A stretch of 64,000 nucleotides of DNA from assembly GCF_024741135.1 (NCBI RefSeq), contig NZ_JANSUY010000022.1, positions 1 through 64,000 on the forward strand, written 5' to 3'. The notes beneath the pieces were generated by a model. The model ran no database searches, was not told where the DNA came from, and saw only the letters and a list, made by a program, of their open reading frames with translations. A program made the translations under genes and the position numbers. Position 1 is the first letter of the stretch. The number at the start of each line of letters is the position of its first letter. The stretch is from Aquiflexum gelatinilyticum. Lineage in GTDB: Bacteria > Bacteroidota > Bacteroidia > Cytophagales > Cyclobacteriaceae. Below are positions 1 through 64,000 of the stretch, piece by piece.

Positions 1-64
1 GACTGTTAGAAGGTGTTTTACCAACTATTTTTGACCATTAGATCTAGTTTTCAAGACCAAAATA

Positions 65-102
65 TCAGTACTCAGTGGTGTTTACTGCCCACTGAATACT
101 GA
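65..102 (-). terminator. Hairpin downstream of the first gene
   Basis: The arms at 65-78 and 89-102 match at 13 of 14 positions around a 10-base loop. The hairpin lies just past the stop of the minus-strand gene ending at 116. On the minus strand it is followed by ATATTTTGG, a weak T-rich tail, so it is a plausible but not classical terminator. Confidence 0.5.
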
Positions 103-115
103 GACTTATTACTGA

Positions 116-550
116 TCAACCCAACCAGCTTGACCAAGGGATTCTTGACAGAATCAAAACCAGACCAATCGCGTACATCATGTAAATGGAGCGGAAGCGC
201 GCACGGCTTTCAGTCATTTTTTTGGCACGGATATATCCAACGGAGATGATGATAATCGCAAGGATATTGATGACCGGATGTTCCAAGGCTGTCAGTCTAG
301 CAACTTTATCTCCCATAGCACCACCACCAGTCAACAATGAAAATCCAAGAGGACTTACAAAGTAGAGGATCAGGCCAACCAATAATTGGATATGGGCCAA
401 GATGAACCCAATCATAGCAAATTTTCTGTCCTTTTCGGTGAATTCCCTACCACTCAATGAGCCGATCAAGGCGTAAATCATCACGATGACCAAAGCAGCC
501 AAAGCCAGATAAGCCAGACCGGAATGTAGATGTTGTAATCCTGTGTACAT
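116..550 (-). CDS. Small four-helix membrane protein of unknown function
   Basis: This 144-residue protein is almost entirely hydrophobic. Four membrane segments can be seen at roughly residues 9-31, 45-67, 88-106 and 122-140, with histidines in the first segment (MYTGLQHLHSG) and in the third (LEHPVINI). Proteins of this kind recur in Bacteroidota and are annotated inconsistently, sometimes as cytochrome b-like. The histidines would permit heme or metal binding, but nothing here proves it. The ATG at 550 is the only sensible start. The gene stands alone: its stop is followed by a hairpin, and a 430-base spacer separates it from the gene upstream on the same strand. Confidence 0.7.
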   Translation of the reverse strand: MYTGLQHLHSGLAYLALAALVIVMIYALIGSLSGREFTEKDRKFAMIGFILAHIQLLVGLILYFVSPLGFSLLTGGGAMGDKVARLTALEHPVINILAIIIISVGYIRAKKMTESRARFRSIYMMYAIGLVLILSRIPWSSWLG

Positions 551-979
551 ATTTCGTTTATTATTTTGGTTTAAAATTAAGCCTAATTCTCTTTATGGAA
601 CAAAAGGAATGGTCAAAAAGGATGAATTCTTTTCATTTGATAAGGTTCTTTACTATGATCAAATCCAAGAATGGAAATTTTTCCCGCAGATCGCGCAGAT
701 TTCGCAGAGGGAATAATTGAGTTAATCTTGTTTTAAATCGCCTTCCTCTTAACATCCCTACATACTATTTCCAACCTTCATCCTATCCCTTCCAATAGAC
801 TTCTCCCTCTGGTCGAAGTGACAAGTATAGGTCTTTTGCATTCTTAGCTCTTTCACAAGCGATACATGCAATATCAAAGAATTCTTTTTCTTTCTCTCAT
901 CCAAAACATCCGTCATCTGGCATCCGCCATCGGTCCTATCTCACATCTCAAATCTCACATCACAAATCTAATTTCCTCC
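551..979. other. 430-base spacer without a gene
   Basis: I see no convincing gene. The spacer holds fragments of dispersed words: a GCAGATCGCGCAGATTTCGC-like stretch near 675-705, a GGTCGAAGTGACAAG stretch near 817-831, and an ACATCTCAAATCTCACATC stretch near 941-970. Similar words occur in other spacers of the window (near 3690-3725 and 35050-35090). A plus-strand reading frame starting at 866 runs antisense into the methyltransferase gene and is not credible. Confidence 0.5.
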
Positions 980-2161
980 TCAATCCACATAAACCACCAA
1001 CCCCTTCAAATACTCCGTTTCCATATGGAAAATATTGATCGGGTGGTCAGCGGGTTGGGAAAGATAATGGAGGATTTTGACATTCCTGCCTGCTTCCATG
1101 GCTGCCGCCGTGATAGTATTCGCAAAAAGCTGTTTGTCCACTACCTGAGAACAGGAAAATGTAAATAGAATCCCTCCTTTTTTGATATGCTTGAGCGCTT
1201 CGAGATTCAGCCTTTTGTAAGCCTGAACAGCATTGTGTTTGGCTTTTAGGTTTTTGGCAAAAGCAGGTGGATCGAGGACGATGATGTCAAAGTCGGTTTC
1301 GATTTCCCGGATGTACTTCACCACATCAGCAACGATGGATATGTGCTTTCCTTCAAATCCTGCGTTCAACGCCACATTTCGGTCGGTCAGTTCGATGGCC
1401 TTGGCCGAAATGTCCACCGAGTGGACTTCAGATGCACCGGCTTTCAGGGCCGAAACCGAGAACCCTCCGGAATAGCAAAAGGTGTTGAGTACTTTCTTGC
1501 CTTTGCTGTATTTGCCTAGTAAATACCTGTTTTCCCTTTGGTCAACAAAAAAGCCTGTTTTCTGTCCCTTTTCCCAATCGATCTCATACTGACAGCCATA
1601 TTCCACCACCATATTGGTATCAGGTTGACCAAAAACCACCCTGTTTTCAACCCCCAAATCCCTTGGCAAAGTCTCCGCACTTTTGTCATAGACACATTTC
1701 AATTTTGTTCCAAAAACAAACTGTAGCCCCTGACTGATATCCTTCACGTGCCTATACATGCCGATATGATGGGTTTGGATGACAGCGGTGCCGTTGTAAA
1801 AGTCAATGATCAAACCTGGCAACCCATCGCTTTCACCATGAACCAAGCGGTAGACATTGGTCTCCGGATTGTCTGTCAGCCCGATAGCTTCACGCAGACG
1901 ATAGGATTGGGCAAGTCTCTTTTTCCAAAAATCCAGATCTATTATTTCCTCCTCGAAACTCACCATCCTAACCATGATCGAACCGTATTGGAAATGGCCT
2001 ACACCAAGAAGTTGGTCCTTATTGCTGTGAACCTGTACCAATTCTCCGTTTTTTAGCGCTTCATCTTTGGCAGCAATCGCCCCCGAAAAAATCCAATGGT
2101 GTTTCCTGAGACTTGAAATCTCTTTTCCTTTAAGAAGTTTGATGATGGGATAGGGGAGCAT
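980..2161 (-). CDS. rlmI: Class I SAM-dependent rRNA methyltransferase, RlmI type
   Basis: The 393-residue protein has the RlmI/YccW layout: an N-terminal PUA-like RNA-binding domain (residues 1-75, with KHHWIFSGAI), a linker domain, and a C-terminal Rossmann methyltransferase. Landmarks are GQKTGFFVDQREN at 199-211, SAM motif I NTFCYSGGFS at 226-235, the acidic VDIS at 249-252, LDPPAFAK at 296-303 and FSCSQ at 335-339. The cysteine in FSCSQ fits the catalytic residue of 5-methylcytosine enzymes. Characterised RlmI methylates a cytosine in 23S rRNA, and the same substrate is inferred here. The start overlaps the end of the symporter gene by 32 bases, suggesting co-transcription. Length matches the family. 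Confidence 0.88.
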   Translation of the reverse strand: MLPYPIIKLLKGKEISSLRKHHWIFSGAIAAKDEALKNGELVQVHSNKDQLLGVGHFQYGSIMVRMVSFEEEIIDLDFWKKRLAQSYRLREAIGLTDNPETNVYRLVHGESDGLPGLIIDFYNGTAVIQTHHIGMYRHVKDISQGLQFVFGTKLKCVYDKSAETLPRDLGVENRVVFGQPDTNMVVEYGCQYEIDWEKGQKTGFFVDQRENRYLLGKYSKGKKVLNTFCYSGGFSVSALKAGASEVHSVDISAKAIELTDRNVALNAGFEGKHISIVADVVKYIREIETDFDIIVLDPPAFAKNLKAKHNAVQAYKRLNLEALKHIKKGGILFTFSCSQVVDKQLFANTITAAAMEAGRNVKILHYLSQPADHPINIFHMETEYLKGLVVYVD

Positions 2162-3539
2162 GGTATTTGTTTTTAGGGAAAATCAAAGTTCCCACAATCA
2201 TAGCGACAGCGCTGACGCACAGTGCAGGGATGTGGGTATAAATCGGCAAATCAAACATTTCTAACATAAGGTAAGCAATCATCCCTAAGACGATCGACAT
2301 CAAAGCGCCCATTTCGGAGGCTTTTTTCCAATATAATCCTGCCGTAAGCGGCACAAACAAGGAGACCAACAAGAGAATCGAGGCACCTGCCACAAGCTCA
2401 TAAATATTGGTTTTCCATTGTGCCATGACTGTTGCTATCAAGGCAACGGCCACAATATTGCCCCGCAAGATCCAAAGAAAATATTTCTCTTTTAATCTTG
2501 ATCCAAAATAGGGTTTGATGATGTTTTCTGATAAAATGGCGGAAGGGGCCAACAATCCCGAACTCGTCGTACTCATAATTGCAGAGATCAACGCTCCAAA
2601 AAACAGGATCTGAACATGCATCCCACTGTGACGGAGGACCATTTCAGGGAGAAGAAGCTGTTTGTTTTCGAGGTAGATTTCGGGATAAAGGAACTTGGCA
2701 CCAAGCGCAATAAACAATGGCAGGAGGCCAATCGTTACGTAAAATCCCCCTGCCAAGTAGGTGGATTGGACAGCGACTTTCTCAGATTTGGAGGACATGA
2801 CCCTTTGGTAAATGTCCTGACTCGGAATACTCCCCAAACCCAAAACCATCCATGCTCCCAGGTAATTGAGCCATGAAATCGGGTCCGGATCCGGTAAAAA
2901 CTGGAAACTTCCTTCAGGCGCAGATTCCAAAATCGGCATCACCCCGCCGGCTTTTTGGGCTACCAAAACAGCTACCCAAACCAAGCCTACCACGATCAGC
3001 GTCGTCTGAATAAAATCGGTAATCGATATCGCCCACATCCCACCAAGGAAAGTATAAAAGACCACGACTACCGCACTGATGATAATTCCCTGCTGGATGG
3101 TCAAGTCGGTAACAGTTGTTAAAATCAAGGCCATAGCTACCAATTGCGCAGCCACGTACCCGAAATAAACCGGAACCATAAGGACGGAGGCGAAAAACTC
3201 GACCCTTTTACCAAAGATTTTTTTATAAACATCACCCAAAGTCAGGACATTCATCCTATACATCGGTCTCAAAAAGAAAGCGCCAAACAAAACCAGACAA
3301 AGTGCTCCGCCAAATGGGTCTTCGATTACTCCCTGCAAGCCGGATTCAAGGTATTCGGAAGAAGCGCCGAAGATGGTCTCTGATCCAAACCATGTCGCAA
3401 ATAATGCCGAGGCCGACAAAAAAAGTGGCAACTGCCTCCCTGCCAATACAAAGTCCTTGGAGTTTTTGACCAGCTTCGATGACCAAGCACCTATCGCTAC
3501 AGTGACTAAGAGGTAGATGATGATGGCAGTTATAAGCAA
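2130..3539 (-). CDS. Sodium:solute symporter family protein
   Basis: This 469-residue integral membrane protein has about thirteen hydrophobic segments and the look of the SSS family: an opening helix with VAIGAWSSKLVKNSKDFVLAGR, then ATWFGSETIFGASSEY, and GGMWAISITDFIQT near residue 160-180. Such proteins use the sodium gradient to import sugars, amino acids, organic acids or similar solutes. The substrate cannot be read from the sequence. The gene overlaps the following rlmI-like gene by 32 bases. The upstream spacer holds an inverted repeat rather than an obvious promoter. Confidence 0.85.
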   Translation of the reverse strand: MLITAIIIYLLVTVAIGAWSSKLVKNSKDFVLAGRQLPLFLSASALFATWFGSETIFGASSEYLESGLQGVIEDPFGGALCLVLFGAFFLRPMYRMNVLTLGDVYKKIFGKRVEFFASVLMVPVYFGYVAAQLVAMALILTTVTDLTIQQGIIISAVVVVFYTFLGGMWAISITDFIQTTLIVVGLVWVAVLVAQKAGGVMPILESAPEGSFQFLPDPDPISWLNYLGAWMVLGLGSIPSQDIYQRVMSSKSEKVAVQSTYLAGGFYVTIGLLPLFIALGAKFLYPEIYLENKQLLLPEMVLRHSGMHVQILFFGALISAIMSTTSSGLLAPSAILSENIIKPYFGSRLKEKYFLWILRGNIVAVALIATVMAQWKTNIYELVAGASILLLVSLFVPLTAGLYWKKASEMGALMSIVLGMIAYLMLEMFDLPIYTHIPALCVSAVAMIVGTLIFPKNKYHAPLSHHQTS

Positions 3540-3571
3540 CTTTGGCTATAAATTAAATGTGATCTACTAAA

Positions 3572-3660
3572 ATGGGATATTAATGGATACTGATTGATAT
3601 AGGATATTAGGCTTGGGAAGATCAAAATATCAATAAATATCCAATATCCATCAAATATCT
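3572..3660. repeat. Imperfect inverted repeat built from GGATATT words
   Basis: The left half (3572-3610) repeats the words GGATATTAATGGATA and GATATAGGATATT. The right half (3621-3660) carries their reverse complements (ATCAATAAATATCCAATATCC). It lies between the stop of the ABC-F gene and the start of the symporter gene, both on the minus strand. The same word family recurs at 35161-35197. It could fold into a hairpin. Its function is unknown. Confidence 0.5.
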
Positions 3661-3726
3661 TAATTTAGAAATACTCCTGTAATTTGGACCATCAAAGTCT
3701 CTCGTCTCACGTCTTGCGTCTCAAAT

Positions 3727-5346
<1,620 letters not shown>

Positions 5347-5363
5347 CTAAATTATTTCGAGGT

Positions 5364-5372
5364 GCAAAGATA
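5364..5372 (-). promoter_or_regulatory. Bacteroidetes-type -7 box for the ABC-F gene
   Basis: On the minus strand the sequence reads TATCTTTGC, an exact fit to the TAnnTTTGC -7 element of the primary sigma factor in Bacteroidota. It lies 24 bases before the ATG at 5340, giving a leader of about 18 bases. I see no clean TTG -33 element at the usual distance. Confidence 0.55.
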
Positions 5373-5448
5373 GGTATTTCCCACAAAGGGACTAAGGGAG
5401 AGGGGAGAATTGGTGGGAAATTAAAAAGTGGGGGATTCTTTCAATAAT

Positions 5449-5533
5449 AAAATCACAGTATAATGTGATTTTTTGTGAAAAAGATAAAAGTAAGTAGATT
5501 AAAACCGTCATTATCACAGTATAATGTGATTTT
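5449..5533. repeat. Two copies of a palindrome, TCACA-N6-TGTGA
   Basis: The element ATCACA-GTATAA-TGTGATTTT occurs identically at 5452-5472 and 5513-5533, 61 bases apart. In the first copy the arms extend to nine perfect pairs (5449-5457 with 5464-5472). The pair lies between the stop of the SEDS-like gene and the start of the ABC-F gene, upstream of the ABC-F -7 box. It could be a repeated operator for a dimeric regulator, or a tandem terminator for the SEDS-like gene. The half-site order is opposite to that of the E. coli CRP site. Confidence 0.6.
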
Positions 5534-5546
5534 GAGGGTTGTTTTT

Positions 5547-6431
5547 TTATAAATTTTTTTCCTTTGATTTTGAAACCCCATCCCCCAACCAAACCATTCC
5601 AATAAAATATCCGATAATCGGAGAAATCCCATAACCCATCACCATTACAGGGAAGTTTCCAAAAATGGTAACCAACAGAATCAGGGAGAAATACAAGCCT
5701 AAACTGTAAGCCATTGTCCTCTTTTCTTTGCTAGCCAATACAAAAAACGGAAGGGGTAACAACACTAAAGAAAGCACTGAACAAATGCCAAAAACCCAGC
5801 TGATTTTCCAGGCTAGTGATAGGATATCTTCCACGTAACTGACAGCAGGCAAACTGTCCAAATTGTACCAAGCAAAAACCGAAGCACCAAAAGCGGCAAT
5901 CAAAATCAAGCCTTTGGTGATGTTTGAGCTATTTTTCCTGAATAGTAGCATAACAGCCGCTGCTGAAAAAGCGGTTACCAATGAAGCATCTGGCTGAAAA
6001 AGGAAAATCAAAACTGAAAGTAAGGAAACCAAAAGGGCCATGATTTTATTTTCCATTTTATGAATCTGGATCAGAATCAGGGGACTTACAATCAAACCAA
6101 TATTGACCTTAAAGTTCCCAATACTGACCCATCTGTGGACATCCTGGTAGCCATCATCCCAAAAAGTCAGAAGCAATAATAGTATCGATATCAGGATAAT
6201 GGGGTAGGGGTTAACCTTTTTGAAAACCGGTCTAAACCTGAAGAACACCCACTGCAAAGCGATGCCCATCATGCCGAAACCAAGATTCATCATCCAAAGA
6301 GTTCTCGGAACCTCTGAAAAAGCCATGGTGTAGGTTCCAAGCAAGAGTGCCGGAAGGATTGCAAGAAATAAGAATGGGGAGAACCTGGGTTTTTGGTCTG
6401 TTTGATCCGTCATGCAATCCCGATAGGGCAA
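5547..6431 (-). CDS. SEDS-like (FtsW/RodA-related) membrane protein lacking the catalytic loop
   Basis: This 294-residue protein has about ten hydrophobic segments. Three short stretches match conserved parts of SEDS proteins: HRWVSIGNFKVNIGLIVSP resembles RRWINLG...QPSE, FLFQPDASLVTAF resembles the QPDLGT motif, and GNFPVMVMGYGISPIIGY resembles LPLPFxSYGGSS. SEDS proteins polymerise peptidoglycan strands. The long extracellular loop that carries the catalytic aspartate (PExHTDFI region) is missing: only about 20 residues (YNLDSLPAVSYVED) separate the relevant helices, and the chain is 80-120 residues shorter than FtsW. Enzymatic activity is therefore doubtful. It is encoded 36 bases after the double-propeller gene, probably in one operon. 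Translation may start at 6431 or at the in-frame ATG at 6413. Confidence 0.6.
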   Translation of the reverse strand: MPYRDCMTDQTDQKPRFSPFLFLAILPALLLGTYTMAFSEVPRTLWMMNLGFGMMGIALQWVFFRFRPVFKKVNPYPIILISILLLLLTFWDDGYQDVHRWVSIGNFKVNIGLIVSPLILIQIHKMENKIMALLVSLLSVLIFLFQPDASLVTAFSAAAVMLLFRKNSSNITKGLILIAAFGASVFAWYNLDSLPAVSYVEDILSLAWKISWVFGICSVLSLVLLPLPFFVLASKEKRTMAYSLGLYFSLILLVTIFGNFPVMVMGYGISPIIGYFIGMVWLGDGVSKSKEKNL

Positions 6432-6467
6432 GAATTTTAATTCTGAATTTAGAGAATATTTTTATTT

Positions 6468-8753
6468 TTATTTCAGCCAAAGTGGCGTCCCGTCTTCCCA
6501 TTTATTATGGGTCAATCTGATTCTTTGTTTGGTGATAATATTGTAGGCTACGATTTCGCCATACATCTGGGGCGAAAAAATAATAGGTTGGATAAGTGCC
6601 TGTTCATCGTTTATTCCAAAACCTTCTGTTGTGTAAATCACCCATTCGCCATCGGGAGAAAAATGGGCATGTGCATTTTGTCCTTCTCCACTTGAAATTT
6701 TTTCCGGTTCGGTCCAGCTATTGTCTGCCTGTAACCTCATCATAAAAATGTCCATTGTCTTGTATTCATTTTCCTCTCTCAGTCGGTCCGATGCAAATAC
6801 TATTTTATCGCCTTGCTTGGAAATAGCAGGAAAATTATCCCGGTGTACATCGTTGGTAAGGTTTGTCAGTTCACCATTTGTTTTAAGGTAGATATCAAAA
6901 TTACCGGTTCTACCACTTCGAAAAACCAATTTACCATCATCACTCAAGTCTGCAAAGCCATCATTATAGGGAGAATCTGACACTTTGCTCACATTTTTTG
7001 TCTGGAAATCATAACTCCAGATATCCCCTTGTGTATGTGGTCTTCCCCTGAAACTTCCTGTCGTAAACAGCAATGCTTTGCCATCGTGGGTTACCTTACT
7101 GTCGATAACACCAAAATTGGCAGGGTTGGTATTCGCTTCTTTGTCAAAAATAAAAAGCGGCTTTTTCTCTCCTGAAACATAATCAACCTGGTGAAAATGG
7201 ATTGCTGTTTGGACCAAATGATTGATAAAGACCGCGCAAAGAAGGGAAAATACCGCAAGTCCAAAAAACAGGATACTGTAAAGGCCTGATACCCGATAGA
7301 CCGCTTTTTGATTCGATTTTTGTCGGGTTTTTCTTTTATAAAACCACCAACCCAAAGCAACCAAGGCCAAAGTCAATATTGCCATGACCAACCGGATCAC
7401 ATTTATGGACATCGGGTTGATGGCATCCACAAAAAGGAAAATTCCCGCAACGGTAATTCCTGAAAGTATTACAATTAAGCAGAGCAGCAAATATTTCCAA
7501 AAGGGGATGCTTTTTCTGTTTATAATACCGCTTACAATTCCTGCCAGAAACATCAGAATCACAAGTATAGGAAGCCAAAAAACACTGTATCCCATTGGTT
7601 TGAGGGTATCAAAAAATCCTTGAAAATCTGAGGCGTCATAAAAAAGTAAAGTATTTCCCAATTGGGGAGGTGCTACAAATGCCCTTCGGACACCGAAGAT
7701 TTGGATTGGCTTGCCTGAAATTGATATGGTGTCCGGTCCTTTTGTCAATACATCACCTTCAAATCCGAATATTCCTTTTGTATCTTGATTCTTAGGGTAT
7801 TTGCCTCCGTGAAAAACCATCAATCCGTCTGGATGTACATCTATATTGAACATCAAATCCGGTGCGCTAGAAAATAGGGGAGTGACTTCTTTGGTCCCCA
7901 ATTCCGCCTGCATGATTTTAAAATCGCTTTCGCCTTTCCAAGTTGTAAAAACCACTTTACCATTTTTCAGAAATTTGGGAGAAACTGCCGGTCCGTCAAA
8001 TTCGATAACCTGATGTTGGTCAGATCCGTCCGAGTTCATTTCAAAAATTGCCGGATCCCCGTTCCTTGCGCTGTAGAAGATAATTTTTGAGCCATCCTCT
8101 TTCCAAACCGGACTTCCGTCCCACGAATCTGAATCCGTCAACCTTTTCAATTGCTCTCCCATGATATTCATCGAATAAATATCCCCTATGCGCTGACGTG
8201 CAAATGGGAATTGGGGATGGGGTACGATTTTGTGGCCACGGTCACTGCTGAAGGCAATGTGTTTTCCATCAGGAGAGAAAGCAGGCCTGAAATCACCACC
8301 AGGATTTTTGGTCAAATTCTTTGCATTGGAAACATCCTGAAGGGAGTCCGGTAAAAACGGGATGATATATATTTCAGAATTTCCTTCGTGCGAAGCGACA
8401 AAAGCCATTTGTGTCCCATCTGGTGAAAATGCTGCCTGATCCTGAAAAGAGTTGCTTTTCACCAAAAGCCGAGGAGGAATATCTCCGTCAACAGGTTTGA
8501 TGTAGAGTTGCGGAATACCGGACCGCTCTGAAGTAAAGACAATCCATTTTCCGTCCGGGTTGATTACCGCATCGTAGTCAAGCGAAGGATGATCAGTAAA
8601 CTTTCCAAAGCTTTTTCCTGAATCTTTGGAAAGATAAATATCCCAATCCTGTGGGCTGAAAGAGGAATAAAATATCCTTTCTTTGGATTGGGCAAGTCCG
8701 TTGACAGAAAATATAGTGATCAAAAATGCGGCTAAAAAGGTCCTTGGATTCAT
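6468..8753 (-). CDS. Double beta-propeller (TolB/PD40-type) membrane protein
   Basis: The 761-residue protein starts with a signal peptide (about residues 1-22, ending GLAQ). It has an N-terminal propeller built of PD40/TolB-like blades (INPDGKWIVFTSERSG, FSPDGTQMAFVAS, FSPDGKHIAFSSDRG, about residues 25-330). A block of four membrane helices follows at roughly 385-520, and then a second set of blades (LSDDGKLVFRSGRTG, FSPDGEWVIYTTEGFG) to the C-terminus. Both propellers should lie on the periplasmic face. The blades suggest protein or glycan binding, but no enzyme motif is visible. It is probably co-transcribed with the SEDS-like gene that follows after 36 bases. Confidence 0.7.
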   Translation of the reverse strand: MNPRTFLAAFLITIFSVNGLAQSKERIFYSSFSPQDWDIYLSKDSGKSFGKFTDHPSLDYDAVINPDGKWIVFTSERSGIPQLYIKPVDGDIPPRLLVKSNSFQDQAAFSPDGTQMAFVASHEGNSEIYIIPFLPDSLQDVSNAKNLTKNPGGDFRPAFSPDGKHIAFSSDRGHKIVPHPQFPFARQRIGDIYSMNIMGEQLKRLTDSDSWDGSPVWKEDGSKIIFYSARNGDPAIFEMNSDGSDQHQVIEFDGPAVSPKFLKNGKVVFTTWKGESDFKIMQAELGTKEVTPLFSSAPDLMFNIDVHPDGLMVFHGGKYPKNQDTKGIFGFEGDVLTKGPDTISISGKPIQIFGVRRAFVAPPQLGNTLLFYDASDFQGFFDTLKPMGYSVFWLPILVILMFLAGIVSGIINRKSIPFWKYLLLCLIVILSGITVAGIFLFVDAINPMSINVIRLVMAILTLALVALGWWFYKRKTRQKSNQKAVYRVSGLYSILFFGLAVFSLLCAVFINHLVQTAIHFHQVDYVSGEKKPLFIFDKEANTNPANFGVIDSKVTHDGKALLFTTGSFRGRPHTQGDIWSYDFQTKNVSKVSDSPYNDGFADLSDDGKLVFRSGRTGNFDIYLKTNGELTNLTNDVHRDNFPAISKQGDKIVFASDRLREENEYKTMDIFMMRLQADNSWTEPEKISSGEGQNAHAHFSPDGEWVIYTTEGFGINDEQALIQPIIFSPQMYGEIVAYNIITKQRIRLTHNKWEDGTPLWLK

Positions 8754-9135
8754 AGATTTTCAAATTTGATGGTAAATAGATCTAAGCGGACTCTGATCGG
8801 TTTTTGGGATGATTTCCGATTATTACTGGTATAATTTGAATTGGGCAAATAGATTAGACTATCCTTCACCAATATTTATATTTCAGAATAAGAATGATCC
8901 AAAGGATTTGAAAGAAACTTTATTCCGAAAATTTGATGTGAACAAATTCAAATTACATGTTCAATATAAATAAAAAGTATAAAATTTTGATCTTCAATTT
9001 CAGAAAAGCTATTGGTGGAGAAGGTAAAATTTACCTTAAGCAATCCTAAAATAGCCTATTTTAAATGGTAAGAATTAAGGTAAATCTTAAATGTTCATTG
9101 ATTTCAAATAATTGAAGCGAAAGGATCCCTTCCTC
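8754..9135. other. AT-rich 380-base spacer with small palindromes
   Basis: There is no gene here. The spacer separates the stop of the TonB receptor gene from the start of the double-propeller gene, both on the minus strand, so it should carry a terminator and a promoter. I find neither a T-tailed hairpin nor an exact TAnnTTTG box. Two perfect 17-base palindromes at 9021-9037 and 9047-9063 are the only clear structure. Confidence 0.5.
9021..9063. repeat. Two adjacent perfect 17-base palindromes
   Basis: AAGGTAAA-A-TTTACCTT lies at 9021-9037 and TAAAATAG-C-CTATTTTA at 9047-9063. A third, imperfect relative (ATTAAGGTAAATCTTAAAT) follows near 9072-9090. They lie 72-115 bases past the end of the TonB receptor gene and about 270 bases upstream of the propeller gene. 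They could be regulator sites or weak RNA hairpins. Confidence 0.45.
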
Positions 9136-11481
9136 TCAAAACTCCACCCTATAGCTCAATATAGGAATCAGGGGTGTCTGATAGGCAGTTTTGATAACAC
9201 CTTCCATGGGTTCAAAGTAACTACCAAAGACATTGGCCCGATTGGTTACATTTTGGATGTCTAGGGCGAGGGTCCTTGTGGACTTTGCTCTGTTGCGTTT
9301 CAGACTGAGCCTTAGGTCGGTCCTGAAGTAAGCAGAATTTTGTTCCTCAAAGGCATATTGCTCCAAAAAAACTGTCTCTCCGCTTGAAATAGAAGCATCC
9401 AAGTCAATCGGGGTATTCCACAAACCGCCTCCATATATGGTCCGTAGGTTCATGCCAAAAACCCGGTTCTTTTTCCAGTTGTATTCTTTTCCTGCGGTGA
9501 TGGCGAGGTTTGCTTTGCCGTTGAATCTGGTATTTCTCCATTTATTTTCCTCCGTTTTATAAAGAGAGTTATACACAGAACCTGAGACCAAGAAATACAG
9601 TCCTTTGTGCGTAAACTGCTCCAAGGTGAATTCTGCCCCATAGTTTTTACCAAATCCGCTATTTACCAATGGATCAGTCATAAATGACCACTGTTGGTTG
9701 ATGATGGAGTAGGTCTGATCTTCGCCCGGTTTGACAGGAATATCAAACAAATGCTGGTAATAGGTTTCGATTTTCATTCGGAGATATGGATTCAGAGACC
9801 GGTCATAGCCCAAAACCAGATGATGGGATTTGCTCAGACCAAGATTTTTATTGGGAAGCGAGATGATCCCGTTTTCTTCCTGTTTGGCAAAGTACGTTCC
9901 CAAAGGCTGAACCTGACTGTGGAGACCGTAGCCCAAACTGATTCTTTGCTTTTCATCGATTTCATAGGAAGCGCTGAGCCTCGGTTCAAGAGAATTGGAA
10001 TTGTTGAGCAAGAGTTGGAGGTAATGCACGCCGACATTGAAGCTGAGACGCTCGGTGGCCCTGAGATTGAGCTGGGAAAATGCCTGAATACTTTGGGTAG
10101 CCCCTTGGGCATCAATATTTGTGACCAATTGCCCCAGGCTTTCATCATAGCCTTTTTCGAAGAGGTTATATTGGAGGTGGTTGAGGAAAAAGCCGCTTCG
10201 CAGGTTACTTTTCGCTGATAGCTTGGTATTCAAAACCGAGCTGAAAGTGATTTTGGACTGGGAGAAATTCTCATAATACCTTTCTTCAGTTTGGTATTCT
10301 CCATTGAGCCGTTCAGCCTTGTCCCCAATTCCATTTCCAGATGCGAGGACCGTGGTTTGGAGGAAATTTGATTTATTGATCATGTAGGCGTGCTTGATCC
10401 CTACCGCGCCTGTGTTTGAAAAAAAAGTAGAATTCAACCTGTCAAATTCTCCCGTCCAAGTCAGGGAATCCTTTTCGGCTTCACTTTTTTGATTACTCAA
10501 TCCCCCAAAACCAAATATTGAAATTGCACTTTTTTCTCCTGTCGGAAGATAAAAGTTGAAAGACAGGTCCTGAAAGTCAGTCACAAAGTCTCCCAACGGA
10601 ACCCCGATTTTGGAAAGTAAGGAAAGGGTAGAGTATCGGTAATTGATCAGGTAAGATCCTTTGTAATCTTTGGCCATGGGTCCTTCAGCTGAAACATCAG
10701 TTCCCAAAAAGCCGGCCTGAATTGTGAATTCCCGTTTTTCATTGTTTCCTTTCCGGAGGTTCAGGTCAAATGCTCCTGAAAGTGCATTTCCATATTCCGC
10801 AGGAAATGCTCCTGTGATGAAATCAGAGTTGGCCAATAACTGTGCGCTGAGAATGGAAACACCGCCTCCTGAAGTTCCGGGATTGACGAAGTGGTTTGGG
10901 TTTGGAATGTCGATTCCTTCCATTCTCCACAGCAGGCCATTCGGGCTGTTGCCCCGGATGGAGATGTTGTTGTTGCCGTCGTCTGCACTCACAACTCCCG
11001 AAAAAGAAGCCGCCATCCTTGCAGGATCATTCACTGCTGCCGCAAATTTCCTTGTTTCCTCTACCGAAAATGTCCTTCCACTCACTGCAATCATGTCATT
11101 GACGGTCCTGTCTTTTTCATTGGCAAGGACTACCACTTCCTCAATCTGATTGAATTCTTCTTCCAGATTCAGATCAAGGACAACCTCTTTTCCGGAATTT
11201 ACTGCCACCTGAGGCAAAATCAAATCCTGGTATCCAACGAAACTGACCCTTAGGGAATGAGAACCCACCGGAACTTGTTGGATTTTGAAAAATCCTTCTT
11301 CATCAGTGACAGTTCCGACCAAAGGATCTGTTCCCAAAATCATGACTGTTGCGCCGGGCATGGGAAATTTCGTTACTTGGTCTACGACTTTTCCCCGGAT
11401 GGTTTGGGTCAAAGTCTGTGCATGCAGCGAATTGAGCCCAAATAAAAAAATAAGGGCAAATATTTTGGTAAATGATTTCAT
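9136..11481 (-). CDS. TonB-dependent outer-membrane receptor
   Basis: This 781-residue protein has a signal peptide (about 1-21, ending LHAQ) and a carboxypeptidase-regulatory-like domain (27-110, with IRGKVVDQVTKFPMPGATV and GFFKIQQVPVGSHSLRVSF). A plug domain follows at about 120-235 (PARMAASFSGVVSADDGNN, ISIRGNSPNGLLWRMEGI), then a beta-barrel to the terminal YRVEF with its C-terminal phenylalanine. It should import a ligand across the outer membrane using TonB energy. The ligand is unknown and no SusD partner is present. It has no STN domain, so it is not the obvious signalling partner of the FecR encoded about 5 kb upstream. A perfect hairpin lies just upstream of the start. Confidence 0.9.
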   Translation of the reverse strand: MKSFTKIFALIFLFGLNSLHAQTLTQTIRGKVVDQVTKFPMPGATVMILGTDPLVGTVTDEEGFFKIQQVPVGSHSLRVSFVGYQDLILPQVAVNSGKEVVLDLNLEEEFNQIEEVVVLANEKDRTVNDMIAVSGRTFSVEETRKFAAAVNDPARMAASFSGVVSADDGNNNISIRGNSPNGLLWRMEGIDIPNPNHFVNPGTSGGGVSILSAQLLANSDFITGAFPAEYGNALSGAFDLNLRKGNNEKREFTIQAGFLGTDVSAEGPMAKDYKGSYLINYRYSTLSLLSKIGVPLGDFVTDFQDLSFNFYLPTGEKSAISIFGFGGLSNQKSEAEKDSLTWTGEFDRLNSTFFSNTGAVGIKHAYMINKSNFLQTTVLASGNGIGDKAERLNGEYQTEERYYENFSQSKITFSSVLNTKLSAKSNLRSGFFLNHLQYNLFEKGYDESLGQLVTNIDAQGATQSIQAFSQLNLRATERLSFNVGVHYLQLLLNNSNSLEPRLSASYEIDEKQRISLGYGLHSQVQPLGTYFAKQEENGIISLPNKNLGLSKSHHLVLGYDRSLNPYLRMKIETYYQHLFDIPVKPGEDQTYSIINQQWSFMTDPLVNSGFGKNYGAEFTLEQFTHKGLYFLVSGSVYNSLYKTEENKWRNTRFNGKANLAITAGKEYNWKKNRVFGMNLRTIYGGGLWNTPIDLDASISSGETVFLEQYAFEEQNSAYFRTDLRLSLKRNRAKSTRTLALDIQNVTNRANVFGSYFEPMEGVIKTAYQTPLIPILSYRVEF

Positions 11482-11523
11482 GACGTTGGTTTAGTTTTCT
11501 GTAAGCAGATGAACTGAGGTTGC

Positions 11524-11549
11524 TATCCTGCTTCTCCAGAAGCAGGATA
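11524..11549. repeat. Perfect 12-bp hairpin between two outer-membrane protein genes
   Basis: TATCCTGCTTCT (11524-11535) pairs perfectly with AGAAGCAGGATA (11538-11549). A second, weaker hairpin using TGCTTC/GAAGCA follows at 11573-11588. They lie between the stop of the small barrel gene (11605) and the start of the TonB receptor gene (11481), so they could terminate or attenuate transcription. A related sequence (ATCCTGCTTTTGGAGAAGC) is repeated twice in the tandem repeat near 19.8-19.9 kb. Confidence 0.6.
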
Positions 11550-11604
11550 ACCTTTCTAATTATTTACATACCTGCTTCAGGAGAAGCATGTGAACTGATT
11601 CAGA

Positions 11605-12210
11605 TTACCTTTCCCATTTGCCGCCACCGACAAAGTAGCCAATCGTAAACCCGAAGTATTCATTGGTAGCTTGACCGATTACTTCTCCGTTGATGTTTTG
11701 GAGATCGCTTTTAGGGACAAAATTATATTCAGCGCCTATCCTGAATTTGCCCAGTTCCACGCCCGCCCTCAACATTGGCGCCCAAGCAAAGTTTGCCCTC
11801 AGGTCTCCCAGATCATCCGAGTCAATATCGGTGCTCTCAATGTTGACATTACTCATGGTATAGTAGCCAAAACCGCCACCGATATAGGGTGCCGCTTTTC
11901 CTTTTCCGTAGTTGAAATAGTAATTTGCAGTTCCGGTTATAGAGGCATTTGCGCCTAATTCTCCTGTGTAATCATCCGGGATTTCATAATAGACAATGTC
12001 TTTGGCAAGTCCTGCTACGCCCATTCTCAGACCCAAAGCAAGGTTTCTTCTGACAAGTATCTGTGGTTCCAGATTGACCAAAGCACCGATTCCACCTCCT
12101 TTTGGAGCAGCGGCACCAAGGTCCATTTGAAATCTAAATCTGTCAGCTTCTTGGCTATAAGCTGTTTGGACGATTAGCAATGCGATAATGATTGTGAATA
12201 GTTTTTTCAT
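11605..12210 (-). CDS. Small outer-membrane beta-barrel protein
   Basis: This 201-residue protein begins with a signal peptide (about 1-19, MKKLFTIIIALLIVQTAYS). Alternating amphipathic strands follow (FRFQMDLGAAAP, LALGLRMGVAGLA, GKAAPYIGGGFGYYTM, APMLRAGVELGKFRIGAEYNF, EYFGFTIGYFVGGGKW), as in eight-stranded OmpA/porin-like barrels. The role is unknown; such proteins often serve as structural or adhesion barrels. A strong hairpin lies 36 bases upstream of the start, between this gene and the surface-repeat gene before it. Confidence 0.75.
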   Translation of the reverse strand: MKKLFTIIIALLIVQTAYSQEADRFRFQMDLGAAAPKGGGIGALVNLEPQILVRRNLALGLRMGVAGLAKDIVYYEIPDDYTGELGANASITGTANYYFNYGKGKAAPYIGGGFGYYTMSNVNIESTDIDSDDLGDLRANFAWAPMLRAGVELGKFRIGAEYNFVPKSDLQNINGEVIGQATNEYFGFTIGYFVGGGKWER

Positions 12211-12245
12211 TGTGTTTTAAGTGTTTTTGATTTTTTGGCAGATGT

Positions 12246-12275
12246 CCTGCCCAAGCTCATTTTGAGCCGGGCAGG
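12246..12275 (-). terminator. Two-part GC-rich hairpin between surface-repeat and barrel genes
   Basis: CCTGCCC (12246-12252) pairs with GGGCAGG (12269-12275), and inside it GCTCA (12255-12259) pairs with TGAGC (12263-12267). The stem is strong but lacks a clear T tail on the minus strand. It lies 36-65 bases upstream of the barrel-protein start, so it is either the terminator of the surface-repeat gene or part of the leader of the next one. A smaller GGGG/CCCC hairpin lies at 12317-12330. Confidence 0.5.
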
Positions 12276-12369
12276 TGCTGCTGTTGGTTTAGCTTCTGAT
12301 GTAATGACAATTCAAGGGGATTTTACCCCTATCTGATTTTTTGATATTTCTATAAAAAAGGGCTATCAG

Positions 12370-13605
12370 TTAGAAAAATCTAAATCCGGATCTGAATCCC
12401 CACCACCATTGACTGGAGATGTTTTCAGGATGGGCCCTTTCATTTCGGACCTGTGTTTTGGTATAGGTAAAAAGTTCAGGATGGCCATCAAAGGAATCGT
12501 CAAATACCCTGAAATTAATCGTCGGTCCGGCAAATAAGGCCAACTTTTTCGCAACCTGATAATCCCCGCCGACATAGAGTTTGTTGATCAGATTGAGTGC
12601 TTGGACTTCTCCTTTGTTCAGTTGTTCGGAACTGACTTCTACATTCAGGAAAGTTTTTTTTCCCAATCTTGGAGAAGTTCCTACGCCGTAGCCAAATGAC
12701 CAAGTGACATCTTCGTTGATTTCTGGTCTCATACCTGCAAAAAGGATGTTATAGAATTCCCTCTTTCCGGTTCGTAATGCTATGTTAAGTGGAAGGACTT
12801 CATTGACACCGAACTCAACTGTGTGGTAACCAGAGCGCACGAAGCTGATCAGACCCACCGGAACCCCGCTCATGCTATCGGCATAGTTGATCACACCAAG
12901 CTGAAAGCCATTGACTTTACCTCCAAAATTAAATGTTCCTACCTGCGAGCCTTTCACTTCATGGGGAGTGAAATTCGCCAAACCGGCAATCTGTGATCCT
13001 TCGGTATTTTTTCCGGAGAAATTGGCTAGGCCTGCGATTTGAACTCCTTTGACTGATTTGGGGGTAAAGTTCGCCAAGCCGGCAAGCTGTACACCTTCTA
13101 CTTCACCTGTGGTAAAATTGGTCAATCCTGCCAATTGAACACCTTTGACAGATTGAAGATTGGAGTTGAAAAGACCTGCCAACTGTACCCCGTCGACTTT
13201 TCCACCTACCTGATTGAATAGGCCTGCCAACTGCACGCCTGTCATGTCGCCACGGTTGATATTGAAAAGTCCTGCCATTTCAAAAGCACGGGTTCCTGCA
13301 GAATATCCTCCGAGCAGGTTGAAGGAAACATCATTGATGATGTTACCGGATTGGGTGCCATTCGTCCCGACAAAAGGAACAAATGCAAACTGTACAGATA
13401 CAATGGTGGTATCTTCAGGATTTACGCTGAAGGGTTGGAATTTTATTGTGCCGATTTTTTCACTGATTCGGTGAAATGAAATCTTCGAATCCACCTTTTC
13501 GAGGCTATCGGTCGGGTTTTCTTCATGACCGGAAAGAGCTTTTGTTTCCACGGGAGAAAGGGAGAAGAAAGCCGCTGTTGCTAAGATTTTGCTTATGGTA
13601 TTCAT
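12370..13605 (-). CDS. LA_2272-type surface repeat protein
   Basis: The 411-residue protein has a signal peptide (about 1-24) and a short spacer. From about residue 85 to 270 come roughly nine repeats of 19-20 residues with the core GVQLAGLxN (GVQLAGLFNQVGGKVD, GVQLAGLTNFTTGEVE, GVQIAGLANFSGKNTE). A conserved beta-rich C-terminal region ends GFRFF. The pattern matches the LA_2272 surface-repeat family first named in Leptospira; its function is unknown. A paralogue with the same repeats and ending lies at 14713-16419. The terminal aromatic residue and signal peptide suggest an outer-membrane location. The gene is probably not co-transcribed with its neighbours, because spacers of 159 and 260 bases flank it. 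Confidence 0.75.
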   Translation of the reverse strand: MNTISKILATAAFFSLSPVETKALSGHEENPTDSLEKVDSKISFHRISEKIGTIKFQPFSVNPEDTTIVSVQFAFVPFVGTNGTQSGNIINDVSFNLLGGYSAGTRAFEMAGLFNINRGDMTGVQLAGLFNQVGGKVDGVQLAGLFNSNLQSVKGVQLAGLTNFTTGEVEGVQLAGLANFTPKSVKGVQIAGLANFSGKNTEGSQIAGLANFTPHEVKGSQVGTFNFGGKVNGFQLGVINYADSMSGVPVGLISFVRSGYHTVEFGVNEVLPLNIALRTGKREFYNILFAGMRPEINEDVTWSFGYGVGTSPRLGKKTFLNVEVSSEQLNKGEVQALNLINKLYVGGDYQVAKKLALFAGPTINFRVFDDSFDGHPELFTYTKTQVRNERAHPENISSQWWWGFRSGFRFF

Positions 13606-13865
13606 TTGTTTGGATTAGTTTCAATCCTATGACAAGCGAAACCAAAGACACCCCTATGCGAAATGAAAAAATTTTTTAAAAAAGACAGAAGACGGAAGAA
13701 GGGAAAAAATTTTGAAAATTCGATCGGGAAAGTACAACTAAGCAATGAATGGACGAAATATTTTTGGAAGATAAGTGATCCCGTCCTTTTTGGGCTTTTT
13801 GGAAATGATTAATGGAATTTAAACGGTTTTTACTCAACAAATGGACTTCTTGGAATTTTGTGAAG

Positions 13866-14558
13866 TTATTGGTTTTCTGTCAATTGAACATTTAACATAA
13901 TTCCGTCGATTGCAAAATCAGGATAAGCTGAAAAGTCAATATTTAAATATTCATCATAATGCTCCTTTTCAAAAAGATGAAATTTTTCAATTGATATCCA
14001 ATTGACTTTCTTTTTATAGGGCAAAAAAACACTGTCTATGCTTGATTTTAATTTGGTTTCCATTAAGAATTCCTTTTGGGTCAGGACGTCAATATTTTTT
14101 CGTCCATATTTTAATTTATAATCCCTAGATAATTGAATACAAATGTCTTGATAAAAAATTGGTGGATCAAAAACTAGACTTTCGATTCTTGTTAAGTCAA
14201 AATCCTCCTTTACAAATGGCAAAAATCTATCAAATTTCTTTAGTAAATCTTTGAACATTATAGATTTATTATTTCGAAAATCAATATTTACCTCGCCCGA
14301 GGTTTTGGATTCATTTACTCCAATTGAAATGTCTAAGGTATCTTTACCACTTATCGAATAATAACTGATTGACTTTGAGGAAAGGCTGTAATTAAATTTT
14401 GAGACATCATAAATCTGCCTTACAATAATTGTGTCTTGACTTTCAACCTGCTTTATTTTAGTACTGATTTTTGATTTTTCGGAACAAGAAAAAAAGCTAA
14501 AGACAAAGATGAAAAAATAAACCTTTCTAAGAATAAACCTTTTGTCTTCAATTTTCAT
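13866..14558 (-). CDS. AT-rich predicted lipoprotein of unknown function
   Basis: I do not recognise this 230-residue protein. A hydrophobic N-terminus leads to a lipobox (FSFFSC, cysteine about residue 25), so it should be a lipoprotein. The rest is polar and lysine-rich, with a pattern of beta strands and short helices and no motif I can name. It lies between the two LA_2272-type paralogues in the same orientation. Its base composition is clearly more AT-rich than both neighbours, as are its flanks (13800-13865 and 14560-14710), which suggests a separate origin or rapid evolution. Confidence 0.65.
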   Translation of the reverse strand: MKIEDKRFILRKVYFFIFVFSFFSCSEKSKISTKIKQVESQDTIIVRQIYDVSKFNYSLSSKSISYYSISGKDTLDISIGVNESKTSGEVNIDFRNNKSIMFKDLLKKFDRFLPFVKEDFDLTRIESLVFDPPIFYQDICIQLSRDYKLKYGRKNIDVLTQKEFLMETKLKSSIDSVFLPYKKKVNWISIEKFHLFEKEHYDEYLNIDFSAYPDFAIDGIMLNVQLTENQ

Positions 14559-14712
14559 TGGATTTAAATTTAGAATTAAAGAAAATAAAATAATCCGATT
14601 AATATACCCCTAATAATTTCTTTGAAGATTTTGTTTCCAAAAAATAGCTTTTAATGCTGGTTCTTTATAAATAATTTTCAGATTTATTTTCGCATATATT
14701 ATTTAATCCAAC

Positions 14713-16419
14713 TCAAAAAAACCTGAATCCCCCTCTTCCTCCAATCCACAATTGTGTGGCAATATTTTCAGAGGGATAGCTGCTTTCAGAAATGATTTTT
14801 GGATTGGTATAAGTAAAAAGTGGAGGATGCTCTGTATAAGTGCTGTCATACACCCGCAGGTTTAAACTTGGTCCGGCGAAGAAGTGGATTTTATTTGCCA
14901 ACCGGAATTCCATTCCGATGTAAAGTCTGTTGACAAGGTTCAAAGCCGAAACGTAACCTTTGTTCACTTGTTGGGCACTCAGTTCGATATTCAGGTGGGT
15001 TTTCCTGCCCAAAGCAGGGGAGGTGCCAATCCCATAACCAAAGGCCAATGTGGTAGAGTCAGCATTGTCAGTCCTGATTCCTGCAAAAAGCATGGTATAA
15101 AATGACCTTGTTCCTGATCGGAGTGATACATTCAAAGGCAACATTTCATCTGCCCCTATCTCAAACTGATGGTAGCCTTTCCTTACAAAATTGATAAAAC
15201 CTAACTGTACTCCTTGTATGCTATCAGCATAATTGAAAAGACCGATTTGGGTACCTTTAACATTGCGTCCTACATTCAGTAAACCTGCCATCTGCACTCC
15301 ATCAACATCCCTGTTGGCATAATTGGCTAGTCCGGCCATTTGTAAACCCTGGAAGTTGGAGGTTCCCACATTCATTAGACCTGCCATCTGAAGGCCTTTG
15401 ACATTTCCTGTGGTGAAATTCACCAATCCTGCAGCTTGAACGGCATTTACTGAATCCAAAACAATATTGGATAAACCCGCCATCTGGACGCCTTTGACTG
15501 TACCGCTTACCTGATTCAATAGCCCTGCCATTTGTACTGACTTGACATTTCCACGGTTGAGGTTAAACAAACCCCCTAATTCAGCCTTGTTTGTTCCTCC
15601 CGAAAAACCGCCCAGAATATTGAAGGAAAAATCATTGACCACACTTCCCGCCAATTTCTTGTTGGTGCTGACAAATGGGATCAGGGAAAGCTGGAATCCT
15701 CGATGCAGTGTATCACTCATGTTATCCATGTTGGTGAAGGCCACTGATTTTTTGGTCCATACCCAAAAGTTCTTCATCGGTTCTGCAATGCTTTTTCCAA
15801 CTTCTTCAAAGTCAATTTCCTTGGATTTGAGCAAGATCTTTTGGAATGGTGATTGCTTCTTATCAATTTGAAGGGTATCCGTATACATTTCACTGTTGAT
15901 CACCAATTGAATGTCTTCTGCCGGATTTTTTACTGAAAGTTGAAAATAGCCAAACTCATCGGTCAGGGAGGATTTGAGCGTGATCGGGTCATAGACAGTT
16001 GCATCACGAACCGGCTTTCCGGTACCTTCATCTACCACATAGCCACTGATGACCACATCTTTTGGAGAATCCGGTTTTGGAGTCAGAATGACATAAACAC
16101 CTTTTTGCTTGATATCCACTTTCCCTTCCAATACTGTTTCCAAAGCTTCTCGCAAAGGGATGTTTGAAAACTCGGCAGTCACATTTCTTTTAACATCTAT
16201 CGCGGAAGGACTGTAGGAAAAAACTGTTCCCGACTCATGGGAAAGTCGCCGGAGGAAAATATCAAGCGGTTCGTTTGTCGCAGAAATAGAAACTTTTTTT
16301 TCTAAAACAGGGATCTGCTGTCCAAAAGATGCGGTGGAAATGCAGAGAAGAAAAAGCAAGAAAATGAGACCACTGAGGTCCTTTTCTCTTTTTAGAAGAT
16401 GAAATTTAAAAGCAGCCAT
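14713..16419 (-). CDS. STN domain fused to carboxypeptidase-like and LA_2272-type surface domains
   Basis: The ORF can be opened at 16488, but the ATG at 16419 is preferred. It overlaps the FecR gene by only 14 bases and puts the signal peptide (LIFLLFLLCISTASFGQ) close to the N-terminus, giving 568 residues. After the signal come an STN domain (about 40-92, VSISATNEPLDIFLRRLS and IPLREALETVLEGK), a carboxypeptidase-regulatory-like domain (about 100-180, ISGYVVDEGTGKPV and GYFQLSV), a linker, and about nine GVQMAGLxN repeats with the same C-terminal domain as the 12370-13605 protein, ending GFRFF. In Fec systems STN domains of TonB receptors contact FecR in the periplasm. This protein has the STN domain but no plug or TonB barrel. 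It is the third gene of the sigma-FecR operon. Confidence 0.8.
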   Translation of the reverse strand: MAAFKFHLLKREKDLSGLIFLLFLLCISTASFGQQIPVLEKKVSISATNEPLDIFLRRLSHESGTVFSYSPSAIDVKRNVTAEFSNIPLREALETVLEGKVDIKQKGVYVILTPKPDSPKDVVISGYVVDEGTGKPVRDATVYDPITLKSSLTDEFGYFQLSVKNPAEDIQLVINSEMYTDTLQIDKKQSPFQKILLKSKEIDFEEVGKSIAEPMKNFWVWTKKSVAFTNMDNMSDTLHRGFQLSLIPFVSTNKKLAGSVVNDFSFNILGGFSGGTNKAELGGLFNLNRGNVKSVQMAGLLNQVSGTVKGVQMAGLSNIVLDSVNAVQAAGLVNFTTGNVKGLQMAGLMNVGTSNFQGLQMAGLANYANRDVDGVQMAGLLNVGRNVKGTQIGLFNYADSIQGVQLGFINFVRKGYHQFEIGADEMLPLNVSLRSGTRSFYTMLFAGIRTDNADSTTLAFGYGIGTSPALGRKTHLNIELSAQQVNKGYVSALNLVNRLYIGMEFRLANKIHFFAGPSLNLRVYDSTYTEHPPLFTYTNPKIISESSYPSENIATQLWIGGRGGFRFF

Positions 16420-17383
16420 CCCCGGAGATTTTGATTTGGGAACCTTCATCTTTGACTTCAAGACTGAGCGTTTCAGCAATAATTTCAAGAATTGTATTCA
16501 GGTCTTCATTTTCAAAATTAACTGTTAACCTACAACCTGAAATGTCACCTTCCATTACTATTTTTCTTCCATATACCTGAGAAAGACTGATCAAAATCTG
16601 ACTGAGTTCTTCTTCTTGAAAATCAAATGACCTGGTGACAAATGCTGCAACATTCGGATCTGCCTCCAGTTTGGAAAAAGTATTCAGGTCTTTGTCATAG
16701 ATTCCTTTTTCCCCGGCTGAGAGCGTAATACCTTCTACATCATCCTTGTAAAACCTGACCATTCCCTCCTGAACAGTAACTTCCACAATGGCACTGTCAG
16801 GGAAAGCCTTGACATGAAATACAGTGCCGATATCATCGATATGCAGCTCTCCAGCCTGAACAGTCCAATTGACTTTTTTGGAATCAGGGATATTGATCAA
16901 AGCCTCACCGGACAAATGGATCGTACCTGTTTTTTCTCTTTCGTTATAATCGACCTCGACTTCTGAATTTTTGTTGAGTGATATTTCCGTAAGGTCAGGC
17001 ATCTTCTCCGTAACCACTGTCAAGTCGGCGGTGAAATCGAATTCCTGGGTCTGAGATGATTGTCGGATGGAATAAAAAATAAAGGACAAAGCGAAAATCA
17101 GAATCAACCCAGCGGCAATTCCCCATATCGGTAGCATGATTTTGAATTTTCTTTCTTTACCTTTTATCTGGTTTTCCACTTTTTCCCAAGCAGCATCTGC
17201 ATCAAATTGCTCTTTGCCGGGCAACTGGGCTTTTTCATATATCAGCTTGGCATCATCCAGGTATTTTTGGTTTTCAGCCGAATGCGCACTCCATTCCCGC
17301 AGCTCACGAATTTCAGCCTCGGAAGCTTCATCAACAATGAATTTGCCGATCAGGTCTTCGATATGTTCTATATTCTCGTTCAT
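16406..17383 (-). CDS. FecR family anti-sigma factor
   Basis: This 325-residue protein has a cytoplasmic N-terminal region (1-83, including VDEASEAEIRELREWS), one membrane helix (about 84-108), a FecR domain (about 115-225, with ADLTVVTEKMPDLTEISLNK and GEKGIYDK), and a C-terminal STN-like DUF4974 region (about 250-320, SFDFQEEELSQILISLSQVY). Such proteins hold an ECF sigma factor and release it on a periplasmic signal. The gene overlaps the sigma gene by 4 bases and the STN/LA_2272 gene by 14, so the three form a tight operon and probably one signalling pathway. Confidence 0.88.
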   Translation of the reverse strand: MNENIEHIEDLIGKFIVDEASEAEIRELREWSAHSAENQKYLDDAKLIYEKAQLPGKEQFDADAAWEKVENQIKGKERKFKIMLPIWGIAAGLILIFALSFIFYSIRQSSQTQEFDFTADLTVVTEKMPDLTEISLNKNSEVEVDYNEREKTGTIHLSGEALINIPDSKKVNWTVQAGELHIDDIGTVFHVKAFPDSAIVEVTVQEGMVRFYKDDVEGITLSAGEKGIYDKDLNTFSKLEADPNVAAFVTRSFDFQEEELSQILISLSQVYGRKIVMEGDISGCRLTVNFENEDLNTILEIIAETLSLEVKDEGSQIKISGDGCF

Positions 17384-17961
17384 GGTTCCAACAGCCTTCC
17401 TATCAAGATGGTGATCAATGGAATATAGTCTTTCAATTGTACGCGCATCAGCTTCAAGGCTTTTCCCATTTGGTTTTCAACTGTTTTGACTGACAACTGT
17501 AATTGGTCGGCGATTTCTTGGTATTTGAGTTCTTCGAACCTGCTCATTTTGAAGATCAACCTGCATTGCTCAGGTAGGGTTTCCAAAGCTTCCTGGATTT
17601 TGGTCTCCAATTCTTTTCGGATTGCCAAATGATCTGAAGGCTGACTTTGCGGTTCACCTTCAGCTTGAAGGGAATCAGCGTGCAACTTTCGGACTTTCTG
17701 TCTTTTGATCTCATTGAGACAGGCATTTCGTACACTTCTGTATAAGTAAGATTTCAGCGAAGTATCTACCTGAATGGTTTTTTTCTTTTCCCAAAAGCCA
17801 ATAAAAACAGCCTGCACTGTTTCTTCAGCATCATCCGGATCCTTGAGAAAGGACAATGCAAAGCGGCAAAGGGGATTATAATGGGTTTTGAACAGCATCT
17901 CAAATGAGGCAGTATCTCCGGATTGAATGTTAGAAAAAACCTGTTGGTCTGTCGCCTGCAT
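17380..17961 (-). CDS. ECF RNA polymerase sigma factor, FecI-like Bacteroidetes family
   Basis: The ORF extends to 17985, but the ATG at 17961 (MQATDQQVFSN) fits the family better and gives 193 residues. Region 2 spans about 15-80 (FEMLFKTHYNPLCRFAL, DAEETVQAVFIGFWEKK) and region 4 about 125-185 (LPEQCRLIFKMSRFEELKY, IADQLQLSVKTVENQMGKAL). It should direct RNA polymerase to its own regulon under control of the FecR protein encoded next, with which it overlaps by 4 bases. Its targets cannot be read from the sequence. The surface-protein genes downstream are reasonable candidates. Confidence 0.9.
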   Translation of the reverse strand: MQATDQQVFSNIQSGDTASFEMLFKTHYNPLCRFALSFLKDPDDAEETVQAVFIGFWEKKKTIQVDTSLKSYLYRSVRNACLNEIKRQKVRKLHADSLQAEGEPQSQPSDHLAIRKELETKIQEALETLPEQCRLIFKMSRFEELKYQEIADQLQLSVKTVENQMGKALKLMRVQLKDYIPLITILIGRLLEP

Positions 17962-18066
17962 GAAAAATCCAATGCTTTCGTGCAAGTTAAGATATTGGGT
18001 CTTTATATAAAAAGAAACCTGAGAAGCTGTTTACCCCTATGCAGAATAAAAATATATACCGATTGA

Positions 18067-19377
18067 TTACCTGTTTGCTTCGCTGATCCAATGGAATTGC
18101 CTTTCTGTCAATGGAAAATGGCGCTTGAGTTTTTTTAAAACCACATAAAGCGAATCCTCTTCTTTTTTTCCTGTCAAAATTATTTGGTCCTTTTCAGGCA
18201 TTTGCATTTTGAAAGTTGCAACAGGCAAACTGTCCCAACTTGATAATCTCCATTCCAACTGCGTCCCCAAACTGTCCGGCAAATAACTGAAATAAGCCCT
18301 TCCATATCTCATCCTCAGACTGGAATCCTGGGCCGAAAGACTTCCTGAACCGTTATAATCAAAGATAACATCCCGCCATCTCAGTGAATCAGCGAGACTT
18401 TCGGGTATGGTATCGCTGTTTTTTACAAACAACTCCACATGGTACATACCAGGTTGGATGGGTTCTAGAATTTTGGAATTGTTGCTGTGAAATTCGAGGT
18501 AATATTGGTAATAGTTGTAGGTGCCAAACCCAAAACTCATCACGATAAGAACTACCTTCAGGACGATCCTACCGATTCGCTGCCATTTCTTTGAAAAGTA
18601 TTTTTCATATAATTCAGAAGGTTGGACAGTCTGATTTTGAATGAAGAAAGCAAACAATCTTGACCTTTCTTGCCAAGCCAAAAACATGGAAGCTACCAAA
18701 AGATTCAGGGTATAAATTTTGACAGGAATGTCATAGGCTAGGTTTAACATGGCTACATTGGCAAATACTCCAATAGCCAACAAAGCCCCCAAAAGCGCTG
18801 TCCTTCTCCACACCAAAAGCAATGCAACCATTACTTCAGCGAAGCCTGAAAACATCTGATAAGGCGTACTGTAACCAATAAACATCCACGAAAAACGCAT
18901 CGGCAGATAATCTCCTAATGGGGTTGCCAATTGACTCATGTTTGGAAAATACATCTGCATGGCAAAGACTTTCAAAATCCCATAAGTAAATGCAATTCCC
19001 GCAAGACTGTAACGAAGCAATATGCATAACCAATAGTGGAGCTTGGGGTAGGCTGTTTTTTTAGAATCCAGAATTGACCAAATCAAAGCGCCGATACATG
19101 CTATGAATAGGAATGAATAAAGTTGCGCCCAACCATAGCTGGTATCACCGCTTCCACCCATTGGAACCAATTCTTTTCTGATATGGAGGAAATTGTCATT
19201 AAACCAATGGATAAAAATATCGAATGGGTAATTGATCGCTTCGGTCAAATAATACATTCCCGGAATTCCACTTATTAATCCGAGTGGATTGAAATAGATC
19301 AGGTAATAAATGAAAGCGAAACGGAAGGATATTCTTCCAAAGAGGGACCAAGTTGTGGTTGTTTCTTGCATATGCAT
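18067..19377 (-). CDS. DoxX-like multi-pass membrane protein with a soluble C-terminal domain
   Basis: The 436-residue protein has eight or more hydrophobic segments in its first 300 residues. Then comes a polar C-terminal part (about 305-436, with YHVELFVKNSDTIPE and RMRYGRAYFSYLPDS). The segment GILKVFAMQMYFP...PYQMFSGFAEVMVALLLVWRR resembles the DoxX/HTTM group of membrane proteins. No catalytic motif is visible. It lies 105 bases upstream of the sigma factor gene on the same strand, so it may or may not belong to that operon. The call is by general resemblance only. Confidence 0.6.
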   Translation of the reverse strand: MHMQETTTTWSLFGRISFRFAFIYYLIYFNPLGLISGIPGMYYLTEAINYPFDIFIHWFNDNFLHIRKELVPMGGSGDTSYGWAQLYSFLFIACIGALIWSILDSKKTAYPKLHYWLCILLRYSLAGIAFTYGILKVFAMQMYFPNMSQLATPLGDYLPMRFSWMFIGYSTPYQMFSGFAEVMVALLLVWRRTALLGALLAIGVFANVAMLNLAYDIPVKIYTLNLLVASMFLAWQERSRLFAFFIQNQTVQPSELYEKYFSKKWQRIGRIVLKVVLIVMSFGFGTYNYYQYYLEFHSNNSKILEPIQPGMYHVELFVKNSDTIPESLADSLRWRDVIFDYNGSGSLSAQDSSLRMRYGRAYFSYLPDSLGTQLEWRLSSWDSLPVATFKMQMPEKDQIILTGKKEEDSLYVVLKKLKRHFPLTERQFHWISEANR

Positions 19378-19740
19378 GAAATTAAATGCTCAAAATATTG
19401 AAAAAATTGAGAAAAAGGAAAATCATAATCTTTGACACCGGTAATCAGGTCACAGCTTTTTCTTTTCTTCAGTAGTAGAGGGTTATTATGTCAGAAAAAG
19501 CATGTTTAGGAAATAGTTCGCTAGGCATTTCATACTTCCCTGTTTTTGGAGAAAAGCATCTTTCTCAATCGACTTTGTTTCAGCCAAAAACCAAAGAATG
19601 TTAGTCTCGTTTTTCCCGGGGTTGCGTTCCTTACCCGGGGTTATTAATATTTGACCACTTCGTGGTCTACCAATACCAAGGTTTGTGTTTCGAGAGATTT
19701 TCTTATTTTTTTATTGTGAAATAGTGGCTTTGCGGGATAT
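19378..19740. other. Gene-free spacer, first part
   Basis: I see no gene in this stretch. It contains a short direct duplication around 19613-19641, where the words CCCGGGGTT and ACCCGGGGTTATT recur, and fragments of the CGTGG/GCGGGATATTCC words that form the tandem repeat just downstream. Confidence 0.4.
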
Positions 19741-20005
19741 TCCTTGTTTTTTTTTTGGTCTTAACGACTTTGGGTGAGACAAATCCTGCTTTTGGAGAAG
19801 CTGGATAACAGAAATCCTCCTTGTGTCTTGGTGCCTTCTTGGCATATTCCTTTTTCTCCTCCTTAGCGTTTTTGCGACTTTGGGGGAGACAAATCCTGCT
19901 CTTGGAGAAGCTGGATAACAGAAACCCTTCTTTGTGTCTTCGTGCCTTCGTGGGATATTCCCTTTTCTCTTCCTTTGCGCCTTCGCGGCTTTGCGAGATA
20001 TTATT
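19741..20005. repeat. 110-bp tandem repeat, two full copies plus a partial
   Basis: The stretch from 19761 to 19870 is repeated with about 80-85% identity from 19871 to 19980 with a period of exactly 110 bases: GAGACAAATCCTGCT starts at 19776 and again at 19886. A partial third copy (CGCGGCTTTGCGAGATATT) runs into the end of the fucP-like gene. The unit contains a hairpin (ATCCTGCTT...AGAAGCTGGAT) and the words CTTCGTGCCTTCGTGG and CTTTGCGACTTTG. It can be read as an ORF rich in REGAKEEKRE, a well-known spurious translation of such repeats. Confidence 0.75.
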
Positions 20006-21302
20006 TTTTCTTTCTCCTAAATCCAAAAACTCCTACCACCACAAAACATAGCAAAGGCAACACAAAAGAGAAATTAACTTCCGAAACTCCCATGATCAGG
20101 ATGTCATCATAGGCAGGTCCTCCAAAATCGAGAATGACTCCCTGAAGTGTCGGCATGATTGCTCCGCCCACAATAGCCATCACCAAAAAAGCAGCGCCAT
20201 ATTTCCCATCTTCTCCCAACCCCTCCAAGGCAATCCCATAGATCGTCGGAAACATCAGCGACATGGCAAATGAGATCCCTACCAGGGAATAAAGCCCAAA
20301 AATCCCCTCGATAAACATGGCTCCGAGAGTGAAAGCTCCCGCCAAAACGGAGAAATAGAACAGCAATTTGGCAGGATGAAAGTACCTGAACAAAAATGTA
20401 CAGATCCACCTTCCCACTAAAAACAGGATCAAAGCCGCATAGGCATAATTCACGGCGGAAGCATTGTCAATGCCGATGGCTTCGGCATATTGGTAGATAT
20501 ACGTCCAAACCATAATCTGCGCCCCAACATAAAACATCTGAGCGACGACCCCTTCAACAAATTGGGGTTGTTGTGCCAGCCGTTTCATAGAAGGCCAAAA
20601 GTCAAGGTTGCCATTGTTGGTTTTGCTTTCAGGCATTTTGGCAAAGGCAATGATCAATCCCAAAACGATGACCACCAATCCCAACATCACATAAGGGTCT
20701 CTGATTACCATCAGATCATTGGTGCGGACAATAGCTTTGGCTGATTCATCCAAAGTGTCATAGATAATATTTCCTGCAGCATCTGTATTGTTGGATTGGA
20801 GGGCATTGAGGATAAATTCTTTTGCCACAAAAAGCCCGGCCAATGCTCCCATGGGATTGAATGCCTGCGCAAGGTTCAGTCTTTGGGTTGCTGTTTCTTC
20901 AGAACCCATAGCCAAAACATAGGGATTTGCGGTTGTTTCCAAGAATGCCAATCCAAAAGTCAAGATATAAAGAGCAAGTAGAAAGAAGAAATAGCTTTCC
21001 CAAGCAGCTGCAGGGTAGAAAAGCAAAGCACCAAATGCGTACAATCCCATTCCGATCAAAACGCCTGTCTTGTAACTGTATTTCTTGATAAAAAGCGCCG
21101 CAGGAAGTGCCATGGTAAAGTAACCCCCATAAAAAGCCATTTGGACCAAAGACGCTTGAACGTTGTTCAACTCCAAAACCCGCTTGAATGCCGCCACCAT
21201 AGGATTGGTAATGTCATTGGCAAATCCCCACAACGCAAACAAAGAAGTAATCAAAATAAAGGGGAGGAGAAGGGCTTTTGGGAGAAGGGTGGTTTTGGGC
21301 AT
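20001..21302 (-). CDS. fucP: FucP-like sugar:proton symporter (MFS)
   Basis: The 433-residue protein has about twelve hydrophobic segments and FucP-family landmarks: SLFALWGFANDITNPMV near the N-terminus, QMAFYGGYFTMALPAA, FGLAFLETTANPYVLAMG and RLNLAQAFNPMGA. FucP imports L-fucose with a proton, and some relatives take other sugars. The two genes upstream on the same strand (an SDR and an FAH-family hydrolase) fit L-fucose use, which supports the call. A spacer of 185 bases made of repeated words separates it from the SDR gene. The coding end touches the tandem repeat downstream. Confidence 0.82.
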   Translation of the reverse strand: MPKTTLLPKALLLPFILITSLFALWGFANDITNPMVAAFKRVLELNNVQASLVQMAFYGGYFTMALPAALFIKKYSYKTGVLIGMGLYAFGALLFYPAAAWESYFFFLLALYILTFGLAFLETTANPYVLAMGSEETATQRLNLAQAFNPMGALAGLFVAKEFILNALQSNNTDAAGNIIYDTLDESAKAIVRTNDLMVIRDPYVMLGLVVIVLGLIIAFAKMPESKTNNGNLDFWPSMKRLAQQPQFVEGVVAQMFYVGAQIMVWTYIYQYAEAIGIDNASAVNYAYAALILFLVGRWICTFLFRYFHPAKLLFYFSVLAGAFTLGAMFIEGIFGLYSLVGISFAMSLMFPTIYGIALEGLGEDGKYGAAFLVMAIVGGAIMPTLQGVILDFGGPAYDDILIMGVSEVNFSFVLPLLCFVVVGVFGFRRKKK

Positions 21303-21307
21303 TTTGC

Positions 21308-21400
21308 GGTTAAAGGTTAATTGGTTATTTGGTTAATTGTTAGTGGGTTAATGGTTATCTGGTCAAAGGTTATTTGGTTAAAGGTTAATTGGTTAACTGA
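21308..21400. repeat. Low-complexity GGTTAATTGGTTA repeat
   Basis: About ten imperfect copies of a 6-9 base word (GGTTAAAGGTTAATTGG, GGTTATTTGGTTAATTG) fill the spacer between the fucP-like and SDR genes. The reverse-complement word (CCAATAACCAACC) recurs upstream of the molybdenum hydroxylase genes at 26380-26441. Confidence 0.6.
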
Positions 21401-21450
21401 TTTTGAATAAATAGCTTGGATATGGTATTTAGGCCGTTTCTTGAAACTTA

Positions 21451-21487
21451 TTCTGATACTTGGTACTTAGTACTTGATACTTCGTAC

Positions 21488-21490
<3 letters not shown>
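21451..21490. repeat. Short TACTTG/TACTTA repeat
   Basis: Five tandem, imperfect copies of a roughly 8-base word (GATACTTGGTACTTAGTACT) end within the stop of the SDR gene. It is another word-type spacer repeat, with a word not seen elsewhere in the window. Confidence 0.5.
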
Positions 21491-22270
<780 letters not shown>

Positions 22271-22339
22271 CTAGTTAATGAGGATTTGAGATTATAGCAT
22301 TAGCTAATTCATAATTCTGAATTTTTAATTCTGAATTAT

Positions 22340-23191
22340 TTAAGCTTGCTCTGCAACCTGCCTCGCCGTTCCCAATCCATCAATTCCCAATTCGACCACA
22401 TCTCCGGCATTAAGATAGCGTGGAGGTTTTAGTCCCAATCCTACGCCGGAAGGTGTTCCCGTCGAAATCACATCTCCAGGTAACAATGTCATGTATTGGC
22501 TGATGTATGAAACCAATGTTGGAATGTCAAAAACTAAGTCTGAGGTATTGCTGTCCTGCATGGTTTCGCCATTGACTTTGAGCCAAAGTCGCAGGTTGTG
22601 TGGATCGGAGATTTCATCTTTGGTGACCAAATAAGGGCCGAGAGGAGCAAAGTGGTCAGCACTTTTCCCTTTGACCCACTGACCACCATGATGCAATTGA
22701 AAATCCCTTTCGCTGACATCGTTGTGAAGGACATAACCGGCCACATAATCCATCGCATCTTCTTTGGATACATAGGTTGCTTTCTTGCCGATTACCACTG
22801 CCAACTCAACCTCCCAATCTGTTTTGGTGGAATTTCTCGGAATCAAAATCGGATCAAAAGGACCACAAAGTGACGAGGTTGCTTTCATAAAAAGTATAGG
22901 AACCTCGGGAACAGGCATGCCGCTTTCTTTGGCATGGAGGGAATAATTTAATCCCACGCAAATGATTTTCGATGGTCTTTTGATTGGTGAACCAAAACGT
23001 GTTTTATCACTGATTTCCTGAAGGTTATGAATATTTGATTCAAGCCATGATTGCAATCTTTCTAGACCATTGTTTTCTAAAAATTCTTCTGACCAATCTT
23101 CACCAAAACCGCTGCAGTCCAGCCATTTTCCATTAGATGCAACGATTCCCGGTTTTTCTTTTCCTGTTTCTCCAAAGCGAATAAGTTTCAT
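22340..23191 (-). CDS. Fumarylacetoacetate hydrolase family protein
   Basis: The 283-residue protein carries the FAH fold signature: KIICVGLNYSLHAKE near 75-89, a metal-binding core with DWEVELAVVIGKKA (the two glutamates of the ExE pattern), HNDVSERDFQ, KGKSADHFAPLGP and VISTGTPSGVGLG. Members cleave carbon-carbon bonds in diketo acids using a divalent metal. In the oxidative L-fucose pathway an FAH-family enzyme splits 2,4-diketo-3-deoxy-L-fuconate to pyruvate and lactate. The neighbouring SDR and FucP-like genes support that role, but lactonase and dehydratase genes are absent here. Confidence 0.82.
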   Translation of the reverse strand: MKLIRFGETGKEKPGIVASNGKWLDCSGFGEDWSEEFLENNGLERLQSWLESNIHNLQEISDKTRFGSPIKRPSKIICVGLNYSLHAKESGMPVPEVPILFMKATSSLCGPFDPILIPRNSTKTDWEVELAVVIGKKATYVSKEDAMDYVAGYVLHNDVSERDFQLHHGGQWVKGKSADHFAPLGPYLVTKDEISDPHNLRLWLKVNGETMQDSNTSDLVFDIPTLVSYISQYMTLLPGDVISTGTPSGVGLGLKPPRYLNAGDVVELGIDGLGTARQVAEQA

Positions 23192-23404
23192 GTATTTGAG
23201 GTTATTAGGTTGATAAGGTTACAAAGTTTTAAAGTTAGCAGGTTTTGGGTTTTTCCTACAACCAAAAATAAAAGATTGGAAAATAGCTGAGATAGCCGAT
23301 AATGACCAATATCAATCATATGTTGGCATATGACAAAAAATATTCCTTCTCATTTGTGATTTTTTTGAAACTTGACATACTAATGCAGTGAAGATTGATT
23401 CTTG

Positions 23405-23908
23405 ATGGATATAAAAGAGCATTTTACCAAAGTCATTAAAGCCAATGAAGGTCTGATATACAAAATCACGACGCTTTATACAGATGAAAAACAGGACAGA
23501 AAAGACCTGTATCAGGAAATAGTCTACCAGCTTTGGAAATCCTTCGGCAGCTTCCAAGAACAATCAAAACTCAGTACATGGATGTATAGGGTAGCGCTCA
23601 ATACTGCCATTTTTCATCTGAAGCAATCCAAAAAACGGCCTGACACAATTCCCTTTGAATTGGAAATGGACAGGCTGACAGACGAAAGCGACAAGGCGGA
23701 GGAAGATAGAATCAAGCTTCTTTATAAGCAAATCCAACAATTGAATCTGCTAGAAAAAGGCATTATCCTGCTTTTCCTCGAAGGTAAATCCCATGAGGAG
23801 ATAGCGGAAATTGTAGGGATGTCAATCAGTAACGTGGGCACGAAAATCTCCCGAATCAAAGAAAAACTTAAATCTCAAATCAAAAAAAACACTGATTATG
23901 GAACTTGA
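23405..23908 (+). CDS. ECF sigma factor (second, non-FecI type)
   Basis: A TTG at 23402 could open the frame, but the ATG at 23405 is preferred, giving 167 residues. Region 2 is clear (about 12-75: EGLIYKITTLYT, DRKDLYQEIVYQLWKSFGS, STWMYRVALNTAIFHLKQ) and region 4 spans about 105-160 (LLEKGIILLFLEGKSHEEI, GMSISNVGTKISRIKEKL). It should recruit RNA polymerase to a small regulon. The next gene overlaps its end by 11 bases and encodes a membrane protein that may act as its anti-sigma factor. Confidence 0.87.
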   Translation: MDIKEHFTKVIKANEGLIYKITTLYTDEKQDRKDLYQEIVYQLWKSFGSFQEQSKLSTWMYRVALNTAIFHLKQSKKRPDTIPFELEMDRLTDESDKAEEDRIKLLYKQIQQLNLLEKGIILLFLEGKSHEEIAEIVGMSISNVGTKISRIKEKLKSQIKKNTDYGT

Positions 23909-24491
23909 AGAAATGAAGCTCGCCTGGAATGACTTAAGCAAAAGAGTAGAAAAACAAGAAATACTCAACCAACAAATGATAGAAAAAATGACAAAAGACC
24001 AATTTCAATCCAATTTGAAGAAAATTGCCCTTCCAGAATATATCGGAACCATCATCTGCTATTTGGGTGCAGCGTATCTTTCAGTAAATGTCCCAAAATT
24101 GGAAGAGCCTCTGATTCAGTTTTTTGGGGTGATTTCGATCGCTTTGCTCCTGATTCTCCCCATCATTTCCCTTCAATCCATCAGAGGGATGAGAAAAATC
24201 AATTTATCATCTCATAGTTATCTGGAAACTATTCAGATTTTTGGACAGCAAAAAATCAGATTCCTGAAACTCCAAAAACTGAATATTTCCTTAGGATTGT
24301 TTCTGTTGGTCATCGGTGTTCCGGTATTATTGGCTCTTCAGGGAAAAAGTCTGAACCCGACTCCACTTTTTTGGATGTTGTACTTTCCATTGGGCGTAAT
24401 GTTCTTTTTGGGCTTTTCTTATTGGGTTCTTAAATATTACAACAGAAAATTGCAGGCTACCGAAAAGTTGTTGACAGAGGTAAATGAATAG
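23898..24491 (+). CDS. Membrane protein paired with the ECF sigma factor
   Basis: This 197-residue protein has a charged N-terminal segment (about 1-45, ELEEMKLAWNDLSKRVEKQ, likely a coiled coil or amphipathic helices in the cytoplasm). Four membrane helices follow at about 48-66, 75-95, 130-150 and 157-177. It resembles no anti-sigma family I can name. The 11-base overlap with the sigma gene and the cytoplasmic N-terminal helix are what one expects of a sigma-binding membrane partner, so anti-sigma function is inferred from context. A bidirectional terminator-like hairpin follows. Confidence 0.7.
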   Translation: MELEEMKLAWNDLSKRVEKQEILNQQMIEKMTKDQFQSNLKKIALPEYIGTIICYLGAAYLSVNVPKLEEPLIQFFGVISIALLLILPIISLQSIRGMRKINLSSHSYLETIQIFGQQKIRFLKLQKLNISLGLFLLVIGVPVLLALQGKSLNPTPLFWMLYFPLGVMFFLGFSYWVLKYYNRKLQATEKLLTEVNE

Positions 24492-24523
24492 ATATTCATA
24501 CCATTAATAATTCTGTGGAAAAT

Positions 24524-24562
24524 AAAAGCCCTCGTTTTAAAACTTGAGCTTTTTTTATTTTT
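24524..24562. terminator. Terminator hairpin between convergent genes
   Basis: AAAAGC (24524-24529) pairs with GCTTTT (24548-24553), and further pairs inside are separated by a small bulge. T-rich sequence on the plus strand and A-rich sequence upstream give U tails in both directions. It lies between the stops at 24491 (plus) and 24555 (minus), and overlaps the end of the hydrolase gene by a few bases. Confidence 0.5.
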
Positions 24563-25469
24563 TTTGACTCTCGTTCAGCCACACTTTTATCCCATCGATT
24601 ATCATTTTCGGTTCCTCTTCCTGCGGAAAATGACCAGCTGAGGCAATCTTGAGAGTTCGGTGATTTGGAAATCCACCTTGAAATTTTTCTAAATTGTGGT
24701 GTTTTATCACCGGATCTTTCATTCCCCAAATGAACAAAACGGGCTTTTCTTGAATAGCTGACTTCTTTTGCCAAAGTTCTTCAAACCAACTTTGGTCATC
24801 TCTCAAGGAATATGCAAAGGCCAAGGCTCCGTTCCTTTCGCTACTGTTGGCAAAAGGTTTGATGTATTGTAACTTTAGTTTACGGTTGAGTTTTTTCTCT
24901 CCAAATGAACCTGGCAATATTAATCGTGGAGAGAAATTTAATTGCCTGTATAAAAATGGCAGCAAAGGACTGTTAAGGATTTTCTTCAATTTGATGTAAT
25001 CAGGCTCGGTTTCACTGCTCCAAAGCCATGAGTTGAGAATTACAAATCCGGTGAACCTCTCCGGATGCCGGATCGCCACATCCAATCCAATCGGACCTCC
25101 AAAATCGTGGACAATCATGGTAATATTTGAAAGATCCTTTTCGAGGATAAATTTCTCCAATGTTTTACTGTGGTTTTGGGTGCTATACTCATAGACTTTG
25201 GGTTTATCTGATAATCCAAAACCGATATGGTCAATGGCGATACATCTGTGGGTTTTGCTCATGGACTTGATGACATTCCTGAAATCAAAACTCCATGAGG
25301 GTGTTCCGTGGACAAAAAGCAAAAGTTCTCCATTGCCTTCATCGATAAAATGAAGTTTTTGATTACCTATCTCAAAGAATTGGGATGGAAAAGGGTATTC
25401 ATTTTTGTCAAGCCAGTCCGACTGCTTTTTGACATTGGGAGATAATGATGTAAGAGTATTTGTGATCAT
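24555..25469 (-). CDS. Alpha/beta hydrolase, haloalkane dehalogenase-like
   Basis: The 304-residue protein has the full alpha/beta hydrolase pattern: FVHGTPSWSFDFR for the oxyanion region (about 52-64), IVHDFGGPIG around the nucleophile (aspartate, about 117), WGMKDPVI for the catalytic acid and AGHFPQEEEP for the histidine. An aspartate nucleophile suits dehalogenases and epoxide hydrolases rather than esterases. Known haloalkane dehalogenases usually have tryptophan after the nucleophile to hold halide, but here it is phenylalanine, so the true substrate is uncertain. A Crp-like regulator gene lies 89 bases upstream on the same strand. Confidence 0.75.
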   Translation of the reverse strand: MITNTLTSLSPNVKKQSDWLDKNEYPFPSQFFEIGNQKLHFIDEGNGELLLFVHGTPSWSFDFRNVIKSMSKTHRCIAIDHIGFGLSDKPKVYEYSTQNHSKTLEKFILEKDLSNITMIVHDFGGPIGLDVAIRHPERFTGFVILNSWLWSSETEPDYIKLKKILNSPLLPFLYRQLNFSPRLILPGSFGEKKLNRKLKLQYIKPFANSSERNGALAFAYSLRDDQSWFEELWQKKSAIQEKPVLFIWGMKDPVIKHHNLEKFQGGFPNHRTLKIASAGHFPQEEEPKMIIDGIKVWLNESQKK

Positions 25470-25558
25470 CTGAAATGGAAATTGAGGTTAGGTATGTTCC
25501 AAATTTCCGCAATAGAAGGGTAATGAATCTTGGTCTAAACCAAGATCGATCAGACGGA

Positions 25559-26101
25559 TCAGATTTTTATTGAATTATAAAGCTTTGAGAAGTTGGTAGG
25601 ATCGATGCCAAGGTATGAAGCAATGTACTTGTGGGGAACTAGCTGGAAAAGCTGGGGGCTTCTTGCTGCAAAAGAACGAAACCTCTCTTCGATAGACAAA
25701 GTATGTAATTCAAGGTGCCGGTTGATAACCCCTGAAAGCACGGATTCAGTTGCTTTTCGGAAAAACCTTTCCAAAGACCTTGATTCGTCAAAAAGTGCAT
25801 TCAACTCGGAAAAAGAAATTGAATTCATCTCTGAATCTGAAAGACATTTGATGGCATATCTGGAAGGTTTTTGAAAAAAGAAAGACTCCGGAACTGCACA
25901 CATTTCACCGGAATAGGTAAAAGCAACAACATGCATTTTCTTTTCATTTTCAAAAAATGACATCTGAACACCTGAATGCACCAAATAAAGGTTTTCCTGC
26001 ACCTGACCTGGAAGCGTTATGTATTCTCCTTTTTTGATGAAAACAGGCTTTAACCTCGAGTAAAGAAGTTCTTTGTCAGAAGCCGATAAATGATTTAGCA
26101 A
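25559..26101 (-). CDS. Crp/Fnr-family transcriptional regulator
   Basis: This 180-residue protein has an N-terminal cyclic-nucleotide-binding-type beta-roll (about 5-115, FIKKGEYITLPGQVQENLYL and GEMCAVPESFFFQKPS), a dimerisation helix, and a short C-terminal helix-turn-helix (HKYIASYLGIDPTNFSKLY). It lacks the canonical cAMP-binding arginine pattern, as is common in Bacteroidota members. It probably controls the hydrolase gene that follows 89 bases downstream, by analogy with many such pairs. The effector is unknown. Confidence 0.85.
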   Translation of the reverse strand: MLNHLSASDKELLYSRLKPVFIKKGEYITLPGQVQENLYLVHSGVQMSFFENEKKMHVVAFTYSGEMCAVPESFFFQKPSRYAIKCLSDSEMNSISFSELNALFDESRSLERFFRKATESVLSGVINRHLELHTLSIEERFRSFAARSPQLFQLVPHKYIASYLGIDPTNFSKLYNSIKI

Positions 26102-26447
26102 AGTAAAGGATGTTTTTTGGAGACTTTAATTTAGACATAATTTGAGAAATTGGTTTTGAATGAATCAATAGTTAGACAAAACAGAAATTCAAAATATACC
26201 TCCAATTTGAATGATTGAATGAAATGAGAGATCCATTGCTTCTCACCATCCCTCTAAAATTCATTTATTTATTAAAGTATTTTTTTTAACTTAATGATTT
26301 CCAATCGGTTTTGAGAGTGAATAGGGCAAAAGTATAAATTAAAATACCAATTTTCTGATCACCTTTTACCTCCCTCCATTAACCGACAACCAAATAACCA
26401 ACCCTTCGACAAGCTCAGGGACCTAAAACCAATAACCAACCTAAAAT
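26102..26447. other. 346-base spacer before the molybdenum hydroxylase genes
   Basis: It contains no gene. The last 65 bases carry a dispersed word (CCTTCGACAAGCTCAGGGAC, 26403-26422) of a kind common in bacterial spacers, and CCAATAACCAACC-type words matching the repeat at 21.3 kb. The remaining sequence is AT-rich. I find no exact TAnnTTTG promoter for the genes on either side. Confidence 0.5.
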
Positions 26448-26903
26448 ATGCAATACTCATTTATACTCAATGAAAAACCTGTTCAAGTCACAGCCGAGGA
26501 GGATGCCAACCTGCTTTGGACTTTAAGGGAAAGGTTGAAACTGACCGGAACCAAGTTCGGTTGTGGGGTTTCCCTTTGCGGAGCCTGCACAGTCCATTTA
26601 GATGGCAAACCTGTTAAGTCCTGTATAACCCCGCTTTCTCAAGCTGTTGGTAAAAAGGTCACCACCATTGAAGGACTTTCGGAAGACCGATCACATCCGC
26701 TTCAAGTGGCTTGGATCGAGGAACAGGTTCCCCAATGTGGGTATTGCCAGTCGGGACAGATCATGCAGGCGGCTGCTTTACTTGCAGAAAATCCAAATCC
26801 AAACAGGGAGGAAATCATCAAGCATATGAACGGTGTGCTTTGCCGCTGTGGTACTTACTTGAGAATCCTGAAAGCAATCGAAAAAACCGCCCAAAAAGTC
26901 TAA
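26448..26903 (+). CDS. iorA: 2Fe-2S subunit of a molybdenum hydroxylase (IorA/CoxS type)
   Basis: The 151-residue protein binds two [2Fe-2S] clusters. The N-terminal plant-ferredoxin-type motif is [16 protein letters not shown] with the later PVKSC. The C-terminal cluster motif is [10 protein letters not shown] and [10 protein letters not shown]. In isoquinoline 1-oxidoreductase-like enzymes this subunit passes electrons from the molybdopterin centre to an acceptor. It has no signal peptide. The large subunit starts 2 bases after its stop and carries a Tat signal, so the pair is probably exported as a folded complex. The true substrate is unknown. Confidence 0.9.
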
Positions 26904-26905
26904 CT

Positions 26906-29065
26906 ATGGAAAAGCAATTGGAATCACAGGGATTAAGCAGGAGGAAATTCCTGAAAGTAGGAGGTGGCATTACATTTTTGGTAACTGCAGTCGGATTGCC
27001 TGCATTGGTTTTTAAGAAGGGAGAATTAGCTGAAAGCAAGCAGATTTCCGCTTGGGTTCATTTATCATCCGACGGTACAGTGACCATCTACAATCCCGCT
27101 TCCGAAATGGGGCAGGGGACAATGACTGCTTTGGCAGCAATTTTTGCGGAGGAAATGGACGCAGATTGGTCCAAAGTCAAAATCGAAAATGCGCCGGTTG
27201 AGCCTGAGATCTACGGAATCGGTTGGGGAGGTGAACGAGGTGGAAGCATGCTGACGGTGGGAAGCCGCTCGGTAAGTGGGCACTTCAATAATCTCCGTCA
27301 ATCCGGTGCCCAGGCAAGATATGCCCTGCTCTCTGCAGTTGCAGAAAAATGGGGAGTGGACAGAAAGGAATTGAAAACCGACTCAGGTTTGGTTTTTCAT
27401 CCAAAAAGCAATAAAAAAATCACCTATGGAGAAATAGTTGAGTTTGTCAAAATCCCTGAATCAGTTCCTGAAATTCCGGATTCTGATCTGAAAAACCCGA
27501 AAGATTTCAAATTGATCGGCAGGGATTATCAACGGTATGATGTGCCATTTAAAGTGGATGGTTCGGCCATTTACTCCGGAGATATCCATGTACCGGGAAT
27601 GGTTTACGCGGCCATCGTCCGATCGCCGGTGAACGGAACCCAACCTGAACTCAAAAATGAAACCGCGATCAGAGGTATAAAAGGAGTTTTGAATTTAGTC
27701 AGTTTGGAGCATGGTATTGGGGTAGTTGCCAGCAATATGGAAACCGCCTTGAAAGCCAAAGCCATGATGGAAATCACTTGGAATGGTGACCCAAAAGCCA
27801 AATCCCATAACAGCCAAGATGCTTATGAAGAGTATGAGGCACTTTCCAAATCATCCCAAACAGGAAGCATTGTAGCCCAATCGGGTGATTTGAACAGAGA
27901 ACTTCCGAAGGCACAAAAGACAATTCGGGCAGATTACAAAAATGATTATATCTACCATGCCCAGATGGAACCCCTCAATGCGGTAGCCCACGTGAAAGCC
28001 GATTCGGCTGAACTTTGGGTCGGTACCCAAGCTGCTGATGGTACCAGAAATGATGTGGCAAACCATCTTGGTTTGGATTTCAAAGCCGTTAACCTGCACA
28101 CCTGCTATTTGGGTGGAGGATTTGGCCGAAGGTCCATGACAGATTTTGTGATCGAGGCGGTGGATATTTCCAAGGCAGTAAACCTCCCTGTCAAATTGCA
28201 GTGGACACGGGAAGATGACCTCCAATACGGCGCTTTCAGACCGATTTCTTTACAAAAATTAGAGGCAGGAATTGACCAAAACGGTAACATCAATTCGTGG
28301 AAACATGTGGTCGTCGGAACAGGAGGCGGACTGTTGGGTTCGGGTGCAGACATTCCTTTTTATGACATCCCAAACAAATTGATCGAAGTCAGAAACATTG
28401 ACCACGGAGTCCGGACCAAGCATTGGCGGGCAGTGGGACATGGACCGAATAAGTTTGCGATTGAGACTTTTGTAGATGAAATAGCTTTGGAACAAAAGAA
28501 AGACCCCTACCAATTGCGAAGGGAACTGATGAAAAACCATCCACGTGAACTTGCGGTTTTGGATAAAGTGGCTGACATGGCTAAATGGGGTTCTTCGGTA
28601 CCAGAAGGCCGGGCCAGGGGAATTGCTTTTGCAGAAAGAAGCGGTTCATTGGCTGCCGGAATCTGCGAAATCTCTGTGGACAGATCCACTGGAAAAATCA
28701 AAGTCCATAATATTTGGGGCTCTTTGGATGGTGGGGTAGTAGTCCATCCTGCAAATGCCAAATACCAAATGGAAGGTTCATTGGTGATGGGGCTTAGCAG
28801 TGTGCTTTTTGAAAGCATTACTTTCAAAGAAGGACAGGTGGAGCAATCCAATTTCTATGATTATCCGATCTTAAGGATGGAAGATGCTCCTGAAGAAATC
28901 ATGTTGGAAATCATTCCTTCAACAGAAAAACCAACCGGAATCGGAGAAGCAGGTTTGCCGTTTATGGGTGCTATCATTTCCAATGCATTCGCGGCCTTGA
29001 CAGGAAAACGCTTGCGGCATATGCCTTTTACCCCTGAGAAAGTTTTGGAGGTTCTCGCAAGTTGA
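26906..29065 (+). CDS. iorB: Molybdopterin-binding large subunit of a molybdenum hydroxylase (IorB type)
   Basis: The ATG at 26906 is chosen because it follows the iorA stop by 2 bases and starts a twin-arginine signal (SRRKFLKVGGG). The frame can be opened further upstream, but only antisense to sense, inside iorA. The 719-residue protein has the aldehyde oxidase/xanthine dehydrogenase pattern: ASEMGQGTMTALAAIFAEEM, CYLGGGFGRRSMTDF for cofactor binding and PTGIGEAGLPF with the catalytic glutamate. It should hydroxylate an aldehyde or N-heterocycle in the periplasm. Cytochrome or XdhC-type partner genes are not nearby. The hairpin at 29121-29169 should end the transcript. Confidence 0.9.
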   Translation: MEKQLESQGLSRRKFLKVGGGITFLVTAVGLPALVFKKGELAESKQISAWVHLSSDGTVTIYNPASEMGQGTMTALAAIFAEEMDADWSKVKIENAPVEPEIYGIGWGGERGGSMLTVGSRSVSGHFNNLRQSGAQARYALLSAVAEKWGVDRKELKTDSGLVFHPKSNKKITYGEIVEFVKIPESVPEIPDSDLKNPKDFKLIGRDYQRYDVPFKVDGSAIYSGDIHVPGMVYAAIVRSPVNGTQPELKNETAIRGIKGVLNLVSLEHGIGVVASNMETALKAKAMMEITWNGDPKAKSHNSQDAYEEYEALSKSSQTGSIVAQSGDLNRELPKAQKTIRADYKNDYIYHAQMEPLNAVAHVKADSAELWVGTQAADGTRNDVANHLGLDFKAVNLHTCYLGGGFGRRSMTDFVIEAVDISKAVNLPVKLQWTREDDLQYGAFRPISLQKLEAGIDQNGNINSWKHVVVGTGGGLLGSGADIPFYDIPNKLIEVRNIDHGVRTKHWRAVGHGPNKFAIETFVDEIALEQKKDPYQLRRELMKNHPRELAVLDKVADMAKWGSSVPEGRARGIAFAERSGSLAAGICEISVDRSTGKIKVHNIWGSLDGGVVVHPANAKYQMEGSLVMGLSSVLFESITFKEGQVEQSNFYDYPILRMEDAPEEIMLEIIPSTEKPTGIGEAGLPFMGAIISNAFAALTGKRLRHMPFTPEKVLEVLAS

Positions 29066-29424
29066 TTTAGAGAAGGAATAATTTGGGATAGGGTTTCCAA
29101 CAAAAATAAATTCAATTTTGTCAAAGACTTCACTGTGTCATTTAGAGATAGAGAAGTCTTTGATTTTTTCAACATGAGATAATAATTTAAGAAATCTCGG
29201 CTATACGTTTTTTGAAATTATAAGGAGGTTAGAATAAGCTTTTAAAATCAATGCTTTTCTGCCGGAAATGGAAATGATCCGATTCCTATCTTTAAGCTTT
29301 TTTGATTGTATCAACATTTTAAGTTTTCAAGTATTCACTTGGATATAGTTTACCATCAACCTTTTTTCAATTTGTATTTCCCAAAAAATGCTTTTAATAT
29401 GCCCATTCATTCAAACCACAACAC
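29066..29424. other. 359-base spacer between iorB and the alanine symporter gene
   Basis: Apart from the terminator at 29121-29169 it holds no gene or clear structure. The region before 29425 is AT-rich and should carry the symporter promoter, but I see no exact TAnnTTTG box. Confidence 0.5.
29121..29169 (+). terminator. Terminator of the iorAB operon
   Basis: TCAAAGACTTC (29121-29131) pairs perfectly with GAAGTCTTTGA (29153-29163) around a 21-base loop. A run of six T follows at 29164-29169. It lies 56 bases past the iorB stop. It is a good rho-independent terminator. Confidence 0.7.
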
Positions 29425-30774
29425 ATGGGAGATTTTATAATTGACTTCAGTAACTGGATTTGGGACATGCCAATGCTTGTGTTGCTGATGGGAGGAGGCT
29501 TGATTTTGTTTATTTATTCAGGTTTTTTGCCTTTCAGGTATTTTGGTCATGCCCTTAAAGTTGTCCGTGGGAAATATGACAATCAGAACATGCCCGGACA
29601 GATTTCTTCCCAACAGGCGCTTTCGGCGGCGATTGCTGCGACTGTCGGCCTTGGGAATATCAGTGGTGTTGCGATAGCCATCAATATGGGAGGTCCCGGA
29701 GCGATTTTTTGGATGTGGATGTCTGCTTTTGTAGGCATGGCTACCAAATATTTTACCTGTAGTCTAGCCATCATGTTTAGGGGAAAAGACACTTCCGGGG
29801 AAATTCAAGGAGGTCCAATGTATGTGATCGAGCATGGCATGGGTCCAAAATGGAAACCATTGGCAATTCTGTTTTCTGTGGCAGGTGTGTTGGGATTGTT
29901 GTCTATTTTCCAGGCCAACCAACTTACCGAAGTTACCAGAAGTGTGATGTTGGAACCCTATGGATTGGATAATGGAGAAAGCACAAAATGGATTTTAGGG
30001 ATATTGATGATGGTGGCAGTTGCTGCTGTGATATTGGGAGGAATTCAAAGAATTGCTGCAGTGGCTTCTAAGTTGGTGCCTTTTATGGTGATCCTATATT
30101 TTGGTACGGTTCTTTTGATCATGTTTCAATACATCGAACGAGTTCCTGAAATGTTCTTATTGATTATCGAAGATGCTTTTACAGGAAATGCAGTAATGGG
30201 TGGAGCTGTTGGTGCGGTGATGGTGATTGGAGCAAGAAGGGCTGCTTTTTCCAATGAAGCCGGAATCGGCACTGCCCCTATGGTACATGGAGCTTCCAAA
30301 AACAATGAACCTGTCAGAGAAGGATTGATTGCCATGTTAGGACCATTTATTGATACAGTTGTGGTCTGCACATTGACTGCCTTTGTGATTTTGTTGACAG
30401 GTGTGTGGGAAACAAGTGAAAATAACGGGGTGCAATTGACTCTTCAGGCATTTGAAATGGGACTTCCGGGAGTTGGAAAGTACCTGCTGATGTTGGCTGT
30501 ACTTGTTTTTGCACTTTCGACCATGTTCACCTATTCATACTATGGTCATAAATGCTTCAATTATCTTTTTGGAGCAGAAAAAGCGAATTACTACAATTAC
30601 TTTTATCTGGTGACAATCGTCGCCGGGGCAGTGGTATCACTTGAAGTGGTGGTGAGTTTCATAGATGGAATGTATGCCATCATGGCCATTCCGACTATGA
30701 TATCGACGATCTACCTAGCACCAAAAGTCAAAGCTGCTACAAAGGATTATTTTGCAAGGATGAAGGGGGAGTAG
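29425..30774 (+). CDS. Alanine/glycine:cation symporter family protein (AgcS)
   Basis: This 449-residue integral membrane protein has about eleven hydrophobic segments and AgcS signatures: QQALSAAIAATVGLGNISGV (about 64-83), FWMWMSAFVGMATKYFTCSL, YVIEHGMG, and ARRAAFSNEAGIGTAPMVHG. The last is a conserved block of the family. It imports alanine, glycine or a related amino acid using sodium or protons. The gene appears monocistronic; the next gene follows a 339-base repeat element. Confidence 0.88.
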   Translation: MGDFIIDFSNWIWDMPMLVLLMGGGLILFIYSGFLPFRYFGHALKVVRGKYDNQNMPGQISSQQALSAAIAATVGLGNISGVAIAINMGGPGAIFWMWMSAFVGMATKYFTCSLAIMFRGKDTSGEIQGGPMYVIEHGMGPKWKPLAILFSVAGVLGLLSIFQANQLTEVTRSVMLEPYGLDNGESTKWILGILMMVAVAAVILGGIQRIAAVASKLVPFMVILYFGTVLLIMFQYIERVPEMFLLIIEDAFTGNAVMGGAVGAVMVIGARRAAFSNEAGIGTAPMVHGASKNNEPVREGLIAMLGPFIDTVVVCTLTAFVILLTGVWETSENNGVQLTLQAFEMGLPGVGKYLLMLAVLVFALSTMFTYSYYGHKCFNYLFGAEKANYYNYFYLVTIVAGAVVSLEVVVSFIDGMYAIMAIPTMISTIYLAPKVKAATKDYFARMKGE

Positions 30775-30806
30775 TCCTGAAAGGATTGTCCGGTTATTGA
30801 TAAATA

Positions 30807-31093
30807 GTTGTAATTGTTGTAACCTTCGTGTTGTAATTGTTTGGAGGAAATGGGGTTGTCAGTTCGTCCGCAAGATGTTATCAAGTTTTCCGCAAAAGCT
30901 GTTGTCCATTTGGTGAAAATGTTGTCAAGTTGTCAGCTAATGCTGTTATCAGGTTAGAAAGGAGTCAAAGAGAACTCGATAACTTGATCAAAAAGACAAA
31001 CAAAATAGTCAAAGAGACCCTTCATGCCTCAGGGTGACGCAACCCGACAACCCGACAACTTGACAACCCGACAACAATTACAACAATTACAAC
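30807..31093. repeat. Inverted-repeat spacer element A (GTTGTAATTGTTG type)
   Basis: The left end carries GTTGTAATTGTTGTAA at 30807-30822, and the right end carries its exact reverse complement at 31078-31093. Inside, GTTGTCAAGTTGTC (about 30921-30934) is matched by GACAACTTGACAAC (31054-31067). Between them lie more copies of GTTGTC and GACAAC words. The whole 287-base stretch could fold into a long hairpin. A related, longer element lies at 34042-34505, on the other side of the glycerate kinase and acyl-CoA dehydrogenase genes. Confidence 0.65.
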
Positions 31094-31113
31094 CAAATCA
31101 ACCTGCAAAACCA

Positions 31114-32214
31114 ATGAACTTCCTCATCGCCCCAAATGCTTTCAAAGGAACAATTGAAGCTGACGAAGCGGCGGAAATTATTGGGAATGCGATATTGGTA
31201 AAAATGCCGGATGCGAATCTGACGGTCTGCCCAATAGCGGATGGTGGGGATGGAACATGCTTTTTGCTTGGAAAAGCATTGAATCTTGAACAGGTTTTTG
31301 AAATTGCCTTAGATCCTTTGGGAAGGCCGATAAAGGGATTTTACTTTTTGGATCCTTGGCGAAAGACAGCTTACCTTGATGTTTCCACCGTTTCCGGAAT
31401 CAAATCATTAAAACCTCACGAGCGAAATCCTTGGATTACAAGTACATTCGGAACTGGGGAACTGATCAAAAAGGCTGCAGACTCCGATGCCGAACATATC
31501 ATTTTGGGATTGGGAGGAAGTGCGACAGTGGATCTGGGAATCGGGATTTTGATAGGTTTGGGTTTTTTGTTTTTGGATGAAAAAGGAAGGGAAATCCCGG
31601 TTTTTTCAGAAGGTTTTATTTCCAAAATCCGATTTATCCAAAGCCCGATACCAAAACCAAACTTAAAATTCACCTGCCTCTGCGATGTGAACAACCATTT
31701 TTTTGGTCCCTTAGGAGCCATTCCTGTTTTTGGTCCTCAAAAGGGATTGAAAAAGGAGGATCAGGAAAAGTTTGAAAATGATTGTTCCAAGGCATTGGAA
31801 TTAATGGCCAAAAAATCAGGAAAGCAGTTAGCAGACAGAGAAAGTTTTGGCGCTGCGGGAGGAATTGCCTTTGGGCTTTCATTCTTTTTTCCGATGAAGA
31901 TAGAGATGGGTGCAAAATGGTTTTTCGAAAAAGTCGGAATCGAATCCAAAATCAAAACCGCGGATATCATCATCACAGGAGAAGGCCGCTATGACAGCCA
32001 ATCCGCTTCAGGAAAAGGAAGTTTCGAACTGTTACAGTTGGCAAGAAAACATGGTAAAAAAACAGTCCTGATCACCTCAGGAAACGGTGGAAAAGATTCA
32101 GGTTTTGACGAAGTGATCCAATTGCCTGACCTTGATTTTTCAAAAAAAGATTTTCATGAAAAAGCCAAAGAGAACTTTGAAAAAGAGGTTTTATCCTACG
32201 ATTTTTTTGGATAA
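31114..32214 (+). CDS. Glycerate kinase
   Basis: A longer reading from 31024 begins inside the repeat element; the ATG at 31114 (MNFLIAPNAFKGTIEA) is the family's normal start and gives 366 residues. Landmarks are PNAFKGT at the N-terminus, VCPIADGGDGT (about 44-54), ILGLGGSATVDLGIG, ITGEGRYDSQSASGKG and a C-terminal Rossmann-like lobe. Class II glycerate kinases phosphorylate D-glycerate to 2-phosphoglycerate, feeding glyoxylate or sugar-acid breakdown into glycolysis. No partner genes of such a pathway are adjacent. Confidence 0.88.
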   Translation: MNFLIAPNAFKGTIEADEAAEIIGNAILVKMPDANLTVCPIADGGDGTCFLLGKALNLEQVFEIALDPLGRPIKGFYFLDPWRKTAYLDVSTVSGIKSLKPHERNPWITSTFGTGELIKKAADSDAEHIILGLGGSATVDLGIGILIGLGFLFLDEKGREIPVFSEGFISKIRFIQSPIPKPNLKFTCLCDVNNHFFGPLGAIPVFGPQKGLKKEDQEKFENDCSKALELMAKKSGKQLADRESFGAAGGIAFGLSFFFPMKIEMGAKWFFEKVGIESKIKTADIIITGEGRYDSQSASGKGSFELLQLARKHGKKTVLITSGNGGKDSGFDEVIQLPDLDFSKKDFHEKAKENFEKEVLSYDFFG

Positions 32215-32253
32215 AACATCAACTATGTCACGTTGGTTAAATAATAAAATTTT

Positions 32254-34032
32254 TCAAAACCATTCTCCTTTCATCTCCACGGTCAGCATATCATCGGAAA
32301 CCAGTCTTTTTCCAAGTCCATCCATTTTGACAAGTTCGTATTCGAAGAAATAGCGCATGGCCATCAGTTTTCCCTTGTAGAAATCAGTTTCAGGACTTCC
32401 TTTATCCAAAGCTTCGTGAGCTGTAATTCCTTGACTTAGCCATTGCCAAGAGATCGTCAGGATGCCGATGTATTCAAGGTAAAGCGAGGCATCTGAGAGA
32501 AATTCTTCCGGATTTTGGGAAGCTTTGCCAAATAAATGGAAGCTTGTTTGTTGGGCTCGCTGGAGGTATTTTTCTAGTTTTTCAGCAAATGGTATCAGGT
32601 GGTTGAGTTTTTTTGCAGAGCTTATGGTTTTTATGATTTCAGCAGCGAACAGCTGAAGGGCTTTTCCTTCCTGCATCAGAACTTTTCTTCCCAATAGGTC
32701 CAATCCATGAATCCCGGTCGTCCCTTCGTGAATGGGATGGATGCGTGCCTCACGGTAATATTGCTCTACCGGAAAGTCAGTCGTATAACCTGCTCCTCCC
32801 AAAATCTGTACCGCTGCAGATGTCGTCAGACAGCAAATTTCTGAAGGGTAGGTTTTGGCAATAGGTGTCAGCAGGTCAAGCAGGAGGGAAGCTTCTTCTT
32901 TTTCTTTTCCCTCAGCCACATGGACCAGGTCGCCCAATTTGGCACAAAAAAATAAAAGAGAAAGTGCACCTTCCGTCACTGATTTTTGGAACAGTAGCAT
33001 GCGTTTCACATCTGCATGTTCAATGATCGGAATTTGGGGTTTTGAGGGGTCTTTCTCTGTGATTTTACGCCCCTGAGGCCTCTCCTTGGCATAAGCAAGG
33101 GAAGATTGGAAAGCAGCAGTCCCTATGGCAGCAGCATTCATCCCAACTCCCACTCGAGCTTCATTCATCATCTGAAACATGTAGGACAATCCCTTATTGG
33201 CCTCGCCAACAAGGTAGCCTTCCGCACTGTCATTTGATCCGATCATCAGGTGCGCTATCGGTGCTCCTTTGTAGCCCATCTTGTGGTAAATTCCTTCGGT
33301 AAGCACATCATTGGGTTCATTGTCCGGAACTCGTTTTTGGGGAACAACAAACAAAGAAATTCCTTTCACTCCTGCCGGGGCGCCTTTGATACGGGCGAGC
33401 ATGAGGTGTATGACATTCTCACAGGCATCATGGTCCCCACAGGAAATGTATATTTTTTGGCCTTGGATTTTAAAAACCCCTTCCTTTTCAGTTGGAATTG
33501 CCATTGTACTGAGGTCAGTGAGCGAAGAACCTGCATCTGGTTCGGTTAGTGCCATGGTTCCCTGCCATTTACCGTTGTACATGTTTGGGGTGAAGGTGTC
33601 GATCAGTTGCTGACTGCCAAAAGTCCTGATCAGGTTGGCTGCACCTGTAGTCAAAAAAGGATAAACGGAACTGGAATAATTGGCTGCCTGAAATATAAAC
33701 CCTGCAGCAAGGTGGATGGTATTCGGCAGTTGTTGTCCACCTTCTTCATAGCTAAAAGTGGCATTGATCCAACCGTCCTGCCCAAACTGCCGGACAATCT
33801 TTTTCATGCCTTCATGCACTTTGATTTTCCCTCCGATAAGCTGAGGTTCATTCCTGTCCATGTCAGTCAACAACGGAAAAAGTGAAGTCACTGCAATCTG
33901 ATCTGCTGCCTCCAAAACCATTTGGAAAGTTTCTTGACTGTGGTCTTCGAAATATTTGAAACAGGTCAGTTCAAGTACCTTTTGGTTTTCGAAAAGCTGG
34001 AATTGAAGGTCACGTTTGGAGTAGAAGGGCAT
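32254..34032 (-). CDS. Acyl-CoA dehydrogenase, DmdC-like
   Basis: The 592-residue flavoprotein is longer than the classical 380-residue enzyme and matches the DmdC-like branch with an extra C-terminal helical region (about 470-592). Landmarks are WQGTMALTEPDAGSSLTDLS (FAD site, about 155-174), YISCGDHD, MMNEARVGVGMNAAAIG, and QILGGAGYTTDFPVEQYYRE with IHEGTTGIHGLDLLGRK. It should oxidise an acyl-CoA with electron transfer to ETF. DmdC itself acts on 3-methylmercaptopropionyl-CoA; the substrate here may be an ordinary acyl-CoA. It is convergent with the glycerate kinase gene, which ends 40 bases away. Confidence 0.87.
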   Translation of the reverse strand: MPFYSKRDLQFQLFENQKVLELTCFKYFEDHSQETFQMVLEAADQIAVTSLFPLLTDMDRNEPQLIGGKIKVHEGMKKIVRQFGQDGWINATFSYEEGGQQLPNTIHLAAGFIFQAANYSSSVYPFLTTGAANLIRTFGSQQLIDTFTPNMYNGKWQGTMALTEPDAGSSLTDLSTMAIPTEKEGVFKIQGQKIYISCGDHDACENVIHLMLARIKGAPAGVKGISLFVVPQKRVPDNEPNDVLTEGIYHKMGYKGAPIAHLMIGSNDSAEGYLVGEANKGLSYMFQMMNEARVGVGMNAAAIGTAAFQSSLAYAKERPQGRKITEKDPSKPQIPIIEHADVKRMLLFQKSVTEGALSLLFFCAKLGDLVHVAEGKEKEEASLLLDLLTPIAKTYPSEICCLTTSAAVQILGGAGYTTDFPVEQYYREARIHPIHEGTTGIHGLDLLGRKVLMQEGKALQLFAAEIIKTISSAKKLNHLIPFAEKLEKYLQRAQQTSFHLFGKASQNPEEFLSDASLYLEYIGILTISWQWLSQGITAHEALDKGSPETDFYKGKLMAMRYFFEYELVKMDGLGKRLVSDDMLTVEMKGEWF

Positions 34033-34041
34033 GGTTGTTTG

Positions 34042-34505
34042 GGTTGTAATGGTTGTAATTGTTATAGTGGTTTAAAATGTTTTCGGGTTGTCATTGTTGT
34101 CTGCTTCGCGTTGTCAAGTTATCTGGTTGTAGTGGTTGTATTTGCTTTCTGGTTTTCATTGTTATCGAGTTGTAATTGTTGTCGGCTTCCCCGTCATTCT
34201 GAACCGCAGCCTGCAAAGGTGAAGAATCTTTCTTTCCTGAGACACTTCTCCTCCGCGGCGGAGAGGTGTGACGATCCAGTTTGTCAGGTTTTCAAGTTTT
34301 TGAAAATCCCTTTACATCTCGACATCAGCTTTAGAGAGGGACTTAACAAAAGCTTGTGGACAACAGCTTTAGCGGACAACCTGACAATCCTAATTCCTCC
34401 CAACAATTACAACACGCATGTTACAACAATTACAACTATTTTTTCCAACCCGAAAACAGCTTTAGCGGCCAACCATGACAACGCGAAGCATAGAACAATT
34501 ACAAC
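34042..34505. repeat. Inverted-repeat spacer element B (GTTGTAATTGTTG type)
   Basis: The left half (34042-34185) repeats GGTTGTAATGGTTGTAATTG, GTTGTCAAGTT and GAGTTGTAATTGTTGTC. The right half (34350-34505) carries their complements (CAACAATTACAAC, GTTACAACAATTACAAC, GACAACGCG). Between lies a dispersed word resembling GTCATTCTGAACCGCAGCC...GTGAAGAATCT (34191-34230) and a CTCCGCGGCGGAG hairpin. The right end overlaps the last bases of the acetyltransferase gene. Element A (30807-31093) shares its terminal words. Confidence 0.65.
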
Positions 34506-35053
34506 TTTTTAATCACCCTACATGGATTTCCTGCGGCGATGACATCATCGGGGATATCTTTAGTGACTACAGATCCTGCGCCTATGATTGACCTCGATCC
34601 GATGCTGACTCCCGGACAAATTATAGTAGAACCTCCGATCCAAACATCATCTCCGATTGTGATGGGTTTTCCAAATTCTGCAAGACTTCCCCTTTCTTTG
34701 AAATCCATAGGATGGGTAGCAGCATAGAATTGGACATTCGGGGCGATCAGCACCCTGCTCCCAAGGGTAACCGGCGTCACATCAAGCACCACACAGTTGA
34801 AGTTGAAAAACACGTCATCTCCTGCCGTGATATTATAGCCGTAGTCACAAAAGAAAGGCGGTTCAATCCAAAAATTCTTGCCTTTCTTCCCGATAAGTTT
34901 GGCAAGAATACTTTCCCGCAATTCCGTTTCGTCAGGATTCGAATCATTGAGTTGCTTGGTCAGTTGCCTTGCATGTAGTCTTTCTGCAACCAATTCCGGA
35001 TCTGAAGCAAAATACAATTGGCCGGCAAGCATTTTTTCTTTTTCGGATTTCAT
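34499..35053 (-). CDS. Sugar O-acetyltransferase, LacA/Maa family
   Basis: The 184-residue protein is a left-handed beta-helix hexapeptide acetyltransferase. It has the N-terminal helical region of the maltose/galactoside acetyltransferase group (MLAGQLYFASDPELVAERLH), then PFFCDYGYNITAGDDVFFN, the catalytic histidine in YAATHPMD, GDDVWIGGSTIICPGV and IIGAGSVVTKDIP. It transfers acetyl from acetyl-CoA to a sugar hydroxyl, often as detoxification. The end of the gene overlaps the edge of repeat element B. It is not clearly in an operon. Confidence 0.9.
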   Translation of the reverse strand: MKSEKEKMLAGQLYFASDPELVAERLHARQLTKQLNDSNPDETELRESILAKLIGKKGKNFWIEPPFFCDYGYNITAGDDVFFNFNCVVLDVTPVTLGSRVLIAPNVQFYAATHPMDFKERGSLAEFGKPITIGDDVWIGGSTIICPGVSIGSRSIIGAGSVVTKDIPDDVIAAGNPCRVIKKL

Positions 35054-35080
35054 AAATTAGACTTGAGATTTGAGACAAGA

Positions 35081-35197
35081 GAAATGAGATGAAATAGAGT
35101 GGAAATAGATTGAAATATGGTAGAAATAAATTGAAATACGGCGGAAATAGAGTAGAAAAGGATATTTATTGATATTTGATATTAGTGGATATTGAAT
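35081..35197. repeat. Low-complexity GAAATAGATTGAAATA and GATATT repeats
   Basis: From 35081 to 35160 about six imperfect copies of GAAATAGAGT/GAAATAGATT/GAAATACGG follow one another. From 35161 to 35197 the words GATATTTATTGATATTTG and GTGGATATTGA appear, matching the word family at 3572-3660. It fills the spacer before the acetyltransferase gene on the minus strand. Confidence 0.55.
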
Positions 35198-35290
35198 ACG
35201 AGTAGGATTTCGAATTGTGCGCTTATATCATAAATTAATATTTCGCTGAAAGCGTATTTCGCCAAGCCTATATCCCCCATAAATCCGTCC

Positions 35291-35827
35291 CTATAATAAT
35301 TTTTTTGCCTGATCGAGATGTCTTTGCTCATGGGCCACGATGATGTCAATTGCCTTTTCTAGGGAATAGACTATCAATTTGTTGGCAGGAGAATGGATGA
35401 CGGTCTTTTTTTCAAAAAACGGTACCAATTCAATTATCCATTTTTTGAGTTCTTCTTGGTGGTTTTGAAACCTTTCCAATACGGTGGCATCGCCCTCTGT
35501 CACTTTTGGTTCCCAAAGAGGGAACGTCCTGGCTTTTTTCTTTCCACCATCAGAAACTGATTTTAAAATCAAGTTGCCAAAGAGATTAGAAAAATAAGGG
35601 AATCTTGAAATGAAAGCCCCTTGAAAACTCCCGTTTTTCAATTTTTCAAAAATTGGAAAATAGGTTCGATTAATGGTAATGAGGTGTTCAAAGTTCTCGG
35701 CTATGCTCCAGGTTTCTGCATTGGGTTTGAGGTGCATTTTCTCTACCGAAAGTGCAATGAATCCTTCAATTGCCTCTTTGGTTATATTATCAATGGAATC
35801 AATCCAATTCTTAATCTGCGTTGTCAT
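35291..35827 (-). CDS. DinB/YfiT-like metalloprotein
   Basis: This 178-residue four-helix protein fits the DinB_2 group. Three histidines that could bind a metal lie in ENFEHLITIN (about residue 48) and IIVAHEQRHLDQAKKL (about 166 and 170). The family includes thiol transferases, such as bacillithiol S-transferase, and many proteins of unknown role. It starts 1 base after the stop of the ceramidase-like gene, so the two are very likely co-transcribed, but no functional link is obvious. Confidence 0.8.
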   Translation of the reverse strand: MTTQIKNWIDSIDNITKEAIEGFIALSVEKMHLKPNAETWSIAENFEHLITINRTYFPIFEKLKNGSFQGAFISRFPYFSNLFGNLILKSVSDGGKKKARTFPLWEPKVTEGDATVLERFQNHQEELKKWIIELVPFFEKKTVIHSPANKLIVYSLEKAIDIIVAHEQRHLDQAKKLL

Positions 35828-35828
35828 A

Positions 35829-37100
35829 TCAATTGGGTAGTTGGGTGTAATTTTGCTTAGAAAGCTTGGTAAGTTCTTCCATCAATACATTTCCTGTTTC
35901 CTTTCCTAAAGACATTCTTGTCAAATAGGGGGCATGCGGAAGGTTTGGATTTTCAAAATAGCTTGGTTTGACGATATATCCCAAAGCATCCTGACTTAAT
36001 CCAAGGATAAATTTTGGGCCTTCAGGCATAAGTTCTTTGGTTTTCATCCCATAGATCGGAGCGGTTTCTCCAGGATGGCTTGCAAATGTAGCTTCCCCAA
36101 TGGAAAACCATACAACTTCGGATTCGATCACATCAGTGACTTTTCTATCGACGATGATTCCTGCTTCAGAAAGTTGCTGCCAAGCTTCATTCATAACAGG
36201 AAAAAACACGGTTTTTCTTTGGAAATTGAGTTTGGATTTGGACAAAGTTTTTGGTTCCAATAGAGAAGCAGTCGCTGATAAAGCCAATTCTTGCCCTCTT
36301 TGCAAGGCTTTTTGATATCCACCCTCTTTGTCGGAAGGCTGTATCCATCCTCCGATCGCACCTTGGAGAAAAAGATGTTCTCCACCCCATTCTTTTTCCA
36401 TTTCTTTATAAAACCCTGCGAGGTAATCAGCCGAAACCTCTGAATAAACAGCATCCATATAAGTTGGGTGACAGGCAAAATTGGTAAGGGTGACTATATT
36501 TTTTTGGTTCTTGTCCAGAAACTGTAACACCGTGACGGACCTGTCGATTTCCTCCTGACAGATATTGGCAACCCAATCTTCTCCTGATTCATTTTGGCCA
36601 TACCTGATGGTGCTTTCCTGTAGGTTTTTGGAAGCTTTTTGAATCTGTTCGGCAACTGTCTGTACCAAAAAGTCCATGTATTGCTTGTTTACACCACTTT
36701 CTGAGAAATCTTTTCCCCAAAGCCCGACTATGTCAGGTCCTGAATGGGTATGTGTGGAACTGATGACAATATTTTCAGGAGAAAAAGAAATGTCGAATTC
36801 CATTTGGGCAGTTCGTTCTCTGATTTTTTGTAAGTCCTGATACAGCAATCCGATGCAATCCAAGGTGACCAATGCCATTGATTTTTCCCCGTCATAAAGC
36901 ACAATGGCCTTGGCATAAAGGCTATCCAAAACGCCGGTAAAGGTTCTATTTTGTTTGTCTCCGGCGATGAATGAACCAATAGGAGGGTTGATGACTGCCT
37001 TGGACACTCCTATCTGAATCTCAGACAAGGTTTTTGTTTTCTTTATGGAACAACCAAAGTTGAGACAAATTAGAATCAGAAAGATGCCTAGGTTTTTCAT
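35829..37100 (-). CDS. Neutral ceramidase-like lipoprotein
   Basis: The 423-residue protein has a lipobox (LNFGCS, cysteine 17), so it should be anchored in the envelope. It resembles the N-terminal catalytic domain of neutral/alkaline ceramidases: GVSKAVINPPIG (about 31-42), MALVTLDCIGL, ISSTHTHSGPDI with zinc-binding histidines (about 113-125), NFACHPTYM (about 207) and SHPGETAPIYG. Neutral ceramidases cut the amide of ceramide, but many bacterial members of this domain have no known substrate. It lacks the C-terminal domain of full-length ceramidases. It is followed directly by the DinB-like gene. Confidence 0.78.
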   Translation of the reverse strand: MKNLGIFLILICLNFGCSIKKTKTLSEIQIGVSKAVINPPIGSFIAGDKQNRTFTGVLDSLYAKAIVLYDGEKSMALVTLDCIGLLYQDLQKIRERTAQMEFDISFSPENIVISSTHTHSGPDIVGLWGKDFSESGVNKQYMDFLVQTVAEQIQKASKNLQESTIRYGQNESGEDWVANICQEEIDRSVTVLQFLDKNQKNIVTLTNFACHPTYMDAVYSEVSADYLAGFYKEMEKEWGGEHLFLQGAIGGWIQPSDKEGGYQKALQRGQELALSATASLLEPKTLSKSKLNFQRKTVFFPVMNEAWQQLSEAGIIVDRKVTDVIESEVVWFSIGEATFASHPGETAPIYGMKTKELMPEGPKFILGLSQDALGYIVKPSYFENPNLPHAPYLTRMSLGKETGNVLMEELTKLSKQNYTQLPN

Positions 37101-37351
37101 TTAAAGGATTATTGAAATTTAAACATCAATTATTGAGTAATTTAGGATGGAATCTTACTTTTTTATCTAACCATATAAAAAAAATTATGACACATCTTTG
37201 GAATCTGAATAGCCAAGGTTTGAAAACTGAATGTGGTTGGCACATAAAAACATACAGATTAATTTGTTGGTGTTTTAGATAAAATGATTCACCTACTTAA
37301 AGAACTTATCTTGAGATAAAAATTGTTACAATCTGTTTTTAACCCTTTACC

Positions 37352-39103
37352 ATGACTAAAACCAAACCAAAAGAAAATAGGGTCACCATGGCCCATGTGT
37401 TCAAAACCATCATTTGGCCCCGCAAAAACCAACTTTTCCTAGGGCTTTTTCTTATTATAATCAGTAGACTTTCAGGTTTGATTTTGCCTGGCGCAAGCAA
37501 ATACCTGATTGATGATGTGATCCCTTCCAATGACCTTGATATGCTGAAATGGCTGGTTTTGATTGTCGTCGGAGCAATAACAATTCAGGCAGTTACCTCA
37601 TATGCCCTTACACAAATTCTGAGCGTGGAAGCTCAGCACTTGATTTCCCAACTGAGATCCAAGGTCCAAAGACACATCATCCAATTGCCGATCCGTTTTT
37701 TTGACAATACCAAAACAGGAGAGTTGGTGTCGAGGATCATGACAGATGTTGAAGGGGTACGAAACCTTGTGGGAACAGGGTTTGCACAGATGATCGGTGG
37801 GGTTTTGACCGCTGCGATTTCTTTAGGATTGTTGATTTATATCAGCCCTCTGATGACTTTATATGTCTTGGTTCCGGTGATTATTTTCGGGTTTATTTCA
37901 CTGAAAGCCTTCAGTAAAATCAGACCGATTTTCAGAGAACGGGGAAAGATCAACGCTGAAGTCACAGGAAGGTTGACCGAAACCTTGGGAGGAATCCGAG
38001 TAATCAAAGGTTTCAATGCAGAAGCCCAAGAAATTAGAAGTTTTGAAGCAGGAGTGGAGCGCTTGTTTTTGAATGTGAAGGCAAGTTTAACAGCAACGAG
38101 TTTCGTAACTTCTGCTGCTACTTTTTTGCTGGGTTTGGCCTCTGCAGGTATAATGGGGATAGGAGGTTATATGATCATGGATGGACAGATGACCTTTGGT
38201 GATTTCTTGGCCTTCACCTTGTATCTCGGTTTTATGATAGCCCCGATTGTGCAGATGAGCAATATTGGCAGTCAGTTTACTGAGGCCTTTGCTGGATTGG
38301 ATAGAACGGAAGAGATCATGAACAGGCCTTTGGAAAGTTCCGGCGGCCAAAGAATCATTGCGATTCCACATATCAAGGGAGATATCAGGTTTGAGGATGT
38401 TTCATTTGCTTACGATGAGGGGAAAGAGGTTTTGAAGAGAATTTCATTCAATGCACCTGCCGGATCTGTAACTGCCTTGGTAGGAACTTCAGGTTCTGGA
38501 AAAACGACCATAGCGGGTTTGGCGGCCTCATTCCTCAATCCCGAATCAGGATTGATTACAGTGGATGGAGTTGATATGCAAAAAATTACCTTGGAAAGTT
38601 TCAGGTCTCAGTTGGGTGTTGTTTTACAGGATGATTTTCTTTTTGAAGGAACCATCAAGGAAAATATTCTTTTCCCAAGACCTGATGCAACAATAGAAAA
38701 ATTAATGCAGGCAGTCAAGGCTGCCCACGTGCACGAGTTTACTGACAGGTTTGAAGATGGTTTGGACACTTTGATAGGAGAGCGGGGAGTCAAACTTTCC
38801 GGCGGACAAAGGCAGAGAATCGCCATAGCAAGGGCGATATTGGCGGATCCAAGGGTATTGATTTTGGATGAAGCCACTTCCAACCTGGATACCGAAAGTG
38901 AATCATTGATTCAGGCTAGTTTGAAGGAATTGATGCATGGCAGGACGACTTTTGTTATCGCCCACAGGCTAAGCACAATTCGCCAAGCGGATCAGATTTT
39001 GGTCATTGAGCAGGGAAAAATCGTAGAAAGGGGTCAGCACGAGGAGTTGATAGCCAAGCAAGGCAGGTATTATCAATTATATACGTATCAGGCAAGGATA
39101 TAA
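37352..39103 (+). CDS. ABC exporter, membrane and ATPase domains fused (MsbA-like)
   Basis: This 583-residue half-transporter has six membrane helices (about 25-330) and an ATPase domain with intact Walker A (VGTSGSGKTTIAG, about 375), Q-loop (VVLQDDFLF), signature LSGGQRQRIAIARAI, Walker B ILDEATSNLD and H-loop IAHRLSTIR. It works as a homodimer and could export lipids, drugs or peptides. The substrate is unknown. It appears to be a single-gene unit that ends at a strong terminator (39127-39169). Its catalytic residues are complete, in contrast with the exporter at 60553-62253. Confidence 0.9.
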   Translation: MTKTKPKENRVTMAHVFKTIIWPRKNQLFLGLFLIIISRLSGLILPGASKYLIDDVIPSNDLDMLKWLVLIVVGAITIQAVTSYALTQILSVEAQHLISQLRSKVQRHIIQLPIRFFDNTKTGELVSRIMTDVEGVRNLVGTGFAQMIGGVLTAAISLGLLIYISPLMTLYVLVPVIIFGFISLKAFSKIRPIFRERGKINAEVTGRLTETLGGIRVIKGFNAEAQEIRSFEAGVERLFLNVKASLTATSFVTSAATFLLGLASAGIMGIGGYMIMDGQMTFGDFLAFTLYLGFMIAPIVQMSNIGSQFTEAFAGLDRTEEIMNRPLESSGGQRIIAIPHIKGDIRFEDVSFAYDEGKEVLKRISFNAPAGSVTALVGTSGSGKTTIAGLAASFLNPESGLITVDGVDMQKITLESFRSQLGVVLQDDFLFEGTIKENILFPRPDATIEKLMQAVKAAHVHEFTDRFEDGLDTLIGERGVKLSGGQRQRIAIARAILADPRVLILDEATSNLDTESESLIQASLKELMHGRTTFVIAHRLSTIRQADQILVIEQGKIVERGQHEELIAKQGRYYQLYTYQARI

Positions 39104-39126
39104 GAGATTTGATTGGTTTATATGCC

Positions 39127-39169
39127 AAAGGAAGCTGAATTTCATATTCGGCTTCCTTTTTTATTTTTT
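39127..39169 (+). terminator. Rho-independent terminator of the ABC exporter gene
   Basis: AAAGGAAGC (39127-39135) pairs with GCTTCCTTT (39151-39159), and the stem continues inward (one G-U pair) to a small loop at 39141-39145. The run TTTTATTTTTT follows. It begins 24 bases past the stop. Confidence 0.8.
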
Positions 39170-39338
39170 GATTGAAAATTATTTCAATGAAATTATTTAA
39201 GCCTATCGGATTTTATCAAACTTCGATGAATTTCTTTTATTTTAAAACATGGCTACCCCAAAAATAAGCTGAATGTATTGATCAAAATTTATAATTAACC
39301 GATCAAATAAATCCTTTGAAATGCATCAGGTCAAATGA

Positions 39339-39369
39339 TTGATTCCGAGAGGATAAACAATTACCTTTA
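39339..39369 (+). promoter_or_regulatory. Possible promoter with very short or no leader
   Basis: TTG at 39339-39341 is followed after 20 bases by TACCTTTA at 39362-39369, close to the TTG-N19-TAnnTTTG form. The ATG of the NTF2-like gene at 39375 lies only 5 bases downstream, so the transcript would be leaderless or nearly so. The last base of the box deviates from consensus. Confidence 0.35.
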
Positions 39370-39374
39370 AATAT

Positions 39375-39815
39375 ATGAAAAAGCAAATCTTCCTCTACTT
39401 CCTTATTCTTTTCTTGGGTTTAAGAAACGAATCATCAGCCCAATCGGCTGAAGAACAAAATGTATCAAAATCAATTGACAGGTTGGTGGTAGCCATGATA
39501 GCCGCAGATAGAGAGATGCTCAATCCACTTCTTTCTGATGCGCTCCACTATGGACATTCGAGCGGATTGGTTCAGGATAAATCAGGATTTGTAGATGAGG
39601 TGGTCAGCAAATCACCGCTTTCATACATATCTATTGATCGTGAAAAAGAGGTTATCCATTTATCAAAAAAGACAGCCACAGTAAGCCATATATTGACAAT
39701 AAAGGGCAAAAACCCTGCAGGAGATCCAGTTAATATCAGGATTGGAAATATGATGGTTTGGGAAAAAGAAAAATCAGGGTGGAAGCTTTTGGCAAGGCAA
39801 GCCTATAAATTATAA
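39375..39815 (+). CDS. Secreted NTF2-like (DUF4440) protein
   Basis: The 146-residue protein has a signal peptide (about 1-22, ending SSAQ) and a single NTF2-like domain: SIDRLVVAMIAADREMLNPL (about 35-54), LHYGHSSGLVQDKSGF, and the strand pair VNIRIGNMMVWEKEKSGWKL. Such domains bind small molecules or act as enzymes such as isomerases. Nothing here points to a specific role. A near-consensus promoter lies directly upstream and a strong bidirectional terminator downstream. Confidence 0.82.
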   Translation: MKKQIFLYFLILFLGLRNESSAQSAEEQNVSKSIDRLVVAMIAADREMLNPLLSDALHYGHSSGLVQDKSGFVDEVVSKSPLSYISIDREKEVIHLSKKTATVSHILTIKGKNPAGDPVNIRIGNMMVWEKEKSGWKLLARQAYKL

Positions 39816-39838
39816 ACAGAAAATAGCCTTCTATTGAA

Positions 39839-39883
39839 AAAAGTCCTTGACTATTTGCCGGATTGGCTTGGTCAAGGACTTTT
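39839..39883. terminator. Bidirectional terminator with a perfect 13-bp stem
   Basis: AAAAGTCCTTGAC (39839-39851) pairs with GTCAAGGACTTTT (39871-39883) around a 19-base loop. A and T runs at the ends give U tails in both directions. It lies between the convergent NTF2-like (stop 39815) and response regulator (stop 39933) genes. Confidence 0.8.
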
Positions 39884-39932
39884 AAATTGGATTGAGGCTA
39901 GATTTATAAAAAAATGGCATTGATTTGATTTT

Positions 39933-40349
39933 TTAACCGTATATCAGTTTTTTCATGTGGTCTACTGAGATCGGTTTAATGATGTATTCTTGTATTTCAG
40001 GTATTTTTGTGATCGGATCAATGTCATCAGGATGGATAGAACTGCTGATCATTACGATTTTAAATTTATTCTTGGTCCTTTTATCAAACTTCATGAATTG
40101 TTGTAAAAAATTCCATCCATTTGTCTTTGGCATGTGCAGGTCCAAAAGCACAAGTTGCTTTTCTCCCCGTTTTCTTGGTTGTGGCTTTTCAATATTTGAA
40201 CTGATGTAGTTCATGGCTTGACTGCCATCCGGAAGGGAAATCACTTCTCCATCAAAACCTAAGTGGCTGATAAGTTTTTTGTGAACATGATTTGTGACAA
40301 CATCATCATCGACCAAAATGATTCTGTTCCATTTATTTGTGTAATTCAT
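39933..40349 (-). CDS. Single-domain response regulator (CheY-like)
   Basis: The frame extends to 40472, but the ATG at 40349 (MNYTNKWNRIILVDDDV) gives a normal 138-residue receiver. The acidic pair is in ILVDDD, the phosphorylated aspartate in VLLDLHMPKTNGW (about 67), the serine switch residue in VMISSSIHP and the lysine in YIIKPIS. It has no output domain, so it must act through a partner. It resembles the Rcp-like regulators often paired with hybrid histidine kinases or phytochromes, but no kinase gene is adjacent. Confidence 0.85.
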   Translation of the reverse strand: MNYTNKWNRIILVDDDVVTNHVHKKLISHLGFDGEVISLPDGSQAMNYISSNIEKPQPRKRGEKQLVLLDLHMPKTNGWNFLQQFMKFDKRTKNKFKIVMISSSIHPDDIDPITKIPEIQEYIIKPISVDHMKKLIYG

Positions 40350-41034
40350 AGTGGGGTGAACTATATAATTCCGGGTGAGGTATTTGGTATTTATGAATTT
40401 GATTTTTAAATCTAGTAAATTACTTTTTAAAAAAAGAAATTTTGGTTTGACATTTATATGAAAAAAGTACAATTCATATATAAGTATCTGATTAATAGGT
40501 CAATAAAATAATGCCATTAAACTCATATTAAGAAATTAATATGCTTTTTATCCCAACAAAAACGCATCTCAACCCTTTTTGAACCAAACGCCCCATTCAA
40601 TTATTCGATTTTTTCAAGAATAATTGAAAATTTTCAAGTAAAAACAAGAATTTTAAAGAAAAACAAAATAAAATAGAAGTACAATTAGCTCTTTTTCAAT
40701 TTTGTACTCTACTAAAAACTGATCAAAGTCATACTCAAACAGAAAATTTTCAGTTTTTGGATTAATTCCAAGCGGGTCTTTATGATCTTAAATCTCCTTT
40801 AAAAATACAACCATTTATGGAAAAAGTCATTGGATTTTCATCATATGTGTTTTTTGTAGGTATTTTTCACTTCTTTATTTAGGATATCGAATTCATGCCA
40901 AAATACTTGGCTATTTAATATTTATCTCAGGATTTGCCTTACGAATCGGATACTTCCATTTCCTGACGGTCAGTTTCAAAAAATCTTCCCCGTCCAAAAA
41001 AAGGAAAAACTGAGGTGTTTTTTTTATAATGGTT
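40350..41034. other. Long divergent spacer, mostly without genes
   Basis: This 685-base AT-rich stretch separates the response regulator (minus) from the SLC13 permease (plus). It must hold promoters for both. A -7 box is visible only for the permease (41035-41043). A small, possibly frameshifted membrane-protein reading occupies 40817-41013. The rest shows nothing I can name. Confidence 0.5.
40817..41013 (+). pseudogene. Possible frameshifted small membrane protein
   Basis: From the ATG at 40817 the frame reads MEKVIGFSSYVFFVGIFHFF and stops at TAG (40880-40882). The -1 frame continues from there with GYRIHAKILGYLIFISGF, then ALRIGYFHFL and a basic tail to the TGA at 41011. Joined, this gives a protein of about 65 residues with two hydrophobic helices. 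A TTTTTT run near 40849-40855 is a possible slip site. Low-complexity AT-rich DNA can mimic this by chance. Confidence 0.25.
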
Positions 41035-41043
41035 TACCTTTGC
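41035..41043 (+). promoter_or_regulatory. Bacteroidetes-type -7 box for the SLC13-type permease gene
   Basis: TACCTTTGC matches TAnnTTTGC exactly. It lies 39 bases before the ATG at 41082, giving a leader of about 35 bases. The -33 region (near 41012-41017) lacks a clear TTG. Confidence 0.55.
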
Positions 41044-41081
41044 GCTATTGCAGTTATTCACAAATTGATTTTTACCAAATA

Positions 41082-43025
41082 ATGGAAATAGCATATTTAC
41101 ATCAATTTTTTCAGTTTCCTTTAATTAATAAGATTGGTTTCGTTTTGTTTACGAGTGTTACAAGTTTTTTAAATACTACAACGGTTTCGAATCCAAATGT
41201 CAAATTGATTATGGTTTTGGCCTTGCTGATTGCTGCTATTTTCATGTTTGTCAAAAATAAACCGAGAATGGATGCTGTGGGGGTAATTATGATTGCGGCC
41301 CTTCCAATCACTGGGATTATCACTGTAGAGGAAGCGCTCATTGGTTTTAGTGATCCCAATATTATCTTAATTGCTGTTTTGTTTGTAATGGGGGAAGGAT
41401 TGGTCAGAACAGGGGTGGCAAGGAATGTTGGTGATTGGATCAATGAAAAGGCAGGAGGGAATGAAACAAAACTTCTTGTTTTATTGATGCTTGCTGTGGC
41501 GGGATTAGGTTCAGTGATGAGTTCCACGGCCATTGTTGCCATATTTATACCGGTAGTTTTTAGAATCTGCAGCAATACTGGAATTTCTCCGAGTCACCTC
41601 ATGATGCCTATGAGTTTTGCAGCACTGATCAGCGGGATGCTAACTTTGATTTCCACCGCTCCCAATTTGGTGGTGAATTCGGAACTTATCCGACAGGGTG
41701 AAAAGGGACTTGGTTTTTTTACCATAACTCCATTTGGTTTGGCGATTTTGGCTTTGGGGGTTGTTTACATGTTGTTTGCTAGAAAATGGCTCCCTGATAA
41801 TGCAAGTAATTCCAACAAGAAGAAAAGAAAGCCCAATTTCAAGGACTGGATAAAAAAATATGAACTAATCGATAGGGAATACAGGGTCAAAATAATGCCT
41901 GACTCTATTCTTTTAGGGTTTAAAATCAATGAATTGGATCTTAAACTAGATGGTTTAAAATTATTGGCTGTAGAAAGAAAAGAAGGAAGCAAGAATGTTT
42001 TTATAAGGCCTACCAAGATTATGGATTTCTTGGTGGATGATATCTTGTTTTTGGATGTAAGAGTCCATGATGTTGACTTAAAAGGCCTTTCAGAAAAATA
42101 TGGCGTCGAAAAAATCAATCTTTCAGGAGGAAAAGGTTATCTCACTTCCTTGTCCCAGGAATTGGGTATGATCGAAGCGATCATTCCTGCCGAATCGGAT
42201 TTGATTGGGAAAACTGTTAAAGAAGCAAGGTTGAGATCTGAATCAGGATTAACAGTAATTGGACTTTGGAGGGGCAATCAGCCTATTTTAGAAGATTTTT
42301 TGGAAAAGCAGCTCAAGGTAGGGGATACAATTTTGATAGCCGGTTTTTGGGAAGATATCAAAAGGATGGGACTTGAGTCTGATGAACTTGTCCTTCTCAA
42401 TTTGCCTGTGGAATTTGAAGAAGTCCTGCCTGCTGCAGATAAAGCCCGTCATGCTATTGTAATTTTGTTTTTGGTCGTCATGGCCATGGTGACGGGTATT
42501 TTGCCTAATGTCCATGCTGTAATTTTGGGTTGTCTTGCCATGGGATTTTTTAGGATTATTGATATGAACAGTGCGTATAATTCCATTTCATGGAAAAGCC
42601 TGGTTCTGATTGTGGGTATGATGCCGTTTTCAATTGCACTGCAAAGGACCGGCGGTGTTGAATTGGCTGCCGATGGTTTGATCAATCTTGTTGGTGAAAG
42701 TGCACCTTGGGTAGCCATTGCTGCATTGTTTTTTATTACAGCGGTTTTGGGGTTATTTATTTCAAATACTGCTACTGCAGTATTGATGGCTCCAATCGCC
42801 ATAGCTATGGCTTTTGATTTAGGACTTTCACCCTATCCTTTTGCCATGTCGGTGATATTGGCAGCCTCTTCTGCATTTATGACTCCTGTTTCTTCCCCTG
42901 TAAATACCTTGGTCGTAGGACCTGGGAATTATAAGTTTGGTGATTTTGTGAAGATAGGAGTGCCATTTACCATCATCGTTATGATCATTGCCGTTTTTCT
43001 GATCCCTTTGATTTTGCCCTTTTAA
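41082..43025 (+). CDS. SLC13/DASS-type permease with two TrkA-C (RCK-C) domains
   Basis: A TTG at 41040 could open the frame, but the ATG at 41082 (MEIAYLHQFFQF) lies downstream of the promoter box and gives 647 residues. Membrane segments run from about 20 to 225 and 450 to 645, with two soluble TrkA-C domains between them (about 245-440, with EYRVKIMPDSILLGFKINEL and MIEAIIPAESDLIGKTVKEA). Family motifs are SSTAIVAIFIPVV, STAPNLVVNSELIRQG and TPVSSPVNTLVVGPGNYKFG. Relatives carry sulfate, phosphate or dicarboxylates with sodium. The stop codon overlaps that of the convergent VOC gene. Confidence 0.87.
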   Translation: MEIAYLHQFFQFPLINKIGFVLFTSVTSFLNTTTVSNPNVKLIMVLALLIAAIFMFVKNKPRMDAVGVIMIAALPITGIITVEEALIGFSDPNIILIAVLFVMGEGLVRTGVARNVGDWINEKAGGNETKLLVLLMLAVAGLGSVMSSTAIVAIFIPVVFRICSNTGISPSHLMMPMSFAALISGMLTLISTAPNLVVNSELIRQGEKGLGFFTITPFGLAILALGVVYMLFARKWLPDNASNSNKKKRKPNFKDWIKKYELIDREYRVKIMPDSILLGFKINELDLKLDGLKLLAVERKEGSKNVFIRPTKIMDFLVDDILFLDVRVHDVDLKGLSEKYGVEKINLSGGKGYLTSLSQELGMIEAIIPAESDLIGKTVKEARLRSESGLTVIGLWRGNQPILEDFLEKQLKVGDTILIAGFWEDIKRMGLESDELVLLNLPVEFEEVLPAADKARHAIVILFLVVMAMVTGILPNVHAVILGCLAMGFFRIIDMNSAYNSISWKSLVLIVGMMPFSIALQRTGGVELAADGLINLVGESAPWVAIAALFFITAVLGLFISNTATAVLMAPIAIAMAFDLGLSPYPFAMSVILAASSAFMTPVSSPVNTLVVGPGNYKFGDFVKIGVPFTIIVMIIAVFLIPLILPF

Positions 43026-43705
43026 TCATTAAAAATAAAAAATCCCAAACCTCCGGGATCGCGGATGATGATATTGTCTACGATACCTTCTTTGTTAAAA
43101 TAGGTAATTTCCTCTGTGATCGGTATTTTTAAAGTCCTGATTTTGGAGATGATTTCTGGATTGTTTTTCCCGTTGAAATAAGTCAGTGAAGGATTGAAAA
43201 ACAGATGGGGACAGGAATTCGGTTTCATCAAAGTAATTGTAAATCCATGGTTGGCCAATGAGAAAAAACCACCTTCCAACGTACCAAAAACCAACTCAAA
43301 TCCGATGGCCTGATAGATTTCAAATGATTTTTTTGGATCGATTGACTCTAGGCTGATTCCCATATAATTTCCCAAAACACTGTAAGAAGCTTCTTTATCG
43401 CTGCATACTAATTCAGGAATTCTTTCGATCAAATATATCCAAACCCCATTACCATCTGAAATCAGATACCCTTCTTTGATTTGGATGACTTTTGTGATGG
43501 ATTCTAGTTTTTTGATTTCTTCTTTCCAAGTTTTCTTAAAAAATTTAAATCCTGACCTTGAATACCTATCCGGACTGATTTCTATAAAGGATTTTCCATC
43601 AGTCATAAAGATTGGATTTTCAGAAACCTGAGAGAATCCAAGTTTTAGATAAAAATCAATGCTAGAACTTAAATGTGGTGTTGGAGTAAGGATCAATGCT
43701 TGCAT
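43022..43705 (-). CDS. VOC-superfamily (glyoxalase/bleomycin-resistance fold) protein
   Basis: The 227-residue protein has two VOC-like modules. The first is MQALILTPTPHLSSSIDFYLKLGF, presented here as residues 1-24 by position, with FIEISPDR; the second is about residues 110-225 (SIDPKKSFEIYQAIGFELVF, FFSLANHGFTITLM, IIIRDPGGLGFFIFN). The fold covers glyoxalases, dioxygenases and drug-binding proteins. The metal ligands are not clearly conserved, so the function is unknown. The gene is 24 bases after the DUF4287-type gene on the same strand, suggesting co-transcription. Its TAA stop shares the palindrome TTAA (43022-43025) with the stop of the convergent permease gene. Confidence 0.75.
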   Translation of the reverse strand: MQALILTPTPHLSSSIDFYLKLGFSQVSENPIFMTDGKSFIEISPDRYSRSGFKFFKKTWKEEIKKLESITKVIQIKEGYLISDGNGVWIYLIERIPELVCSDKEASYSVLGNYMGISLESIDPKKSFEIYQAIGFELVFGTLEGGFFSLANHGFTITLMKPNSCPHLFFNPSLTYFNGKNNPEIISKIRTLKIPITEEITYFNKEGIVDNIIIRDPGGLGFFIFND

Positions 43706-43729
43706 AAAAAAGGAATGTTGTACTGGATT

Positions 43730-44278
43730 TTAACCAGCGTTTTCATAGGCTTTCCTTAACCAATCAAAGACTTCTTGGTCTATGTCATTGATTTGGGTCA
43801 GGTTGATTTTGTGCGTACACATGGCATTGCCGCTTGGGAGGAGTTTTCCACTTGGTTCCTGACCTTTGAGATTGATCCCAATTTCAAACCTCGTCTTTGT
43901 GACAGGGTGAAGCAAAGCAAATTGTTTTTTCCTTCGCAAGCTGACATTTGCCATTTTTGGTGAAATTTCAATATCATCTCCAAATTTGGAGATTTCCTCA
44001 ATCAACCTGTCATAAACAGGTCTAAAGTGCTCTTTCCCTTTGTATTGGCTGTCTATCAGGTCATCTTTATTCTCGAAAGAACCGGCGTCTGTTGCCAATG
44101 TTTTTAATGCGATCAGGTTGGCAAAACCATGGGTTAATCCCAATTCCTCTTTGAGGTGCTTCATGATCTGACCATGTTTTACGAAATTGAGCTTTTTGAC
44201 TTCGTCTACCCATTGCGGCAGCGTTTTTCCTGTGTTTTTGTAAAGGTTTTCCAACATTGTCTGTTCTGCTTTATCCAT
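43730..44278 (-). CDS. DUF4287/DUF5655 domain protein
   Basis: This 182-residue soluble protein has an N-terminal helical part resembling DUF4287 (about 1-55, NLYKNTGKTLPQWVDEVKK and HLKEELGLTHGFANLI). Its C-terminal part resembles DUF5655 (about 75-180, FRPVYDRLIEEISKFGDDIE, MANVSLRRKKQFALLHPVT, VFDWLRKAYENAG). The pair is common in bacteria and has no established function. The recognition is from memory of the family pattern. It lies between a DUF4199-like gene (17 bases upstream) and the VOC gene, probably in one transcript. Confidence 0.75.
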   Translation of the reverse strand: MDKAEQTMLENLYKNTGKTLPQWVDEVKKLNFVKHGQIMKHLKEELGLTHGFANLIALKTLATDAGSFENKDDLIDSQYKGKEHFRPVYDRLIEEISKFGDDIEISPKMANVSLRRKKQFALLHPVTKTRFEIGINLKGQEPSGKLLPSGNAMCTHKINLTQINDIDQEVFDWLRKAYENAG

Positions 44279-44295
44279 GGTTTTCTGGGTTTAAA

Positions 44296-44772
44296 TTATT
44301 TTTTCATGATAAAAATTGAAACAATTGCTGTTGTAACCAATCCCATTATTGGCGCTCCGATCAATCCTTGGATGATGTAACTTTCAAGGTTGAAATATGC
44401 TTCTGCCGCTTCCTGTGTTGTTTTTCCAGAAGAAACTCCATAAGCTATGGCATTTTGGAAATAATCCGGAGTTATGAAGGTCGAGGTAATATATTGGGTC
44501 AACGGACTGAGGACTGTGACAAATACTGTGATGATCAAACCGCTTATAAAACCTTGTAAATAGGTCATTTTGCCATGATAAAAATTTTTCCTTTTATCCA
44601 TTAATCCAAAAACATAAACAGCAATAGCCGGAATGGCGATAAAATTGGTGTATATGACGTGTTTGTCAATGTGGGCGTCATGCAATCCAACGGCTTTTTC
44701 CAATAACATCCAAAGCAGGGACATTATGGCAAAGATGATTGCCCATTTGATTTCAATTTTGATGTTTTTCAT
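44296..44772 (-). CDS. DUF4199-like membrane protein
   Basis: The ATG at 44772 (MKNIKIEIKWAIIFAIMS) is preferred to an upstream one at 44799. The 158-residue protein has four hydrophobic segments (about 9-25, 40-58, 72-92 and 132-155) and the look of DUF4199 proteins, which are common in Bacteroidota and uncharacterised. A polar loop between the third and fourth helices contains AYGVSSGKTTQEAAEAYF. It is followed after 17 bases by the DUF4287/DUF5655 gene. Confidence 0.75.
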   Translation of the reverse strand: MKNIKIEIKWAIIFAIMSLLWMLLEKAVGLHDAHIDKHVIYTNFIAIPAIAVYVFGLMDKRKNFYHGKMTYLQGFISGLIITVFVTVLSPLTQYITSTFITPDYFQNAIAYGVSSGKTTQEAAEAYFNLESYIIQGLIGAPIMGLVTTAIVSIFIMKK

Positions 44773-44902
44773 ATAGCCGGAGTTTGGGTTTTGTGGCAAA
44801 TGTCCAAAATCAGGACATGTACAATGAAAATTTAAAAAATTTAATTTTGTATAAAAAAAATCGAGAGGATAATTTTAACGAAAACTAGTTAATTATATAA
44901 AA

Positions 44903-45304
44903 TTATTTGGCTTTCATTTTGTTTCCTTTGGAATCATGTGTGACTTCGGCTAAGCCAAGTCTTTCCATCAAAGGAGGAATATACATTCCGAATCGTCCAC
45001 GCAAGCCTTTTTTTAACCCATACCAGCCACCGATTGGATTGGATTCAGAGCGGCCCCAAGCTTCAACTGTACCTTCTTTGGCAGGTTTTTGTTCGTCTGC
45101 GCTTCCCAATTCTATCCAATCACCATTCGATTTAAGCATTTGGTGTAGGTCATTTAAGCATCGGAAATCATATAAAAGTGTTGTTTTTCCTACAACACAT
45201 ACGATGACTTCTTTACCTTCTTTGACATCCAAATACATTTCATATTCAGATGTCAGTGGGGGAGTTTTAAGTTTCCAAGGGTTGTTTTTTGTGCCTTCTT
45301 CCAT
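44903..45304 (-). CDS. Conserved small soluble protein (DUF6855-like)
   Basis: The 133-residue protein has no signal peptide or membrane helix. It reads KNNPWKLKTPPLTSEYEMYL, then VVGKTTLLYDFRCLNDLHQ, WIELGSADEQKPAKEGTVE and GGWYGLKKGLRGRFGMYIPP. The last two blocks look highly conserved, and from memory such proteins occur across many phyla as DUF6855. The glycine-rich basic stretch could bind nucleic acid or a phosphate, but this is a guess. It appears to be a single-gene unit. Confidence 0.7.
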   Translation of the reverse strand: MEEGTKNNPWKLKTPPLTSEYEMYLDVKEGKEVIVCVVGKTTLLYDFRCLNDLHQMLKSNGDWIELGSADEQKPAKEGTVEAWGRSESNPIGGWYGLKKGLRGRFGMYIPPLMERLGLAEVTHDSKGNKMKAK

Positions 45305-45431
45305 TTTGGGTCTTTTCTAGTGGTTTAATCCAATGAACTTAAATGAATTAAAAACCGGATTGATGGCTATTGGTACCTTTTTTTTCCTATTTTGAATATT
45401 TGTTAACGAAAGATATCCTTAAACACTAATA

Positions 45432-46208
45432 TCAAAAGTCATATTTGATGTTCTCAGGAAGTTTTTCAACCACCAACTTCATCCATTCTCCATTGACTTT
45501 GATGACCACGATATTGTTGTCTTTGTCGTAAAACATGGTGCCGTTTTCACTTTCTTTTAGTGCTTTGTGATTGACATATTTAGCGCTTTCTTCAAAATTC
45601 ACTTCTGCATCGCCTTTTGGTTCTTCTTCTCTCAAATCCTCTTTGCCAATGTTTCCCAAGGTAAGTGTGTTGGACAGTTTCAAAGAACCATAAAATATTG
45701 CCTTGTCCCTGCTAAAAAGAAAGGAATGTTGCCTGACATCTGAACCAATCCTAAACCAATTATAAGCAAGTTCTGAATGGTTGTATTCTGTTCCGTAATA
45801 ATACAGTTCAGCTACCGGTTTATCATTTTCGACATGCTTGTTGAGCAACAGGGTAATACGGGATTTGTCATCTTTGGCATATCCTTCAAAAACATGGAAT
45901 CCCCACCTTTTTCTATTTCTTTCTATCTCATTTCCACGGACCTGTATCATGTATGGTGTGCTGAGGATACCATTTACCGTGGTGTAAATTGGCGTAAGCT
46001 TGGGATCGAAACCAAAATTATAGCCCCGAAATTGCCAATTTGCCCAAGTGGTATCAATATCAGAATAGAGTTCTGTTCGGAAATTATTGGAATTTTCCGA
46101 AGCTTTTTCAAGTTTGAAGTATTTGCTTCGGTCAATTTTAGAAGAGGTTTGAGCAAAGGAAATGTGCATCACAAATGCGAATAGGATTAACAATAGGAAG
46201 GATTTCAT
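45432..46208 (-). CDS. Secreted protein of unknown function
   Basis: The frame opens at 46250, but the ATG at 46208 (MKSFLLLILFAFVMHISFAQ) places a signal peptide at the N-terminus and gives 258 residues. The mature part is polar and beta-rich, with WANWQFRGYNFGFD, YMIQVRGNEIERNRKRWGFH and a C-terminal GTMFYDKDNNIVVIKVNGEW. I do not recognise a family. It should be periplasmic or surface-exposed. Neighbours give no clue. Confidence 0.65.
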   Translation of the reverse strand: MKSFLLLILFAFVMHISFAQTSSKIDRSKYFKLEKASENSNNFRTELYSDIDTTWANWQFRGYNFGFDPKLTPIYTTVNGILSTPYMIQVRGNEIERNRKRWGFHVFEGYAKDDKSRITLLLNKHVENDKPVAELYYYGTEYNHSELAYNWFRIGSDVRQHSFLFSRDKAIFYGSLKLSNTLTLGNIGKEDLREEEPKGDAEVNFEESAKYVNHKALKESENGTMFYDKDNNIVVIKVNGEWMKLVVEKLPENIKYDF

Positions 46209-46343
46209 AAGATGGGTTTTAAATTTTCTAATTAAGATAGGATATACCATTCGAAATTCTCAAAAAATCATATACAATTAAGCTCAAGGCTTAATTTGTG
46301 AACTACAAAAAAATAAATGCTTTCTTATTTATAAAAAATAAAA

Positions 46344-47420
46344 TCAATTGAGAAGAAGATTTTTCCCAACCACAGGCTCAACCAATTTTCCTTTGATAGA
46401 TTCTTTATTGGATACCAAGACATCCCAAGGTTCCATCCTAGGTTCATCTGAAAGGTTAAAAGTGCCAAAATGCATGGGGACAAAATATTTCCCTTCCAAG
46501 GTATTGAATGCATCAATTGCGTCTTTTGGGCTGATATGGGCTTGGTGCATAAACCACTCCGGCTTGTAAGCCCCGACTCCCATCAGGCAAAAATCAGGTG
46601 TTCCAAGGGTATTTTTGATGTCTTCAAAATGCTCACCTTTACCGCTATCTCCCATAAAGAAAATGGACTGATCTCCGTTTTGGATGTAAAAACCTCCCCA
46701 AAGACTCTTGTTTTCATCAGTCAGCCATCGCCTGGACCAATGCCTACTCGGAACATAGGTGATCGTCAGACCACTATCCAAAAGCGAATACTGTTGATAC
46801 CATCCTGCTTCTTCGATTTCATGACCGTTGGTCCAACCTTTAATTACACTTTCAAGACCCAAACCTGTCAGGATTTTCAGGGAAGGATTGGCGTTGGTCA
46901 GGTATTTAATCGAGTTTTCATCACAATGGTCCCGATGATTATGCGACAATAGGATATAATCGAGTTTGGGCATTTTTTCCAAAGGAAACGGCAAAGGGCT
47001 CTCTCTTTTCAGAAAAGTATTATCGATGAGAAGCGGATCTGTTAGGAAAACTTTTCCTTGGATTCTCATCAGGTACGAAGCATGTCCCAACCAAATAAGG
47101 TAGTCTTCTTGACCAAGAAAGACAGTGGAATCGAATTCCACTGTCAAAAACCTGGTTTCTGCTTTCTTCTCTGCTTTCTGTGGATTTTTGCTAGTTTGCC
47201 ATTTCAATACATCTCCAAAACTTGATTCAAATGGCTGGTACAGATTTACAAATCTTCCATTGTCATCCAATGGATTTCCTTTCCAGTCATCATTGGGTTT
47301 GATGGTAGTAAGTTGTGGATTTGAGGTGAATTTAGGTTTCATAGGTGCATCATCTTCATTTTTTAGGAAAATGAAAATCAATGGAATCAGTAAAACCAGA
47401 AGGTAGGATTTCTTTTTCAT
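46344..47420 (-). CDS. MBL-fold metallo-hydrolase, NAPE-PLD/UlaG-like
   Basis: The 358-residue protein begins with a hydrophobic segment (SYLLVLLIPLIFIFL) that may be an uncleaved anchor. The metallo-beta-lactamase fold follows: LIWLGHASYLMRIQG (about 118-132), the metal motif ILLSHNHRDHCD (about 170), FFMGDSGKGEHF, and the late VPMHFGTFNLSDEP. The SHNHRDH motif and GHASYL pattern resemble N-acyl-phosphatidylethanolamine phospholipase D and UlaG-type lactonases. A phosphodiesterase or lactonase activity in the envelope is inferred. The ACP-like gene ends 36 bases downstream of its start, in the same orientation. Confidence 0.8.
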   Translation of the reverse strand: MKKKSYLLVLLIPLIFIFLKNEDDAPMKPKFTSNPQLTTIKPNDDWKGNPLDDNGRFVNLYQPFESSFGDVLKWQTSKNPQKAEKKAETRFLTVEFDSTVFLGQEDYLIWLGHASYLMRIQGKVFLTDPLLIDNTFLKRESPLPFPLEKMPKLDYILLSHNHRDHCDENSIKYLTNANPSLKILTGLGLESVIKGWTNGHEIEEAGWYQQYSLLDSGLTITYVPSRHWSRRWLTDENKSLWGGFYIQNGDQSIFFMGDSGKGEHFEDIKNTLGTPDFCLMGVGAYKPEWFMHQAHISPKDAIDAFNTLEGKYFVPMHFGTFNLSDEPRMEPWDVLVSNKESIKGKLVEPVVGKNLLLN

Positions 47421-47456
47421 TGCTTCATTGACCCAACAGCTTAACTGAAGGAAAGT

Positions 47457-47690
47457 TTATGCTGCCAATAATTCCTGAAGCAATTCAGATGGGGTTTCTA
47501 AAAGTGCTATTTTTTCTTCTTCCAGGATTTTGTTGAGTTCAAGTTCCAACTCGAAGATCAAGCCATCCACATAGACTTTGTCCATGTGGAGTTCTTTGTA
47601 AAAATTAGCCGACTTTTGTTTTCCTGACAATGGGATGCCATAGCTTCGGAATACACCGATCGCCTTTTTCATGTTTGAAATTTTGTTCAT
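47457..47690 (-). CDS. Acyl-carrier-protein-like small protein lacking the attachment serine
   Basis: The 77-residue protein (ATG at 47690; another at 47672 is possible) resembles an acyl carrier protein in its second half: FYKELHMDKVYVDGLIFELE corresponds to the FxxDLGxDSLxxxELxxxLE region of ACPs, and KILEEEKIALLETPSELLQ to the third helix and its end. The serine that would carry phosphopantetheine is replaced by lysine (MDKV for LDSL). If related to ACPs, it cannot carry a pantetheine arm and may only bind a partner. The similarity is by eye and may be convergent. It precedes the MBL-fold gene on the same strand with a 36-base gap. Confidence 0.6.
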   Translation of the reverse strand: MNKISNMKKAIGVFRSYGIPLSGKQKSANFYKELHMDKVYVDGLIFELELELNKILEEEKIALLETPSELLQELLAA

Positions 47691-47872
47691 GGTGGGTAGA
47701 GGTTTTAAATAATAATTGGTTTGTTTATATTTTTTCAATTCAAAGTCTTACACACATTCTAAGCTGGAATTCCGATAACTTGTTCTCTCTATGAAATTTT
47801 TTACTTTTTAATCAACAATTTTCACTGAATTGCGGTCACTGTTTTTCTGAAAACTGATCCCTGAAATACTGC

Positions 47873-50800
47873 TTACTGAATTCTAGGTGGTAATAACTTA
47901 TAGACAACCGGGGTCACGATCCTAGATAAGACAGTCGAACTGATCAATCCCCCTATGAGCACTATTGCAAGAGGTGATATCAACGGGTTAGTTGACCAAG
48001 CGATTGGCATCAGGCCGCCAATAGCAGTAAGGGTGGTCAATACTATCGGTAAAAACCTAATTTCTCCCGCTTCCCGTATGGCTGCGTCGAGTGACTTTCC
48101 TTCTGCCCGGAGTTGGTTGGTAAAGTCTACAAGCAAAATAGAATTCTTCACCTCAATTCCTGCCAAAGCGATCAAACCGATGATCGCAACGAATGATAGC
48201 GAGTTTCCGGTAATCCATAAGGCCGCCAACGCACCGACCATTCCCAACGGAATCACGGATAATACGATGATTGTACTCTTAAAGGTTTTAAATAACAATA
48301 TCAAAACTGCGATGAAGAGGAAAACCGTAACGATAATCACCGTCTGAAAACCGCCAAAAGACTCTTCTCTTGTCTCGGCTTCGCCTGCCATTTTGAAATT
48401 ATAACCTTCCGGCATGGTAACTTTTTCTACTTTGGCACTTACTTCATTGATAACCCTATCTGCCAAAAAACCCTCTTGCACAAAAGCCGTGACGGAAACT
48501 GTACGGGTTTTGTTGTAGTGGCTGATGAGAAGCGGGGAACTTTCAAATTCCAGATCTGCAATCTGCTCAATGGGAATGGCGGCACCTTGATTGTTGTTTA
48601 TAAAAAGTTTGTTAAAACTTATTAAAGAGGCCCTTTCTTCCTTTGGACTGGTGACAATGATCTCTTTTTGGTCACCGTTGGCATCAGAATAGGAACCCAA
48701 TTTCAGTCCTGCTACAGCTAACCTTACTGTGCGGTCTACTTCCATGATGTTGATTCCCAAAGACCTTGCTTTTTCTTTTTGGATTGCGACTTTGATGTCA
48801 GTTTTAAGATTGCTGACAGGATTGTTGATATAGATGGTTCCTGGAGTTTCCTGAATCAGTTTTTCAACTTTAGCGGAAATGACCCTTAGACTATCGAGGT
48901 TTTCTCCGGAAAGGCGCACTTCAACAGGTGCTGTAACCGGGGGCCCCTGTTCAAAGTTTTTGACTTCAATTTTTGCCCCAGGAAAAGTGTTGAACTGGCT
49001 TCTGAGGGATTCTGTAATCCTGACTTTTTCTTTTACTGAGGAATTGGGGTCCAACTGTACAAAAATCTGCGCAAAATCAGTCCTTTCATTTTCCGGAATT
49101 ACGTTGTAATAAATCCTTGGATTTCCTTTTCCCACATTGGTGGAGAAAAATTGGATTTCAGGAATGTCTTTAAGGACTGCTTCCACTTTTTTTGTAACCG
49201 CATCAGTTTCTCCGATTTTGGTTTGGATCGGAGTGATGATGTTGACCAGGAATTGTGGCTTTTCTGAAGCAGGAAAAAGGCTGAAGCCAATAACAGGAAA
49301 CAAAGCCATTGATGAAGCGAATACAACAAGAGCAATGACTAAGGTTTGAACTGGTTTTCTTAAAGATCTTTCTAACAGAGGAGCATAACTTACAGAAATC
49401 GCTTTTTGTAGTGACCGCAAGAATAGATTTCCCTGATGGCCTTCAACATGTTCTTTCAAAATTCTGCTCGAAAGGAAGGGAATTATTGTAAGAGAAACAA
49501 ACATCGATGCCAATACACTAGTAATGACAGCTATTGGAAGACTTCTGATGAAATCTCCTGAACCTTCCGGAAGGAAAACCAAAGGCATGAAGGCAATGAT
49601 CAATGTGATGGTACAACCTATTACAGACAGACCGATCTGTTTGGTCCCCAACAGCGTAGCTTCCATCCTTGAATGCCCTTCCCGAATCCAACGCTCAATA
49701 TTTTCAACAACGACGATGCTGTCATCTACCAATAAGCCGAGGGCTACTACAAGTCCGACAATACTCAACTGATTGAGGCTATACCCTAAGGCATTGAGCA
49801 AAACCAAACCTATCGCTAATGATAGCGGTATGGATATCATGACTATTGCAGCTGCACGACCGCCGAGAGGCAGCAAAGTGATGGAAACCAAAAGAATCGC
49901 AATGACAAAGTCAAAACCTAGCCCGCCCAATCTTTTGTTGACAAATTCAGCTTGATCAAAAGCCAAAACCATGTCAATATTGGAAGGAAGGCTGGTTTTG
50001 AATTTTTCCAATACTGGAAGGTATTGCTCCTGAACCTGAGAAATATTACTGCCTTCTTTTAGTGCAGCGTTGACAAAAACTGTCCTGTATCCATTCAATC
50101 TAGTGATGTGTTTGTTTTCCTCATAGTCAAAATGGACGTCAGCAATATCCTTGAGAGCCACATTTCTTCCTTGGAAAGCAATGACCTGCGTATTGGCGAT
50201 TTCCTCGAGGTCTTTATAATCTCCGGAGGTTTTTACATTGAAAGCCTTGTTTCCTGCCTCAATAGTTCCACCGGGAATATTACCAATTTCACTTTGGATG
50301 CTCCCGAGTACTGCCTGGACAGGAATGTTCATTCGGGCCATTTGGTCTAAGTGAAGGTCTATCCTGACTATTTCGTTGGGAAGCCCAAAGATTTCTACTT
50401 CCTTGAGGGCATTGACTTTTTCAAGTTCTTCCTGTAACCTTTCGGCATATTTCTTCAGGTTTTCTCTGGAACTGTTTTCACTTATCAGTCCAATCTGAAG
50501 GATGTTGACATTGGAAGGTGAAACCTTATTGACATCTATGCTATATATGTCCTGAGGCAATTCATTCCTCATACTGTTGATTTCACGGACGAGTTCTTGA
50601 TACTTGTCATTCACATTTGACTCATATTTGTAATCCACATTGAGCACTGCAACACCGTCAGAAATGGTGGTTTTGATTTTCTTAATATCCTCAAGGGCAT
50701 AGATTCTTTTTTCTAAAGGGTCCACCACCAACTCTTCCATATCTGCAGGGCTAGTTCCCGGATATACTACAATTACAGGAAATTGCGGTCCGTCAGTAGC

Positions 50801-50914
50801 AGGATCCTCACTTCTTGGCATGTTCAAAAATGTCGTCAACCCCAATGCGATCGTCATCAGGAAAATAACCAGGGTAAACTGGTAGTTTTTTACTGCAAAA
50901 TTAGAAATACGCAT
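47873..50914 (-). CDS. RND efflux transporter, permease subunit (AcrB family)
   Basis: This 1013-residue protein has twelve membrane helices in the RND arrangement (1 + large periplasmic loop + 6 + loop + 5). The proton-relay aspartates lie in VALGLLVDDSIVVVENIERW (about 390-410), and the lysine in AGIEVKNSILLVDFTNQLR. The periplasmic porter domains and LPQDIYSIDVNKVSP, IPGGTIEAG fit the AcrB/MexB-like drug-exporter group. It exports substrates across the outer membrane with the adaptor and TolC encoded just upstream. The gap to the adaptor gene is 1 base. Specificity cannot be inferred. Confidence 0.93.
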   Translation of the reverse strand: MRISNFAVKNYQFTLVIFLMTIALGLTTFLNMPRSEDPATDGPQFPVIVVYPGTSPADMEELVVDPLEKRIYALEDIKKIKTTISDGVAVLNVDYKYESNVNDKYQELVREINSMRNELPQDIYSIDVNKVSPSNVNILQIGLISENSSRENLKKYAERLQEELEKVNALKEVEIFGLPNEIVRIDLHLDQMARMNIPVQAVLGSIQSEIGNIPGGTIEAGNKAFNVKTSGDYKDLEEIANTQVIAFQGRNVALKDIADVHFDYEENKHITRLNGYRTVFVNAALKEGSNISQVQEQYLPVLEKFKTSLPSNIDMVLAFDQAEFVNKRLGGLGFDFVIAILLVSITLLPLGGRAAAIVMISIPLSLAIGLVLLNALGYSLNQLSIVGLVVALGLLVDDSIVVVENIERWIREGHSRMEATLLGTKQIGLSVIGCTITLIIAFMPLVFLPEGSGDFIRSLPIAVITSVLASMFVSLTIIPFLSSRILKEHVEGHQGNLFLRSLQKAISVSYAPLLERSLRKPVQTLVIALVVFASSMALFPVIGFSLFPASEKPQFLVNIITPIQTKIGETDAVTKKVEAVLKDIPEIQFFSTNVGKGNPRIYYNVIPENERTDFAQIFVQLDPNSSVKEKVRITESLRSQFNTFPGAKIEVKNFEQGPPVTAPVEVRLSGENLDSLRVISAKVEKLIQETPGTIYINNPVSNLKTDIKVAIQKEKARSLGINIMEVDRTVRLAVAGLKLGSYSDANGDQKEIIVTSPKEERASLISFNKLFINNNQGAAIPIEQIADLEFESSPLLISHYNKTRTVSVTAFVQEGFLADRVINEVSAKVEKVTMPEGYNFKMAGEAETREESFGGFQTVIIVTVFLFIAVLILLFKTFKSTIIVLSVIPLGMVGALAALWITGNSLSFVAIIGLIALAGIEVKNSILLVDFTNQLRAEGKSLDAAIREAGEIRFLPIVLTTLTAIGGLMPIAWSTNPLISPLAIVLIGGLISSTVLSRIVTPVVYKLLPPRIQ

Positions 50915-50915
50915 A

Positions 50916-51971
50916 TCAGTCTTGGATTGAAATAGGAGATAGGTCTGTCAAATAGGCACTTCCTGAAACGATCAGCTTGGAATATCCTTCCAACCCTTCG
51001 GTAATCTGTACTTTATCGGGATAGATTTTACCGATTTTGACACTTACTTTTTGGGCAGTTTTCCCATCATTTGTTACAAAGACAAATCCCTTACCGGAAT
51101 TGGCATCCAAGATGGATTCATAGGGGACAAACCATGTTTGTTGACTTGTTTCTGATAGGACCTTTGCAGTTCCAAACATACCGGAAGCAAGATAATCAGG
51201 AGCTTTTTCTGTGAATTCAATTTCCACCTGATAGGTGCCTGTCGTCGGATCGGCGACTTTTGACTTTCTTTTTACCTTGCCTGTATATAATTTCTCTGGT
51301 TCGACAGGAGTTGAGATATTGACCTTATCACCTTCTTTGACCATGGCCCATTCTTTGTCACTTAAAGAGACCTTCAGCTTCCAGCTTCCTTTCCCGGATC
51401 CGTTGGTCTGAAAAACCGGTGAACCTGGCGCTATCTGCTGTCCGGGATTGACAAATTTTTTCAGCACATTTCCATTGCTGATTGCTCTGATCTGAGAGTA
51501 GTCTTGGTTGAATCTGGCAGCCTCTAGGCTTTCCGCAGCAATGTCCAATGCTGTTTTGCTGTTTTGAGCCTGTTCGACTGTAGCGACAGAGTCAGCCAAA
51601 AGTCTTTGTACCCTTTCATAGTCTCTTTTAGCTTTTTCATAGCCTAACCGGGCTTGATTCACAGCAGTGTTGATTTCGGTTAGGTCCAAAGTTGCCAAGA
51701 GTTGGCCTTTTCGGATAACATCGCCTTCCGACACCAAAACCTGTGATATGATGCCGCCGGTTTTGAAAGAAAGCATGGTCTCGTCATCGGTAGTGAATTG
51801 GCCTGTGGCATCGATTTCAAGGTTCCCTTCGGAGACAGATATTTGCTTGATTTTGACAGGTATCTCTCCGGTTGGGATTTCGGTATTCATCGAATTTCCT
51901 TTCGTGCCGCAGCCTTGGAGGAAAGTAATTCCTATGATAGGAAATAGGAGGTAGAGGAATGTGGATTTCAT
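50916..51971 (-). CDS. RND efflux periplasmic adaptor (membrane fusion protein), lipoprotein
   Basis: The 351-residue protein has a lipobox (FLQGC, cysteine about 21), a beta-barrel and lipoyl-like hairpin domain (KTGGIISQVLVSEGDVIRKG, about 70-90), an alpha-hairpin (YEKAKRDYERVQRLLADS), and a barrel (WKLKVSLSDKEWAMVKEGDK). This is the HlyD/AcrA-like adaptor that links permease to TolC. It lies 7 bases after the TolC gene and 1 base before the permease gene, so all three are translated from one transcript. Confidence 0.92.
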   Translation of the reverse strand: MKSTFLYLLFPIIGITFLQGCGTKGNSMNTEIPTGEIPVKIKQISVSEGNLEIDATGQFTTDDETMLSFKTGGIISQVLVSEGDVIRKGQLLATLDLTEINTAVNQARLGYEKAKRDYERVQRLLADSVATVEQAQNSKTALDIAAESLEAARFNQDYSQIRAISNGNVLKKFVNPGQQIAPGSPVFQTNGSGKGSWKLKVSLSDKEWAMVKEGDKVNISTPVEPEKLYTGKVKRKSKVADPTTGTYQVEIEFTEKAPDYLASGMFGTAKVLSETSQQTWFVPYESILDANSGKGFVFVTNDGKTAQKVSVKIGKIYPDKVQITEGLEGYSKLIVSGSAYLTDLSPISIQD

Positions 51972-51978
51972 GGTAGTA

Positions 51979-53334
51979 TCAGTTCAAAGTTTGTAGTTCT
52001 CTTTCAAGTTCGGCCACAGCGGAAAGCAGGCTGTAGTTAGCAATGGTGAGTTTCAATTCTGACAGTGTGAATTGGTTTCGGGCATCGATGAATTCTATCA
52101 AAGAATTGGTTCCTTCTTTATAGCCCCGATCAATCAACCTCAAGTATGCAGTGGCTGATCTTAGGTTTTGTTCGGCAGAGTATTTTGCCGCTTCTGCCGC
52201 TTTGATGTTATTTTTTGCGGCTCGGATAGCCATTTCAATAGAATCATCCAAAAGCTCAGTCTGGTAAGTCAAATTTGTAATTTCATTTTTGGCTCTAGTG
52301 ATGGCATTCCTGTTTCTGCCGCCTTGGAATATCGGAAAGGACATGTTTACGCCAAGCATGAAATACCGGCTTTGATCGCTGACATCGAATTCAAAGCCTT
52401 GCATTCCAAAATCCGCAAAGGTGTTGAGTCTAGGTATGGCAAAATTCTGATTCATTCTCAAGGCTGTTTCCTGAATTCCTTTGGCCGTATTGATTTTGTG
52501 GATTTCAGCCCTGTCTGAGAAGTCTTCTTCCTGCATCAGGTTGTCAATTTCCATTTCATTGATGGACTGTGTCTCAAAAATGACTTCACTTTCGATAGGC
52601 CTATTGATCAGGAAGTTGACATAGTAGGCGGCATTTTTCATCCTGTTTTCCGCTTCAATGAGTTGTGAATTGATGTTTTCAACTTCACTTTCAGCCCTTA
52701 AAACCTGGGCAGGAAGGCCTTTTCCGTTGGCTAATAGGGATTTATTGTCTTTGAGATTTTGTTGGACAAGGATTTTTGATTCCTCCAAAATCTGCTTGGC
52801 AGTATAGGCTAGGCAATATTTGTAATAAGCTTGTTTGATATTTTTGGTCAGTTCGGCTTTATAGATCTCAATTTCAAATTCCTCAAGCCTCACCGATTGG
52901 TCACGGATCTGTTTGTTGAAGTGAAGGTCTGGGTTAATGACAGGGTAGGAGATGCGTACTCTTGCATCGTAAAAGTTATTTGCCAGGAATTGCTCTTCCA
53001 CGTTTTGTATCTGGGGAAATGCTTGCCTATCCAACAGTGTGTTTAAGGAGGAATAAACACCATTCAACAGGTCGCCGATCGGAAGGACAATAGCCCTACC
53101 TCCATCTGCCACCGTATATGTGGCTCCAAAATCAATTGAAGGAAGGAAAAAACTCTTGGCATCTTTCAAAGCCAATATGCTCTGATCCAAGGATATATTC
53201 TTTTCCTTTAAGACCAGATTGTTTTGCAGGCCCTCATCTAGGTAATTGTTAAGTACCGATTGGGATTGGACTTCCTCCAACATTCCAAAGAAAAGTAGGA
53301 AGCCGATAAAGAATTTTTTGTGGCTGTTTTCCAT
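51979..53334 (-). CDS. TolC-family outer-membrane efflux protein
   Basis: The frame opens at 53364, but that codon lies inside the operator palindrome; the ATG at 53334 (MENSHKKFFIGFLLFFGM) is preferred and gives 451 residues with a signal peptide. Two long alpha-helical repeats (ISLDQSILALKDAKSFFLPS, and AAKNNIKAAEAAKYSAEQNL near the C-terminus) with beta segments (IDFGATYTV, YFMLGVNMSFPIFQGG) form the TolC fold. It is the outer-membrane channel of the RND pump and the first gene of the efflux operon. The TetR operator at 53356-53372 sits 22-38 bases upstream of this start. Confidence 0.92.
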   Translation of the reverse strand: MENSHKKFFIGFLLFFGMLEEVQSQSVLNNYLDEGLQNNLVLKEKNISLDQSILALKDAKSFFLPSIDFGATYTVADGGRAIVLPIGDLLNGVYSSLNTLLDRQAFPQIQNVEEQFLANNFYDARVRISYPVINPDLHFNKQIRDQSVRLEEFEIEIYKAELTKNIKQAYYKYCLAYTAKQILEESKILVQQNLKDNKSLLANGKGLPAQVLRAESEVENINSQLIEAENRMKNAAYYVNFLINRPIESEVIFETQSINEMEIDNLMQEEDFSDRAEIHKINTAKGIQETALRMNQNFAIPRLNTFADFGMQGFEFDVSDQSRYFMLGVNMSFPIFQGGRNRNAITRAKNEITNLTYQTELLDDSIEMAIRAAKNNIKAAEAAKYSAEQNLRSATAYLRLIDRGYKEGTNSLIEFIDARNQFTLSELKLTIANYSLLSAVAELERELQTLN

Positions 53335-53355
53335 TTTATATTTTAATGTTAATTT

Positions 53356-53372
53356 AATGAACACTGTTTAAT
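53356..53372 (-). promoter_or_regulatory. Probable TetR operator before tolC
   Basis: On the minus strand the site reads ATTAAACAGTGTTCATT, an imperfect 17-base palindrome. It matches the site upstream of tetR (ATTAAACACTGTTCAAT) at 15 of 17 positions. The match continues into the following TTAAATT. It lies in the 55-base gap between tetR and tolC, where the efflux operon promoter should be. Confidence 0.65.
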
Positions 53373-53389
53373 GATACGATAAAAAAATA

Positions 53390-54007
53390 TCAGCTACGAT
53401 CCAAAATCAATAGAAAGGAGTTGTAGCTGTTTTCAATAATCTGATCAACTTCACCAACATCAAGCACATTTACCCTTTTTCTGATTTTCAGCGAAACCAT
53501 TCCGTGTACAGTAGACCAAATAAGGAAAGAGATTGCCTCGAGATGATGACCCTCAAAGTGCCCCTTTTGCATGCATTGATTGACTGTAGATCTTAATAAG
53601 TTAAAAGTAGAATCTCCTTCGATCCAACATAAGTCATCCCTTTTTACTACAAAATCTATGGGTGCTTCTATGATAAACATCAGGTCGTACATGTCAGCAT
53701 TTTCGAAAGCATATTGGATATAAATCCTTCCCATAGCCTTCAAGCGGCTCATTGGGTCTTCTACAGCACCCAGGATTTCCATTCTTTTCCTTAATTCCTG
53801 AAATCCTTCCTGATGCAATGCATAAAAAATCTCATTCTTATCCTGGAAATAATGGTAAATGATTCCTGGGCTGTATTCGATCTCATCAGCGATGTTCCGG
53901 ATAGAAGTTTTTTCAAAGCCTCTTTCAATAAAGAGTCTCTTTGCTGCTTTTAGGATTTGGTCCTTCAGCTCTTCTTTTTCCCGTATTTTTCTTTCGGCTA
54001 CGCCCAT
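53390..54007 (-). CDS. TetR/AcrR-family repressor of the efflux operon
   Basis: The frame opens at 54079, but that start lies inside the promoter; the ATG at 54007 (MGVAERKIREKEELKDQIL) gives 205 residues. The N-terminal helix-turn-helix is clear (ILKAAKRLFIERGFEKTSIR, NIADEIEYSPGIIYHYFQDK). The C-terminal ligand and dimer domain is variable, as usual. It most likely represses both itself and the RND pump operon downstream, through two matching palindromes at 53356-53372 and 54034-54050. The ligand is unknown. Confidence 0.9.
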   Translation of the reverse strand: MGVAERKIREKEELKDQILKAAKRLFIERGFEKTSIRNIADEIEYSPGIIYHYFQDKNEIFYALHQEGFQELRKRMEILGAVEDPMSRLKAMGRIYIQYAFENADMYDLMFIIEAPIDFVVKRDDLCWIEGDSTFNLLRSTVNQCMQKGHFEGHHLEAISFLIWSTVHGMVSLKIRKRVNVLDVGEVDQIIENSYNSFLLILDRS

Positions 54008-54024
54008 GATGATTTGTTGTACAA

Positions 54025-54057
54025 GCAAATTTAATTGAACAGTGTTTAATTTTCCAA
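54025..54057 (-). promoter_or_regulatory. tetR promoter with an embedded operator
   Basis: On the minus strand a TTG -33 element (54055-54057) is followed by the palindrome ATTAAACACTGTTCAAT (54034-54050) and then an exact TAAATTTGC -7 box (54025-54033). The operator sits exactly between -33 and -7, so repressor binding would block RNA polymerase. The leader to the ATG at 54007 would be about 12 bases. Confidence 0.7.
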
Positions 54058-54332
54058 ATATCCACCGGATTTTTTTCAAATTTTATTTAAGGACCAATCG
54101 AATTCTGTGATTTTTGGATAAGTTACATATTGCCTGATATCATCTTTGCTCAAATTTGATGGATTTAACCAATTCAGCTTATTAGCCCTTTTGATTTTCA
54201 AATTACTGTTTTTTACTCTAAATTGAAATTGCTTGAAAAGAGCCTTCCCTAATGTTTCGGCTTAAGTTCTCCTTTTCAATCAAATTCAGTCAAAAAAACA
54301 AATAACTTACAAACCAAAACCTTTAAATAACC

Positions 54333-55454
54333 ATGAAATCCCGAAGAGACTTTTTACAAAAACTGACTGTCGGTGCAGGTATTCTGCCTTTTGCTTTCAG
54401 TTTCACACCAAATGAAAATCCTATGAATATATTCGATGATGTGCAGGACGGACCTATCCTCAGAGTTGCAATTATGGGATTGGGGAGCTACGGCAATCGG
54501 GTAGCAGAAGCAATGATGGATTGCAAACGGGCTAAAATCACCGGTGTGATCAGCGGAACGCCTTCAAAAATCAAAGAATGGCAGAGCAAATATGCCATAC
54601 CTGATAAAAACTGCTACAATTATGAAAACTTCGATGCGATCAAAAATAACCCCGACATTGATGCGGTCTATATCATTACTCCGAATGCCCTCCATCATGG
54701 ACAATGTCTCCGAGTTGCGGCTGCAGGCAAGCACGTCATCTGTGAAAAACCCATGGCTATCAATGCCAAGGAAGGTCAGGAAATGGTAAATGCCTGCAGG
54801 AAAGCCGGAGTAAAACTATTGATCGGATATAGGATGCACTTTGAAGCAAATACCTTAGAAGTCGTCAGATTGCGAAAAGAAGGAGAATTTGGGACCATCA
54901 AATTCTTCCAAGGCCTAAGTGGTTTTAAAATAGGTGATCCTACCCAATGGAGATTAAACAAAGCATTGGCAGGAGGTGGTGCCATGATGGATATCGGGAT
55001 CTATTCCATCAATGGAGCTAGGTATATGGTAGGAGAGGAGCCCGTTTGGGTCACTGCACAGGAGGAGAAAACAGATCCGGTTAAATTTAAGGAAGGCGTA
55101 GATGAAACGATTACTTTTCAGTTGGGTTTTCCAAGTGGTGTAATTGCTTCCTGTCTTTCTACTTATGCGATAAGCTACCTTGATAAATTTTTCTTAGTCG
55201 GAGAAAAGGGATTTGCCGAAATGCAGCCCTCAACAGGATATGGTCCTATAAAAAGCTGGACGAACAAAGGCAGACTTGATTTACCACATGTCACGCATCA
55301 GACAACGCAGATGGATCAGATGGCCATGATAATTTTGGATGGAAAGAAACCGATTATCCCTGTGGATGGAGAAGAAGGCGTCAAGGACATGAAGATCATT
55401 GATGCAATTTTTGAGGCAGCCAAAAGTGGAAAAAGGGTTCCTTTGAAACTGTAA
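54333..55454 (+). CDS. Tat-exported Gfo/Idh/MocA-family oxidoreductase
   Basis: This 373-residue protein has a twin-arginine signal (KSRRDFLQKLTVGAGILPFA). Its N-terminal Rossmann domain has VAIMGLGSYGNRVAEAMMD (about 47-65), followed by VYIITPNALHHGQCL and the family mark VICEKPMA (about 138-145). A substrate domain follows, with GIYSINGARYMVGEEP carrying the aspartate-rich turn just before it (GAMMDIG). It resembles glucose-fructose oxidoreductase, which works in the periplasm with a tightly bound NADP. The substrate, probably a sugar, is unknown. It stands alone, with a terminator downstream. Confidence 0.87.
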   Translation: MKSRRDFLQKLTVGAGILPFAFSFTPNENPMNIFDDVQDGPILRVAIMGLGSYGNRVAEAMMDCKRAKITGVISGTPSKIKEWQSKYAIPDKNCYNYENFDAIKNNPDIDAVYIITPNALHHGQCLRVAAAGKHVICEKPMAINAKEGQEMVNACRKAGVKLLIGYRMHFEANTLEVVRLRKEGEFGTIKFFQGLSGFKIGDPTQWRLNKALAGGGAMMDIGIYSINGARYMVGEEPVWVTAQEEKTDPVKFKEGVDETITFQLGFPSGVIASCLSTYAISYLDKFFLVGEKGFAEMQPSTGYGPIKSWTNKGRLDLPHVTHQTTQMDQMAMIILDGKKPIIPVDGEEGVKDMKIIDAIFEAAKSGKRVPLKL

Positions 55455-55473
55455 TAGAACCTTAAAAATCTTA

Positions 55474-55523
55474 GGCCTGTGAGAATCCGTGCTTGAAATC
55501 ATGGAGTTTCACAGGCTTTTTTT
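55474..55523 (+). terminator. Terminator of the Gfo/Idh/MocA gene
   Basis: GCCTGTGA (55475-55482) pairs with TCACAGGC (55509-55516), with partial pairing inside (GAATCC with GGAGTTTC). Seven T follow at 55517-55523. It begins 20 bases past the stop. Confidence 0.75.
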
Positions 55524-56252
55524 ATTCAAATACTTTTTCAACAAATGATTCAATTTTTTAGGCTTTAAATTTCCTTTGAAGATCAGTTAAAGTTAATTTT
55601 TTGAAAGAAGTAAAATCTTAATATTTTTCTTTTGAAAAGATAAACCGACATCATTTTGAAAATAAAATAAAGAGGCTCGAAAAATTAAATAAAAATTCGT
55701 TTTTAAAATAATTAAAAAATTGATAATCAATTAAATACAAAAATTTTTCCAACTGCATATAAACAAGTATTACCTCTTTCGACAAGGCCTTTAGGACACA
55801 AAATTTCAAAAAGATTTTTTCATAGAAAAATGGTAAAAAATAAATCAGAAACACCGTTTTTTTTGAGGTTACTTCTATTTAAGTTTGGTACAAATTTATA
55901 ATGATATATGAAGATTATTTATTGTTTATTCGTTGTATTCTTCGCAGCTCAGTTTCAAATAAATGCCCAAAATGAAACAGCAACTGTATATATCTTAAGA
56001 CCACTTTTGTGTGGAACTAAGTGAGACAAGCGGAAAAAAAACACTTGGTTTATTAGAAGAAAATAAAGAATGCCTTTGAGGCAATTTCCACCCATTCAAA
56101 ACTACTCAATCCAACATCATTCTTTGCTCTAATCTATTAGGCAATTGACTCACATTTAATATCAAAGGTATATTAATCAAAAACTTGTGTCCTGACAATT
56201 AACTCTCAAAACCAAATTCAAATTAAACTCAATTCCTCAAAAAAAGTAATTT
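55524..56252. other. AT-rich 730-base spacer
   Basis: It contains one short remnant gene (55908-56024) and no other convincing coding sequence. A small TGCCT-TTG-AGGCA hairpin lies at 56071-56083. The first 350 bases are very AT-rich and featureless. The outer-membrane barrel gene that follows at 56253 must have its promoter in the last part, but no exact TAnnTTTG box is visible. Confidence 0.5.
55908..56024 (+). pseudogene. Truncated secreted protein, signal peptide and first strand only
   Basis: The 38-codon frame reads MKIIYCLFVVFFAAQFQINA, then QNETATVYILRPLLCGTK and a stop. The first part is a textbook signal peptide ending NAQ. ATVYILRP resembles the opening strand of DUF2846-like domains (ATVYFYRP), which are normally 100 or more residues long. 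The sequence after LRP no longer fits, so this is probably a gene remnant cut off by a deletion or insertion. It is too short for certainty. Confidence 0.45.
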
Positions 56253-56825
56253 ATGAAAAGAACAATTTTAGTTTTATTCCTATTGACGGGTGGTTTATAC
56301 AATTATGTTGCTGCCCAAAACACCACGCCTTTAAGATTTTTAATTGAAGGTGGATTGGCATTGGGAGGCGATGACGTCGCTACTGTCAATTTTACCAACG
56401 GGAATTCTCAGAGGGTAAATGCAGGTCAGGGAATATCCTTGGGAGTTGGGGCTGAATATGCCATTCCAAGCCTTGAGAGTATCAGACTGAGATCTTCTGT
56501 AGGGATCAAATATGTAACCACCGCAGCAGACAATGCCCATATCAGACTTACCAGAATTCCAATTAATGTGAGTGGAAATTATGTTTTCAATGATACCTGG
56601 AGACTGGGATTGGGAATGTCCTTTCATACCAATATAAAATTCAATGCGGGTGGTATCGGTGATAATTTCACTCTTGGAAATGCCTCAGGCCCTTTCATTG
56701 AATTTGCTTACAAATGGGTAGGTCTTACTTACACCATCATGAACTATGAAGGTATGCTTGGAGAAACTTATAATGCCAATTCAATTGGTATCACATTCTC
56801 AGGAGTATTGCCTAAGAGAAATTGA
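56253..56825 (+). CDS. Outer-membrane beta-barrel protein
   Basis: This 190-residue protein has a signal peptide (about 1-21, ending VAAQ) followed by alternating strands typical of an eight-stranded barrel: LRFLIEGGLALGGDDVATV, ISLGVGAEYAIP, LRSSVGIKYVTTA, WRLGLGMSFHTNIKFN, GPFIEFAYKWVGLTYTIMNY, SIGITFSGVLPKRN. The role is unknown. A bidirectional terminator follows, and the next gene is convergent. Confidence 0.75.
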   Translation: MKRTILVLFLLTGGLYNYVAAQNTTPLRFLIEGGLALGGDDVATVNFTNGNSQRVNAGQGISLGVGAEYAIPSLESIRLRSSVGIKYVTTAADNAHIRLTRIPINVSGNYVFNDTWRLGLGMSFHTNIKFNAGGIGDNFTLGNASGPFIEFAYKWVGLTYTIMNYEGMLGETYNANSIGITFSGVLPKRN

Positions 56826-56893
56826 TAAAATTCACAACATGACCTACACAGATTGTTGATTTGGTCAAATGAAAAAGGAATCCATCAAGCAAA

Positions 56894-56923
56894 AAAAAAA
56901 CCTGTGATTTCACAGGTTTTTTT
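56894..56923. terminator. Bidirectional terminator between convergent genes
   Basis: CCTGTGA (56901-56907) pairs with TCACAGG (56910-56916), extended by A and T runs on both sides (AAAAAAA before, TTTTTTT after). It lies between the stops of the barrel gene (56825, plus) and the lipase-like gene (56943, minus), so it can serve both. Confidence 0.8.
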
Positions 56924-56942
56924 GCTTTGTGCGGGAATCTGC

Positions 56943-57971
56943 TTAATCCTCTTCGAGAATCAATTCTTTTGCCGGAACAGGAATACCTGCAACCTCTTCC
57001 AAAAATCTTTTTGTTTCCCTTAGAACTCCTTCCCAATCTTTAGAGGTAATGCTGGAAGCGATGACATGGTCACCGGATTCGGGAAATGCCACTTTGACTT
57101 TTTTATTCTCCGGGGTCTGGACTTGGTCAAACATTTCAAACATCTTAGGAACGGAGACAACCTTGTCCTGTTCTTCTTCATTTTTGTAAAAATATCCCAA
57201 GAACATTGGCTGATGGATTTCTTTAAACGTCTCGGCGTTCATTTTACTCCTGATCAAAACCCCCAAACTCCGGTAACTGTTCAAGTGATATTCCCTGGAC
57301 CAATATTTTGCTTTATCACCTTCTCTTTCGTTGACGATTGTCCCGTTTTCATATTGAAATTTCTCAGCCAAAAAAGATAACCAAGGTTTAAAAAAGATTT
57401 CCAAAGCATCTCCATATTCTCTGACACAGGGAGAATAAAGAACCAAAGCCTTCATATCAGGTCTTTCAGAAGCTAGAACCAAAGACAATGCACCACCCAT
57501 AGAGGTCCCCACGATAATGACTGAGTCTCCAAGGCTTTTTCCCACCATAAATGCCTCTCTGGCTTCATCTACCAACTTTTGGGCAGTTAGGTGCCTGAAT
57601 CCATCCGGTCTGCTGATGCCATGTTCGGGTAGTCTGACTAGATATAAATTGGCGTCAAAATAATCCGCAAGTTCCCGGTGCACAGGATCTCCTTCCATAT
57701 TACTAGCACCAAATCCATGGATGTAGACTATAGAATAGGGGGTTTTACTCTTATTGATACTATCTGCCCAAACAATTTTTGCTTCATTGCCCGGTTTCAA
57801 TCCCTTCACTGTATCACTTTTTGCTTGGATGAAGGCCTGAAGTTCTCCCATCCGGGTTGGAACCGCAGGGTATTCTCCTGATAAATCTTCGATTTGGGAT
57901 TTTGGACCTAGCATATAAACTATGGCTAAGATGATCAAGAATCCAAGTAGAAACTGCAATGATTTTTTCAT
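56943..57971 (-). CDS. Membrane-anchored alpha/beta hydrolase (lipase/esterase-like)
   Basis: The ATG at 57971 (MKKSLQFLLGFLIILAIVYM) is preferred to an upstream one at 58031. The 342-residue protein starts with one membrane helix (about 6-24), then an alpha/beta hydrolase domain: IVYIHGFGASNMEGDPVHRE for the oxyanion region (about 85-104), VGTSMGGALS with the nucleophile serine (about 163) and ESGDHVIASS with the histidine (about 303). The GxSxG form fits esterases or lipases. It should act on the periplasmic side. It is transcribed divergently from the M28 peptidase gene with a 150-base gap. Confidence 0.8.
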   Translation of the reverse strand: MKKSLQFLLGFLIILAIVYMLGPKSQIEDLSGEYPAVPTRMGELQAFIQAKSDTVKGLKPGNEAKIVWADSINKSKTPYSIVYIHGFGASNMEGDPVHRELADYFDANLYLVRLPEHGISRPDGFRHLTAQKLVDEAREAFMVGKSLGDSVIIVGTSMGGALSLVLASERPDMKALVLYSPCVREYGDALEIFFKPWLSFLAEKFQYENGTIVNEREGDKAKYWSREYHLNSYRSLGVLIRSKMNAETFKEIHQPMFLGYFYKNEEEQDKVVSVPKMFEMFDQVQTPENKKVKVAFPESGDHVIASSITSKDWEGVLRETKRFLEEVAGIPVPAKELILEED

Positions 57972-58096
57972 GTTGCAACTTTTATGAGTATTCAGTAAAG
58001 CTAAAACCTTACTGGCATTTAACCAATCCAAATCTTGAATCCCGATAGCAATATTCCATCCAAATAATGCCTGATTTTAGATTGGGGTATTTTTGT

Positions 58097-58104
58097 TATT
58101 TTTG
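58097..58104 (+). promoter_or_regulatory. Possible -7 box for the M28 peptidase gene
   Basis: TATTTTTG fits TAnnTTTG and is followed by GC. It lies 17 bases before the ATG at 58122, giving a leader of about 12 bases. No well-placed TTG -33 element is visible, so this is a weak call. Confidence 0.4.
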
Positions 58105-58121
58105 GCTAAGACCAATTCAAG

Positions 58122-59765
58122 ATGAAAAAAACTTATTTGCTTACAATCGCCTCATTGATTCTTCTGGCAAGTTCATGCCAATCTCCTGAAGATAATCCTT
58201 ACCAAATTTCGAAAGACAGTGTAGAGCCTCATATTATGGAATTGGCCTCCGATGAATTTATGGGAAGAAAACCATTTACCGAAGGGGAAACCAAAACAGT
58301 ACAATACCTTGAGCAGGCCTACAAAGACCTTGGTGTAGAGCCCGGAAATGGGGAAAGCTACTTTCAGGAAGTGCCTATGGTTTCTATTTTGACACAACCT
58401 GCACCCACAATGACTATTCAATCCAAAAGTCAATCCATTGAATTGAAGGGATTAGAGGATTATGTCATCTGGACGCAGCGTACAGACTCCTTACTTACTG
58501 TGGACGGAGCAGAGTTGGTTTTTGCAGGCTATGGAATCGTAGCTCCTGAGTATGGTTGGAATGATTACAAAAACATAGATGTCAAAGGGAAAATTGTAGT
58601 CCTTTTGGTCAACGACCCTGGTTATGGTACTGAAGATGTTTCATTATTCAGGGGCAATACCATGACCTACTACGGTCGATGGACCTACAAAATGGAAGAA
58701 GCTGCCAAACATGGAGCCTTAGGAACATTGATCATTCACGAAACAGGTCCTGCAGGATATGGATTCAATGTCATCCAAAACAACTGGAATACGTCAAGAC
58801 TTTCTTTGGATCTCAGAAATACCCCAACTTATCAGGCCATGTTTGAAGGATGGATTGCTTTACCTATTGCAGGCCAATTGTTTTCCTTGGCAGGTCTTGA
58901 TGAAAAAGAGCTTTTTGAAAAAGCTAAAAAACCTGATTTTCAGGCTATTCCTATGAACTTGACTGCAAGTACTTCCCTAGAAGTAAAAGCAAAATATGAT
59001 GTATCCAAAAACGTAATCGCCAAAATTACAGGAAGTAAGTATCCTGACGAATATATCATCTATACAGCCCATTGGGATCATTTGGGAATAGGTGCTCCCG
59101 ATGCTTCGGGAGACAGTATTTACAATGGCGCTTGGGACAATGCAAGTGGAACCGCGGCACTATTGGGAATGGCCAAAGCCTTTATAGAAGATGCCAAGCC
59201 GGAAAGGTCTGTTGTGTTTTTGACAGTGACAGCCGAGGAACAAGGCTTGCTTGGGTCTGCCTATTATTCCCAAAATCCTGTTTTTCCAAAAGAAAAAACA
59301 GTGGCCAACATTAATCTAGATGGAATGAATCCTTATGGTAAAATGAAAGATGTGGCACTCATTGGATTGGGTCAGTCAGAACTTGAAGACATACTTAATG
59401 TAGAATTGGAAAAAAAGGGAAGGTACAGTACTCCTGAATCTATTCCTTCAGCAGGATGGTATTACCGGTCTGATCATTTCAATTTTGCAAAAATAGGAAT
59501 TCCTGCACTCTACATCGGAATAGGTGTCGATCATGTGGAAAAAGGGAAGGCATATGGGAAGGAATTGGAATCAAAGTACAATTCTGAAGTTTACCACAAA
59601 CCCGGTGACAATTATGATCCTGCCAATTGGGACTATGAAGCCATGTTGGGAGACGTGCAGCTCCTTTATGAAGTCGGTAAAAAGTTGTCAAACAGTACCG
59701 CTTGGCCCGGCTGGAAAGAAGGTTCAGAATTCAAAGCAGTCAGGGATTCCTACATGAAGAGATAA
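58122..59765 (+). CDS. M28-family metallopeptidase, lipoprotein
   Basis: The 547-residue protein has a lipobox (LLASSC, cysteine about 19). Its PA-like insert (about 125-260, ELVFAGYGIVAPEYGWNDY) precedes the M28 zinc peptidase domain: YTAHWDHLG (about 310), GAWDNASGTAALLGM (about 340), TAEEQGLLGSAYYS (about 370), NINLDGMNPYG (about 398) and YRSDHFNFAKIGIPALY (about 450) supply the two-zinc ligands. It is an aminopeptidase-type enzyme acting on peptides in the envelope. It stands alone after the divergent promoter. Confidence 0.92.
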   Translation: MKKTYLLTIASLILLASSCQSPEDNPYQISKDSVEPHIMELASDEFMGRKPFTEGETKTVQYLEQAYKDLGVEPGNGESYFQEVPMVSILTQPAPTMTIQSKSQSIELKGLEDYVIWTQRTDSLLTVDGAELVFAGYGIVAPEYGWNDYKNIDVKGKIVVLLVNDPGYGTEDVSLFRGNTMTYYGRWTYKMEEAAKHGALGTLIIHETGPAGYGFNVIQNNWNTSRLSLDLRNTPTYQAMFEGWIALPIAGQLFSLAGLDEKELFEKAKKPDFQAIPMNLTASTSLEVKAKYDVSKNVIAKITGSKYPDEYIIYTAHWDHLGIGAPDASGDSIYNGAWDNASGTAALLGMAKAFIEDAKPERSVVFLTVTAEEQGLLGSAYYSQNPVFPKEKTVANINLDGMNPYGKMKDVALIGLGQSELEDILNVELEKKGRYSTPESIPSAGWYYRSDHFNFAKIGIPALYIGIGVDHVEKGKAYGKELESKYNSEVYHKPGDNYDPANWDYEAMLGDVQLLYEVGKKLSNSTAWPGWKEGSEFKAVRDSYMKR

Positions 59766-59882
59766 TTCAAAACCTGTTTATTAATTTGATGGGTTCACAT
59801 TTTGTTAGTAATACAAACTTTTATTGAGTATTTTAAACTATTTGTGAGAACTGCACGTTTCCTGATTGTTGTGAAATGAAAA

Positions 59883-60563
59883 ATGGAAAACATTCTCAAA
59901 AAAATACGAGTTGAAATCAATCCTGATATTTATTTGAAGGATCCTTTCAGTTCGGAACTTGGAAAAGACATCATTTTGAAAAGTGTTTCTATGATGCAGG
60001 AATTGGGATTTGAGCAATTCACGTTTAAGAAACTGTCTTCAAAAATAGATTGTACAGAATCGGCGATATACCGGTATTTTGAAAACAAGCATAAACTGCT
60101 TTTGTTTTTGAATTCTTGGTATTGGGGATACTTAGAGCAAAATTTTGTTTTTGGTACAGCAAACCTTACAGACCCATTTAAAAAACTTGAAATAGCCATC
60201 AAAATATTGGTGAATGGTCCGATTTTTTCCCAAAATGATTTCATTGATCCTGTTTCTTTGAGAAAATTGATTACAGATGAAGCAAACAAGGCGATCATGA
60301 CAAAAGAAGTGGATGAAGAATACCAAAAAGGTTTTTTCAACCATTTCAACAAATTGAGTGAAAGAATTGCCGATATTATTTTGGAAATCAATCCTGAATT
60401 TGAATTTCCAAAAACTTTAGTGTCCACCGTAATGGAATCAAGCCTGATTCAGTCTTATTATGCCAAGCACCTGCCGGGATTCACCGAACAGGTTCCGGGA
60501 GACGAAAGGAGGATTGATTTTTTCAATAACCTAGTTTTCAAAACCATCCAAAATGAAAATTGA
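59883..60563 (+). CDS. TetR-family regulator of the export operon
   Basis: The 226-residue protein has the TetR N-terminal helix-turn-helix: IILKSVSMMQELGFEQFTFK, then KLSSKIDCTESAIYRYFENK. The rest is a helical ligand-binding region without family-specific marks. It overlaps the ABC exporter gene by 11 bases and therefore lies in the same transcript. It probably controls the operon it starts. The effector is unknown. Confidence 0.85.
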   Translation: MENILKKIRVEINPDIYLKDPFSSELGKDIILKSVSMMQELGFEQFTFKKLSSKIDCTESAIYRYFENKHKLLLFLNSWYWGYLEQNFVFGTANLTDPFKKLEIAIKILVNGPIFSQNDFIDPVSLRKLITDEANKAIMTKEVDEEYQKGFFNHFNKLSERIADIILEINPEFEFPKTLVSTVMESSLIQSYYAKHLPGFTEQVPGDERRIDFFNNLVFKTIQNEN

Positions 60564-62253
60564 TTACGCAATAACTCCTTTAAAAAGGTTCTTTAAACTT
60601 CTTAACGAAGAGAAGAAAGAGGTTTATTCCATCTACTTTTATTCAATATTGAACGGTGCTGTTTCTTTGATTTATCCCTTGGGGATACAGGCGATCGTCA
60701 ATTTTGTTTTGGGTGGAAGGGTCAGTACAGCATGGCTAATTATGGTTTTGGTGGTAGCACTGGGAATCGCTTTTGGAGGGTTTCTTCAGATTTCCCAATT
60801 ATATCTGACAGAAAAACTGGAGCAGAGGATCTTTACCAAAACAGGTTTTGGATTTGCTTACAGGTTGCCAAGGCTCAAATTGGATGAGTTGCACGGTCAA
60901 TATCCGCCTGAGCTCGTCAATAGATTTTTTGACGCGGTAAATCTCCAAAAGGGAATGTCAAAGATTTTGATTGACTTTTCATTTTCGATGGTTCAGATCT
61001 TCTTTGGGATGATTCTTCTTGCATTGTACAATGTGTTCTTCCTCATTTTCAGTTTGATTTTGATTGGCTTGGTCGTTTTGATTTTCTATTTCACCAGCCC
61101 AAAAGGAATGGAAACCAACCTGAAAGTATCTACCTTAAAATATAAAACAGCTTATTGGCTGGAAGAAATAGGCAGGACATTAGGGACTTTCAAATTGGCC
61201 GGAAATTCTAATTTACCATTCTATACTATTGATAAACTACTGACTACTTATGTTGAATTCCGAAACAAGCATTTTGCGGTTTTGGTATTTCAATATAAAG
61301 TCATGATTGCATTCAAAGCCTTGATAGTTACAACCCTGTTAATTGTGGGGAGTTTGTTGCTGATTGACAATCAGATCAGTATCGGGCAATTCGTTGCAGC
61401 AGAAGTGATTATTATCTTGATTGTAAGCTCAGTAGAAAAGCTTATCCTTTCACTTGATGTGGTATATGATACTTTGACAGCTACTGAAAAAATCGGACAG
61501 ATCATGGATATGCCTATCGAAAGGCAGGAAGGAACTGAGAAATCTTTGACCACAAATAGCGAAAGCCTTCAGTTCCAAGTCAGAAATCTTAGCTATAAGT
61601 CAAAGGATTCTACTTTTGAGATTATTGACGACCTGACATTTGATTTGAATGCCGGCGAGAAAGTAATTCTTACAGGAAAGAGTGGAAGTGGAAAGAGTAC
61701 CTTGATGTACCTGATTTCAGGATTGTTTACTGATTATAGGGGGCGGATTATCATCAACGGATTGCCGATCGATACGATGAACCTAGACCGTTTAAGGAGT
61801 TATATTGGAGATAGTCTTTCCCATCAGTCTATTTTCCATGGGACAATTTTTGAAAATATAACACTTAAAAAGGACGTAGCAGAAAGCCATGTCAGGGAAA
61901 TCATGAAGATGGTGGGGTTGAAGGAATACATCTATAAACTGCCGGAGGATTGGGACACCCAATTGATGCCTGAAGGTCAGGGTTTGAGCAAATCAATCAT
62001 CAGTAGGATTGTGTTGGCAAGGTGTCTCGTAAACAATCCAAAAGCTTTGCTATTGGAGGATATGATTGCGTTTTTTGAACCTGAGGAAAAACAAAGGATT
62101 GTCGATTACATCCTGAACGGCCCATGGACAGTCATGATGATATCTGAAAATGCAGATACCATTAAAAAGTTTCCAAGGGTGATCCAATTGGATCATGGTA
62201 AGCTGGTATTTGATGGAAGCAGTGAAGTTTATGCAAAAGCAAATGGAATTTAA
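60553..62253 (+). CDS. ABC-type exporter with a degenerate ATPase domain
   Basis: The 566-residue protein has a membrane domain with five to six helices (about 25-310) and an ATPase domain (about 340-566) with a good Walker A (LTGKSGSGKST, about 375). Other catalytic motifs are changed: the LSGGQ signature reads LSKSI, the Walker B and catalytic pair read LLLED instead of ILLDE, the D-loop reads FFEP, and the switch histidine is missing (MMISENADTIK). The position before an HlyD adaptor and a TolC suggests a type I secretion-like or multi-component export complex. Whether it still hydrolyses ATP is uncertain; the changes may be normal for this branch. Confidence 0.82.
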   Translation: MKIDYAITPLKRFFKLLNEEKKEVYSIYFYSILNGAVSLIYPLGIQAIVNFVLGGRVSTAWLIMVLVVALGIAFGGFLQISQLYLTEKLEQRIFTKTGFGFAYRLPRLKLDELHGQYPPELVNRFFDAVNLQKGMSKILIDFSFSMVQIFFGMILLALYNVFFLIFSLILIGLVVLIFYFTSPKGMETNLKVSTLKYKTAYWLEEIGRTLGTFKLAGNSNLPFYTIDKLLTTYVEFRNKHFAVLVFQYKVMIAFKALIVTTLLIVGSLLLIDNQISIGQFVAAEVIIILIVSSVEKLILSLDVVYDTLTATEKIGQIMDMPIERQEGTEKSLTTNSESLQFQVRNLSYKSKDSTFEIIDDLTFDLNAGEKVILTGKSGSGKSTLMYLISGLFTDYRGRIIINGLPIDTMNLDRLRSYIGDSLSHQSIFHGTIFENITLKKDVAESHVREIMKMVGLKEYIYKLPEDWDTQLMPEGQGLSKSIISRIVLARCLVNNPKALLLEDMIAFFEPEEKQRIVDYILNGPWTVMMISENADTIKKFPRVIQLDHGKLVFDGSSEVYAKANGI

Positions 62254-62264
62254 TTTAAAGAGCG

Positions 62265-63617
62265 ATGTTAGGGATTTCTAAAAATAAAATTTCAGATAGT
62301 GTGTCTTTTGATGGTTTCAAGAGCATTTCAATGACCATTCCAAAAGATGAAAGTAAGAAAAGAATCCAGATTCTTCTTTGGACGATGATCGGAATGTTTC
62401 TTTTCCTGTTTTTGCCATGGACCCAGAATATCAGGTCTAAAGGATTTGTAACCGCACTAAGACCAGACCAAAGACCGCAGACAGTTCATTCCATCATCGC
62501 GGGAAGAATAGAAAAATGGTATGTGGCAGAAGGTGATTACGTACAGAAGGGGGATACTATCTTAAGGATTTCTGAGATAAAAGATGACTATTTTGATCCA
62601 CAACTTTTGGAAAGAACCCAACTCCAGGTCGAAGCCAAGACACTTTCGGCAAAATCCTATTCTGAAAAAGTAAAGTCACTTGAGATCCAGATCCAAGCCT
62701 TGAAGGAAAATAATGTGCTTAGAAAGGAACAGGCTGAAAACAGGCTTAGGATGGCAGAACTCAATGTTATTTCTGACAGTATCCGTTTTGAACAATCCAA
62801 AGTGAATTTTAAAGTGGGGACTGAACAGCTAAAGCGTACCGACAAATTGTACCAAGAAGGGTTGAGGTCTCTGACGGATTTTGAACAAAGAGAGCTACGT
62901 TTTCAAGAAGTACAGGCAGGTATTGTGGCAGCAGAGAACAATCTTTTGAAAAGTAAAAATGCCCTTATAGCTGCTCAGATAGAATTGAATGCGATAGACA
63001 ATGATTTTAGGGACAAAATGGCCAAAGCTTCAGCAGATAAATTTGAGGCCATGTCTGCCCAATTTGACGCAGAAGGTACAGCCACCAAACTTGAAAATCA
63101 ATATACCAATTATGAAGTCAGGACTGGTTATAGGTTTATTTTGGCACCACAGGAAGGCTACATTACTGAAGCCATTCAGGTAGGTATCGGTGAGACTATC
63201 AAAGAGGGAGCAGAAATCATGAGTATTCTTCCGGGTAATGCACAGCTTGCCGTAGAGATGTTTATAGAACCAGTAGATTTTCCTCTCATCCGAATCGGAA
63301 ATAAAGTGAGGTTTATATTCGATGGATGGCCGGCAATTGTATTCTCGGGATGGCCTCAGATTACCAACGGTACTTTCGGCGGTGTGGTCACAGCGATCGA
63401 TAACTTTGCAGGGCCTGATGGCAAATACAGGGTTTTGGTAGTGGAGGATTTGGAAGAAAAACGTTGGCCGACCCAATTGAGAATCGGATCAGGAGCTGAT
63501 GGAATTGCTTTACTCAACGATGTTCCTCTTTGGTATGAAATATGGCGACAGCTTAATGGTTTCCCTGCTGATTATTATACAGCAAGAGAAAAGGCTGAAA
63601 ACCAAAATAAGAAATAA
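62265..63617 (+). CDS. HlyD-family membrane fusion protein
   Basis: This 450-residue protein has one membrane helix near the N-terminus (about 34-55, LLWTMIGMFLFLFLPWT), a lipoyl-like segment (IIAGRIEKWYVAEGDYVQKG, about 77-96), a long coiled coil (about 115-285) and a second barrel part (FIEPVDFPLIRIGNKVRFIF). This is the adaptor of an ABC-type or type I export complex. It starts 11 bases after the exporter gene and ends 2 bases before the TolC gene, so all belong to one operon. Confidence 0.9.
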   Translation: MLGISKNKISDSVSFDGFKSISMTIPKDESKKRIQILLWTMIGMFLFLFLPWTQNIRSKGFVTALRPDQRPQTVHSIIAGRIEKWYVAEGDYVQKGDTILRISEIKDDYFDPQLLERTQLQVEAKTLSAKSYSEKVKSLEIQIQALKENNVLRKEQAENRLRMAELNVISDSIRFEQSKVNFKVGTEQLKRTDKLYQEGLRSLTDFEQRELRFQEVQAGIVAAENNLLKSKNALIAAQIELNAIDNDFRDKMAKASADKFEAMSAQFDAEGTATKLENQYTNYEVRTGYRFILAPQEGYITEAIQVGIGETIKEGAEIMSILPGNAQLAVEMFIEPVDFPLIRIGNKVRFIFDGWPAIVFSGWPQITNGTFGGVVTAIDNFAGPDGKYRVLVVEDLEEKRWPTQLRIGSGADGIALLNDVPLWYEIWRQLNGFPADYYTAREKAENQNKK

Positions 63618-63619
63618 AC

Positions 63620-64000
63620 ATGCGCAGAATTATACTTTTGTTGGCATTTGGTCTTTCACATTTGGCCCATGGTCAGGAAATGCTCTCCTATGACAATTAT
63701 TTGACATGGGTGAGGGCATTCCATCCTGTTGCCAAACAAGCTGATATTACTGTGGAATTTGGGGAATTGGAACTCCGCGCCTCGCGGGGAGGCTTTGATC
63801 CTAGGTTGTATGGTGATTATGAAGCTAAGAGGTTTAAAAACACAAACTATTTTGACAAAAGGGAAGGTGGAATTGTAATTCCAACAATGGCTGGCGTAGA
63901 GTTAAAAGGCTTGGTGGAATATAATACCGGTACTTTATTGAATCCCGAACTGGAAGTTCCTGAGGATGGATTGGCGGCTTTTGGCGCTTCTTTCAATCTC
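63620..64000 (+). CDS. TolC-family outer-membrane protein, cut by the window end
   Basis: The reading frame starts at the ATG at 63620, 2 bases after the HlyD stop, and runs 127 codons to the edge of the window with no stop. It begins with a signal peptide (MRRIILLLAFGLSHLAHG), then YDNYLTWVRAFHPVAKQADI and LRASRGGFDPRLYGDYEAKR, a pattern seen at the N-terminus of TolC-type proteins in such operons. It should be the outer-membrane channel of this export system. The C-terminal part lies outside the window. Confidence 0.8.
   Translation, partial: MRRIILLLAFGLSHLAHGQEMLSYDNYLTWVRAFHPVAKQADITVEFGELELRASRGGFDPRLYGDYEAKRFKNTNYFDKREGGIVIPTMAGVELKGLVEYNTGTLLNPELEVPEDGLAAFGASFNL

Follow-up and report, generated by a model that had tools for sequence, protein, structure and literature searches.

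A Fec-like sigma factor-FecR operon of Aquiflexum gelatinilyticum with a predicted STN-LA_2272 repeat-barrel protein as candidate non-TonB transducer

In the FecI-FecR-FecA, FoxIRA, and PupIRB systems, a FecI-type ECF sigma factor acts together with a FecR protein that has an STN-like FecR_C domain at its periplasmic end, and the outer-membrane partner carries an N-terminal STN domain. A variant is the PUMA3 system (VreA-VreI-VreR) of P. aeruginosa, in which an STN-type domain is found on a protein other than a TonB receptor, linked to a sigma factor and a FecR-type regulator; according to the accessible part of its description, VreA is small, mostly soluble, and barrel-less, and its C-terminal domain is of a TolA/TonB-like kind (PMC2729926). 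Here, we analyzed a stretch of 64,000 nucleotides from Aquiflexum gelatinilyticum (contig NZ_JANSUY010000022.1, the window) that contains a sigma factor-FecR operon of the same type with a different third gene (Table 1). Gene order, domains, conservation, a promoter-like motif, and linkage were computed. The results make it fairly probable that the operon encodes a Fec-like cell-surface-signalling switch, in which a non-TonB barrel transducer controls an envelope regulon via the shared motif.

Table 1. Positions in the window of the operon, the domains of its third gene product, neighbouring genes, and promoter-like motifs.
Feature	Position	Strand	Size or basis
FecI-type ECF sigma factor	17380..17961	(-)	193 aa, ATG start
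FecR anti-sigma / sigma regulator	16406..17383	(-)	325 aa, FecR + FecR_C domains
Proposed outer-membrane transducer, STN-CarbopepD-LA_2272 repeat-barrel (STN-LA) protein	14713..16419	(-)	568 aa, ATG start
STN signalling domain, residues 42-114	16078..16296	(-)	Pfam STN 67-99; AlphaFold2 model; Foldseek
CarbopepD_reg_2 / SusC NTE-like Ig domain, residues 121-207	15799..16059	(-)	Pfam E 2.9e-9
LA_2272 repeat region, residues 236-414	15178..15714	(-)	NF047436; 16-residue spacing; model
Predicted 8-stranded OmpA/OprF-type beta-barrel, residues 415-568	14716..15177	(-)	model, fold matches
LA_2272 paralogue without STN or CarbopepD	12370..13605	(-)	411 aa, NF047436 34.8 bits
Small outer-membrane beta-barrel-like protein OMP201	11605..12210	(-)	201 aa
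STN-less TonB-dependent receptor	9136..11481	(-)	CarbopepD, weak plug
Promoter-like motif AGGGGT-N15-TTTC	18014..18038	(-)	5' of sigma gene
Promoter-like motif AGGGGT-N14-TTGTC	13631..13655	(-)	5' of STN-less LA_2272 gene
Promoter-like motif AGGGGT-N14-TTGTC	12306..12330	(-)	5' of small OMP gene

The open reading frames reproduced the gene order and the overlaps given in an earlier note on this DNA (4 nt between the sigma and FecR genes, 14 nt between FecR and the third gene). The sigma factor was assigned to Sig70_bacteroi1 (TIGR02985, E 2e-53) and also matched Sigma70_r2/r4_2; an alternative TTG start is possible at 17985, and the gene was located 5' of FecR in relatives, too. The adjoining FecR gene product showed Pfam matches to FecR (E 1.7e-9) and FecR_C (E 5e-11), a single membrane segment as judged by eye, and structure matches to PDB 4m0n (E 1e-6) and 6ovk_R (E 0.091).

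The STN match of the third gene product (E 1.2e-5, 25.4 bits) was below the Pfam cut-off of 28.4. The STN call of the earlier note nevertheless holds, as 9 of the 12 aligned family members matched STN at E ≤ 0.01 (best value 6.7e-12), and the predicted fold resembled the signalling domains of PupA and PupB (Foldseek probability 1.00, E 0.021 and 0.058; TMt 0.69 for PupA 2a02 and 0.64 for PupB 9cuv). The CarbopepD_reg_2 match was above the Pfam cut-off, and the model of this Ig domain matched the SusC NTE 9hfj (Z 12.5, rmsd 2.5, 79 aligned residues). The NCBIfam LA_2272_repeat profile NF047436 was matched with 25.5 bits at a cut-off of 25; when the genome was scanned, the highest-scoring single repeat reached 27.8 bits. 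For the C-terminal block (pLDDT 75-96), AlphaFold2 predicted an 8-stranded membrane barrel of the OmpA type that was similar to OprF 4rlc (Z 13.6, rmsd 2.7, 121 aligned), the designed TMB 6x9z (Z 13.7, rmsd 1.9, 109 aligned), and OmpA (Z 12.6). The full-length model had a pTM of 0.46, neither model gave any Foldseek match at E ≤ 0.001, and the best Foldseek E value for the barrel was 0.0026. No plug or TonB barrel was matched at E ≤ 1 in the Pfam/NCBIfam search, in line with the earlier note; on this basis and that of the small predicted barrel, an ordinary TonB receptor missed by annotation was rejected. A TonB-box expression was found in 0 of 71 transducers and in only 3 of 10 TonB receptors, so that this pattern does not discriminate. 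The operon thus has an N-terminal STN on a partner with a predicted outer-membrane location, without the plug and large barrel of a TonB-dependent receptor.

The LA_2272 repeats have a period of 16 residues, and their copy number differs among homologues in single 16-residue steps; the region was modelled as a solenoid with 4-residue strands. Fold matches were obtained to the left-handed beta-helices GlmU and LpxD (Z 14, but rmsd about 10) and to the right-handed tailspike 6f7k (Z 11, rmsd 3.2 over 174 residues); because of this ambiguous handedness, the region is referred to only as a solenoid. The repeats had previously been taken for a surface domain. Since the sole predicted membrane barrel follows them, the model suggests instead that they probably form a stalk on the periplasmic side. 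It is conceivable that they contribute additional membrane strands to one big barrel; the single-repeat steps in copy number and the short model strands argue against this reading.

The bipartite motif AGGGGT-N14-TTGTC is new in this analysis. In the form AGGGGT-N15-TKTC, three sites were present in the window versus 0.39 expected, and 0 of 100 shuffles reached three. The strict form occurred 52 times at a spacer of 14, in 33 of 75 loci; none of the other spacers between 6 and 25 yielded more than one site. Of the AGGGGT-N15-TGTC sites, 59 of 64 were located 5' of cluster genes, in upstream stretches that amount to 3.3% of the sequence, and in 25 genomes 57 sites were counted versus 13 for the reversed pattern. 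LA-only control loci (145 kb) contained no sites, against about 7 expected from the rate in the cluster. The looser TKTC ending showed no excess genome-wide in the own genome (11 versus 11 in the control). Outside the window, this genome has a single TAGGGGT-N14-TTGTC site, located 5' of the gene for a DUF4097 Toastrack protein, and in four other genomes sites were found before DUF2807 proteins distant from the operon. Across relatives, the motif precedes the sigma operon and genes for STN-less LA_2272 proteins, the small OMP, the STN-less TonB receptor, and Toastrack-type lipoproteins. Only 29 of 75 loci had a site ending in TGTC 5' of the sigma or FecR gene, and no site was present in the STN-LA locus L217. 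A putative aminopeptidase behind three sites (L194, L198, L199) is not claimed as a target, as the three genomes belong to a single genus and the site may be intra-coding. Among the titles and abstract openings listed in searches of the open-access literature, none described an STN-LA_2272 transducer or a promoter with this motif, and none was relevant to LA_2272. A promoter study of F. psychrophilum gives an ECF motif with a CGT box, and the accessible part of its text contains no word starting with GGGG (PMC9723704).

The neighbouring genes were compared in the same loci. The 411-aa LA-only protein falls into a clade of nine paralogues nested among STN-LA proteins; by this tree, it is a duplicate of the transducer's C-terminal part in the window's lineage. 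OMP201, with weak matches to OmpW (E 0.00036) and PagL (E 0.022), is a conserved neighbour that carries the motif in relatives, and Toastrack-type genes (DUF2807/DUF4097) adjoin the operon region and carry the same motif there. The TonB receptor has CarbopepD, a plug just under the Pfam cut-off, and no STN, as had been stated; it had been described merely as the nearest one, and this has to be corrected, as its family is a conserved neighbour of the operon. Apart from the window's genome, 47 genomes were sampled, and 13 of them encode a family member (over 500 bits) in the region, with 0.3 expected for all 48; this expectation treats genomes as independent, uses hand-entered copy numbers (E ≤ 1e-40 for the receptor, E ≤ 1e-10 for DUF2807), and sets 14 linked genomes for each, the receptor's 14 including the window's own. 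In 8 of the 13 genomes, the receptor gene follows the STN-LA gene at 30-227 nt. The family also recurred at loci from other orders (4 of 8) and among near relatives (9 of 14), and looser clustering placed it in 28 of 69 loci. The motif precedes 7 of its 34 matches in relatives; the window's own receptor gene has no motif 5' of it.

This linkage is the basis of the main rival explanation, in which the STN-LA protein serves the linked STN-less TonB receptor as an accessory subunit: the receptor would bind and import a substrate, and its state would reach FecR in trans via the STN-LA protein, with import remaining the signal. The recurrent neighbourhood and the shared motif sites speak for such a split receptor. 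However, for 37 of 50 STN-LA genes the region encodes no family member above 500 bits, the receptor may simply belong to the regulon, and we know of no system in which STN signalling is handed between two barrels. We therefore regard this explanation as unlikely, though it deserves the most weight among the alternatives.

FecR was encoded immediately 5' of 62 of 71 distinct STN-LA homologues (14 of 14 near relatives, 42 of 50 in a broader sample, and 7 of 8 from other orders, with L051 counted out of the total as a duplicate on the same contig as L016). The same order and architecture are thus spread over several orders; whether the STN-LA gene always follows FecI/FecR had been asked earlier, and it does so in most, not all, cases (exceptions: L052, L055, L059, L066, the second copy in L067, L073, L083, L084, and L118). 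None of 21 LA_2272 proteins without STN had FecR immediately 5', while an STN was present in 40 of the 42 LA proteins encoded next after FecR in the broader sample. Three of the 50 genes of this sample (L079, L083, L095) showed no STN to the profile and were counted by length; L130 (544 residues, no STN; labelled STN-type in the tree) was counted as LA-only, and the length rule would give 62 of 72 and 0 of 20. L018-L020, which match the CarbopepD part only, were left out, and L082 is absent from the neighbour clustering owing to a script filter. The loci were hand-picked among the top-scoring matches, usually one or two for each genus, and are a non-random sample; as they were collected via the third gene, the adjacency count is silent on related FecR genes elsewhere.

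A FecR-seeded search addressed the latter. Its 12 best matches (at least 314 bits) all adjoined STN-LA genes, as judged by eye; in other genomes, related FecR genes with 198-210 bits to the profile have an STN-bearing TonB receptor gene behind them. Among 20 further loci fetched, 7 contained such receptors, 6 contained short STN proteins (L218, L219, L221, L222, L223, L225), and 4 had no STN gene beside FecR (L207, L209, L211, L226). The strict-spacing motif precedes the sigma-FecR pair of L209, which stands alone, and occurs within the STN-LA locus L212; none of the 7 loci with TonB receptors and none of the 6 with short STN proteins contained it in the stretch examined. Because related FecR proteins also pair with TonB receptors and short STN proteins, the STN-LA arrangement is one branch of a flexible design.

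The FecR genes without an adjoining STN gene indicate that adjacency is not required, and together with the lack of an obvious conformational path from a plugless barrel to STN they would fit a second rival explanation: the STN-LA protein is solely an output of the sigma factor, STN is retained from a fusion, possibly for negative feedback, and FecR answers another input. This is improbable in view of the association of STN with the position behind FecR given above; moreover, the genomes of L207, L209, and L211 carry lone STN-LA genes (L052, L066, and L084), and there the pair may just be split. A local rearrangement or chance fusion without system-level meaning could appeal to the sub-threshold STN score and to the ordinary TonB receptors beside related FecR genes, which the earlier note had named as a sign of such an event and which do exist, but it has a negligible chance of being correct given that order and architecture are kept in 62 of 71 homologues.

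For the favoured Fec-like switch, the following mechanism is proposed. The predicted OmpA-type barrel would anchor the STN-LA protein in the outer membrane, with the solenoid and the SusC-type Ig domain holding STN in the periplasm, where it may meet the C-terminal, STN-like end of FecR. If the FoxA/FoxR and PupB/PupR pairs are taken as a guide, this contact would keep FecR resting. A change of the barrel, brought about by the outer-membrane or surface state or by a bound ligand, would alter the contact and lead to processing of FecR, and the sigma factor would then be active at AGGGGT-N14-TTGTC promoters. Among its targets would be the sigma operon itself, giving positive feedback, together with the genes for the small OMP, the STN-less LA_2272 paralogue, Toastrack/GIN lipoproteins, and, in relatives, also the STN-less TonB receptor; these genes would make up an envelope regulon. 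Because the operon is conserved and its STN is carried by an outer-membrane-type protein other than a TonB receptor, FecR here probably takes its input from a source other than the STN of such a receptor; the non-TonB signal source proposed earlier is supported to this extent, and qualified by the linked STN-less TonB receptor that may still signal in trans.

Many Bacteroidota appear to carry a Fec-like switch in which a small barrel on a repeat stalk replaces the TonB import receptor. More tentatively, these may represent a widespread class, which the other short STN-barrel proteins encoded behind FecR would make one of several non-TonB designs, and in which an OmpA-type barrel on a variable solenoid stalk senses the outer membrane or surface and runs an envelope-protection regulon via FecR, the sigma factor, and the motif. 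If true, the STN/FecR relay would be a general plug-in able to read non-TonB outer-membrane proteins, and Bacteroidota would gain a candidate system for outer-membrane sensing whose sensor and promoter sequence are defined and whose regulon is predicted. This suggests a possible role for LA_2272 repeat proteins and the adjoining Toastrack/GIN lipoproteins.

Among known proteins, the STN-containing TonB receptors of Bacteroidota share with the STN-LA protein the succession of STN and CarbopepD_reg_2 in one polypeptide behind FecR, and differ in the barrel, which is replaced here. Two are encoded in this genome, C33 (909 aa; STN, CarbopepD, Plug) and C43 (1189 aa; CarbopepD, Plug, STN under the cut-off); residues 1-207 aligned with C33 over 21-206 (BLASTP, 22% identity; the E value of 5e-4 applies to this one comparison). 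STN comes first in all three, unlike in the SusCs treated in the accessible text of PMC7782687, where the NTE precedes STN. The STN-less LA_2272 proteins (NF047436) share the 16-residue repeats and the C-terminal barrel region; they differ in having no STN/CarbopepD to profiles and no FecR immediately 5' (21 of 21 examined). The short STN proteins also have STN without a plug directly or nearly directly behind FecR, and L218, L219, and L222 have small outer-membrane barrel-like ends (by eye); they differ by having no LA_2272 repeats, and CarbopepD was found in L223 only among four checked. Toastrack partners (DUF2807/DUF4097/DUF2154) are connected to the operon here by the motif and their position. 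The accessible text of PMC11237479 ties Toastrack to envelope stress, links it to PspA/Lia systems with a predicted intracellular location, reports an operonic sigma factor in one context, and does not mention FecR; the motif-bearing Toastrack-family genes therefore give indirect support to the envelope-state sensing considered earlier. VreA is a partial precedent (PMC2729926), as it likewise has an STN-type domain outside a TonB receptor, but the window protein has a predicted outer-membrane barrel and LA_2272 repeats; its C-terminal model matched 8-stranded membrane barrels, with TolA not among the matches listed. In comparison with the Fec, Fox, and Pup systems, the plug and large TonB barrel of the partner are replaced by a repeat stalk with a predicted 8-stranded barrel, and the motif-bearing genes look like a set of envelope proteins rather than just one transporter.

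Pfam and NCBIfam searches and the coordinates of the reading frames confirmed the gene order, domains and overlaps proposed in the earlier note, with 4 bases shared by the sigma factor gene and fecR and 14 bases by fecR and the third gene. In the third protein (STN-LA, 568 residues), STN was assigned to residues 67-99 (E 1.2e-5, slightly below the Pfam cut-off) and CarbopepD_reg_2 to residues 124-207; neither a plug nor a TonB barrel was detected at E ≤ 1, as had been proposed. The nearest TonB receptor, regarded as STN-less, indeed showed CarbopepD and a weak plug and no STN in the domain search. The reading frame between the STN-LA gene and the LA_2272 paralogue gave no Pfam or NCBIfam matches at E ≤ 1, and no match to it was listed in the related loci L004-L017.

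Positions of the features in the window, elsewhere in the same genome and in two loci of related genomes
Feature	Sequence	Position	Strand	Remarks
FecI-type sigma gene	window	17380-17961	-	TIGR02985, E 2e-53
fecR	window	16406-17383	-	FecR and FecR_C domains
Third gene (STN-LA)	window	14713-16419	-	STN, CarbopepD_reg_2, LA_2272 repeats
230-residue ORF	window	13866-14558		
LA_2272 paralogue	window	12370-13605	-	no STN
Small OMP (OMP201)	window	11605-12210	-	201 residues, beta-barrel-like
TonB receptor	window	9136-11481		
PD40 beta-propeller protein	window	6468-8753		membrane segments mid-protein (by eye); in L006 also behind OMP201
Low-complexity ORF	window	19703-20026		between DoxX-like and MFS genes; repeated SQSRK-like, KEE-rich units; looks like repetitive non-coding DNA
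TAGGGGT-N14-TTGTC site	contig 23	155080-155105	+	
Tandem STN-LA genes	L067	4987-6738, 7542-9278		one sigma-FecR pair ahead; DUF2807 gene adjoining
TonB-receptor-family fragments	L077	11341-13767		several, upstream of operon; probably a decayed duplicate of the TonB receptor (intact copy at 4428-6833)

The AlphaFold2 model of full-length STN-LA (12-member alignment; mean pLDDT 72, pTM 0.46) comprised an STN fold (residues 42-114), an Ig-like domain (121-197), short paired strands across the repeats and long strands up to the C-terminus. Foldseek retrieved nothing reaching E 0.001 with this model; STN matched the signalling domains of PupA (2a02, TMt 0.69, E 0.021) and PupB (9cuv, TMt 0.64, E 0.058), both at a probability of 1.00, and the second domain resembled the SusC NTE domain (9hfj, Z 12.5). 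The C-terminal part modelled alone with 22 sequences (pLDDT 82, pTM 0.64) was better than the full-length model, and residues 415-568 matched 8-stranded membrane barrels (OprF, 4rlc, Z 13.6, rmsd 2.7, 121 aligned; OmpA, 1bxw, Z 12.6). The 16-residue LA_2272 repeats, the number of which differs by single units among homologues and the two paralogues of the window, look like a parallel beta-solenoid in the predicted structure. Contact with FecR would require STN to be in the periplasm, where both ends of an 8-stranded barrel are also located; we infer that the repeats between them most simply form a periplasmic stalk. The predicted absence of a TonB-type barrel held, with an 8-stranded one modelled instead; the repeats more likely lie in the periplasm than at the surface, and the name 'surface repeat' may be misleading.

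In the species genome collection, 17 loci were found, three of which match the CarbopepD part only. The order sigma-FecR-third gene was identical in all 14 remaining loci (36-88% identity over the best segment), which derive from Cognataquiflexum, Aquiflexum, Algoriphagus, Indibacter, Arthrospiribacter and Chryseotalea, genera of the order Cytophagales, and otherwise from MAGs. A profile built from 12 of these proteins had matches in 167 of the 291 Cytophagales genomes (E ≤ 1e-10), a count that includes matches to any part of the protein, TonB receptors too. Among 53 stretches chosen from the best profile matches, FecR was directly upstream of 42 of the 50 genes counted as full-length (three by length alone) and of none of the 11 LA_2272 genes without STN (LA-only). 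Seven of eight full-length genes from other orders of the class lay behind FecR, and sigma and FecR genes were absent from the stretches of all 10 LA-only genes from other classes of the phylum. In total, with one duplicate removed, FecR was directly upstream of 62/71 full-length versus 0/21 LA-only genes; among these genes, the position behind FecI/FecR, raised in the earlier note for other Bacteroidota, was usual and not invariable.

Nine loci make up the exceptions. Locus L059 stops at a contig end, and a FecR gene of the same genome (L208) ends approximately 150 nt before the end of another contig, so that the pair may be intact across the break. The upstream part of L055 spans 1.4 kb, and the exception in L067 is the second copy of a tandem. 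The STN-LA gene stands alone in L052, L066 and L084, and each of the same three genomes contains, at a different place, a FecR gene (202-242 bits) with no STN neighbour (L207, L209, L211); here the pair looks split. FecR was likewise not directly upstream in L073, L083 and L118.

Since counting by the third gene cannot show what related FecR genes do, loci were also sought from FecR. A ten-protein FecR profile gave matches in 158/291 genomes (E ≤ 1e-30), and the 12 best (314 bits or more) were all beside STN-LA genes. Twenty lower matches, chosen as not known to adjoin STN-LA genes, proved to be followed by STN-LA (2), TonB-receptor-like proteins with STN (7) or short STN proteins (6); four had no STN gene next to FecR, and one was cut by the contig end. 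Both receptors checked with Pfam contained CarbopepD and plug, and one of them STN; the other STN calls derive from our own profile. The short proteins (374-479 residues, without plug; L218, L219, L221, L222, L223, L225) contained STN in all four cases checked with Pfam, once under the cut-off, showed no relation to LA_2272 by our own profiles, and in three cases had C-terminal ends that by eye resemble small outer-membrane barrels. They represent further non-TonB STN partners. At the other three FecR loci of the window genome, the associated genes encode large receptors; all carry plug and CarbopepD, and STN is present in two. From the partners found beside FecR, the FecR family pairs with several kinds of STN proteins, of which STN-LA is one conserved branch.

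When upstream regions of relatives were aligned, the sigma gene, the LA_2272 paralogue and the small OMP gene were all seen to be preceded by a common bipartite block, which the DoxX-like gene lacked. In the window, AGGGGT-N15-TKTC occurred three times, exactly at these three genes (0.39 expected; reached in 0/100 shuffles). Across 75 loci (1.08 Mb), AGGGGT-Nk-TTGTC gave 52 sites in 33 loci at k = 14 and at most one site at each other k from 6 to 25; at k = 14 it was absent from the LA-only loci (145 kb). Of the AGGGGT-N15-TGTC sites, 59/64 fell within -30 to 250 nt ahead of where a cluster gene was estimated to begin (sigma 21, LA-only 11, FecR 8, OMP201 7, TonB receptor 7, STN-LA 3, DUF2807 2), with the 250-nt stretches ahead of such genes representing 3.3% of the sequence. 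The exact site is missing before many genes (the 61 sigma genes have 21 sites), so that elsewhere the motif must be less strict or of another form. In 25 genomes, TAGGGGT-N14-TTGTC gave 57 sites versus 13 for the reversed pattern, and about a quarter of them may therefore be due to chance; the looser TKTC version showed no excess over the control in the window genome (11 versus 11). In the FecR-seeded loci, AGGGGT-N15-TKTC was retained directly before the lone sigma gene of L209 and was found twice in the STN-LA locus L212 and once, with a weaker ATGTC end, in L226; it was found in neither the STN-LA locus L217 nor any of the seven TonB-receptor and six short-STN loci. By this distribution, the motif is associated with the STN-LA type.

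Outside the window, the single TAGGGGT-N14-TTGTC site of the genome precedes a Toastrack-type DUF4097 protein with a lipoprotein-like start (L145/L204). The 30 sites away from the operons were examined: four precede DUF2807 proteins, three DUF4097 proteins (each domain-checked) and four small secreted proteins (186-213 residues; no Pfam family at E ≤ 0.01; outer-membrane-barrel-like by eye). A CarbopepD- and plug-containing receptor and a protein with a weak START match each follow one site. Three further sites, from three genomes of the same genus (L194, L198, L199), lie ahead of similar putative aminopeptidases (PF10023 in the one case checked, L194) and may be located inside the coding frame, and 14 were inside genes, without a downstream gene, or without a recognised or checked product. 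DUF2807 genes adjoin in 19/69 clustered loci (three proteins domain-checked) and are linked in 14/48 genomes versus 0.5 expected; 18/20 linked proteins have a lipoprotein-like start by eye. The genes that carry the motif suggest a link to the envelope: Toastrack proteins have been described as partners of membrane-stress systems (PMC11237479), although they are predicted there to be intracellular, whereas those found here are lipoprotein-like.

The C-terminal-part tree, a quick, short search with many weak forks, placed the operon-linked LA-only genes of the window and near relatives in a clade of nine (SH-aLRT 96) nested inside the STN-LA proteins, which suggests that they arose by duplication followed by loss of STN and CarbopepD. 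Across the tree as a whole, 12 changes of the STN label are required, and well-supported branches force at least four of these.

The signalling domains of FecA and PupB contact the C-terminal part of FecR/PupR (PMC9249621), and that of FoxA shields FoxR from proteolysis until the signal arrives (PMC11637429). Given these precedents and a window FecR with the same parts as FecR of known signalling systems, the barrel-anchored STN would take the role of FecA's STN toward FecR, and the shared promoter would provide positive feedback. The main rival, which we consider less likely, is a split receptor: the STN-less TonB receptor of the neighbourhood would capture a ligand and pass the signal in trans via STN-LA. 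In its favor, such receptors are linked in 14/48 genomes, the window included (0.3 expected). We favor a barrel-anchored STN and regard the STN-LA system as a variant of cell-surface signalling in which one defining feature, the TonB receptor, failed on test. Neither STN-LA_2272 transducers nor an AGGGGT-N14-TTGTC promoter was found described in the open-access literature searched; the separation of STN from TonB receptors has a partial precedent in VreA from P. aeruginosa, where an STN-type domain is joined to a protein other than a TonB receptor. In contrast to STN-LA, VreA is mostly soluble with a TolA/TonB-like second domain (PMC2729926).
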